From NCBI GenBank assembly GCA_003161955.1, contig PMND01000116.1, forward strand, positions 41,537 through 79,784: a DNA stretch of 38,248 nt, in the 5' to 3' direction. The stretch comes from Ignavibacteriota bacterium (GTDB taxonomy: Bacteria; Bacteroidota; Ignavibacteria; UBA10030; UBA6906). Every line of letters begins with the position of its first letter. Position 1 is the stretch's first letter. The position numbers and the translations under genes are program-made. Shown here piece by piece: positions 1 to 38,248 of the stretch. The notes under the pieces are model-generated. The model saw only the letters and a list, made by a program, of their open reading frames with translations, had not been told where the DNA came from and did no database searches.

Positions 1-200
1 GAGTAGAGCCAGACCTGGCGGCACTGGGGCCAGATGAACTTGTCCGTGTCGTACACAGACCCTTCCCGCGCGAGGCAACTGAAGAATCCGCCGTCCCGGG
101 TATCCAGCGAGTGCCTCTCCCAGAACGGCAGCACGTCATCGAGAAGGGCTGTCCTGTACTGCCGTCCGAGCATCCTGAAATCGGTCACGGAGGGTTTCAT
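1..200 (-). CDS. N-acylglucosamine 2-epimerase family protein, 5' end only (partial)
   Basis: Reading the minus strand from the ATG at 200-198 gives an open frame of 66 codons that runs off the left edge. The product starts [11 protein letters not shown] and contains [27 protein letters not shown] and RQVWLY, the characteristic N-terminal pattern of the AGE/RnBP family: (alpha/alpha)6-barrel epimerases that interconvert N-acylglucosamine and N-acylmannosamine, or epimerise other aldoses and cello-oligosaccharides. An AGAGGA ribosome-binding site lies about 10 bases before the ATG. There is no signal peptide, so the enzyme should be cytoplasmic, unlike the exported family member at 31017-32420. 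It diverges from the glycan operon that starts at 284, which suggests shared control. The catalytic histidines lie outside the window, so the substrate cannot be judged. Confidence 0.88.
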
Positions 201-283
201 TGGTGGAATGTCCTCTGATGGAGTGTGTGGCCGGAATGTATAAATCAACGATACAAAAATAAAGGAGAGGGTGCGAGAATGCG
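201..283. promoter_or_regulatory. Divergent intergenic region with candidate operator and promoter
   Basis: This short gap separates the minus-strand epimerase from the plus-strand glycan operon, so it should hold promoters for both. It is clearly AT-richer than the flanking genes. An inverted repeat, TGTAT, nine bases, ATACA (237-255), is a candidate operator. TATAAA at 239-244, inside that repeat, could serve as a -10 element for the plus-strand operon; I see no convincing -35. AAGGAGAGG at 262-270 is a strong ribosome-binding site. Confidence 0.4.
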
Positions 284-2221
284 TTGAATATTGCCCGAAA
301 GAGCCCTACCTTCTCACCGATGCCTCCGCTATCTCAAAAACGACTGAAGCTGATGGCGCTCGCGCGGGAAGCGGGCGACCGCTCGTACGATGCGGAAACA
401 GAGATCTGCCTGATCAGCCGCGACACGCTCTGGTACGCCGCGAGCCTCCTTTTTGACGACTCTCCCGCGCGGAGGGCACTGGGGCAGACTCTGGCCGGAA
501 AGCTCCGGAGCGAAGACGGGACACACACACCTGCGACGATGCTCGCAATGGTCCACGGAATGCCGGAGCTTCTTTCGCCGGAAACGCGCGAGCATCTCGT
601 TGCCGAGACCGGACGTGAGCTCGTCCATGCGGCCGAGGTCCAGTGGAGGGACGGCAACGTCAACCATCCCCTCGGCGCCTACTGCACCCTGATACTCGGG
701 GGAGAGATCACGGACGCTCCATGGGCGACCGATCTCGGACTGCGGAGACTCCGTGAATTCCAGCGTCTGACCGGCGACCGCCGGTTCCGACTCCGGCGGC
801 AGGCGGAGATGTCGGAATACAACAGCCCGACGTACACCGCACTCGACCTGCTCTTCCTGGCGCTCATCGCCCACTACGCCCGGGGGATCGAGGCGCGAAC
901 ACTCGGGCTTTTCCTGGAACAGCGGCTGTGGCTCGACGTGGCACTCCACTTCCACGCCCCGAGCGGACAGTTCGCCGGTCCCCACTCCCGCTCGTACCAG
1001 GACGATTCGACGGGAGGGTATTCCGCGCTCCACACGGTTCTTTTCGCCGCATCAGACCGGGAGTTGTTCCTTGCCCCGGAGATCTGCGTGCGGTTCAACC
1101 ACCCTTCGTCGCTGCTCCAGTGCGCCCTCACCGCCCTGGTACCGACACACTGCACCGACGACGCGTTGCGGCTCGCCTGGGAGAAGCCCCTCCCGTTCCT
1201 GATGCAGAAGACCACCTACTGCGAACAATACCATGAAAACAGCTGGCGCACCGGAGAAGACGGGAGGAAATATTTCGCGTTCGACGATGAAGTCTACCCG
1301 GGCGGACTGCGAGAGCTCACCACATACATGACGGAGGAATTCGCGCTCGGAACGGCTTCACTCCCCTATGTCAACGGCGGGCACGCCGACGGCGTGACGT
1401 TCAGGATCCGCAGGTCTTCCCGCGTGAGGGGGATGGGGGACTTCCGCTCCGCATACACACGGGGCGTGTACAACGGGGCTCTTGTCGGCCAGAGGAACCG
1501 CTGCCATCTCACCGGAACGGAGATCGACGAAAGCTACCTTTACGAGGAGGGACGATGCGCCACGATCCAGCACCGTGACCGGGCAATCGTCATGTATGCG
1601 CCGAAGCGCTCCGGGCACACCGGCGTAAAGAGCTTCCGGCTGGACCTGATATTCAGCCACCATGTCCCGTTTGATGATCTCCTCCTGGACGGAGTGACGG
1701 TCACGACGTTCCCCGCACGCGCGAAGGCGGGGGCGCGACTGTATTTCCGCGATCACGGTACATACGGCGCCGTGATCCCCCTGGGGCCCGTACCGGCGTC
1801 GGGGGACGCCCCCGTGTCACTCCACGCCGCGAACGACCACCTGATGTATTCGCTGTCAAGCTATGATGGACCCGCAAGGGATTTCTCGCGGCAGGAGATC
1901 GCCGGATGGCGGACCGGGTTCGCCCTGCAGCTTGCGTGCGCGACGGAATTCCCTTCGTTCGCCTCGTTCATCACGTACGCCGGACTCCTGCGCACCGTCG
2001 AATCGGGCGACGCCGGCGGCACGCGAAATGTGGTTTTTTCGGGCCCGGGCGGAACGCTCGCCGCCGCGTATGATCCTTCCGCGGAGCGCTTTCTCTCGCG
2101 GACATGGAACGGGAGCAAACAATGCGTCGAGCACCTCCGGATCGAAGGAGGCGCCCAGGGCCTTCCGCTCGTCACGCCGCTCACGATTTTCGGGAGTGAA
2201 GCGATGCAGCAGAACACGTGA
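284..2221 (+). CDS. Heparinase/alginate-lyase-like toroid protein (first gene of glycan operon)
   Basis: This 645-residue protein has an N-terminal half rich in amphipathic helices, including the stretch [15 protein letters not shown], and a C-terminal half that looks beta-rich. That layout resembles polysaccharide lyases and related (alpha/alpha)-toroid glycan enzymes. I do not recognise a defined family or a certain active site; conserved-looking [20 protein letters not shown] (near residue 220) and the segment around [10 protein letters not shown] are candidates. There is no signal peptide, so it should be cytoplasmic and act on imported oligosaccharides. The start is uncertain: TTG at 284 gives the longest frame and ATG at 320 is an alternative. 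The ATG best spaced from the ribosome-binding site (279) opens only two codons. The stop overlaps the next gene's GTG start (GTGA), so it is co-translated with the permeases. Confidence 0.6.
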
Positions 2222-3138
2222 GGACATCCGGAACCGGACACATGCGACGGACACTCGAGGGGTACCTGTTCGTCTCCCCATGGCTCGCCGGGTTCATACT
2301 CCTGACCGCGGGGCCGATGATCGCCTCGCTGTATATCAGCGGGACGTCCTGGACGATGCTTTCCCCCCCTGTCTGGGTCGGTACGCAGAACTATGCACGG
2401 CTCCTGGGGGACGATCAGAGGTTCGGCCTCAGCCTCATGAACACGCTCACCTATGTCGCTCTTGCGGTCCCCATAGGGCTCGCCGTATCACTCCTCATCG
2501 CGCTCCTCCTCAACCGTCGGGTCCCGGGGCGGGGACTTTTCCGCACGCTCTTCTTCCTCCCCTCAATCACAAACCTCGTCGCGGTGTCGCTCCTCTGGAT
2601 GTGGGTTCTGAACCCCGAGTACGGGCTGCTGAACGGCGCTCTCCGGATGGCGGGGATCGACGGCCCGCTCTGGTTCCAGAGCGAACAGTGGGCGAAGCCG
2701 GCGCTCGTCCTCATGTCGCTCTGGGGGACGGGAGGCACGATGATCGTGTTCCTTGCCGCATTGCAGGGGATCCCCGGAGAACTCTACGAAGCCGCCGAGC
2801 TCGACGGCGCGGGGACGCTCGGCAAATTTGTTCATATCACGCTCCCCATGATCTCCCCCGCTTTCCTGTTCAACCTGATCGTGGGGATCATCGGCTGCTC
2901 GCAGGTGTTCACACAGGCCTATGTCATGACCGGCTCGGCCCAGCCCGGCACCGAAGGGGGACCGAACAATGCGACGCTGTTCGTTGTCCTGTATCTCTAC
3001 AAGAAAGCATTCCAGGAATTCTCCATGGGGTACGCCGCATCGATCGCGTGGGTGCTCTTCTTCCTCATACTCGTGGCGACCGTCCTGCAGATGAAGCTTG
3101 CCAGGCGATGGGTCTTTTACGAGGCGGAACAACAATGA
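2218..3138 (+). CDS. ABC transporter permease for carbohydrates, MalF/UgpA type
   Basis: This 306-residue inner-membrane protein has about six hydrophobic helices, starting with LFVSPWLAGFILL. It carries the EAA loop of binding-protein-dependent permeases, EAAELDGAGTLGKFVHITLP (about residues 193-212), which docks onto the ATPase. Length and layout fit the first permease of a CUT1 sugar importer. The GTG start overlaps the previous stop; ATG 2242 is an alternative start in better agreement with family N-termini. Its stop overlaps the start of the second permease (ATGA). With the second permease and the lipoprotein at 4004 it forms an importer lacking only its ATPase, which must be encoded elsewhere, as is common when several sugar importers share one MsmK-like ATPase. 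Confidence 0.95.
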   Translation: MRTSGTGHMRRTLEGYLFVSPWLAGFILLTAGPMIASLYISGTSWTMLSPPVWVGTQNYARLLGDDQRFGLSLMNTLTYVALAVPIGLAVSLLIALLLNRRVPGRGLFRTLFFLPSITNLVAVSLLWMWVLNPEYGLLNGALRMAGIDGPLWFQSEQWAKPALVLMSLWGTGGTMIVFLAALQGIPGELYEAAELDGAGTLGKFVHITLPMISPAFLFNLIVGIIGCSQVFTQAYVMTGSAQPGTEGGPNNATLFVVLYLYKKAFQEFSMGYAASIAWVLFFLILVATVLQMKLARRWVFYEAEQQ

Positions 3139-4007
3139 GGCTGAACGAACGCTCGCAGATGCCCCTTCTTGCGGGGATCACGCTCCGCTACGCGCTCACA
3201 TATGCCGCGCTCATGCTCCTGGGGGCGCTTTTCCTGATCCCGTTCCTCTGGATGCTCTCCGTCTCGCTGCAGGACGCACAGGGGATGTTCGCCCTGCCGT
3301 TCCGCTGGATTCCCGACCGGCCCCGCTGGGAGAACTACGGCACGGCTCTCTCCGCCATCCCATTCGGACGTTACCTCTTCAACACGTCGGTGATCACCGC
3401 CTCTGTTCTCGCCCTCACGCTCTTTTCCTGCACGCTGGTCGCGTACGGGTTCGCCCGGCTCCGGTTCCCGGGGAGGGACATGCTCTTCGCCGTGTGCATT
3501 GCCACGATGATGCTCCCGGGACAGGTGACGATGATACCCCTGTACATGGCGTACGCCAGGCTCGGCTGGGTGGACACGTACCTGCCGCTCATCGTCCCCT
3601 CCCTCTTCGGCTCCCCGTTCTACATATTCCTCCTGCGGCAGTTCTTCCTGACCATCCCGCGCGAATACGACGAGGCGGCGCTCCTTGACGGCGCGGGACG
3701 GCTCCGCATCTACTGGAGCATCGTCCTCCCGCTGGCGCGACCGGCCGTCGCCACCGTGACCCTGTTTTGCTTCATCGGCACGTGGAATGATTTCTTCGGC
3801 CCGCTCATCTATCTGAACTCTCCTGAAAAAGCGACGCTCACGCTGGGGCTGAACATGCTGAAATCGCAGGTCATCGGAAGCGGGAGCGTGCAGTGGCACA
3901 TATTGATGGCGGCGTCCGTGCTCGTCATGCTGCCGAACATCATCGTCTTTTTCATTGCACAGAAGCAGTTCATACGCGGCATACAAATCGGAGGCTTGAG
4001 GGGATGA
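3135..4007 (+). CDS. ABC transporter permease for carbohydrates, MalG/UgpE type
   Basis: This 290-residue protein has six predicted membrane helices, starting with LMLLGALFLIPFLWML. It has the typical EAA loop EYDEAALLDGAGRLRIYWSI near residues 178-197, followed by LPLARPAV. The C-terminus (NIIVFFIAQKQFIRGI, then QIGGLRG) is nearly diagnostic of the MalG-type subunit of CUT1 importers. I chose the ATG at 3135, which overlaps the preceding stop as ATGA, although the frame stays open far upstream (to 1863) because of the high GC content. The stop in turn overlaps the ATG of the solute-binding protein. It pairs with the upstream permease to form the membrane channel. Confidence 0.95.
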   Translation: MRLNERSQMPLLAGITLRYALTYAALMLLGALFLIPFLWMLSVSLQDAQGMFALPFRWIPDRPRWENYGTALSAIPFGRYLFNTSVITASVLALTLFSCTLVAYGFARLRFPGRDMLFAVCIATMMLPGQVTMIPLYMAYARLGWVDTYLPLIVPSLFGSPFYIFLLRQFFLTIPREYDEAALLDGAGRLRIYWSIVLPLARPAVATVTLFCFIGTWNDFFGPLIYLNSPEKATLTLGLNMLKSQVIGSGSVQWHILMAASVLVMLPNIIVFFIAQKQFIRGIQIGGLRG

Positions 4008-5341
4008 CCCCACGGGCTCAATGGCTCGCCGCGGCAGCACTGGTACTCGCTTCCTGCGGCACCGGCGACAGGAAGACGGAGGTCGAATACAACTGCCCCG
4101 CCAATGCACTGGAGATCGAAGTGCTCCAGCGGGAGATCGCCCGGTTTGAAGCGGATTCCGGGATCAGGATAAGGCTGAACCCCTTCTCGGGGCAGGACAA
4201 ACTCTACGCGATGATGGCGGCGGGGAAGGCCCCCGACATATTCTACACGAACAGCACGATGCGCGACCGGATGGCGGCCGAAGGGCGCATACTCGACCTC
4301 CGCACCGTGAGCAAGGGGGACTCGTTACCCGGGAGGCTCTGGCCCCATGTCATACGTAACGGGACGTCGGCCGACGGGGGGTGGTACAGCCTCGGAAACT
4401 GGGAATTCACATGCGGGGTCTATTACCGGAAGGACCTGTTCCGGGAGGCGGGGCTCAACCCGCCCGACTCTTCATGGACCTGGGACGACATGGTGAGCCT
4501 CGCGCGGAAACTGACCCGCCCCGCCCGTGCGGACGGGAGAGGGGGACGGTACGGGATATTTATCGGCAGCCACTTCGTGGAAGCGCTCGAGCTGATGACC
4601 GGTGCGGACCTCCCGGGGGAGATGCTCACCTTGAGGATCCCCGCGGAGTCGGCCGATCTCTACCGGCGGTATGTTGCGCTGATGGACGAAGGGATAATGC
4701 CCGATCTACTCAGGATGCAGGCCATGGGGATGCAGCCCGCACAGTTGTTGCAGAACGGAAAAGTGGCCATGCTCGTTGAAGCCGTCCCGAACCAGTCACT
4801 CATCGAAGCGATGACGGAGCCGTGGGGAGTGGCCCCCCTGCCGCGATTCCCCGGAAAAAAGCCGGCATATTTCCGGTCCGCGAGCGGCGGGCTCTCTCTC
4901 TCCGCCTCCACCCGGGACCCCGGCGCAGCGTGGAAAGCGCTGAAATGGATCGTGACGGAAGCAAGCACATACCAGCCGAACCCGGTCCTCAGGGACGTCG
5001 ATTTCACGGGGGGATGGGAAAAGAGGTACCCGCAGCTCCTGGGGAGCGGATTCCGTCAGGTGTGGGATCTGAGCCTGGAGCACAACGGAGGCGACCCCAG
5101 GTTCTTCGTCCGGTTCTCGAGCTGGACGTCCGGCCCCATTCTCGAACGCCTCCAGCCTCTCCTGGACCAGGTCTGGGCGCGGAAGAAACCGGTGGATTCC
5201 CTCCTCGCGGCCGTGCCGGCGATCAACAGTGAAGTCCGCCGGGAACTCGCGGCCACCTCAGCAACCATGACGATGAAACCGGAGTTCAGGGAGAAGATCG
5301 AACAGGCGCTCAAGGAGATGCATGACCACTCCGCGTTTTGA
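4004..5341 (+). CDS. ABC transporter extracellular solute-binding lipoprotein (sugar, MalE-like)
   Basis: The 445-residue product begins MTPRAQWLAAAALVLASC, a lipoprotein signal with the acceptor cysteine at residue 18. The mature part has features of family 1 extracellular solute-binding proteins: FEADSGIRIRLNPFSGQDKLYAMMAAGKAPDIFY near the N-terminus, NWEFTCGVYYRKDLFREAGLNPP, TWDDMVSLARKL, and an aromatic-rich C-terminal half. It should capture an oligosaccharide and deliver it to the two permeases. The ATG at 4004 overlaps the permease stop (ATGA). In a Gram-negative host it would be anchored to the inner membrane; no Asp-at-+2 retention signal is visible (the residue after Cys is Gly). 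The exact ligand cannot be predicted. Confidence 0.93.
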   Translation: MTPRAQWLAAAALVLASCGTGDRKTEVEYNCPANALEIEVLQREIARFEADSGIRIRLNPFSGQDKLYAMMAAGKAPDIFYTNSTMRDRMAAEGRILDLRTVSKGDSLPGRLWPHVIRNGTSADGGWYSLGNWEFTCGVYYRKDLFREAGLNPPDSSWTWDDMVSLARKLTRPARADGRGGRYGIFIGSHFVEALELMTGADLPGEMLTLRIPAESADLYRRYVALMDEGIMPDLLRMQAMGMQPAQLLQNGKVAMLVEAVPNQSLIEAMTEPWGVAPLPRFPGKKPAYFRSASGGLSLSASTRDPGAAWKALKWIVTEASTYQPNPVLRDVDFTGGWEKRYPQLLGSGFRQVWDLSLEHNGGDPRFFVRFSSWTSGPILERLQPLLDQVWARKKPVDSLLAAVPAINSEVRRELAATSATMTMKPEFREKIEQALKEMHDHSAF

Positions 5342-6686
5342 GAAGACTGGAGGAGGCGACGGGAAGGTATTCATCGGCGGCGAGTGCATCGCCGAGATCG
5401 CCGCGATGTCCCTCGCGAACCTCCGGCTCGGACCCGGCGGTGGCACAATTATCGGATGCGATGTCACGCTCCCGCTCTTCTGGCGGCAGTACGCCCACCA
5501 TGAAGACCCGCGGAGGAACGGCGGGAGCCTGGCACAGGTCGATCAGGTCGCCGGAGAAACCGGAAAGCTCCTCCTCAGGTGCACGGGGACAAACCACGGG
5601 GGTGAGATCGTTTCGACGTTCACCGTCGGTTTTTCGGAGGATCAATCCACCGGCGGATACGCCGTCGACATCCATGCCCTCCTCGAAGTCGCCCCCGGAA
5701 AAACATGGGGTGTGACGCACAATCCAAGTCACGGGGAGCTCGAGTTCTGCAACATATGGCCGGAAGGGACATTCAGGCCGCACGGGAAGAAATCCTACAC
5801 ACAGTGCTTCGTCCAGAGGGGCGGGACTGTCACGTTGATTCCGCATACGCATCTTGAGTCTTCCGACAAGCATAACATCCTGATGCGACGCGGCGACCGG
5901 TTCGGGTGGCTCCTGGAAGAGGAGAACCCGGTTATCGAGTTGCTCTCGGACTCCGGGGTAAGCGCGGGGCTCTGTTCATACATGTGGGACGCGCATTTCG
6001 GCTACCGGACGTGCCATGCGCCGGGCGGAATGATGCTCGAAGCAGGATCCCGTCACGAAGCATCGGTACGGATCACGCGGATAGCGCGGGCGGAGGGAGA
6101 AGCGCTCATGGAAAAAGGCGTACGGGCGGGTACCGCGGAGGCCGCGCGCACACCTGTCTACATGGACGGCACCAACACGTTCCGCGAGACGTTCCTCTCT
6201 CTTCCGGACCGGGAACAGACCGCCTGGCCGTGGACATTCGAGGCAACGGGCGCAGACCCGGCCGGCACAGCGGGGACGTTGGACAGGACGAGGGGGTATG
6301 ATGACACGAGTTCTCTCCGGATAATTTCGGAGGGGACCGGAGGGGGACGCTGGATCGCCACGACGCTCGGACCCGCATTCGGAGGACCCCCGTTCGCCGA
6401 CGGAAAACGGTACCGTCTTTCAGCAGCCGCCAGCTCCTCGTCGCTGAAGGGAGTTGCCCGTGCAGGTGTGCGCCTCCACAGGGAAGGGACACCGGAACTG
6501 GGGGACGTACGTGCCTATGAACTCTACTGGAGCGGAAGCGGATGCACGGGGAACGCCCCCTGGACGATACTCGAGGTAATCACGCCCCCCATATCCCCTC
6601 CACCGGACCGGGTGCACCTGGTGCTCGATCAGGAAGGAGAGGGGATATCCTGGTTCGACAATGTACTCTTCGAAACCTATGAATAA
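5322..6686 (+). CDS. Protein of unknown function with possible C-terminal carbohydrate-binding domain
   Basis: I do not recognise a named family for this 454-residue protein. The N-terminal two thirds (about 1-270) reads as a beta-rich domain with GTIIGCDVTLPLFWRQY, TWGVTHNPSHGELEFCNIWP and HNILMRRGDRFGWL; the style resembles mutarotase-like or heparinase-associated beta-sandwich proteins. Residues from about 305 to the end (FEATGADPAGTAGTLDRTRG, DDTSSLRIISEGTGGG, GISWFDNVLFE) look like a CBM4/9-type jelly roll, which ends typically in a WFDNV strand. There is no signal peptide. It overlaps the solute-binding protein gene by 20 bases and the next gene by 26, so it is firmly part of the operon. 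A role in recognising or processing the imported glycan is inferred from context only. Confidence 0.75.
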   Translation: MTTPRFEKTGGGDGKVFIGGECIAEIAAMSLANLRLGPGGGTIIGCDVTLPLFWRQYAHHEDPRRNGGSLAQVDQVAGETGKLLLRCTGTNHGGEIVSTFTVGFSEDQSTGGYAVDIHALLEVAPGKTWGVTHNPSHGELEFCNIWPEGTFRPHGKKSYTQCFVQRGGTVTLIPHTHLESSDKHNILMRRGDRFGWLLEEENPVIELLSDSGVSAGLCSYMWDAHFGYRTCHAPGGMMLEAGSRHEASVRITRIARAEGEALMEKGVRAGTAEAARTPVYMDGTNTFRETFLSLPDREQTAWPWTFEATGADPAGTAGTLDRTRGYDDTSSLRIISEGTGGGRWIATTLGPAFGGPPFADGKRYRLSAAASSSSLKGVARAGVRLHREGTPELGDVRAYELYWSGSGCTGNAPWTILEVITPPISPPPDRVHLVLDQEGEGISWFDNVLFETYE

Positions 6687-8748
6687 GAACGCGAACGAGA
6701 GACCGCTGCCGGTCTCCATGATGGTCTGGACGATTAATGATCCCGTTATCGAGGACATCTCCCTTCTCGAATCGCAATTTGACGATCTGCGGCACGCAGG
6801 ATTTGACGGGGCCGCGGCGTACGTGCGCTGCAGCCGCTACACCTGGAGCGACGGGCCGGCGAGGAAAGCGCTGGCCCACATCAGCGATCTCTGCCGCCGG
6901 ACGGGGTTTCAATTCTGGACCGGACCCGATCCCCGGTTCATCTCAAGGCCGTTGATGCAGCACGGAGGCGGGGCGGAGATACTGCTGTTCGGCGACTCGA
7001 CCCGCGCCGGGAGAATTCCAAACAGCGCCGCCGTCGCGGGGGGACGCTTCTCGGTGCGATGCCTCCTTTCTCCAAGGCACGGACACATGCTGAACGAGGT
7101 GGCACTCGAATATGCCCCCCTCGGCGTCATCAGGTGCTATGCGTTTCGCGACGTCGCTCACCCGTTCGGGACAGGGGACATCCTTGACATCACCCCCGGC
7201 TGCCGGACCTTTTACAACGCCCGGGACCGGTACATCGAGGCGTTCGGCATGTTCGCTCCGCCGGACGGAGACGGGTGGAGAGTCATCGCGTTCTTTCACG
7301 CAGCCTCGTCTCATGCCGACTATTCCGACCGGGCGCAGATGCGTGAATACGCCCGCCGGCTTGAAGAATTGAAACGGGCGGGGGTACGGACAGGGAGCCT
7401 GATGTGGGACGAAGCCGGGTACACATGCACGTACGGGAGCCTCCCGTTCACCCCCGGCATACGAAGAGCATTCAGGCGCTCCTCAGGCTTCGACCTCGAG
7501 AGGCAGATCTGGAAGATGGCGTTCGAAGCGGCGGACCGAAGCCACCTGCCCGTGCGAGTACAGTATTACCGGACGGTCCAGAAGAGCGTCAACGATGCGC
7601 AGCGATTCACCAACCGTGCCATGCGGCGGCTCTGGGGACCCGGGACCATCGCTTCGGTCCATGACACGTGGCATTTTGAATCCGCGGACATGTGCGACAT
7701 GAACCACGGCAGCATGGACCTCTGGGCCGCTTCCCACGTCAAGAGCGGCGGGTTCGTCGACCTCGGCGGCATCAACGCGCTCAGGGACCCGCGGAGCCCG
7801 TACTATGCCAACCTGGCCGCGATGAGCGTCATCGCAGCCTCACTCGGGAGGCACAGCCGGGGAGGCTTTGCGTTCAACAACCTCTGGACAACCGGGGACG
7901 ACGGCGGAGAGGGGTGGCAGCGTGAGGTGATGGACCACTGCGTCAACGTCATGGCCCTCTTCGGACTCAGATGGCTCGCACATGCCTACGGGCCCGTGGG
8001 GACGATCGGCGAGGAGAACACGTTCCTCGGCTCCCCTCCCCTTCCGGGGTACCCGGAGCACTCCACATGGGGCGGGTTCCCGGAGTGGAATGACAGGCTC
8101 CGGGCGCACATTGCAGCAACCGGCGGAGCCCTCCCCTCGGTCAATGTGCTCCTCCTCTTCCCCATCGAGTCGCTCTACGCGCTGGCGGACAGACGGGCGG
8201 ATGAGGCCGCCGCCGCGGTGTTTGCACTGATTCTCGGACTCGTTGATGCCCAGTATCAGGTGGATGTTCTTGCAACGACTGAGGCGGCAAGGGGGGCGTG
8301 GAAAGGGAATAGTTTTGTCATCGGGAGGAATTCGTACGAAGCGGTCATACTCCCGTGCGGGCACGTCATGGAACGGTCGCTCCTGGCGCGCCTGGGGGTC
8401 AACCGGGAACGACTCCTCTTTTTCCGGGACCTCCCTGTCTTCGAAACCGGGGGGAAAACAATCAGATCTTCCGCGAATGTGCCGGCTGCAACCTCCGGCG
8501 GTATCGTACAGGGGCTCGAACTCCTCGGCGTCAGACGCCCCGTCCGGGGCCCGGCAGGGACCTGGGTCACCGCCACGCAGACACAGGGGGGGACTCTGGC
8601 AACGGTTGTCCCGTCACGGCACGGACACACCGTCGAAGGGACTCTGGAGTGCGGGGATTCTCTGGTCAGGCTCACCCTGTCGTCGGGACTCAAACGAACA
8701 CTCTTTCCACACCGGGAGGATTCATCACGCAGTCCGAGACCCCGATGA
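6661..8748 (+). CDS. Putative glycoside hydrolase, GH106/GH42-like TIM-barrel protein
   Basis: The 695-residue product follows the layout of large clan-A-like hydrolases such as GH106 rhamnosidases. Residues about 15-270 contain a (beta/alpha) barrel interrupted by a beta insert and include MMVWTIND and MWDEAG (248-253), where D250/E251 are candidate acids. Next come a segment like RAFRRSSGFDLERQIWKM and VRVQYYRTV, which matches the substrate-barrel pattern of GH106-like proteins. Near residues 490-580 is a Rossmann-like domain (VNVLLLFPIESLYAL, then NSYEAVILPCG) seen in GH42/GH106-type enzymes. No signal peptide is evident, so it is probably cytoplasmic. The start at 6661 overlaps the previous gene; ATG 6679 is an alternative. 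The family assignment is by pattern and could be a neighbouring unclassified group. Confidence 0.6.
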   Translation: MYSSKPMNKNANERPLPVSMMVWTINDPVIEDISLLESQFDDLRHAGFDGAAAYVRCSRYTWSDGPARKALAHISDLCRRTGFQFWTGPDPRFISRPLMQHGGGAEILLFGDSTRAGRIPNSAAVAGGRFSVRCLLSPRHGHMLNEVALEYAPLGVIRCYAFRDVAHPFGTGDILDITPGCRTFYNARDRYIEAFGMFAPPDGDGWRVIAFFHAASSHADYSDRAQMREYARRLEELKRAGVRTGSLMWDEAGYTCTYGSLPFTPGIRRAFRRSSGFDLERQIWKMAFEAADRSHLPVRVQYYRTVQKSVNDAQRFTNRAMRRLWGPGTIASVHDTWHFESADMCDMNHGSMDLWAASHVKSGGFVDLGGINALRDPRSPYYANLAAMSVIAASLGRHSRGGFAFNNLWTTGDDGGEGWQREVMDHCVNVMALFGLRWLAHAYGPVGTIGEENTFLGSPPLPGYPEHSTWGGFPEWNDRLRAHIAATGGALPSVNVLLLFPIESLYALADRRADEAAAAVFALILGLVDAQYQVDVLATTEAARGAWKGNSFVIGRNSYEAVILPCGHVMERSLLARLGVNRERLLFFRDLPVFETGGKTIRSSANVPAATSGGIVQGLELLGVRRPVRGPAGTWVTATQTQGGTLATVVPSRHGHTVEGTLECGDSLVRLTLSSGLKRTLFPHREDSSRSPRPR

Positions 8749-11138
8749 CCCGCGGAGAAGAGTCCCCGGATTCCTCCGGCGCTCCTGTCCGGATTACGGG
8801 GAGGCTGAATTTCGAACGGACCGATGAACCGGGCCTGTTCCGTCTTTCGCCGGTGAAACCGGGAAACGGAGAGGTCAGGATCCTCATCCTGTTTGACGGA
8901 ACGGACTACCCGTTCGAGCGGCACTACCGCTATGCCCGGCACAGGGGCGCGGGGACGCCCTACACTTTCTCCAATCTGGAATTCAGCGAGGAGGGACCGG
9001 GGATCCGGGTCGGACCATGGCCGGGATGGCGGGGAATTCCGCACTTCCCCCGGGTGACGGTGAATGCAGGTGAGAAACCGGCCGGCGTCACAATGATGCC
9101 CTGGGGAGACGAACTCACGCGTCGTGCGATCCGCGGCGTGGCATCACTTGACCTGTCCGCTGGGGGCACAGTGCGCTGCGATGTCGGGGACGCGCGGCTC
9201 CGCCCCGTGCACGCAGATCTGTACGCAGGCCGGCTCCCGCACGCCGAACCTCTCCCCGTTTCACTCCGCCCGGAAATAGGAGGGACGTTCCCGAGACTGC
9301 TCTTCACGCAAAGAGAGATCCCGGCACTGAGGGAAAAAGCGCACGGCTCGCACCGGGACTACTGGGAGCGGATACTGAACCTGCTGGAAGGAGGCCAGCT
9401 CCCGTGGGAGATCACGCCCGAGTCGAAAATCCCTCCCGGACCCGAGCGGCTGAGCGCCGGGGACAGGTGTCTGATGGCCGCTTTTGCCGCACTCATCGAT
9501 CCTGCTCCGTCCCGGAAATCGCTGGCGAGGGAATCGTTCCTCGGGTACATCCGGGAGACGCAGCAACGCGGGTACCAGCCGCTCGGCATCGACACGCAGG
9601 CCGGAGAGACGCTGTTCGTCCTTTCGCTCTGTTACGATTGGACGCATGAAATGTGGGAGGACGGGGAGAGGGCCGGGATACGTGGCTGGATTCGTGACGT
9701 CGCCGGCATCTGCTGGTCGCATCTCGGGTATGAGCGCCGCGACTACGGGCAGGCCCACTATCTGGGCTGTGCACTGGGACTGCTGGCGTTTTCTTTTCTG
9801 TTCTGGGATGAAGACCCGCGCGCAAAGGAATGGGCCGGCCACTGCCGGGGGGTCCTGGACACCGTGATATCGATGATGCCCCGGGACGGGTTCTACCCGC
9901 ACGGGATCAACCTCTGGATCTACGAACACGGCTTCCTCCTCCGCTGGCTGGAGCTCTTCCGCGTGTGCACGGGGACCGACCTCTGGCACCCTGCCGAGAC
10001 GTGGGTAAACTGCTCGGCGTTCCGGAGGGCATGTACGTCATATGACGGACTGTACGGGGCGACGTTCGGAGATCCGCAGTACCGGGTGGGGGGGGACAGC
10101 TGGTGCCACTACCTGATCGCGGCACGGACGGGCTCGAGGCATGCGCAGTGGCTGGGGGACATGCTGCGGGATGTCGATCCCGAAGGGGTCGATTTCCGCA
10201 GCGTCCCTCCCCGGAGAAGGCTCTACGAGTTCCTCTTCCATGACGACTCGGTGCAGGGGGAGCACCCTGAGGACCGCGTCATGGCGTTCCCGGACGGAGG
10301 ACAGATCTTCGCCCGCGGGGAGGGAACGGACCCTTCTCTCTTCACGTTCCGGGCCGGATCTCCGCTTGGACGACGGCGTTACGGTGCAGGGGAAGCGGGG
10401 GGCTACGGCCACGCCGACCCGGCGAACGGGTCGTTCCTTCTCTATCTCGCCGGTGGACCGGCGATCTGTGGACCCGGACCGACGTACAGGAGGGACACGT
10501 CGCTTCATAACACCGTGACAATAGACGGCCAGGGGCAGATCGGTGACTCAACCGTCTGGCTCCCCGATTTCATCCCCCCGGAAGTCATCTGCCCCGACCC
10601 GGAGTTCGAGATCAGGGGGGGACGCGTCTCAATCAAATCCGAGATTGCACCGGCGTACCTCCCCCACCTGCAGGTGGAGGAGTGCCGGAGAGCGCTCTGG
10701 ACGGATCCGGGACGCTGCATCATCGGGGCGGACAGAATCCGGTGCACGGAGCCGCATTCCATCGAATGGAACCTGCATACCGGCGAAATCAGGGGAGTCT
10801 CGAAATCCGAAGGATCCGTGACCGCCGATCTCGCCGGTCCGGGGAACTTCTGCAGGCTGATCCTGCTTGATCCCACCGATGCGGCAATGGAGACAGGCCT
10901 GACAGAAATGGTTCCGGCCTATCCCCACGACGGAACGAGGATCGCCCACATACGGTTTTCCGTGAAGAGGAGGGAAACCGGCTTCCTCTGGTGCATCCTC
11001 TTCGATCCCTCGATGGAGGGACCGAGTGTCACGAGGGAGACGGGACGGATTTCACTCAAATTCGCCGGAGGGCTCACGCTTTTCTACGTGGACGGATTTC
11101 TCACTGAGGGGGAAGAGGATGAACATCAGTCTCGATGA
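8745..11138 (+). CDS. Heparinase II/III family protein
   Basis: The 797-residue product has the three-part build of heparinase II/III-like lyases: an N-terminal beta region (1-190), a central (alpha/alpha) toroid (about 200-480, with PRLLFTQREIPALREKA, YDWTHEMW, and DYGQAHYLGCALGLLAFS) and a C-terminal beta-sandwich. The C-terminal part includes GYGHADPANGSFLLYLAGG and LHNTVTIDGQGQIGDS, the hallmark His-Ala-Asp and HNTV..DG motifs of the Pfam Heparinase_II_III domain. Such enzymes eliminate uronic-acid-containing polysaccharides or oligosaccharides. There is no signal peptide, so the substrate is probably an imported oligosaccharide. I start at ATG 8745 because it overlaps the previous stop (ATGA); the frame remains open upstream by chance. 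It overlaps the next gene by 20 bases. Confidence 0.85.
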   Translation: MTRGEESPDSSGAPVRITGRLNFERTDEPGLFRLSPVKPGNGEVRILILFDGTDYPFERHYRYARHRGAGTPYTFSNLEFSEEGPGIRVGPWPGWRGIPHFPRVTVNAGEKPAGVTMMPWGDELTRRAIRGVASLDLSAGGTVRCDVGDARLRPVHADLYAGRLPHAEPLPVSLRPEIGGTFPRLLFTQREIPALREKAHGSHRDYWERILNLLEGGQLPWEITPESKIPPGPERLSAGDRCLMAAFAALIDPAPSRKSLARESFLGYIRETQQRGYQPLGIDTQAGETLFVLSLCYDWTHEMWEDGERAGIRGWIRDVAGICWSHLGYERRDYGQAHYLGCALGLLAFSFLFWDEDPRAKEWAGHCRGVLDTVISMMPRDGFYPHGINLWIYEHGFLLRWLELFRVCTGTDLWHPAETWVNCSAFRRACTSYDGLYGATFGDPQYRVGGDSWCHYLIAARTGSRHAQWLGDMLRDVDPEGVDFRSVPPRRRLYEFLFHDDSVQGEHPEDRVMAFPDGGQIFARGEGTDPSLFTFRAGSPLGRRRYGAGEAGGYGHADPANGSFLLYLAGGPAICGPGPTYRRDTSLHNTVTIDGQGQIGDSTVWLPDFIPPEVICPDPEFEIRGGRVSIKSEIAPAYLPHLQVEECRRALWTDPGRCIIGADRIRCTEPHSIEWNLHTGEIRGVSKSEGSVTADLAGPGNFCRLILLDPTDAAMETGLTEMVPAYPHDGTRIAHIRFSVKRRETGFLWCILFDPSMEGPSVTRETGRISLKFAGGLTLFYVDGFLTEGEEDEHQSR

Positions 11139-13518
11139 GCACCCCGACGGGGGATGCTGGATCTCCGATGACAGGGTGAACGCGTTCATCTCCGCCCGTT
11201 CCGGCGGCGTGGGGGAAGTGGGTTTCCACGGTCTTCAACCCGTGAGCAGGAACTCCCGTCTCCTGGTCTCCCCCGGGGGAGTCCTGGCGGTGAGCGTGCG
11301 GAAGGAGAGTGAACTCCGGTTCCCGTGCAGGACGGTGGACTGGACCCCCGGAAGTATCGTGACATTCGCGCGGGACCGGAATATCGAATACCGGCTCCAG
11401 GTCACCGCCTGCGGGCGGTCAATCATACTGAGTGTCTCAGCCCCCCCGGGGGAGAAGGCGGAGGTCGTCGTGCGGTTTTCATCCAGATCCCTCTTTTCCG
11501 ACGTGCACGGTGAACGGACATGGAGCGATCCGCTGGTGCGCGGGGGGAAGCTGGAGTTGACCTGCCGCGACCGGATACTTCTCAGGGATTGGATGAATCG
11601 CACAGGGGCATACGCGGGAGACTTCCTGATACCGGAGCCGTGGCGCAGGATCATATTCCGGCGGCGGTGCAGGTCGGGACTGGCGACGATCGATGATCTC
11701 CGGCCTGAATTCCGTGAGACCGGTTTTGTTCTGTACGATGCCGTGACCCGTCTCCGGATCGGGGGGGAGGGCTTCACCGCCGCGCGGGATCATGAGGGAT
11801 GCTCGTTCACGTCACGGCTCTCCGGGAAAAGCAACTGGAGCTCAGAGCTCAGACTCGAGTGCGCGGAGGATACCACGCGATTCGACGAGCCGGCGATCCC
11901 CCTCTCCCGGAATCCCGCTCACGACATCCCGGAGATCGATATTCCGGGACACAGCCGCGCCGCCAGGTTCTTTGCGAGCGTACCGGGAATCGTCCGCTCC
12001 TGCGTGGTCCGCGACACCGGCATGACGCGGGGGACCCCCGGCGCGTACTACTGGATATGGGCATGGGACAATATGGTCACCGCACTCGAGATGCTCCGTT
12101 GGGGGGATGCACAGGGAGCAGGGCGGATCATCCGGTTCATCAATGCGCACAGGGACACGGGAGGAGCGATCCCGGCCCGCTGGACGCGCACATATCAGCC
12201 GCTCGACACTCCTCCCCCCGGCACATTCGAGTTCCTCCTCCTGCTCCTCGCCTGCCAGTACCAGAGAGAGGGGGCGGGAGAGCAGGAGGTGCACGACATC
12301 TATCCTTTTGCCGTCACGCGTCTCGAAGAAGCCGCCCGCCAGGTACACGAGCGGGGGCTGGAGGCGAATATCGGGTTCTACCCTGACCTCCCGGTCAGGT
12401 TCGGCCGCTCCGAGTCGAGCGCTGTTGCCATGGAATCCGGGACGCTCTATGCTTTCTGCCGGCTTCTCGAAACCGTCGCACTGGAGCGGGGGGACAGCCG
12501 GACCGCGCTTCAGGCGGCTGAAACCGCCGGGCGGATCCACGCCTCATTCGAAAATACCTTCTGGGACGGGAAGACGGGGTTCCTGATGGACTCCGTTGAC
12601 ATCCGCACGGGGGCACCCAACGGGGCGTATCCCCTGTTCTCACTCATGTTCATGCAGACGCCCCTCGGGCTTCCCCTCATACGGCCGCACATGCAGAGGA
12701 TGGCACGGTTCGCCAGGGATCATTTCCAGACGCGGCACGGCACACGTCTCCTCCCGGCATGGGACACGCGGAGAGAGGGGGAGGACGCCCTTTCATCATG
12801 GTACCCGCACTGGGACATCTATCTCCTCAAGCTCCTCCGCCGGGGGGGGGAGCGGGACGGGATACTCTCCTGGCTGCAGTCGATGGAGAAGGTGCTCGAA
12901 CGGCTTGGATACGCGCCGGAGTTTATCGCGCTTGACGGCCTGGAGCGGGACGACACCGATGCATGGCGCCGGCACGGAGCGGTCTCGAACCTGAACTGTG
13001 CATCGGGATGGTACCGCGCGATCGTCGAAGGGATTTTCGGCATCGAGCTCGACACGGGAGGAATGAGCGTCGTCCCTCTCGACCTGAATATTCCATGCAT
13101 GTCACTGCGGAGTCTGGTCCACCGGGGCTCAAACTGGGAGATCGGCGTCGAGAGCCGTGGGGGAAGCTCGGCGGAAATCCGGGTTGACGGAAACATCCTT
13201 CGGGGGTGCACGAAAGTCCCCTCCCGATACCATGACGGGCGCCCGCACCGGCTGGAGATCAACTATGCCGCACGCGGCGCGCACCCCTGTTTCACGGAAA
13301 TCGTCAATGCCGAGGTCGTTGATACGGAAGGGGACGATGCGCATGCCAGCGTGAGGATCCGGGGGATGGGAACGGTGGACATCGCATTCCCGGCCCCCCG
13401 CACAATGGAGGTGCGCGTCGACGGGAGCGCGGTGCCGTTCAGGTCCGAATCCGGCACCGGATACATGCAGATCCTCCTTACCGGAGAGCATACGCTCTCG
13501 CTCCGGAATGGGGACTGA
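11119..13518 (+). CDS. GH63/trehalase-like glycoside hydrolase with (alpha/alpha)6 barrel
   Basis: This 799-residue protein has a beta-sandwich N-terminal region (about 1-270) followed by an (alpha/alpha)6 hydrolase barrel. The segment AYYWIWAWDNMVTALEML (309-326) matches the W-x-WD signature of GH63, GH37 and glycogen-debranching-type enzymes, with D317 a candidate catalytic residue. HWDIYLLKLLRR and GAVSNLNCASGWYRAIVEGI near residues 575 and 630 are typical late helices and end in a family-like FGIELDTGG motif. The last 130 residues form a small beta domain. There is no signal peptide. The ATG at 11119 has a well-spaced GAGGGGG ribosome-binding site and overlaps the lyase gene by 20 bases. 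It is the last intact gene of the operon. The exact glycosidic bond cannot be called. Confidence 0.7.
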   Translation: MNISLDEHPDGGCWISDDRVNAFISARSGGVGEVGFHGLQPVSRNSRLLVSPGGVLAVSVRKESELRFPCRTVDWTPGSIVTFARDRNIEYRLQVTACGRSIILSVSAPPGEKAEVVVRFSSRSLFSDVHGERTWSDPLVRGGKLELTCRDRILLRDWMNRTGAYAGDFLIPEPWRRIIFRRRCRSGLATIDDLRPEFRETGFVLYDAVTRLRIGGEGFTAARDHEGCSFTSRLSGKSNWSSELRLECAEDTTRFDEPAIPLSRNPAHDIPEIDIPGHSRAARFFASVPGIVRSCVVRDTGMTRGTPGAYYWIWAWDNMVTALEMLRWGDAQGAGRIIRFINAHRDTGGAIPARWTRTYQPLDTPPPGTFEFLLLLLACQYQREGAGEQEVHDIYPFAVTRLEEAARQVHERGLEANIGFYPDLPVRFGRSESSAVAMESGTLYAFCRLLETVALERGDSRTALQAAETAGRIHASFENTFWDGKTGFLMDSVDIRTGAPNGAYPLFSLMFMQTPLGLPLIRPHMQRMARFARDHFQTRHGTRLLPAWDTRREGEDALSSWYPHWDIYLLKLLRRGGERDGILSWLQSMEKVLERLGYAPEFIALDGLERDDTDAWRRHGAVSNLNCASGWYRAIVEGIFGIELDTGGMSVVPLDLNIPCMSLRSLVHRGSNWEIGVESRGGSSAEIRVDGNILRGCTKVPSRYHDGRPHRLEINYAARGAHPCFTEIVNAEVVDTEGDDAHASVRIRGMGTVDIAFPAPRTMEVRVDGSAVPFRSESGTGYMQILLTGEHTLSLRNGD

Positions 13519-13552
13519 CACGACGATTGCCCCGACACACAGGAGGAGATCG

Positions 13553-13690
13553 ATGAAGATCCGGTATCCCGCGCGCGCCGGGACATGCGGCCTCCGGAGA
13601 AGCGGGGATGATCACCGCCGGAACTTCGCGAGGATTTCCTCCGCGACATCCCTGTGGACGGTGAACGTGAGCATCTTCAGCTTCACGTAG
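13553..13690 (+). CDS. Small ORF with strong ribosome-binding site, possible remnant of a further operon gene
   Basis: AGGAGGAG at 13541-13548 stands four bases before an ATG at 13553, 35 bases after the operon's last stop. This is one of the best ribosome-binding sites in the window. The 45-residue product starts MKIRYPARAGTCGLRRSGDD and then runs antisense into the C-terminal end of the peptidase gene (13612-14859). I recognise no family. It may be the truncated start of a former ninth operon gene, cut by rearrangement, or simply a chance frame. Confidence 0.25.
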   Translation: MKIRYPARAGTCGLRRSGDDHRRNFARISSATSLWTVNVSIFSFT

Positions 13691-14859
13691 TCTTCCCGGT
13701 AGAAATAATACCCCGGGTGACTGTTGTTCCTGGAGCCTGACCCCGAATCCTTTATCAGGTACCAGTCCTTTCCCTCTTTTTCCGCATACCCGACAATGTG
13801 TATCCCGTGGTCGTCCCCCGTCGTGCCGTTCGTGAACCTGAACTGCCGGGCGTTCTCATCGATCAAATCCGCGGGGATGTCGAACGCCGGGATGACCGCC
13901 ACACCTGCGTGACCGTCGATCCCCGGCTCCGACGTATCGCCTCCGATGCAGACAGTGTGACCGCGCCGTACCGCCTTCTTTATGATCGCCATGAACTCAT
14001 CGAGCGGGACATTATAGTAATCGCTGCTGTGCCACCAGTTGTCAGGTGCGGGGAACTCCGCCCTGCTGTAATACGGTTTCTCCATCAGCGACATGAACTC
14101 CACATAGTCGTCGAGATTCAACCGCACGACTTTTTCCAGGTACTCGGGGGGGGTCAGCGTCTTTCCCCCCACCTCGACGGTGGACGGAGGCGCACCCAGG
14201 TAGTGGTCGAGTATTCTCCGGACCGTCCCGGTCACCTGTTCCTCGTTCCAGGCATTCTGGCTCTTTACCGACTTGAGATAATCCCTCAATTCAGCAAACA
14301 TGAGACCGTGGTCGTGAAATTTCTGCCCCGGCCGAAGTCCCGGGTAGGCCTCCCCCGGCACGATGCCGTACTTCCTCCAGATCCTGGGGACGGCGTTCGA
14401 TTCAGAGCCCTCCCCGAATTCGGAATTCCCCCGTTCACTGACAAAACGCTTCGCTTTTTCAACGTACTCCCAGTACACGGTGTAGAGCTCCGACAGCTTG
14501 AGCGACCGCTTCGTCAGGCGGTAGACCTCCGATTCGAAATAGGATGTGGCCGAGAAACACCAGCACATCCCGGAGAGTCCCTGGGATACCGGTGGATTGT
14601 GCCAGTACTGCGCGAACTCCCCGGGCGACGCCGGAGCGTTGAGGCCCGTGAAATCCATTTTGAGGGCGCGCCCCGGCACCGGCTCCTTCTTCCCGAACCC
14701 CTGCGATTCTGTCCTGATCTTTTCCAGGAATTCGTTTTTTGTGCTGTCGAAAACCGCCCTGTCCCTGCGCACACCCTGTGCGAAGAGGAGCGGAGGCACG
14801 ACCGACAGACAGATGATGGCCCGGAAGGCGCAGCGATGCATGGCATTGGTCATTTTCAC
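13612..14859 (-). CDS. Secreted C1-family (papain/bleomycin-hydrolase-like) cysteine peptidase
   Basis: The 415-residue product has a hydrophobic signal segment (about residues 11-27, ending LLFAQ) and a C1 peptidase core. The oxyanion Gln93 and catalytic Cys99 lie in SQGLSGMCWCFSATSYFESE. The catalytic His is in DDHGIHIVGY (His351). The third element is LIKDSGSGSRNNSHPGYYFY (from residue 368), where Asp371 stands where most papain-like enzymes have Asn. The closing KLKMLTFTVHRDV is typical of bleomycin-hydrolase-type (C1B) members. It probably trims peptides in the periplasm or outside. The GTG start overlaps the stop of the DUF4468-like gene (GTGA), so the two are translated together. Its 3' end faces the 3' end of the glycan operon. 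Confidence 0.9.
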   Translation of the reverse strand: MKMTNAMHRCAFRAIICLSVVPPLLFAQGVRRDRAVFDSTKNEFLEKIRTESQGFGKKEPVPGRALKMDFTGLNAPASPGEFAQYWHNPPVSQGLSGMCWCFSATSYFESEVYRLTKRSLKLSELYTVYWEYVEKAKRFVSERGNSEFGEGSESNAVPRIWRKYGIVPGEAYPGLRPGQKFHDHGLMFAELRDYLKSVKSQNAWNEEQVTGTVRRILDHYLGAPPSTVEVGGKTLTPPEYLEKVVRLNLDDYVEFMSLMEKPYYSRAEFPAPDNWWHSSDYYNVPLDEFMAIIKKAVRRGHTVCIGGDTSEPGIDGHAGVAVIPAFDIPADLIDENARQFRFTNGTTGDDHGIHIVGYAEKEGKDWYLIKDSGSGSRNNSHPGYYFYREDYVKLKMLTFTVHRDVAEEILAKFRR

Positions 14860-15332
14860 GGCTCACCCTTCATTTTGAGATACTCATTCAAATTCCGCGC
14901 GAGCAGGAGAAACCTCTTCTGCGCTCCCCGGTGCCACGCGCCTTCAACGGGGATCCTGTCCCAGCCTTCATCCGGCCCGCGGGAAGTCTGGAGGTCGAGA
15001 AACCGGACACGTTCCTTCCCCTCCCTGACATCAACGCTCAAATGGAAGGCAAGACCGGCCGGGACTGAATCCCCCTCCGCGGTCATTGTCGTCACCCCGT
15101 TGGCGATGATCGAACCTGTTTCCGGATCCTCGCTCTGTATCACCGCTTTCGGGGCGCGGAGATTATTGGCGATCCACCTCATCGTCCTGTCGTAGATCTC
15201 CTGCCTGGCGTGCCCGGAAAGGTCGAAGACAAAATCATGGTTCATTTCCTCGCTCGTCGCCTCCTGCCCGGGAGCACGGCCCGTCACCGCAAAGAGACCG
15301 GCCGCCACGACGAAGGCCCTCACTCCGGACAT
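14856..15332 (-). CDS. DUF4468-like secreted protein
   Basis: This 158-residue protein has a signal peptide (VRAFVVAAGLFAVTGRAPGQ) and one small alpha/beta domain. The stretches DLSGHARQEIYDRTMRWIANNL, IIANGVTTMT and FHLSVDVREGKERVRFLDL match the style of DUF4468 domains with a TATA-box-binding-protein-like fold, common in Bacteroidota. Function is unknown. It is translationally coupled to the C1 peptidase downstream, so it may be a partner, inhibitor or folding aid of that enzyme; this is inference. The gene before it in the transcript (15364-16626) ends 31 bases upstream, so all may be in one transcription unit. Confidence 0.7.
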   Translation of the reverse strand: MSGVRAFVVAAGLFAVTGRAPGQEATSEEMNHDFVFDLSGHARQEIYDRTMRWIANNLRAPKAVIQSEDPETGSIIANGVTTMTAEGDSVPAGLAFHLSVDVREGKERVRFLDLQTSRGPDEGWDRIPVEGAWHRGAQKRFLLLARNLNEYLKMKGEP

Positions 15333-15363
15333 CGCTTCTATCCCGCCTTTCTTTCCGGGGCGT

Positions 15364-16626
15364 TCATCTCCCCCGCACCATGAGCTTCAACTCTTCCAGC
15401 AGTCGCGCAATCTCCTCTTCACTGTTATACAGCGAGATGCCGACACGCGTTACGCCGCCACGATCATGGAGCCCGAGAATTTCCATCGGCCTCACGGCAT
15501 AGAAATCACCATCCCAGGCACAAATTCCCTTCCGGCCGAGCAGCGTGCAAACCTCCTGCGGCCGCATTCCATCGACAGTGAATGACACCGTCGGAGCGCG
15601 CCGTGGAGCGTCGAACGACGGGCCGCGAACGGTCACTCCGTCGATCTCCCCGAGGGCGTCATAGAGCAGGCGCGCGAGGCGATCCTCATGGACCCCGATG
15701 ACGTCCATGCCCCCGAGGATCCTGGACCTACGGTCCGCCCCCCGTCCGAACGACGCGATAAATTCGATCGCCGCCTTCACGCCCGCGATGGCGGCGTGGT
15801 TCTGCGTCCCCGTCTCGATCCGGTGAGGCGCCCGCTGGTCCTGTGTCCGGAGCCGGTCCGTCTCGAGGAGATCGAGCATCCCTTCGCGGGCGTACAGGAT
15901 CCCGACATGGGGTCCGTAGAACTTGTATGCCGAGCAGAGCAGCATATCCACTCCCATCGCCACGGCGTCGACAGGGAAGTGCGGGGCGTAGTGGACGGCA
16001 TCGACAAGAAGCCACGCCCCCGCCCGGTGCGTCACGGTCCTGGCAAAAGAGACGTCATTCACCGTCCCGAACGCATTGGATGCCAGTCCCATCGCGACGA
16101 GGCGGGTCCGGCTGTTCACCTTTCTCGAAAAATCATCATAGTCGAGGGTCGCGTCATCCCGGATGCCTATCTCTTCCACGAGGATCCCCTTTTCCCTGAG
16201 GCCAAGCCACGGCCCGCGATTCGCCTCATGGTCGAGCTGCGTCACCAGTATCTCATCCCCTTCCTGCAGCAGGCGGCCAAACGCTCTTGCGAGCGCGTAG
16301 CTCAGGGTCGTCATGTTCGCGCCGAAGGAGATGCATTGCGCCCCGGGAGCACCGAGAAACTCCGCAGCAAGATCCCTCGCCTCATCCAGGAGACGATCGG
16401 ACTCCTCGCCGGAGGGAAAGCGGCCGTGGGTGTTCGCATTACACATCGTGTAATAGCGTGCAATCGCATCAATCACCGACTGAGGGACCTGCGTGCCTGC
16501 GGGTCCGTCCAGATACGCGAGGGGATACCCGTTGTGCGACCGGAGCAGCGAGGGGAATTCCCCCCGGCGGTCGGGGATCTGTCTCCGTTCAGATCTGTTC
16601 TCCACTGCAGGCGTTTGATCTCCCAA
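15364..16626 (-). CDS. Class V aminotransferase / cysteine desulfurase-like protein (VC1184 subfamily)
   Basis: The 420-residue protein is a PLP fold-type I enzyme. LAYLDGPAGTQVPQSVIDAI near residue 37 and NANTHGRFPSGEESDRLLD mark the VC1184-type cysteine desulfurase-like subgroup (TIGR01976). His133 in QLDHEANRGPW stacks on PLP, Asp209 in LLVDAVHYAPH binds its ring nitrogen, and Lys235 in CSAYKFYGPH is the Schiff-base lysine. The C-terminal GICAWDGDFYA replaces the usual desulfurase Cys loop, so true desulfurase activity is doubtful; this subfamily may act on other amino acids. The TTG start at 16626 has no clear ribosome-binding site; GTG at 16605 is an alternative. It follows the GHMP kinase gene after 77 bases. 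Confidence 0.88.
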   Translation of the reverse strand: MGDQTPAVENRSERRQIPDRRGEFPSLLRSHNGYPLAYLDGPAGTQVPQSVIDAIARYYTMCNANTHGRFPSGEESDRLLDEARDLAAEFLGAPGAQCISFGANMTTLSYALARAFGRLLQEGDEILVTQLDHEANRGPWLGLREKGILVEEIGIRDDATLDYDDFSRKVNSRTRLVAMGLASNAFGTVNDVSFARTVTHRAGAWLLVDAVHYAPHFPVDAVAMGVDMLLCSAYKFYGPHVGILYAREGMLDLLETDRLRTQDQRAPHRIETGTQNHAAIAGVKAAIEFIASFGRGADRRSRILGGMDVIGVHEDRLARLLYDALGEIDGVTVRGPSFDAPRRAPTVSFTVDGMRPQEVCTLLGRKGICAWDGDFYAVRPMEILGLHDRGGVTRVGISLYNSEEEIARLLEELKLMVRGR

Positions 16627-16671
16627 TGCATTGAATGTACGTCACCGGAACAGGAAAGACAACCGGAAAGG

Positions 16672-16702
16672 GAAAAGTGCGCACCCCCAGGAGGGGACGG
16701 TG
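16672..16702 (-). terminator. Possible intrinsic terminator after the GHMP kinase gene
   Basis: On the minus strand, directly after the kinase stop, a hairpin with core CCCC-TCCT-GGGG, flanked by pairable CAC/GTG, is followed within a few bases by TTTT (16673-16676). The U tract is short, so termination may be partial and the aminotransferase gene could still be read through. Confidence 0.35.
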
Positions 16703-16703
16703 A

Positions 16704-17780
16704 TCAGGCCCGGGTCGGCTCGCGCTCCTCCCAGGTCCTGAGTCCATATCTGCTCAGATAGGTCGGGATGTGCCTGTAGAGCCGGTTCTCCGATTCGATA
16801 TCATCGATCATGCGGCGTTTTTCGAAGGAAGATGTTCCGGAGAGAATTGTCAGCGACCCTCCGTCCCCCCCGGCTCCGTTCACTTTCCAGCCGATCGCCC
16901 CGTGCCCCTTTGCGATCGAGATCACCCGATGGGCGTCGGAGGAGATCAGGCCGCTGTGGAGCCTTCCCTGCGCGTCGGTATTGTCGATCATCGCACGCCC
17001 GAGCGCGGCGAAATCCCCCGTGTAGAGGGCATCGCGCGAGCGCCCGGCGGTGAGACGGAGGTCGTTGATCTTCGTGCACTCGGAACCCTCGGACTCCAGA
17101 TCCCTGATCACTTTCTTATGGACCTCCGAGGAGCTGTGGGACCTCCCGAAATAGATCAGCACCAGCCGCCGCTCCAGCTCCCACCAGATCGCATTGGGGA
17201 TCACGATCTGCGACACGGTCGCATGCGGGAAGTCATGCATCTCGATATAATTGATCCCGCCGTACGCCGAGCAGAGCTGGTCCTGAATTCCGCACTGGAG
17301 TCCCAGCATGTTCATCTCCACGTGGTGCGCGGCATACGCAACCTCATGAGGCGTCATCCTCCCCGGCGTCAGCCTGTCCAGTGCTCCGATCAGGGCGACG
17401 GATACCGCCGCAGAGGTCCCCGTGGAGGCGCCGCCGGGAGCCTCGGAAAATATGGTCACCTGGAGTTTCATGTCCTTCGGCACGCCCATATGCTGGATCG
17501 CCGCCTCCAGGAGCGGATGCCTGTCGAACAGCATCTTTTCCGGCTCCACCGCAAACTGCTCTCCGTAGTTCTCGGCCCGCACAATGACCCTGTTCGGCTC
17601 ACCGTCGAAGGGGAAGATCTCGATTTGCACCTCCGCGTACGGGTAGACACCGATGTTGAATATCTTCCCGTGCCGGGCAAACCAGGTGTCGGTCCACCCG
17701 CCGTTGTCGGCGATCCTGATAGGGGCAATGCTGTTGACGATGCGCAGGGGGCGGATCGAAGGGGAGAGAAGGGTCATCAT
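16704..17780 (-). CDS. GHMP-family sugar kinase (heptose/fucose kinase-like)
   Basis: The 358-residue protein has the GHMP kinase layout. The N-terminal substrate motif is APIRIADNGGWTDTWFARHG (19-38), the sugar-binding pattern seen in D-glycero-D-manno-heptose-7-phosphate kinase and fucokinase-type proteins. The phosphate loop is PGGASTGTSAA (115-125), and the C-terminal motif GAGGDGGSLTIL is near residue 300. GLQCGIQDQLCSAYGGINYI also matches this subgroup. It phosphorylates a sugar with ATP in the cytoplasm. No lipopolysaccharide heptose genes are nearby, so a catabolic role on a sugar released by the glycan enzymes is as likely. The start ATG ATG at 17780/17777 lacks a good ribosome-binding site. 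Confidence 0.88.
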   Translation of the reverse strand: MMTLLSPSIRPLRIVNSIAPIRIADNGGWTDTWFARHGKIFNIGVYPYAEVQIEIFPFDGEPNRVIVRAENYGEQFAVEPEKMLFDRHPLLEAAIQHMGVPKDMKLQVTIFSEAPGGASTGTSAAVSVALIGALDRLTPGRMTPHEVAYAAHHVEMNMLGLQCGIQDQLCSAYGGINYIEMHDFPHATVSQIVIPNAIWWELERRLVLIYFGRSHSSSEVHKKVIRDLESEGSECTKINDLRLTAGRSRDALYTGDFAALGRAMIDNTDAQGRLHSGLISSDAHRVISIAKGHGAIGWKVNGAGGDGGSLTILSGTSSFEKRRMIDDIESENRLYRHIPTYLSRYGLRTWEEREPTRA

Positions 17781-17948
17781 GTCGTTCTATGGGAATGTGC
17801 CATACCAATCCGGCCTGTCCAATGTAGAAATCCTCACGGGAAACTTCAAGCGGGCCGTCTGAGGACCTTGACTCTCTCGACACTGCGGGGTATGTTGCAC
17901 AGTGCCGGTGACGCACCGGAATTACACACAGACTGACGGGGCGACCGT
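17781..17948. promoter_or_regulatory. Divergent intergenic region with hairpins
   Basis: This gap separates the minus-strand kinase from the plus-strand UroD-family gene. It holds a perfect hairpin, CCGGTG-ACG-CACCGG (17905-17919), just before the UroD-family start, and an adjoining CACTG/CAGTG repeat (17881-17904). Near the kinase start is TATGG/CCATA around a seven-base loop. I checked for a cobalamin riboswitch because UroD-family methyltransferases often work with corrinoids, and saw no recognisable B12 box. Confidence 0.35.
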
Positions 17949-19040
17949 TTGGATTCACGAGAACGCGTGCATGCAGCGCTGAACCGCCAGAGGACGGACC
18001 GCGTCCCCATCTGGTTCTGGTATCACCCCGAGACCACCCGGAGGCTCGCCGGAGTGCTCGGGATCCCCCCCCCGCTCGTCGCCGACGCACTCGGGGACGA
18101 CATCCGCCAGACATGGGTGGGAAACAACAATGCGATGGAAGGGATCCTCCACGACCGCGAAGGGGAGGGACACACGGATCCCTGGGGGATCCGGTGGGTC
18201 CGGCAGGGCGGCTTCAACCAGGTTGAGACATCCCCCCTTGCGGACGCCGGCGAGAAGGAGATACTCCAGTACGAATTCCCGTACGGACGAACGGAGGAGC
18301 TGCTCTCCACGATGGACGCCGTCCTGACATCGCCGGGGGGCCGGTTCATCGGGTGCGACATATCTCCCTGCCTCCTCGAGCTCATGTTCCGCGTCAGAGG
18401 GATGGAGGGGGCGCTCCTGGACATCGCCGCCTCCCCGGAGACTTCACGGGCTTTTCTGAACAAGGCTGCAGACTTCTCGATCCACCTGGCTCGTGAGGCG
18501 TGCGCCAGGTTCCCCCTCGACTGGCTCTGGACGGGAGACGACGTCGGGAGCCAGCGCTCCATGATTATCAGCCCGCAGCGATGGCGGGACATGATCGGCC
18601 CGCAGCTTGCCCGCATATTCTCCGCCGGAAAGAGCGCAGGGGTGCTGGTGGCATACCACTCGTGCGGATCGATCCGCCCGATCATCCCCGACCTGATCGC
18701 AATGGGGCTCGACGTCCTCAATCCGATACAGTACAATTGCCCCGGCATGGATCCCGTGGAGCTGAAGCGGGAATTCGGGAAGAGACTCTCCTTTATGGGA
18801 GGCCTCGACACGCAGCACCTCCTTCCGGAGGGGAGACCGGAGGAGGTTTTTCGCGCAACGAAAGAGCTCATCGATGTGATGACCGACGACGGCGGCGGAT
18901 ACATACTCGCCGCGTCTCATACCGTCCCTCCGGAGACACCGCTGGATAACATATTCGCGATGTACAGGGCGGCCGGCGTGACCCGCCAGCAGATCCAGGA
19001 CAACGCCGCGGATATCCGGGCGGGGGGGGGGAAGCCGTGA
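17949..19040 (+). CDS. Uroporphyrinogen decarboxylase (UroD) family, MtaA/CmuA-like methyltransferase
   Basis: The 363-residue protein has the UroD-family (beta/alpha)8 fold. It starts MDSRERVHAALNRQRTDRVP, the standard N-terminus of this family. His237 and Cys239 in AYHSCGSIRPIIPDLIAMGLDVLNPIQ are the zinc-binding pair of corrinoid-dependent methyltransferases, which fits MtaA/MtbA/CmuA-like enzymes and not haem-pathway HemE. SFMGGLDTQHLLPEG and GGYILAASHTVPPETPLDNI close the barrel. Members found beside sugar genes are often of unknown substrate. The TTG start follows a weak GGGG; no better start is visible. The gene is monocistronic and diverges from the GHMP kinase. No corrinoid protein is encoded in the window, so the methyl donor and acceptor are unknown. 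Confidence 0.88.
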   Translation: MDSRERVHAALNRQRTDRVPIWFWYHPETTRRLAGVLGIPPPLVADALGDDIRQTWVGNNNAMEGILHDREGEGHTDPWGIRWVRQGGFNQVETSPLADAGEKEILQYEFPYGRTEELLSTMDAVLTSPGGRFIGCDISPCLLELMFRVRGMEGALLDIAASPETSRAFLNKAADFSIHLAREACARFPLDWLWTGDDVGSQRSMIISPQRWRDMIGPQLARIFSAGKSAGVLVAYHSCGSIRPIIPDLIAMGLDVLNPIQYNCPGMDPVELKREFGKRLSFMGGLDTQHLLPEGRPEEVFRATKELIDVMTDDGGGYILAASHTVPPETPLDNIFAMYRAAGVTRQQIQDNAADIRAGGGKP

Positions 19041-19060
19041 TCACCCGCGCCGGACGGATG

Positions 19061-19900
19061 TCATTGCTTCACAAGCTCCACCCGCCTGTTTTTCCCCTTC
19101 CCCTCTTCTGTGTCGTTGGAAGCGACGGGAGACAGGGGGCCAACCCCGTACGGTCGCAGTCGCGAAGCGGCGACGCCGTATCTTCCCGACAGCGCCTGGA
19201 CGACAGATTCGGCCCTTGCCTGTGAGAGCTTCATATTGGATTCTATCCCCCCGACGTTGTCGGTATGCCCGACGACATTCAATTGAAGTGCGGGGTCCCG
19301 TTTCATCAGTTTCGCAATCTCCGCCAGCGCCCCGTCCGACGCGGGCTTTATCGCCCACTTCCCTGTGTCGAAGTAGATCCCGTAGACCGCTGCGTGCCCC
19401 GTCGCCTTTATGTCGTTTGAGAACGCGTCCGCGCTGGCAACGATATCCTGTGCCATGGACTTCTTCTCCACAACCGTCAGTTTGATGTCGGAAGTGATGT
19501 AGGCGTCGATGTGAACCCAGATTTCTTTTCCGTCCTTCACGACCTTCATGAAGGAGCTCCCGTCCCAATCGCTCTTCAGGACGGTCCCCCCGATTTTCGT
19601 AACAGCGTTTTCGTAGTTCCGGAGCACCTGGACACGGCTCACTTCTTTCGCACCCGATTTGAGCGAATACACGATCGCCACGACATGCCCCTCGACATTC
19701 AACTCGTTGAGGTTCGCGTCGCGGAACGAGTGCGTATCGAAGTCCTTCTCGTCGTATTGCTGGATGTAGTATCCGGGCATACGGTTGAACAGCGGGTGGT
19801 CCTTTGAGCCCTCGACGTCACGCTCCTGTGAACAGAGATGTGCGGAAGCCAGAAGGGACAGACAGAGTGTCCCCAGAATAATGATGCCGGTATTCTTCAT
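19061..19900 (-). CDS. OmpA-family outer-membrane / peptidoglycan-associated protein
   Basis: The 279-residue product has a signal peptide (MKNTGIIILGTLCLSLLASA). Residues about 30-160 form an unassigned domain, with VWVHI-like and YYIQQYDEKDFD segments, and the C-terminal 110 residues are an OmpA domain. In the latter, YGIYFDTGKWAIKP, VVGHTDNVGG, LSQARAESVVQAL and the closing KGKNRRVELV are the peptidoglycan-binding pattern. The N-terminal arrangement resembles OmpA-like proteins found in Bacteroidota and related phyla. It should tie the envelope to the cell wall. A GGGAGAG ribosome-binding site precedes the ATG at 19900. It is convergent with the UroD-family gene, only 20 bases apart. Confidence 0.92.
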   Translation of the reverse strand: MKNTGIIILGTLCLSLLASAHLCSQERDVEGSKDHPLFNRMPGYYIQQYDEKDFDTHSFRDANLNELNVEGHVVAIVYSLKSGAKEVSRVQVLRNYENAVTKIGGTVLKSDWDGSSFMKVVKDGKEIWVHIDAYITSDIKLTVVEKKSMAQDIVASADAFSNDIKATGHAAVYGIYFDTGKWAIKPASDGALAEIAKLMKRDPALQLNVVGHTDNVGGIESNMKLSQARAESVVQALSGRYGVAASRLRPYGVGPLSPVASNDTEEGKGKNRRVELVKQ

Positions 19901-19942
19901 GTTTGTACTCTCCCTGGATCAGATTCCCGGCGGATACGGACG

Positions 19943-19982
19943 AAAAAGGCCTCTCCATCCAGAGGGACGAAAAGGCCTTTTT
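19943..19982. terminator. Strong bidirectional terminator-like hairpin
   Basis: AAAAAGGCCT (19943-19952) and AGGCCTTTTT (19973-19982) are perfect inverted copies with a 20-base spacer, which itself contains an alternative CCTCT/AGAGG pairing. Either strand gives a GC-containing stem followed by five U. Its location is unusual: it lies upstream of the starts of both flanking genes, so it could stop antisense read-through from the UroD-family gene, attenuate the OmpA-like transcript, or end an unseen small RNA. Confidence 0.65.
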
Positions 19983-19986
19983 CAAT

Positions 19987-20006
19987 GAACCCGGGATTAC
20001 GGGTTC
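19987..20006. repeat. Short perfect hairpin next to the terminator
   Basis: GAACCCG (19987-19993) and CGGGTTC (20000-20006) pair perfectly around a six-base loop. It begins five bases after the terminator-like hairpin, so the two could act together as a structured leader. No U tract follows it on either strand. Confidence 0.5.
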
Positions 20007-20200
20007 AAGATATCCTTCACCGGGAAAGAAAGCAAACGACGGGAGCTGAAGCAATTGAAGAAACTACACGGCTAAGGTCGAAAATACCCGCCTGGTGCGC
20101 TCATACGCTCTAAATCCTGTCATTTGAGACAATTCATCGGTGGCATGCACATTGAACTTAAGCCACTGGATCCCTCACAACGAATGGAAGGAACGACACT

Positions 20201-20617
20201 GTGGGACAGCAGCAGTTGCTACTCATCATCCTCAGCGTCATCGTGCTCGGGATAGCAGTTGCGGTCGGGATCACGATGTTTTCAGACAGCTCCATAAACG
20301 TCAACAGAGACGCGCTCACAAACGATCTGGCGGCCCTCGCATCCCGTGCGCACCAGTATTTCCGCCGTCCTTCCTACCTCACCGGAGGCGGGAATTCGTT
20401 CGCGGGGTTGACGGCGGATGCCGCAGGACTCCGCAAGCTGACGAACAAGCCCACGAACGAAAACGGAACGTACTCGATAGTAATCGCCGGCTCGGGATTC
20501 GGTCCCGCCGCGACCGTCGAAATCCTCGGCGTGGGAACCGAACAATTCGCGGGCGCGGCGGTTTCGGCCCGCGTCCGGGTGTATCCTGATCGTGACAGCG
20601 TCTGGATCGTGAACTGA
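20201..20617 (+). CDS. Small single-pass membrane protein of MGQQQ type, unknown function
   Basis: The 138-residue product starts MGQQQLLLIILSVIVLGIAV: a short polar head and then one long membrane helix (about residues 5-27). The remainder is extracytoplasmic, with NVNRDALTNDLAALASRAHQYF (helical), a Gly/Ser-rich part and a small beta region ending VSARVRVYPDRDSVWIVN. I recall proteins with this N-terminus as widespread in Ignavibacteria and related phyla; they look like pilin- or pseudopilin-style structural proteins, but there is no canonical prepilin cleavage motif (G|FTLIE). The GTG start has AAGGAA eight bases upstream. It stands alone, convergent with the GxGYxYP gene. Confidence 0.8.
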   Translation: MGQQQLLLIILSVIVLGIAVAVGITMFSDSSINVNRDALTNDLAALASRAHQYFRRPSYLTGGGNSFAGLTADAAGLRKLTNKPTNENGTYSIVIAGSGFGPAATVEILGVGTEQFAGAAVSARVRVYPDRDSVWIVN

Positions 20618-20624
20618 ATTCTCT

Positions 20625-22700
20625 TCAGCGCTGAAGGAACCTCTCCTCGAACGTGGGCTTCTCTCCGGCCATCGCGAGAAACAGGTCCAGGGGAACGACC
20701 TCGAACCCCGCACCCAACCGGTCAAGAATCCCTTTCACCCTCCTGACATCGCTCCATTCCCTTACATGCACGAGAAGGAAGTAGGGGCGCTTTGCGTTGA
20801 TGGCGGCAAGCTCCTTCAGGTCGGCGACAGCCTCGGCTTCCGGGCGCACGGGAGAGAGGTAGTAGTCATACGACACAAACGCACGCCCCTTTTTTGACGT
20901 AAACGTATAGCCCGGACCGTAGCCGTTCACGAACCCGAGAGCCTCCGGCATCCCGCCGTAGTACCTGTCGATCACCTCCTCCGTCAAATCCGTGTTCCCC
21001 TCGAATTCCGAGCCCGCGGACCAGTCCATCGTCTCGAAAACCCGCAGGTCGAGCGCCTTCATCTGCTCGCGGGCCATCGCAATCAGAGGGGGGAGCTTAT
21101 CCCGGGGCACAGCCTTCGGATAGAGATATCCCGGCCCTGAGAGGCAGCCGATGAAATAGTCGTTCGGCGTCGCCATCGAATAGAAGTACTCCGCCATCCC
21201 GGGGGCCATCCAGGTGTAGTTCATCATCACTTCCCACGCGTAAGGGATCTCTCCCCGTCCGGGCTTCAGCCACGCCCCGAGCCCGATCCCGTCCGTCTGG
21301 ATGCAGGCGATGTACACCTTCTTTCCGACGGGGGGACGAGTTCCCGCGACGATGTGGTGATTATTCCGGAATACAAACCCGGGGGACACGGGAATCCGGG
21401 CGCTGAAGCTGAGATTCGGAATTGTGTTCAATCCTTCGACCCGGAGGCCGAACGAGGAGGTCAGGGTCACGAACTCCTCTTCAAGGTCCTTCGCATATGA
21501 GTGCCACCCCATGACCATCGACATGGGCTTCATTTCGGAGAGGAGTCTCCGCGCCAGCGCGTACTCCGCAGAGTCGGTGGTGCGGCATGAGAGATCACTG
21601 AAGAATGCTTTATTGGCCGTCCCCCAGTCGGCCACCGCCGGCTTCATAACTTTCCCGTGTTCACCCCCCAGCCAGACGATGAACTCCCTGCTGCACCGGC
21701 TCCAGTACCTATCAAACGCCCAGGCATAGATTTGCGCGTCGTTCATCCCCGCGAACTTCCCGCGAAAATCCTCAATCGGTTTCAGCCCCGCTCTCTCCGC
21801 CAGCGGGATCTCCCGGTCACTGACCACCAGTGCGTCCTCGAGTCCCGCCACGGTGAATGACACGATCAGGGAAGTCCGTACCGCGGTGTCCCAGACGACG
21901 TAGCCTTTTGCATACTTCCCGAGCCCCTGGAGGGCCTCGCCGGTTGTTTTCAATTCCGTCATTGCATAGTACCGCCTGTCTGTGTAGAATTTGAGGACGG
22001 AATTTACATAGGTGAACGGCCAATCATCCGGGTACAGCAGGTAGAGAAGGGGCGCAGTTCTGTTCGCGAGGCCCTGAAGGCTGATCATCATCGCGTTCAC
22101 GGAGAGTCTGCCGGAGACGGACCAGTCGTCGTCGAGCCGGAAGATAAAAGCCCGGCGGGCCCCCCTCCGCCTCAACACGTATTTTGTTTCCGGACCGGAC
22201 TTCCTGCTGGAGCGCTCCATCCTGTACACGAGTATGTCGTCTTCATCCGACAGCTCGTACCGATGGACAGCGGTTACGGGGACCACCCCCTGAGAGCCTC
22301 GTACAAGAATCCGCTCATCGACCCTGAGCCGTTTCTCCCCCTCCCAGGCCGCTGAGACACGGCGCTTTTCACCCAGCGGCATCCTGAGCCCCATGAATAT
22401 ATTCGAAGGAAAAACCCAGCTCTGCACGGGAAGGTCCACCGGGGGTGCCCCGGGGACAAGGGAGAGCGAATCCCGGAATGTCCTCCCGCGCCCCCAGGTG
22501 CGGCATATCGTCAGCCGCTCGCCGGTCCGCCTCAATTCGACGGTCAGAGCCCCGAAGTGATCGATGTCGGTGCTCTGATCGGGTACGAGTTCCCACGTCC
22601 CCTGGAGAAGATGTGATCCCTGACCGGAGGCCCTCTCCGGAAGGTTAGCGAAAACCAGCATCGCAAAGAGCGTGACCAGCCCGGTCCTGTTCATCAGCAT
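20625..22700 (-). CDS. GxGYxYP-family putative glycoside hydrolase, exported
   Basis: From ATG 22700 the product has 691 residues, starting MLMNRTGLVTLFAMLVF with a signal peptide ending near ASGQ. An AGGAG site lies four bases upstream; in-frame upstream starts (22724, 22814) are less likely because they leave the signal internal. Residues about 25-185 form a beta-rich lipocalin-like domain unusual for the family. After that come the GxGYxYP N- and C-terminal regions, with the name-giving GPGYLYP at 522-528 preceded by DYFIGCLS. Family members (Pfam GxGYxYP) are found in gut and soil glycan loci and are presumed hydrolases, but no activity is firmly established. It should act in the periplasm or outside. 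The gene is 38 bases downstream of the secreted unknown at 22739. Confidence 0.85.
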   Translation of the reverse strand: MLMNRTGLVTLFAMLVFANLPERASGQGSHLLQGTWELVPDQSTDIDHFGALTVELRRTGERLTICRTWGRGRTFRDSLSLVPGAPPVDLPVQSWVFPSNIFMGLRMPLGEKRRVSAAWEGEKRLRVDERILVRGSQGVVPVTAVHRYELSDEDDILVYRMERSSRKSGPETKYVLRRRGARRAFIFRLDDDWSVSGRLSVNAMMISLQGLANRTAPLLYLLYPDDWPFTYVNSVLKFYTDRRYYAMTELKTTGEALQGLGKYAKGYVVWDTAVRTSLIVSFTVAGLEDALVVSDREIPLAERAGLKPIEDFRGKFAGMNDAQIYAWAFDRYWSRCSREFIVWLGGEHGKVMKPAVADWGTANKAFFSDLSCRTTDSAEYALARRLLSEMKPMSMVMGWHSYAKDLEEEFVTLTSSFGLRVEGLNTIPNLSFSARIPVSPGFVFRNNHHIVAGTRPPVGKKVYIACIQTDGIGLGAWLKPGRGEIPYAWEVMMNYTWMAPGMAEYFYSMATPNDYFIGCLSGPGYLYPKAVPRDKLPPLIAMAREQMKALDLRVFETMDWSAGSEFEGNTDLTEEVIDRYYGGMPEALGFVNGYGPGYTFTSKKGRAFVSYDYYLSPVRPEAEAVADLKELAAINAKRPYFLLVHVREWSDVRRVKGILDRLGAGFEVVPLDLFLAMAGEKPTFEERFLQR

Positions 22701-22738
22701 GCTTCTCCTATCGGCAGATCTCATTGGAGAGACTTCCG

Positions 22739-23656
22739 TCAGTTTATTTCTATACGGCGCCTGATCCGGTAACGGATCGGATCGCTGCAGGGCGTCAGTG
22801 AAGAGTCCCTGCACTCGCGCTCAAACACATCCACCTGGTTGTCGAGCGTGGCGGTCAGGACTCTCCCGTCGGCCAGGCTCAGCCGGATCGAACCAGTAAA
22901 TGTCTCATTCCCCACGGAGGCGACGAACCCCCCGCTGTCACGACTGGCAACCTGCACCCAGTTATTCGGCGATCCCGCCACAGGCACGCGCATCCAGGGA
23001 GCGTCGAGCCTGATCGCCGGATGGGCCGGAGGGACATGCCTGACGACGAGCGTGATGACCGAATCGGTGGGATTCACATCGGCAAGCATGATGTCGAAGT
23101 CGATGGCATCCTCCCCGGTCACGATGCGGCTGCCGTCGGCCCAGGAATTGGGGTTGCCGTCGTTCACGTAGACGTGGTCCCCCGGCTGTGCGAGCGCCGG
23201 TTCCCTCATTGCCAGCTGGACATCAGCATAGAACGTCAGCAGGTCGACCACAGGACCGACAAGTCCGGGATGGATGCGGCGCAGATCCGGGATCGCAGGC
23301 CTGTAAGAGGGAGCGAGCGAAAGACGCTGCCGGAACTTCAGGCTGGCCGGAGGGAGGGTGACGCGCTCGTCGTTGATCCTCAGGTTCGACCAGGCGAACA
23401 GCTCAAAATACGCGCCCGCGGAATCCTTCCTCACCTCTCCGGCGGCCTGCGCTTCGTAGTGCGTCACCCTCTCCTTCCCCTGGTCCGTGGCGGCAATACG
23501 GTACAGGAGCTTCTCCCCCTCCCGGTACCGGCGGACGAGACACGTGGAATCCGTCTGCGCCGGACTGAGAGAGGGGAATGAAAAAGTCACCGTAAGACCT
23601 GACAGGGCCAGCAGCAGGGCCAGCCTGCGCATTATCTTCCAGTGCTGAATTGTCAT
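22739..23656 (-). CDS. Secreted protein of unknown function
   Basis: I do not recognise this 305-residue protein. It has a signal peptide (MRRLALLLALSGLTVTFSF, from residue 9), then a beta-rich body. Segments include YREGEKLLYRIAATDQGKERV, TFYADVQLAMREPALAQPGD (which resembles a helix followed by a loop), and VYVNDGNPNSWADGS. The later part repeats long beta strands: SIRLSLADGRVLTATLDNQ and RYRIRRRIEIN. This pattern, a YxxGexlxY opening followed by strand-rich sequence, resembles outer-membrane-associated lipid- or glycan-binding proteins of Bacteroidota, but that is only a likeness. Its start (ATG 23656) is seven bases after the stop of the small membrane protein; ATG 23632 with GGAAG is an alternative start. 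Confidence 0.75.
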   Translation of the reverse strand: MTIQHWKIMRRLALLLALSGLTVTFSFPSLSPAQTDSTCLVRRYREGEKLLYRIAATDQGKERVTHYEAQAAGEVRKDSAGAYFELFAWSNLRINDERVTLPPASLKFRQRLSLAPSYRPAIPDLRRIHPGLVGPVVDLLTFYADVQLAMREPALAQPGDHVYVNDGNPNSWADGSRIVTGEDAIDFDIMLADVNPTDSVITLVVRHVPPAHPAIRLDAPWMRVPVAGSPNNWVQVASRDSGGFVASVGNETFTGSIRLSLADGRVLTATLDNQVDVFERECRDSSLTPCSDPIRYRIRRRIEIN

Positions 23657-23663
23657 CGCGGGG

Positions 23664-24074
23664 TCAGACGCTCGCGCGGGGCGCGTCGAACAGCCTTATG
23701 GTCTCGTCGTTCAGGAGCACCCAGATGCTGTAGCCGCCCAGGAGGGTCCCCAGGGGGACCCTGAGAAGATTGAAGAACGAGATCACGAGCATCAGCACTC
23801 TTCCCCACCGTCTTCTTCCGAGCACACCAACCGCAGCGACGATCCCGGCGACGGAGACAACGAACATCAGCAGTGCAATGACAAGCAGGACGACCGGTAC
23901 GATATCAATGAGCTCGTACGGAACGTCATGGATGTCAATGGACCCCAGGCGGAGGATCATGTCGAAGAAACGCCTGAATCCCGCGGCGACGACGAAGAGA
24001 AAGAGTGAGACGAGGATGAGAAACGAACGGTAGGCGATGTTCAGAATTCCGACGAGCTGTATGTGCTTTTCCAT
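23664..24074 (-). CDS. Small integral membrane protein of unknown function
   Basis: This 136-residue protein has an estimated three to four membrane helices: NIAYRSFLILVSLFLFVVAA near residue 12, VPVVLLVIALLMFVVSVAGI in the middle, a GRRRWGR cytoplasmic loop, and LMLVISFFNLLRVPLGTLLG. The closing GYSIWVLLNDETIRLF is typical of short uncharacterised Bacteroidota membrane proteins. The ATG at 24074 has GGAAGGA nine bases upstream; a TTG at 24092 would add six residues. It is followed after seven bases by the secreted unknown, so the two are probably co-transcribed. No function can be assigned. Confidence 0.75.
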   Translation of the reverse strand: MEKHIQLVGILNIAYRSFLILVSLFLFVVAAGFRRFFDMILRLGSIDIHDVPYELIDIVPVVLLVIALLMFVVSVAGIVAAVGVLGRRRWGRVLMLVISFFNLLRVPLGTLLGGYSIWVLLNDETIRLFDAPRASV

Positions 24075-24096
24075 GAGGATTTGTCCTTCCAATGCG

Positions 24097-24129
24097 CGGT
24101 AGTATGACCGCTACGCGGTCATACTACCG
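24097..24129. repeat. Perfect 15-bp stem hairpin between two minus-strand genes
   Basis: CGGTAGTATGACCGC (24097-24111) is followed by TAC and then its exact reverse complement (24115-24129). No U tract follows on either strand, so it is not a classic intrinsic terminator. It lies between the stop of the acetyltransferase gene and the start of the small membrane protein gene. Confidence 0.8.
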
Positions 24130-24145
24130 ACATGTCTCTTGATTG

Positions 24146-24643
24146 TCACACGAGGGATGCGGGTGCGGATTTCCGCCGGTAAAGGCGGAGACCGCACTCC
24201 CGTGCAACAGAGGCGGCAAGTGCGTCTCCCGCCCCGCTGAAACTCCAGTAGAAGAGTGACCTGAGAGGATGATCCCGACGGATCGCGCTGATCGCGCGGG
24301 AGGTGACGCGCCGGGCAAGCCCCTTTCCCCGGTACTCGGGAAGGACAAGTGCCGAACAGAGGTAGAGTGCGTCATACACCCCCCCGGGGAGAGTCCTGTC
24401 CAGCAATTCCCGTTCGTTGATCTCCCCCTGAATGAACGCTTCCATCAATTCGTGCGCGGTCGGAATGACGAGAATCCAGGCAATCGGCCCGTTCTCCTCC
24501 TTTTCCTCCGACATGGTGGCGGGATGGATCTCCTTCAGCCTTGCCATCGATTCCCCGTCCACCGAGATCTGCTCGGGGTCGTTCTTCATGTCGAAGAACT
24601 CCTCTGCAAGCCTGATCATCCGCCCGAGGTTATCTACATCCAA
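24146..24643 (-). CDS. GNAT-family N-acetyltransferase
   Basis: The C-terminal two thirds carries the GNAT signature: LYLCSALVLPEYRGKGLARR holds motif A, with the acetyl-CoA pyrophosphate-binding YRGKGLA segment. WSFSGAGDALAASVARECGLRLY is the family-like C-terminus. The N-terminal part has MIRLAEEFFDMKNDPEQISV and RLKEIHPATMSE. It would transfer an acetyl group from acetyl-CoA to an unidentified amine, in the cytoplasm. The start is unsure: TTG 24643 keeps the NPLDVDNL-like N-terminus, ATG 24619 is a shorter alternative, and the frame is open to 24769. The minus-strand genes after it may be separated from it by the 24097-24129 hairpin. Confidence 0.78.
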   Translation of the reverse strand: MDVDNLGRMIRLAEEFFDMKNDPEQISVDGESMARLKEIHPATMSEEKEENGPIAWILVIPTAHELMEAFIQGEINERELLDRTLPGGVYDALYLCSALVLPEYRGKGLARRVTSRAISAIRRDHPLRSLFYWSFSGAGDALAASVARECGLRLYRRKSAPASLV

Positions 24644-24804
24644 AGGATTAGATTGAAATAGTGAGCGATTTCTGTTGTATGGTACGGAATTATTCGCTAT
24701 GTAGTATACAAGCGCCCGATATCGCCAGGGAGTGCTTTGCCCTCCGGCGATCAGTTCTTCCCCGCCCAACTGTGCGAAGCGTTATTCAGAGAGGTTCCTC
24801 ACTA
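24644..24804. promoter_or_regulatory. Divergent promoter region of acetyltransferase and radical SAM genes
   Basis: The left half is notably AT-rich. On the plus strand TTGTAT (24675-24680) and TATGTA (24698-24703) are 17 bases apart, a weak match to a housekeeping promoter for the radical SAM gene. The acetyltransferase promoter should lie in the same stretch. Confidence 0.3.
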
Positions 24805-26385
24805 ATGAAGAAGCTGCGCATAGGCGTCATTGACCTTGTCGCACCCCGTCCCGGCGGTTCCCTCTGGTCGCGGCTGATGAACGCGAGTTTCGCCAGCGTC
24901 ATGCCGCAGGCAATCTCCGTCTGGTGTGAAGAACAGGGTCACGCCGTAACGTACGTCTGCTACACCGGTTCCGAAGATCTGGCCACCTGCCTTCCCGCCG
25001 ATATTGACCTGGCGTTCATCGGGGCGTTCACCGAGGCGTCACACCTCGCCTATGCGCTCAGCGCCTATCTCCGGTCGCGGGGAGCTGTCACCGCACTCGG
25101 GGGGCCGCATGCCCGGTGCTTCCCGCAGGACGCACAACGGTATTTCGATTACGTCTTCGGGTTCACCGACAAGGCCCTTGTGAAGGGAGTGCTCGAGGAT
25201 TGCTCGCAACACCGTCCGCTCGGGATCCGCGTCTCCGCGGCCGGCCAGCCGCCGATTCTCCCGGGAGTGCAGGAGCGCTGGAAGTTCATCGACAACACGC
25301 TCCGCAAAGCCCCCATCATCAAAATCGTCCCGGTCATCGGCAGCCTTGGCTGCCCCTATCACTGCTCGTTCTGCATCGATTCAACGGTGCCGTACCAGCA
25401 ACTGTCGTTCGACCTCCTGAAGAGCGACCTGGCGTTCCTCCGCGGAAAATTCCGGAGGCCGCTCGTGGGATGGCACGATCCGAATTTCGGCGTGCAGTTC
25501 AATGAGACGATGGATGCGATCGAAGAGGCGGTTCCCCCGGGGAGCGTCGACTTCGTCGCAGAGAGCAGCCTTTCGCTTCTGACGGAGCCCCACCTCAAGA
25601 GATTGAAGCGGAACAGCTTCAAGATGCTCCTCCCGGGGATCGAATCCTGGTTCGCGCTGGGTGAAAAATCGCGGACGATGCGGATCACCGGGATGCAGAA
25701 AGTCCGGGAGGTGTCCGAGCACGTCAACACGCTGATCCGCTACGTGCCCCTGGTACAGACGAACTTTGTCCTCGGCCTCGATTCAGACGAAGGAGAGGAA
25801 CCATTCGAGCTGACAAAGCGGTTCGTCGACATGGCGCCCGGCGCGTTCCCGGGTTATTCGCTCCTGACCGCGTTCGGACAGGCCGCCCCGCTCAACCTGG
25901 AATACCAGCGCGACGGCCGGGTGATACCGTTCCCGTTCCACTTCCTGAACAACAACGGCGCGATGAATCTGAAGCCGAAGAACTACACATGGACTGCCTT
26001 CTACGACAAAGTGATCAGCCTGACGGAGTACACATGCTCGCCCCGCGCCATCGCCCGGCGTGCCGTCGCAACGCGCGGGATCACCCCCCGCTGGCTCAAT
26101 ACTCTCCGGGCGGTGTCGTCGGAAGGGTACGGCCGGATCCGGTATTACAGGGAAATCCGGAAAAGGCTCGACACGGACATGCATCTCCGGGATTTCTTCG
26201 AACAGAGGACGACGGTGGTCCCACGATTCTACATCGACCGGATACAGCGCGAACTCGGCCCCATGTGGCAGTGGCTCCCTGCGGGAGGCACAGAGCATGA
26301 CTCCTACGCGTACCTGAAGGAGGAAATGGAGAAACAGCGGCAAGAGCCGGGAGTGATCCGGCCGTTGCACGTGGCCGTGGTATAG
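24805..26385 (+). CDS. B12-binding-domain radical SAM protein
   Basis: From ATG 24805 (GAGAGG ribosome-binding site about 10 bases upstream) the product has 526 residues. Residues 1-135 look like a cobalamin-binding Rossmann domain (RIGVIDLVAPRPGG, then DLAFIGAFTEASH and VTALGGPHARCFP), but lack the DxHxxG histidine motif. The radical SAM domain follows with the iron-sulfur cysteines C183, C187 and C190 in GSLGCPYHCSFCID. FKMLLPGIESWFALGEKS is a later family-like segment. The remainder (about 400-526) is an unassigned tail. Such enzymes methylate or rearrange unreactive carbons. No substrate gene is adjacent, so the function cannot be guessed. It is convergent with the response regulator. Confidence 0.9.
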   Translation: MKKLRIGVIDLVAPRPGGSLWSRLMNASFASVMPQAISVWCEEQGHAVTYVCYTGSEDLATCLPADIDLAFIGAFTEASHLAYALSAYLRSRGAVTALGGPHARCFPQDAQRYFDYVFGFTDKALVKGVLEDCSQHRPLGIRVSAAGQPPILPGVQERWKFIDNTLRKAPIIKIVPVIGSLGCPYHCSFCIDSTVPYQQLSFDLLKSDLAFLRGKFRRPLVGWHDPNFGVQFNETMDAIEEAVPPGSVDFVAESSLSLLTEPHLKRLKRNSFKMLLPGIESWFALGEKSRTMRITGMQKVREVSEHVNTLIRYVPLVQTNFVLGLDSDEGEEPFELTKRFVDMAPGAFPGYSLLTAFGQAAPLNLEYQRDGRVIPFPFHFLNNNGAMNLKPKNYTWTAFYDKVISLTEYTCSPRAIARRAVATRGITPRWLNTLRAVSSEGYGRIRYYREIRKRLDTDMHLRDFFEQRTTVVPRFYIDRIQRELGPMWQWLPAGGTEHDSYAYLKEEMEKQRQEPGVIRPLHVAVV

Positions 26386-26460
26386 ATCACTTTCACCGTT
26401 CTGGATGATGCGCAGGATGGACTTTCCGAAATTCCCGAGACCCCCGACCCACTCCCCCGG

Positions 26461-26484
26461 CGTCCGGTGAGTCTTCAACGGACG
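26461..26484 (+). terminator. Possible weak terminator between convergent genes
   Basis: CGTCCG (26461-26466) and CGGACG (26479-26484) pair around a 12-base loop and are followed by ATTTT. The position, 75 bases after the radical SAM stop and before the 3' end of the response regulator, is right for a terminator, but the stem is short and the U tract interrupted. The rest of 26386-26539 shows nothing further. Confidence 0.35.
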
Positions 26485-26539
26485 ATTTTCCGCTCTTTAT
26501 TCCTCATCAGGCTCATATACCCGCAATAGCGGCGTATCC

Positions 26540-27994
26540 CTACTTAATGCCGAGCTCCTTGCACATTCGATAGAAGTTCGACGGCGCGAGTCCGAGCTTT
26601 TCGGCGGCGTTCGAGTCGGAGCTGGAGATGCTCCGGACGTACCTGAAGTACCGCGTCCTGAACACACGCTCCACCTCCCGCAGCGGCATAACGTTGCCGT
26701 TCGACATGTCGTCGAATCCCGACCCATCTTTCCCCAGGACGGGATTCGGGAGAATCATCGGGTTGCTGACGTCTTTGGCCGTGATGCTCTCAGGACAATT
26801 CAGCACCAGACGCTGGACCACGCTCCTGAGCTCCCGTACATTCCCCGGCCACCTGTAGTTTATCAGGATCTCCCTTGCCTTCGCGTCGACGGCCGGCATC
26901 GACACCCCCATGTCGTTGCTGAAGTACTCCAGGAAGTGGTCGAAGAGCAGGAGAATATCTTCTCCCCGCTGCCAGAGCGGGACGATGTTCAGGGGAACGA
27001 TGTTCAGACGGAAATACAGGTCCTCGCGGAATCGCCCTTCGTTGACCTCGGCGGCCAGGTTCTTGTTTGTGGCGGCGATGAGCCGGACGTTGACAGAGAT
27101 GCTCTTCGTCCTCCCGATTTTTTCAATTTCACCGTCCGCGATGACCCGCAGGAGCTTCACCTGTGCGGAAGGGGAAAGCTCCGACACCTCGTCCAGGAAC
27201 ACCGTCCCGTGGTTGGCGATCTCGAAGAGCCCCTGTTTCGCCGCGTTCGCCCCTGTGAACGAGCCCTTTTCGTATCCGAACAACTCGCTCTCGATCAGCT
27301 CATGAGGGATGCTCCCGCAGTTGATCGGGATGAACTTTTCGAACCTCCGCCGGCTTTTCAGGTGGATGTTCCAGGCGACAAGTTCTTTCCCCGTACCGGA
27401 CGCCCCACTGATGAGGATATTGACCTCGCTCTTCGCGTATTTTTCGATCGATTCCTTGAGCTGGAGCATCGGCTTCGACTCGCCGATGAGCCTCCGGAAT
27501 TCGAGCAGACTCTCGACCCCCTGCATCAGCGTCCGGTCCGCCTTTAGCGAGCGCTTCTCCAGTTTTTTCTTTTCGTATGCATTGAAAATGCTGAGCATGA
27601 AATCCGTCGGCTGGTAGATGTACTCTTCGATGTGCCCCGGGTACTTCGTGCAGTACCAGAACGCGCCCGCCTTGAGCAGGTTGTTCGCGAATTCGTAGTC
27701 GGTGATGTTGATCGTCATCTTGGTAATGACGATGATCTGGATGCACGGGTCGATTTCCTTGATCTTCCGGATAAGCTCCTCCCCCTTCAGCCCGCCCGAG
27801 ATCTGGTAGTCCAGTATCACCACGTCATACGCGTCCGTCTTCTTCTCCAGCAGCTCCAGCGCCGCCCGGCCGTTCGACACCACTTCAGCGATCCGGACCC
27901 GCTCCGAGTAAAACCGGAGAGTGTTCTTCACCCTCGCAACGTCGAACTCTTCATCTTCAACGAGGAGAATTGCAATTGCATTCGAGGTACTCAT
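26540..27994 (-). CDS. Sigma-54-dependent response regulator, NtrC family
   Basis: The 484-residue protein has three domains. Residues 1-130 are a receiver, with acidic residues in VEDEE (12-16) and phosphoacceptor Asp62 in VVILDYQ. Residues about 165-400 are an AAA+ sigma-54 activator domain: Walker A GASGTGKE (197-204), the sigma-54 contact loop as GSFTGA (244-249, Ser in place of the usual Ala), Walker B GTVFLDEV (263-270), and WPGNVREL (382-389). The last 25 residues are a Fis-type helix-turn-helix (NAAEKLGLAPSNFYRMCKEL). When phosphorylated it should activate promoters with sigma-54. I start at ATG 27994; TTG 28021 is a longer alternative. It is the third gene of a set with the histidine kinase and the anchored solute-binding protein. 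Confidence 0.96.
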   Translation of the reverse strand: MSTSNAIAILLVEDEEFDVARVKNTLRFYSERVRIAEVVSNGRAALELLEKKTDAYDVVILDYQISGGLKGEELIRKIKEIDPCIQIIVITKMTINITDYEFANNLLKAGAFWYCTKYPGHIEEYIYQPTDFMLSIFNAYEKKKLEKRSLKADRTLMQGVESLLEFRRLIGESKPMLQLKESIEKYAKSEVNILISGASGTGKELVAWNIHLKSRRRFEKFIPINCGSIPHELIESELFGYEKGSFTGANAAKQGLFEIANHGTVFLDEVSELSPSAQVKLLRVIADGEIEKIGRTKSISVNVRLIAATNKNLAAEVNEGRFREDLYFRLNIVPLNIVPLWQRGEDILLLFDHFLEYFSNDMGVSMPAVDAKAREILINYRWPGNVRELRSVVQRLVLNCPESITAKDVSNPMILPNPVLGKDGSGFDDMSNGNVMPLREVERVFRTRYFRYVRSISSSDSNAAEKLGLAPSNFYRMCKELGIK

Positions 27995-28060
27995 GGGATT
28001 ATCCGACCTTTGATCCGACAACCGTTGATCCCGCTTGTTCCGGCCCGGGGCCGGGCACTA

Positions 28061-29566
28061 TCACTCGTTCCTGATCGCAATCATGAATCTGCATCCGCCC
28101 TCCGGCAGGTTCTCCGCGTCGAGATCCCACCCGCACTTCCCCACCGCAAGCTGGTAGGCGATGTAACAACCGTATCCCGAGTGCATCCCGCCCCCGCCCT
28201 TCGTCGTTTCCTGTTCGAGAAATATCCTCTTGATACCCCTCGCACCGGGTTGAAGCAATTCTTCCGCAATTCCCACCCCGTCGTCCGCGATCGTGACGCG
28301 GGTCACCCCTTCTTCCCGCGAGTAGTGCGTTTCGATCCTGATCGTCAGCGAATTCTTCCCGCCGTGGTCAATGCTGTTCTGAATCAACGGTTCAAGGATT
28401 TCCCAGACGATGAATTCGTTGACATGCACCGGGGGGAGCGAGGGCTCCAGCTCAAGCCGGAATGCGAACATTTCGTTCTTGCTCGAGATCCGCAGGAAGA
28501 CATGATTCACGATGAAACCGACGACCGAGTTGATGTCCGCATTGAATATCGGATTCACGATCGTGTTGATATCCTGGTCGTACCACTTCATGTCATAGAT
28601 GATCCGCGAGATGAAGTTCGCGTAGGTCAGCACACGCCCCTTGAGCTCGTCAAGATTCCGGGGATTCATCCTGCGCGCGTCTTCCTTGATGAACCCGATG
28701 ATTTTTTCCGCCTTGTGGTGCGTGTGGTAGATCCTGCGCGTAAAGAGAGACTCCTTCTCCAGCCGGATCTGGTTTGCCAGGTACTCCTGGTGCTCCGCAA
28801 ACAGCTTCTGCTGCATGTCGTTCCGCTCCCTCACCGCCAGGGACGACACCGCAAAGATCGCGATCAGCCCTACGAGTATGAGCGCAGAAAATACAATCGA
28901 AAGCTCGTCCGCGTTCGACCGGACTTCGTTTGTGAGGAAAGAAAAATCGGGGGTAATCCGCATGTAGAGCGCGCCGATATACTCCCCCTCGGGCACGAAC
29001 GGCACGAGCACATTGAACGTTTTCTCGCCCGTCAGCGCGCTGGTGATCTTTTCGTGCTCCTTGAGATCATTCTGGACCAGGAGGAAGTACCTGACAGCCT
29101 GCGAGGCCCCGGATGTCGTGTCACCGGCGTACGGCCGGAGGGTCCCTTTGAAGTATGCGTACATCGCCTGGCCGTTGCTTATGACATACAGGCGCTTGTC
29201 CTTCAGCAGGATCAGCCTGATGTCCTCGATGCTTCGCTGTATGAGCTGCTGCTTGATGAAGACGTTCAGGGAATACACCATCGCGTTGTCGGTGCTGTCG
29301 TATTCCGTCTTCACGGGGGATTGATTCTGATAGAGCAGCTCGAGGCTGGCGGAAGTCACAATCGCAATCCGCTCGGCGTAATATTTCTGGAACCAGTTCT
29401 GCGTCCCCTGCAGAAATCCTCCGAGCAGGGATTTCTGTAAGAGCGCGAGTATGATCTGGAAGGAGATGAGGACCGCGAAGAGAACGATAATATGCCTGAT
29501 CTCGAAGCGGTACTTCGAGAGCTTTCCCCTCAGTCGGTCGGGGATCAGGTCACGGTACGATTCCAC
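28061..29566 (-). CDS. Membrane sensor histidine kinase with periplasmic sensor domain
   Basis: The 501-residue protein has one membrane helix near residues 24-44 (HIIVLFAVLISFQIILALL), a periplasmic domain (about 45-220), a second helix (about 222-243) and a cytoplasmic kinase core. The ATPase part is clear: N box EPLIQNSIDHGG (392-403), G1 DDGVGI (428-433), G2 GGGGMHSGYG (457-466). The phosphoacceptor region is unusual, with YHTHHKAEKIIGFIKEDARR (from 280); H281, H283 or H284 is the likely site. It resembles the LytS/Spo0B-like group of kinases with an atypical H box. It starts three bases after the solute-binding protein stop and precedes the regulator by 66 bases, so the three most likely form one signalling unit. 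Confidence 0.93.
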   Translation of the reverse strand: MESYRDLIPDRLRGKLSKYRFEIRHIIVLFAVLISFQIILALLQKSLLGGFLQGTQNWFQKYYAERIAIVTSASLELLYQNQSPVKTEYDSTDNAMVYSLNVFIKQQLIQRSIEDIRLILLKDKRLYVISNGQAMYAYFKGTLRPYAGDTTSGASQAVRYFLLVQNDLKEHEKITSALTGEKTFNVLVPFVPEGEYIGALYMRITPDFSFLTNEVRSNADELSIVFSALILVGLIAIFAVSSLAVRERNDMQQKLFAEHQEYLANQIRLEKESLFTRRIYHTHHKAEKIIGFIKEDARRMNPRNLDELKGRVLTYANFISRIIYDMKWYDQDINTIVNPIFNADINSVVGFIVNHVFLRISSKNEMFAFRLELEPSLPPVHVNEFIVWEILEPLIQNSIDHGGKNSLTIRIETHYSREEGVTRVTIADDGVGIAEELLQPGARGIKRIFLEQETTKGGGGMHSGYGCYIAYQLAVGKCGWDLDAENLPEGGCRFMIAIRNE

Positions 29567-29569
29567 GGC

Positions 29570-30886
29570 TCACCTCTCAACCGCGAGTGACTGATCGGCA
29601 TTGATGTCGCGGCTCGCCCCTTCGACCGCCTCATCAACGCTGATCTTGTTTCTCATCGCGAGGGAGAAATAGTGCGACATGATCTTCGAGTAATTCGTAT
29701 AGTCTTTCACCGCGGGCCGATGGACGCCCGTCTTCAACCGCTCACGGATGCCGGCGATTTCGGGGTACTTCCTGAGGCTTGCGGAGTCCTGGTAAAATGA
29801 CGTCACGACCGGGTAATATCTCGATTCACTGTAAAACACCTCCTGCGAATCATCACGCAGCAGGAATTTGACGAAGTCGACAACCGCTTCTTTTTTCTTG
29901 CTGAACTGCGATATCATGAGATCCCACCCGCCGAAGAGTGATGCGGGTCTCCCTCCCGGGAGGTACGGCAGCGGCGCTTTCTTCATATGCTGCTGCTTCT
30001 CCCTGTCGTAGGGCTGGTCATTGAAGTCCATGTCATATGTCGTCCAGCCCCTGAGAAAAAGCCCGTTGTTCCTGATGAAGTACTCGTAGCTCGGAGCTTC
30101 GGTGAACGAGGTGACGACCGCGGGGGATGCGTTGTCCTTATGCAGCAGGTCGACCATCTGTTGGAGGGCGCGCTTCCCCTCCGGAGTGTCGAAGTTGAAG
30201 CCAACGGTGGTAAAATAGTCAGGTTTCAGGCTGAGCAGGTTTTCGATATAGTTACAGATAAAACCCTCGTAGTCGGCGGCGGGAAAGACGTAGAACGGTC
30301 CCTGGTACCCGAGCTTCACTTTCAGTTTGAGAAAATCGGGCCAGGTCATGTCGTCCTGCAGCGCCCGTATCGCGTCTTCCCCCCCCGGGAGTGATTTCAG
30401 CAGATCCTCACGATAGTAGAGGCTTGACTGGACCATGTCCAGAGGGACGGCAACGAGCTCGCTGTCACCGTGGCACGAATAGAGCGCGTCAGGGACGATC
30501 CTCCTGAGCTCCTCCGCTGAGAAGTACTTCCCGAGCGGTTCGCACCAGCGCGCAAACCGTTTTACCCAGACGATGTCGACCCCGATGAGGTCGATTCCAT
30601 CCTCCGCGCCGCGCAGCGATCGAGCGAGGATCTCCTTCCGTTCGTTCGTACTGAAGTCAATGTTCGGGAAGTCGACGGGGATTACCCTGATTTTCCCCGC
30701 ATTCAGCCTGTTATATCTCTCGATGAGTATCCTGTGAGCATCGGTAATGCGGTCCGCAAAATAGATCTCCGTGACGCTGGAAACGGGTTTAGACACGAAC
30801 AGCGAATAGAGCACAAGATACAGCAATCCCACCACCACGAGGATGAGGACACCGGAACTCCACTTCAACTGCTTGATCGTGCGCAT
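29570..30886 (-). CDS. Membrane-anchored extracellular solute-binding protein (sensory partner of the kinase)
   Basis: The 438-residue product has an uncleaved-looking N-terminal membrane helix, LILVVVGLLYLVLYSLFV (14-31), with no lipobox and no obvious cleavage site, followed by a family 1 sugar-type solute-binding fold. Typical segments are HRILIERYNRLNAGKIRVIPVD, GIDLIGVDIVWVKRFARW, VPLDMVQSSLYYREDLLKSL and FFGGWDLMISQFSKKKEAVVDF-like ending sequence. No permease genes are nearby on this strand. It is three bases upstream of the histidine kinase gene. The arrangement, with an anchored binding protein and a two-component system and no transporter, suggests sensing, as in XylFII-LytS of clostridia, here with a sigma-54 regulator. 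The 130-base gap before it (30887-31016) has no clear signal. Confidence 0.9.
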   Translation of the reverse strand: MRTIKQLKWSSGVLILVVVGLLYLVLYSLFVSKPVSSVTEIYFADRITDAHRILIERYNRLNAGKIRVIPVDFPNIDFSTNERKEILARSLRGAEDGIDLIGVDIVWVKRFARWCEPLGKYFSAEELRRIVPDALYSCHGDSELVAVPLDMVQSSLYYREDLLKSLPGGEDAIRALQDDMTWPDFLKLKVKLGYQGPFYVFPAADYEGFICNYIENLLSLKPDYFTTVGFNFDTPEGKRALQQMVDLLHKDNASPAVVTSFTEAPSYEYFIRNNGLFLRGWTTYDMDFNDQPYDREKQQHMKKAPLPYLPGGRPASLFGGWDLMISQFSKKKEAVVDFVKFLLRDDSQEVFYSESRYYPVVTSFYQDSASLRKYPEIAGIRERLKTGVHRPAVKDYTNYSKIMSHYFSLAMRNKISVDEAVEGASRDINADQSLAVER

Positions 30887-31016
30887 TGTGAAAACTACCC
30901 GTTCTGGGAGGGACAGGGTGGAATGAGGTACACTTCTCTCATAAAAGGAACGGAACTACGGCTCCAGAATCAAGCTGACCCGTCGTGCCAGGCGGGAGAC
31001 TGACGGGAAGCCTGCC

Positions 31017-32420
31017 TCAGCGGTCACCCGTCACATCATGCTGATGCACCCGTCCGTGGAACATCGTGCGGAGCCTCCGGATGCAACTGATCATCGATCT
31101 CGACGTGTGATAGTCGGCCTTCCAGATGGTCCCCTTCGGGGCGTTACGATTCCCCGGGGCCTTGTCAAGGCCGCCCCAGTACCATCCCCCATGATCCCCG
31201 TCTATGACGTAATTTTTGCAGTAGTCCCACTGGAGGGTGAATTTTTCATAGTAGCTCCGTCCGTCCCGGGGGTAAAGCATCGACATCATCAGGAAGGTGT
31301 TCAGAGCTTCGGCCTGTGCCCACCATTCCTTCGTGTCCCGAACGATCCCCACATGCTCCCCCGTGCTGCGGGTGTCCCCGCCGTCGAAGATCCCCCCGTG
31401 CTCCGTGTCCCATCCATGCTGCAGGGCAAAATCGACTTTCTTCTTCGCAATCCTGAGCGTCGTCGTGTCGTCTCTGATCCCCAGCCCCTGCGACGCCTCC
31501 ATCATCAGGTACGCGGTTTCGACGTCATGGCCGAAGGAAATATGATCGAGCTCATAGTCAGCACGGCTCCCCTGCCCGCCGGCATCCCGGCGTGACACCG
31601 GCGTCCAGTCGCGTCGAAAGAACAGGTTCATGTATCCCCTGTCATTCGTAATCGTATCCCGTACGATGTGCAGCAATGACGCAAGGCGTTCTTTCAGTAT
31701 GGAATCCGGCCAGACGTCGTACAGCGCCGTGTAGGCTTCCATCAGGTGGATCATGGAATTCTGGTCCTTGGGCGGGACGCCGTGAAATCCCTCCGGGAAC
31801 GGCCGGCCCTCTCTCGAGAGGAACTGGAAGTACCCGCGGTTCAGGGAATCGTAGCTGTGGCTCTCGAGCCAGCGATATGTCTGCAGTGCCAGGTCCAGCG
31901 CACCCGTGTCGCCCGAGGCCTTGTAGTACGTCGCCAGCCCGTATATGGCGAAGGCGTTCCCGTACGCCGTCTTGTTGGACGCACCCTGTTCCGTGACCGG
32001 GTCCCCGCGCCTGTCCACAAGGTTGAAGAACCCGCCGAATTCCCTGTCCCACATCCTGTCCCTGAGAAAACTGTAGCCGTGGGCTGCGAGAGGGATGAAG
32101 CGCCGGTAGTCCCGCTTGAACATCGCCGCATTGGCAAGCGACCAGATATGCCGGGCCTGCGTGACGATCATCTTATCCTGGCGCCCGTCAAGCTCCCACC
32201 TGTAGTTTATGTCGCTGAAATAGCCACCGTACACCGTATCAACGGAAAGCGGATAGAACAACCTGAGCTCGTCGTCGAGCGTTCGCTCCAACTGAGCTGC
32301 GATCGAGTCACTCACCGTTATCCCTCCCCCCTGCGGGTTCTTTGCTTTCCCCCCGGGGATCGCACAACACGGAAGCATCAGAAACAGGGAGAGGATCGGG
32401 AATGCAGTCATCCGCTTCAT
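31017..32420 (-). CDS. Exported cellobiose 2-epimerase-like (AGE family) protein, probable lipoprotein
   Basis: The 467-residue product begins MKRMTAFPILSLFLMLPCCA, a signal sequence with two cysteines (18, 19) in a weak lipobox-like context. The body is an (alpha/alpha)6-barrel of the AGE/cellobiose 2-epimerase family. Family-typical segments are YGGYFSDINY near residue 64, TQARHIWSLANA near 87, DQNSMIHLMEAYTALY near 219, catalytic-site histidines H298 in SFGHDVETAYLM and H438 in DYHTSRSM, and EWWAQAEALN (365-374). Cellobiose epimerases convert the reducing glucose of beta-1,4 disaccharides to mannose. The family is normally cytoplasmic, so export is notable. A GAGG site precedes the ATG. 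It is 40 bases downstream of GH9 in the cellulase cluster. Confidence 0.9.
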   Translation of the reverse strand: MKRMTAFPILSLFLMLPCCAIPGGKAKNPQGGGITVSDSIAAQLERTLDDELRLFYPLSVDTVYGGYFSDINYRWELDGRQDKMIVTQARHIWSLANAAMFKRDYRRFIPLAAHGYSFLRDRMWDREFGGFFNLVDRRGDPVTEQGASNKTAYGNAFAIYGLATYYKASGDTGALDLALQTYRWLESHSYDSLNRGYFQFLSREGRPFPEGFHGVPPKDQNSMIHLMEAYTALYDVWPDSILKERLASLLHIVRDTITNDRGYMNLFFRRDWTPVSRRDAGGQGSRADYELDHISFGHDVETAYLMMEASQGLGIRDDTTTLRIAKKKVDFALQHGWDTEHGGIFDGGDTRSTGEHVGIVRDTKEWWAQAEALNTFLMMSMLYPRDGRSYYEKFTLQWDYCKNYVIDGDHGGWYWGGLDKAPGNRNAPKGTIWKADYHTSRSMISCIRRLRTMFHGRVHQHDVTGDR

Positions 32421-32460
32421 GGCGCATCAACCTCGTTTCACTATAGGTTACCTGTGGGAG

Positions 32461-34941
32461 TTACCTGTTCAATATGTGGTCCGCGGCCATCGCAAGGATC
32501 ATGAAGTCGACTGCGCCTCCGCCCATGACGTACTCCGTCTGTTGCCAGAAATAGGGCCAGGTTTTCAGTTCCGGCAGGTCCGGGCGGATCAATGCCGTCC
32601 CGCTCCCCACGCCCCCCGGGATGTACGACCACTCGTCCCTGTTCGCACCGTATGCCACGGTGAGCGACTTCACGCCGACGCCGGAGGCGAATGACGCGGT
32701 GTTCTCGCCGGGATGGCAGCCGAGGACGAAGTTCAGGGCATTGAATGCATACGCGGGCGTCATGAGCCGGGGGAACCCCAGGGAAAGAAACAGCTGTCGC
32801 ACTCCGAACGATTGGATCCCCCACCCCGCCCCCCATATCTGCGGCTCATACGGAACTCCGTACGGGTTCTCCTTCTCCAGCTCCCGGACCTTCCGGGCGT
32901 AGTCCGTCACACCGCGTTCGATCCTCCCGGTAAACGCCGCGTTACCGAGCTTCGCGACGACCCGTCCGATGAATTCACTGCTGTGCTCAATCCTCTCGCC
33001 GATCAGATCTGCGTTCCCGAGGAGCAGTGCCGCATATTCCTGCTTTGATGTGGACAGATACAGCTCCCCTGCGGTGTTCAGCCTCTCACCCGCCGGACGT
33101 GACAGGTTCCTCCGGTAAAGCTCCTCCGCGATCCTCAGGGATTTCGCGGACAGGACAGGGTTCACTCCCGACATCACCCTGCCGGCCGCGGCCAGGGTCT
33201 GTGCGACATACAGCTCTCTCGCGGGGTTCTTTTCCGTAAACAGCCACCGGTCATCCGCAGGGAGAGGCCGGTGCAGGATGGGATCCTCCCCGTGCGCGTC
33301 GTAGATGATGTTGTCCGTCATCGTCTCCGCGTCGCCGAGGTGCACATACTGGCGGAGCGTGGGACAGATCACTCCCCTGTACAGCCTCCCCAGGGATTCG
33401 TACCCCCCGATGATGCTCAGAAGCCCGTGTTCAATCTGTTGAAGGATGTCCGCCTTGCCATCAGGCCTGTGCATCTCGACGACTCTCGTCTCCTCGTCGA
33501 TCGATGTCGCATCGTAATCATCTCCGAAGAACTCATAGGCGAGCGACAGTTTGTAGACCGTTTCGGCCTGGGACTCCACCCGGAGATCGTAGTCACCCGC
33601 GTCATGCCACCCGCCGATGTTCACACCGGGAATGTGCTCGCCCGGGCGGAACGTCGTCAACGTCGACTCCTGCTGCCTGTACCCGTCGAAATGGTTGTGG
33701 TTCACCGGCGCCATGAGCGCATCGTCCATGTGGCAGAGACCATGCCAAACCTTGTACCTGTCATTAATCCTCATGTGGCACATCTGCACCGGCAGGAAAT
33801 ACTCGAGCGTCGGCTGCCAGACATGCCTGGCAAACACGTCGTCCCGGATCTCAAACTCATTCGATGCGACGTTGCCGTATCTCACCCTGTATATTCCCTC
33901 CCGCCTCACATCACTGAAGTCGAAGCGCACATACCTGTACCGGAGGAATCTTCCCCAGGGTTTCGGGTCAGGATCCTTTTTCACCACTCTCTGGGAATCC
34001 TGATCGATCCGTATCAACTCGACCGGCTCAAATACGTCGGTTGATTTGTCCAGCTCGATAACCGCACATTTTGCCTGTTTCGGGTGATACCCCACCTGCG
34101 AGACCTGTATGGCCGGTGCCGACCTCCACCCGGGTTTCACCCTGGGAGTTATGACCCATTCCACCATGTTCCCGACCGTTCCCGCCGGAATCTTCGAGCG
34201 GAGCACAAACCAGCCGTTATTGTACAGACCTCTCCCGTCGAGCAGCTCCAGATCCCCCCTGTCGCTGACAATTGTCATTTCCTTTTCTTCATTCCCCGGC
34301 GCCACGACCAGATTCCGTCCGGCGGCCAGGGGCATGATCCGGACGTCTCCGTTACTGTCCGCCAGCATCGGGCCGTTTGCCTGCCGGGGGAATATGCCTG
34401 CTCTGCCATCCATGACAAAGTGTTCGCCGAAAAGCTGACCCGGAAAGAGCTCAAGGTTGAATCCAACGCTGTTTGCCCACTTCTCCGGCAGGGCTTTTTC
34501 CAGGCTCACGATGATTCGTATCCCGTCCCCCGCGGGTTCCGTCGTGATCGAATACCTGAAGGCAAGGTCCGGATAGCTGATCGGATTGAATCCCCTCCGA
34601 TCCTTGCTCGAATCCGGGTACCAGAGTGTGACGGTGACCGTTCCGCGTTCCCTGTTGATCGTTCTTTGTCCGACACGGGGAACGGGGGACCACTGTCCCG
34701 GGGCGGGTTCAAGGCGGACATCTCCGTTGGCTGCCACCCGCCGGCCGCACTGGACGATTGTCACCCCCCCCTGGTGGCCTTCCGGGTAGAAGTCATCAAA
34801 TACCATGACATTCAGCCCCGGCCGTTCATAGTACCCCGCATCATTAAGCTTCAGTCCGGATGCCGGCGGTCCGGTCTGGCCTGTGGAAGCTGCGTGAGAC
34901 GCCAGAAGGAACGCCATCGGGAAAAGAAGGGACTTGCACAT
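32461..34941 (-). CDS. GH9 family endoglucanase/cellulase, secreted, with extra N-terminal domain
   Basis: From ATG 34941 (GAGGTGG site) the product has 826 residues, starting MCKSLLFPMAFLLASHAAS. Residues about 25-265 are a beta-rich domain not usual in GH9 enzymes. At about 277-368 a CelD-N-type immunoglobulin-like domain begins with IQVSQVGYHPKQAK. The GH9 catalytic (alpha/alpha)6 barrel runs from about 375, with the catalytic Asp pair in GGWHDAGDYDLR (D447 and D450) and the general acid region WQQTEYVMGG (E803 candidate). GYHPKQAK and DAGDYD are strong family marks. It should cut beta-1,4-glucan outside the cytoplasm. It lies between the aldolase and the epimerase gene in one direction, so all three probably share a transcript. 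Confidence 0.95.
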   Translation of the reverse strand: MCKSLLFPMAFLLASHAASTGQTGPPASGLKLNDAGYYERPGLNVMVFDDFYPEGHQGGVTIVQCGRRVAANGDVRLEPAPGQWSPVPRVGQRTINRERGTVTVTLWYPDSSKDRRGFNPISYPDLAFRYSITTEPAGDGIRIIVSLEKALPEKWANSVGFNLELFPGQLFGEHFVMDGRAGIFPRQANGPMLADSNGDVRIMPLAAGRNLVVAPGNEEKEMTIVSDRGDLELLDGRGLYNNGWFVLRSKIPAGTVGNMVEWVITPRVKPGWRSAPAIQVSQVGYHPKQAKCAVIELDKSTDVFEPVELIRIDQDSQRVVKKDPDPKPWGRFLRYRYVRFDFSDVRREGIYRVRYGNVASNEFEIRDDVFARHVWQPTLEYFLPVQMCHMRINDRYKVWHGLCHMDDALMAPVNHNHFDGYRQQESTLTTFRPGEHIPGVNIGGWHDAGDYDLRVESQAETVYKLSLAYEFFGDDYDATSIDEETRVVEMHRPDGKADILQQIEHGLLSIIGGYESLGRLYRGVICPTLRQYVHLGDAETMTDNIIYDAHGEDPILHRPLPADDRWLFTEKNPARELYVAQTLAAAGRVMSGVNPVLSAKSLRIAEELYRRNLSRPAGERLNTAGELYLSTSKQEYAALLLGNADLIGERIEHSSEFIGRVVAKLGNAAFTGRIERGVTDYARKVRELEKENPYGVPYEPQIWGAGWGIQSFGVRQLFLSLGFPRLMTPAYAFNALNFVLGCHPGENTASFASGVGVKSLTVAYGANRDEWSYIPGGVGSGTALIRPDLPELKTWPYFWQQTEYVMGGGAVDFMILAMAADHILNR

Positions 34942-34975
34942 CAACCACCTCGTGAGGGAGGGAGGAGGGGGGTCT

Positions 34976-35698
34976 TCAGGCCGGAAAGCCACGCCTGCGT
35001 GCCTCCTCCAGTATGCTTTCCGTTGCCGTGGCTCCGATCCTGCTCACACCAAGCCGGCGTACACGCAGCAGGTCATCCAGCGTCCGTATGCCGCCCGCCG
35101 CCTTTATCCCAATGCCGGCGGGACAATTCGCCCGCATCAACCGGAGATGGTGGTCTGTCGCCCCTTTATACGCGTACATCCCACCCGGTTGCTTCACGAA
35201 CCCGTAGCCTGTGGAGGTCTTGACAAATGCCACATTCCGCTCCGCGCACAGCTCGCAGAGTCTGACAATGTGCGTGTCTTCAAGAAAATCGTTTTCGAAA
35301 ATCACTTTGAGCAGGGCTTGATGACCCGTAACGACGCTATTGACCGCCCCGATCTCCGCGGCAACATAGTCCCAATCGCTCCCCAGCACCCTGCCGATAT
35401 TCACAACCATATCGATCTCACCGGCGCCGCTGAGCACCGCCTCTTCGGCTTCCCGGACCTTCATCGACGTCGTGCTGTTACCATGCGGGAAAGCGATAAC
35501 TGCGCAAATCCCCACACCGGAGCCCTCCAGCACACTTCCGGCAAGCCGGATCGCATACGGTTTCACGCATGCCGTCGCCACCGCATAGCGCTTCGCGAGC
35601 GTGCACCCGGCCGCGATCTCTTCATCCGTCATCGTCGGATGGAGCAGAGAATGGTCGATCATCTTCGCCAGCGCCGTCAGACCGGGGGTGTCTTCCAC
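34976..35698 (-). CDS. deoC: Deoxyribose-phosphate aldolase
   Basis: This 240-residue cytoplasmic enzyme cleaves 2-deoxyribose 5-phosphate to acetaldehyde and glyceraldehyde 3-phosphate. The family motifs are unmistakable: MIDHSLLHP at the start, Asp96 in GAGEIDMVVNIG, the Schiff-base Lys160 in AFVKTSTGYG, and Lys199 in GIKAAGGIRT. Length matches typical bacterial DeoC (about 220-260). The GTG start has GGAGTG six bases upstream. The gene begins three bases after the GH5 stop and ends 34 bases before the GH9 start, so it sits inside a cellulase cluster. It may work in an unrelated pathway, or act on a sugar phosphate from glucan catabolism. Confidence 0.96.
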   Translation of the reverse strand: MEDTPGLTALAKMIDHSLLHPTMTDEEIAAGCTLAKRYAVATACVKPYAIRLAGSVLEGSGVGICAVIAFPHGNSTTSMKVREAEEAVLSGAGEIDMVVNIGRVLGSDWDYVAAEIGAVNSVVTGHQALLKVIFENDFLEDTHIVRLCELCAERNVAFVKTSTGYGFVKQPGGMYAYKGATDHHLRLMRANCPAGIGIKAAGGIRTLDDLLRVRRLGVSRIGATATESILEEARRRGFPA

Positions 35699-35701
35699 GG
35701 G

Positions 35702-36808
35702 TCACTCCGATCCGTGCGGTTTGGCCTGCATGGCCCCCTTGAAAAACTCACCGCTTTCCGTCAGCGCGTATGTATTCCAGGAGTTTATCATCGACGGGGT
35801 CCACTCCGGGTCGAACACCCACGCGACCCAGCTTATCCCCCTCCCTTCCAGATAGCCCACGATCGCTTTGCCGTACGCTTCGTTATCTGCCATCCCTCCC
35901 CTGCCGTTTGTAAACCCTATTTCGGTCGCGATGACGGGGAATTGATCGGCCGCAAATCCGAAATCCTCTTCCCATTTCGGCTCCCATGGTTGTGTCCGTT
36001 TGTGCGGATACGGGTGCGTCACGTAGGCGATCCCCTCCTCCTCCACAGGGTTGATCCGGAGGGGGGTAAGATCGTACGCCCAATCGAAGCCTGCGACCAG
36101 GGGGATCTTCTCCCTGTCGAATGCGCGAATCACGCTGATCAGGTCTTCGTTTGTTCTCTTCCACTCGTCCCAGGACATCCGTCCGAGCTGGTTGAAGTAC
36201 AGGGTCGGCTCATTGAAAAGCTCGTAAAACGCGGCGGTGTTGTGTCCCTTGAAATGTCTGGCGATCGTGCGCCAGAACGCGAATGTCTCAGCCATCGAGG
36301 TATTGTACATAGGATCCTGAAAGAGCCCGTTCTTCAGATTGCCTATCGAATGCCAGTCAATGATGACATACATCCCGAGGTCCGTGCACCATTCCACCGC
36401 AGAATCGAGCAATGCGAGATACTGCGCGGGAGTCCGCTCACGCCATGCGACCGGATGGACCGGAATGCGCACCAGGTGCGCCCCCATCTCTTTTACACGC
36501 GAGAAGAGTTGCCTGCTCCAGTGCCCCTGGCTCTCGATCTTGTCCGGATCAGCGATCGAGAGCCCCCTGAAGAGGACGACATTCCCCCCGGGATCGACGA
36601 ACCTGTTTCCCCTGACCGATATCAGCGGAAGCTTTCTGGACAGGGGACTGTTGAGGGACTCGCCCGGGTGTCTTTCGTCCCACCAGCTGTGAATCTTCTT
36701 CTGCCGGGACTTTCCTGTCATTGCGGCATCGTGTTCCTGGGCGCGGACATCGCGAGTCAGGCATAACATCACGAGACAGAGAGCGGCTTTGATAACCGGC
36801 GCCTTCAC
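35702..36808 (-). CDS. GH5 family endoglucanase/mannanase, secreted
   Basis: The 368-residue protein has a signal peptide (MKAPVIKAALCLVMLCLTRD) and one TIM-barrel domain. LVRIPVHPVAWRER (112-125) carries the conserved Arg and His pattern of clan A; VIIDWHSIGN (148-157) has the substrate-binding His; Glu200 in YELFNEPTLYFN is the acid/base; Glu296 in VIATEIGFTNGRGG is the nucleophile. The closing WVAWVFDPEWTPS is a typical eighth strand. It cleaves internal beta-1,4 links in glucan or mannan; which one cannot be decided. GTG start with GAGG six bases upstream. It leads the co-directional cluster with DeoC, GH9 and the exported epimerase. Confidence 0.96.
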   Translation of the reverse strand: MKAPVIKAALCLVMLCLTRDVRAQEHDAAMTGKSRQKKIHSWWDERHPGESLNSPLSRKLPLISVRGNRFVDPGGNVVLFRGLSIADPDKIESQGHWSRQLFSRVKEMGAHLVRIPVHPVAWRERTPAQYLALLDSAVEWCTDLGMYVIIDWHSIGNLKNGLFQDPMYNTSMAETFAFWRTIARHFKGHNTAAFYELFNEPTLYFNQLGRMSWDEWKRTNEDLISVIRAFDREKIPLVAGFDWAYDLTPLRINPVEEEGIAYVTHPYPHKRTQPWEPKWEEDFGFAADQFPVIATEIGFTNGRGGMADNEAYGKAIVGYLEGRGISWVAWVFDPEWTPSMINSWNTYALTESGEFFKGAMQAKPHGSE

Positions 36809-37044
36809 TGAAGACCTCGATAAAGAATTGTGGGATGCGGAGGAGAATGAACGGTGACTTGACGTGAATTAGAGTACACTAATAATGCCAGAATCGACCT
36901 CCTCAGGACAGCCAAAATCCAGGAGAATTCGACCAATACGGACAAACTCTCGCTCTGGAAAATTACCGTTGTGATCGTGTTTTATCAAAATGATAATGCC
37001 GCCGGGGCCGGTCTGTTTACACTGTGCGAGGGGCATGTCACTTG
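36809..37044. promoter_or_regulatory. AT-richer upstream region of GH5 with palindrome
   Basis: This stretch is about 42-45% GC, clearly below the surroundings. It holds the promoter region of the GH5-led cluster. TTATCA-AAA-TGATAA (36982-36996) is a perfect palindrome and a candidate regulator site. On the minus strand TGGCATTATTAGTG near 36879-36891 has a -24-like TGGCA, but no -12 GC at the right spacing, so a sigma-54 promoter is not supported. A minus-strand frame (36869-37090, 73 codons) is open here, but its product resembles nothing I know. Confidence 0.35.
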
Positions 37045-37286
37045 ATAAACGACAATGAGGGTTTTCCCATGACCATCGTCCGTCCTTCACTGACGTACGA
37101 CACGGTCATCCCGGTCGCCATCGGCGGGTGGACGGAACACACGATCATCGACAGGATGAAGAAAGGAAAGAAGATCATCGTCCATCGCGACGGAACGTCG
37201 CTCTGGACCATTACACATCCGAAAAGACAGACTCCATGATGGATGGACTCATCGCGGCGTTCGAGGCGGGGACGAACCGGACCTGA
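37045..37286 (+). pseudogene. Remnant of an NAD-dependent epimerase/dehydratase gene, internally deleted
   Basis: Translated from about 37045, the plus strand gives NEGFPMTIVRPSLTYD (with its M at 37069), then TVIPVAIGGWTEHTIIDRMKK and KKIIVHRDGTSLWTITHP, matching the middle of extended short-chain epimerases (about residues 140-205 of a 330-residue protein). The N-terminal NAD-binding part is missing. After THP a one-base frame shift leads to EKTDSMMDGLIAAFEAGTNRT, which fits the C-terminal end of such proteins, so roughly 100 residues have been deleted. The first frame ends at 37239 and the second at 37286. It lies in an AT-richer area between GH5 and GH94. Confidence 0.75.
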
Positions 37287-37363
37287 ACCGCATCAGACCC
37301 GGTGACCGCCTGCCGGCCTGTGCACAACCGTGAACCGGTGACAGGAGGTCCACCTGCCCCTTC

Positions 37364-38248
37364 TCAACGCAACTCGACCCGGACCGATACACTCGTGACA
37401 CCGGACGGGGGAGCGGGGATGACGTTCCCGGCGAACCCCTTCCCGTCGATGCTCATGGCCACCCTGTTTCCCTTCCCCTGCCGGACCACCGAGATGTCGT
37501 AGCGGACTCCGCGGAAGAGACGGCTCACAGAGAAACCCTTCCACGTCGAAGGGACGACAGGAGCAACCATGAGCCCTTCATATATCGGCCGGATCCCGAG
37601 TATGAACTGGGTGATCGCGTAGTAATTCCACGCGGCGGTCCCCGTAAGCCAGGAGTTTTTCGCTTCCCCGTGCGTCGGGGCGTCCTTCCCGGCGATCATC
37701 TGCGCGTAGACATACGGCTCGCACCTGTGCACGGCGCTGATCTTCTCACGGGCGGAGGGATTGATCCGGAGATAATAATCAAACGCGCGGTCTCCCTCCC
37801 CCAGCATCGTCTCGGCGATCATGACCCACGGGTTGTTGTGGCAGAATATGCCCGCGTTTTCCTTGTACCCCGGCGGGTACGAGGAGATCTCCCCCAGGTT
37901 CAGATAGTATTTCGAAAAGGCCGGCTGCTGCAGCATGATCCCGTGCCGGGTCGCGAGGTGTTCACCCACCGCGTGGAGCGCTTTCCGCGCCATGCCGTCC
38001 GCAATGCCGATCCCCGCGAGGACGCAGAATCCCTGCGTCTCTATGAATATTTTCCCCTCCTCGCACTCCCGTGATCCTATTTTCTTTCCGGAATCGTCGT
38101 ACGCGCGGAGGAACCACTGGCCGTCCCAACCGTGAGCTCGCACGGTCTCCTCCATGCGCCCCGCCGCATCGCGGTACTCCCCGGCTTCGGAAGCCAGCCG
38201 GCGCCGGAGCGCGATCTCCGCCAGCTCCCGGGCGGCCAGGACGAACAG
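37364..38248 (-). CDS. GH94 cellobiose phosphorylase-like protein, C-terminal part (partial)
   Basis: The minus-strand frame is open from the right edge ([20 protein letters not shown]) through the ATG-like 38155 to the stop at 37364, giving about 294 residues. [40 protein letters not shown] and [16 protein letters not shown] are nearly invariant in GH94 cellobiose phosphorylases. The C-terminal beta domain ends [13 protein letters not shown]. The enzyme would split cellobiose or a longer glucan with phosphate to give glucose 1-phosphate, in the cytoplasm. The catalytic Asp of the family should lie some tens of residues before this fragment, outside the window. It points away from the right edge toward the GH5-led cluster and supports a beta-glucan pathway. 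Confidence 0.93.

Follow-up and report, generated by a model that had tools for sequence, protein, structure and literature searches.

The locus and its genes

The window, that is, the whole 38,248-nucleotide stretch of an Ignavibacteriota contig analysed here, carries three adjoining genes on the minus strand, each with its own domain match: a solute-binding protein (SBP), a histidine kinase and an NtrC-type response regulator (Table 1). The kinase gene starts 3 bp past the SBP stop codon. A sequence-only reading had proposed this trio at positions 27994 to 30886, a span that holds the SBP and kinase genes but leaves out the regulator gene, which extends to 26540. We confirmed its statement that no permease adjoins the trio; another SBP, a lipoprotein, is encoded with a BPD_transp_1 permease elsewhere in the window. 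This sugar ABC set is followed by an ORF containing a Hepar_II_III_C domain, and the two may form a uronan-type locus.

Genes for GH5, a DeoC/LacD-family aldolase, GH9 and an AGE-family epimerase precede the trio on the same strand, with gaps of 3 bp (GH5-DeoC), about 0 bp (DeoC-GH9), 40 bp (GH9-epimerase) and 130 bp (epimerase-SBP), and the whole run from GH5 to the trio may be co-transcribed. A partial GH94 gene lies further upstream, across the control region from the GH5 run. The aldolase gene between GH5 and GH9 is kept in the congeneric genomes L033 and L035.

Table 1. Positions of the genes and control elements in the window
Feature	Position	Strand	Remarks
NtrC-type response regulator	26540..27994	-	484 aa; Response_reg + Sigma54_activat E 1.6e-66
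Histidine kinase	28061..29566	-	501 aa; HATPase_c E 8e-12
Solute-binding protein (SBP)	29570..30886	-	438 aa; SBP_bac_1 E 5.5e-19
AGE-family epimerase	31017..32420	-	nearest model cellobiose 2-epimerase EpiA, below cut-off
GH9 with CelD_N domain	32461..34992	-	ORF start uncertain
DeoC/LacD-family aldolase	34976..35698	-	3 bp after GH5
GH5 (Cellulase family)	35702..36808	-	first gene downstream of operator/promoter
Candidate sigma-54 -24/-12 site	36875..36890	-	TGGCATTATTAGTGTA; 91 bp downstream of operator copy 1
Operator copy 2, degenerate	36963..36977	-	CGATCACAACGGTAA; 19 bp from copy 1; also kept in L033 and L035
Operator copy 1	36982..36996	-	TTATCATTTTGATAA; found exactly three times in the 3.5-Mb genome
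Partial GH94	37364 to beyond window
Lipoprotein SBP and BPD_transp_1 permease	2218..5341	+	sugar ABC set
Hepar_II_III_C-containing ORF	8355..11138

Conservation of the trio in Ignavibacteria

The SBP, kinase and regulator genes were adjacent and co-oriented in 67 of the 67 loci in which all three were complete enough to score; the few other trio loci lay at contig ends or had split frames. This adjacency is conserved far beyond chance. When the proteins of 150 relatives were searched, roughly one genome in three had a strong homologue of the kinase, and the trio was found in 42 of 396 genomes sampled from the phylum. GTDB contigs yielded 34 loci whose titles read Ignavibacteriae/Ignavibacteriales, Melioribacter or Bacteroidetes/Bacteroidota, and a search of plasmids with the kinase gave no match. 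The trio is conserved across Ignavibacteria, and the prospect that it would not recur elsewhere, which the sequence-only reading had named as its weak point, did not materialise. The recurrent trios lie beside plant-polysaccharide genes. By kinase identity they fall into two clades, the window's clade (55-95%) and a distant clade (37-47%). SBP and kinase distances co-vary with an r of 0.88, which comes partly from shared phylogeny.

The solute-binding protein is anchored and is not a lipoprotein

In the structural model of the SBP, residues 2-31 form an N-terminal transmembrane helix, and no lipobox is present. A hydrophobic N-terminal helix was seen in all SBP members examined; a loose lipobox pattern occurred in one of 64 trio SBPs, and that one lay within the helix. 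Lipobox cysteines are present in six other SBP_bac_1 proteins encoded by the genome (L140-L143, L145 and L147). A membrane anchor without a lipobox, as had been read from the sequence, is therefore correct for the window SBP and for the trio family. The trio SBP also lacks the combination that marks SBP lipoproteins of ABC transport, namely, a lipobox or cleaved signal peptide and an adjoining permease, so that it is not a transport-type lipoprotein, which bears on the other outcome that the earlier reading had considered. In a tree of the trio SBPs and the lipoprotein SBPs of the genome, the two groups separated on long branches with weak support (72/93).

The AF2 model of the SBP (pLDDT 92) had its top fold matches in Thermotoga maritima MalE3 and Thermococcus litoralis TMBP. 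Three conserved residues, R83, W321 and R390, align with R49, W287 and R356 of the Thermus alpha-glycoside-binding protein, in which these three and D118 are mutated in PDB entries. The fourth pocket position, residue 152 of the SBP, corresponds to D118; it is Asp in 37 of 37 distant-clade SBPs and Val in 25 of 31 SBPs of the window's clade. The retained pocket residues, together with the clade-dependent Asp/Val position, suggest that trio SBPs probably still bind sugar ligands, with two specificities. C138 and C211 are nearly or fully invariant and could form a disulfide in the sensor SBP.

The kinase and the sigma-54 activator

The kinase consists of a transmembrane helix, an extracytoplasmic alpha/beta domain, a second transmembrane helix, an unclassified DHp region and a HATPase_c domain. 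The fold of its core resembles that of ordinary kinases, and none of 59 trio kinases matched the Pfam DHp families HisKA, HisKA_2, HisKA_3 or His_kinase at E <= 0.01. The motif FTKRIYHTHHKAEK contains three histidines, of which the third, H284, is the only invariant one, and the DHp region is a candidate for a new phosphoacceptor class. This motif (kinase residues 275-300) and IYDMKWYD (315-330) are near-invariant in the region that Pfam leaves unmatched. No REC domain was found in the trio kinase, which is thereby unlike the hybrid kinase of the LuxPQ-LuxU-LuxO phosphorelay.

The regulator has a REC domain with an invariant D62 and an AAA+ domain with GxSGTGKE, FLDE and a G[A/S]FTGA loop, and it combines the phosphorylatable Asp, the Walker A/B motifs and the GAFTGA-type loop of NtrC-type proteins. 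It is not of the YesN/AraC type; its Sigma54_activat match bears out the earlier view that a sigma-54 activator is the output component of the trio. That view had also singled out GSFTGA in place of GAFTGA. GSFTGA is indeed present at regulator residue 244, but it is an ordinary variant (GAFTGA in 34 members of the family vs GSFTGA in 26), and we rejected it as a special feature and gave it no weight. The C-terminal 73 residues matched no Pfam HTH family above the cut-off, and the full-length alignment reaches the ends of the NtrX/NorR models; this segment is putatively a Fis-like DNA-binding domain. Residues 91-131, at the end of the REC domain, are unusually invariant (TKMTxN...FAxxLxxAGAxWYCTKYP..IxxYIYQPTDF), possibly as a kinase- or dimer-specific surface.

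RpoN was found in 55 of 60 relatives. The rpoN gene of this genome is split into two adjacent frames (contig C87:6843-8178; L107 and L108), probably by an assembly error, because rpoN is full length in most relatives.

A tandem palindrome common to trio loci

The palindrome TTATYA-N3-TRATAA, which we take as an operator (upstream activating sequence), is common to the trio loci, with 47 exact copies in 72 loci against about one expected from first-order Markov sequences. Forty-five of these copies are intergenic, and in spacer controls the half-sites at spacers other than 3 gave 0-7 copies. The palindromes often form pairs, at 18-19 bp in the window's clade and at 22-23 bp in the distant clade; permutations of the palindromic matrix yielded 0-1 correctly spaced pairs per class. 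A weak-threshold matrix for the single operator performed no better than its permuted form (217 vs 217), and we therefore restricted the counts to exact sites and to pairs with the right spacing. On this basis, and in the flanks available, 31 of 67 trios had no operator, partly for lack of flank. In distant homologues, the regulator gene is followed by the palindrome, a TGGCAY-type site and then a gene for an SSS symporter, a glycan-degrading enzyme or a TonB receptor. Among low-background genomes, at least two palindrome copies were present in 17 of 27 with the trio vs 4 of 59 without a detected trio, figures that are not independent because trio and operator share phylogeny. The position of the operators, the clade-linked spacing and the sigma-54 geometry described below suggest that the trio regulator binds them.

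Sigma-54-like sites and helical phasing

We searched within 15-125 bp of the operator clusters for the sigma-54-like pattern TGGYRY-N6-TGH. An outward-facing -24/-12-like site was found near 35 of 57 clusters, compared with 2 in the inward-facing control and 2% at random positions. The distances from operator to site fell at 50-52, 60-63, 69-73, 82-84 and 90-94 bp, phased at 10.35-10.5 bp (R 0.76); none of 5000 smoothed resamples reached this R, and the phasing stayed after the commonest distance class was dropped. An enhancer that acts by looping from one face of the DNA would need such phasing. Computationally, the target genes thus have the enhancer sites upstream of -24/-12 promoters that characterise NtrC-type control.

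When the window alone was scanned with a generic sigma-54 matrix, matches were no more numerous than in shuffled sequences; the promoter candidate in the window was recognised only by comparison, after the operator had been seen in distant homologues. Its counterpart in L033 is TGGCATTATCTGTGCC. In the three congeneric genomes (the window's, L033 and L035), the operator pair, a TCTGGCAY...GTGY site and the leader are conserved, and the intervening DNA is unlike. At the -12 element, GT or GA frequently stands in for GC, and the window has GT there. The sequence-only reading had advised looking for sigma-54 sites beside the trio, and a -24/-12-like site with an upstream operator pair does precede the run from GH5 to the trio. 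The trio very probably switches on polysaccharide genes through these operators and sigma-54 promoters.

Target genes and the likely ligand

The exact palindrome occurs once upstream of the GH5 run and twice on contig C132 (L129-L131), which has two further copies with one mismatch; each of the four sites there belongs to a tandem pair spaced by 18-19 bp, and TGGCAY sites follow three of them. The genes on C132 encode a GH130 mannooligosaccharide phosphorylase, an AGE epimerase, GH27, GH2, GH5, an acetylesterase, MFS_2 and a TonB receptor. No trio was found on this contig, which would therefore be controlled in trans. The proposal that the trio acts on adjacent cellulase genes holds insofar as the operator and promoter lie upstream of the GH5 run, but "cellulase" is too narrow, because the C132 cluster is of mannan type and other trios adjoin SSS symporter, TonB or CBM9 genes. 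The GH130 and epimerase neighbours, which established knowledge of the mannan pathway links to mannan, suggest a manno- or glucomanno-oligosaccharide ligand in the window's clade; overall, a manno-, glucomanno- or cello-oligosaccharide appears most likely there.

Discussion

We interpret the trio as a three-component sensor of beta-linked oligosaccharides that activates mannan/glucan utilisation genes through sigma-54 and feeds back on itself, with a probability of roughly 0.8. Its uncleaved N-terminal helix would keep the SBP on the outer face of the inner membrane, and there the protein would bind a short beta-linked oligosaccharide that extracellular glycoside hydrolases release. The ligand-bound SBP may then engage the extracytoplasmic alpha/beta domain of the kinase and alter its activity, and the kinase would autophosphorylate, likely at H284, and pass the phosphate to D62 of the regulator. 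Oligomers of the phosphorylated regulator would bind the tandem operators. Hydrolysing ATP and acting through the GAFTGA/GSFTGA loop, they would open sigma-54 RNA polymerase at a -24/-12 promoter that lies 50-94 bp downstream, on the same face of the DNA. The predicted targets are the GH5-DeoC-GH9-epimerase run including the trio, which would give positive feedback, and, in trans, the mannan-type cluster on C132.

The SBP might instead be an orphan transport protein whose place beside the kinase-regulator pair is incidental, with the pair sensing something else; its nearest relatives in sequence and fold are the ABC transport SBPs MalE3 and TMBP, and the extracytoplasmic domain of the kinase could bind a ligand directly. 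This is very unlikely given that the SBP adjoins the pair in every complete locus, that SBP and kinase distances co-vary (partly through shared phylogeny) and that the protein has no lipobox or adjoining permease, whereas the six other SBP_bac_1 proteins of the genome do have a lipobox. It is unlikely, too, that another regulator, such as Fur or a repressor, binds the palindrome while the trio regulator acts elsewhere. The half-sites TGATAA/TTATCA occur in Fur boxes as well, and four low-background genomes without a detected trio carry the palindrome at least twice; however, the order of the half-sites is opposite to that in a Fur box and the 22-23 bp spacing of the distant clade cannot form one, on which grounds a Fur-box identity was rejected. 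Against any other binder, the spacing changes with the trio clade, the palindromes precede sigma-54-like sites by 50-94 bp, in the helical phase of an enhancer, and the targets are carbohydrate genes.

That the regulator binds the operator but TGGCAY belongs to another element, the promoter being independent of sigma-54, appears highly improbable. Many sites, that of the window among them, have GT or GA in place of the -12 GC, and some TGGCAY-type sites are near-palindromic; nevertheless, the GG-N10-G frame is kept, a full GC is present in L033 and GC also in L055, L079, L085, L089 and others, the sigma-54 activator domain of the regulator is intact and the inward-facing control was nearly empty (2).

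As adjacent and conserved genes without a permease, the trio resembles SBP-assisted three-component systems such as CuaDSR and XylFII-LytS. In XylFII-LytS-YesN, a signalling-dedicated SBP likewise assists a kinase that senses an extracellular sugar; its regulator is AraC-type, whereas that of the trio is NtrC-type, the likeness drawn here being one of function. The sequence-only reading had named XylFII-LytS among the known sugar-sensing sets, but it is not the sole precedent because LuxPQ-LuxU-LuxO of Vibrio joins a periplasmic binding protein and a kinase to a sigma-54 response regulator (PMC5394107). The latter is the nearest precedent for an SBP combined with sigma-54. LuxP is of a different SBP class and is not known to have a transmembrane anchor. 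That system also differs in its hybrid kinase and HPt relay, its quorum signal AI-2 and its small RNA output (PMC5394107). The nearest functional relative of the trio is CuaDSR of Ruminiclostridium cellulolyticum, an operon of a family-1 SBP, a kinase and a regulator that senses the beta-disaccharide cellobiose and controls cellulose and cellobiose use, and in which CuaD binds the extracellular part of CuaS (PMC10384115). By contrast with the trio, this system has a lipoprotein as its SBP (CuaD), a HAMP domain in its kinase (CuaS) and a YesN/AraC-type regulator (CuaR) rather than a sigma-54 activator, and its target is an ABC transporter operon, which is absent beside the trio (PMC10384115). 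The enterobacterial QseG-QseE-QseF likewise has three components and a regulator that binds to upstream activating sequences of sigma-54 promoters, but QseG, a lipoprotein, is no SBP, and the targets are glmY and rpoE (PMC6075780). CelR of Bacillus thuringiensis is a sigma-54 activator governing cellobiose use but is a PRD-domain activator of a PTS operon (PMC10864463), with no kinase or SBP.

Our literature search found no paper on sigma-54 control of glycan loci through an SBP and a two-component system. The hybrid two-component systems of Bacteroides are single fused proteins with AraC-type output. They resemble the trio as membrane sensors that control polysaccharide utilisation loci, and in a 2024 review of bacterial hemicellulase regulation the modes named are HTCS, ECF-sigma and CCR, with no mention of sigma-54 (PMC10766802). 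It is reasonably likely that Ignavibacteria have a distinct form of polysaccharide-locus control, typical of the group and built from a tethered SBP co-receptor, a kinase with undescribed phosphoacceptor and sensor domains and phased tandem sigma-54 enhancers, and that its two specificity branches, one mannan-type and the other SSS/TonB-type, differ jointly in SBP residue 152, operator spacing and targets. The operator, promoter and spacing rule would provide a predicted regulon code for largely uncultured degraders of plant matter, by which likely inducer classes could be assigned to many loci, and would offer testable, strictly enhancer-driven sugar sensors.
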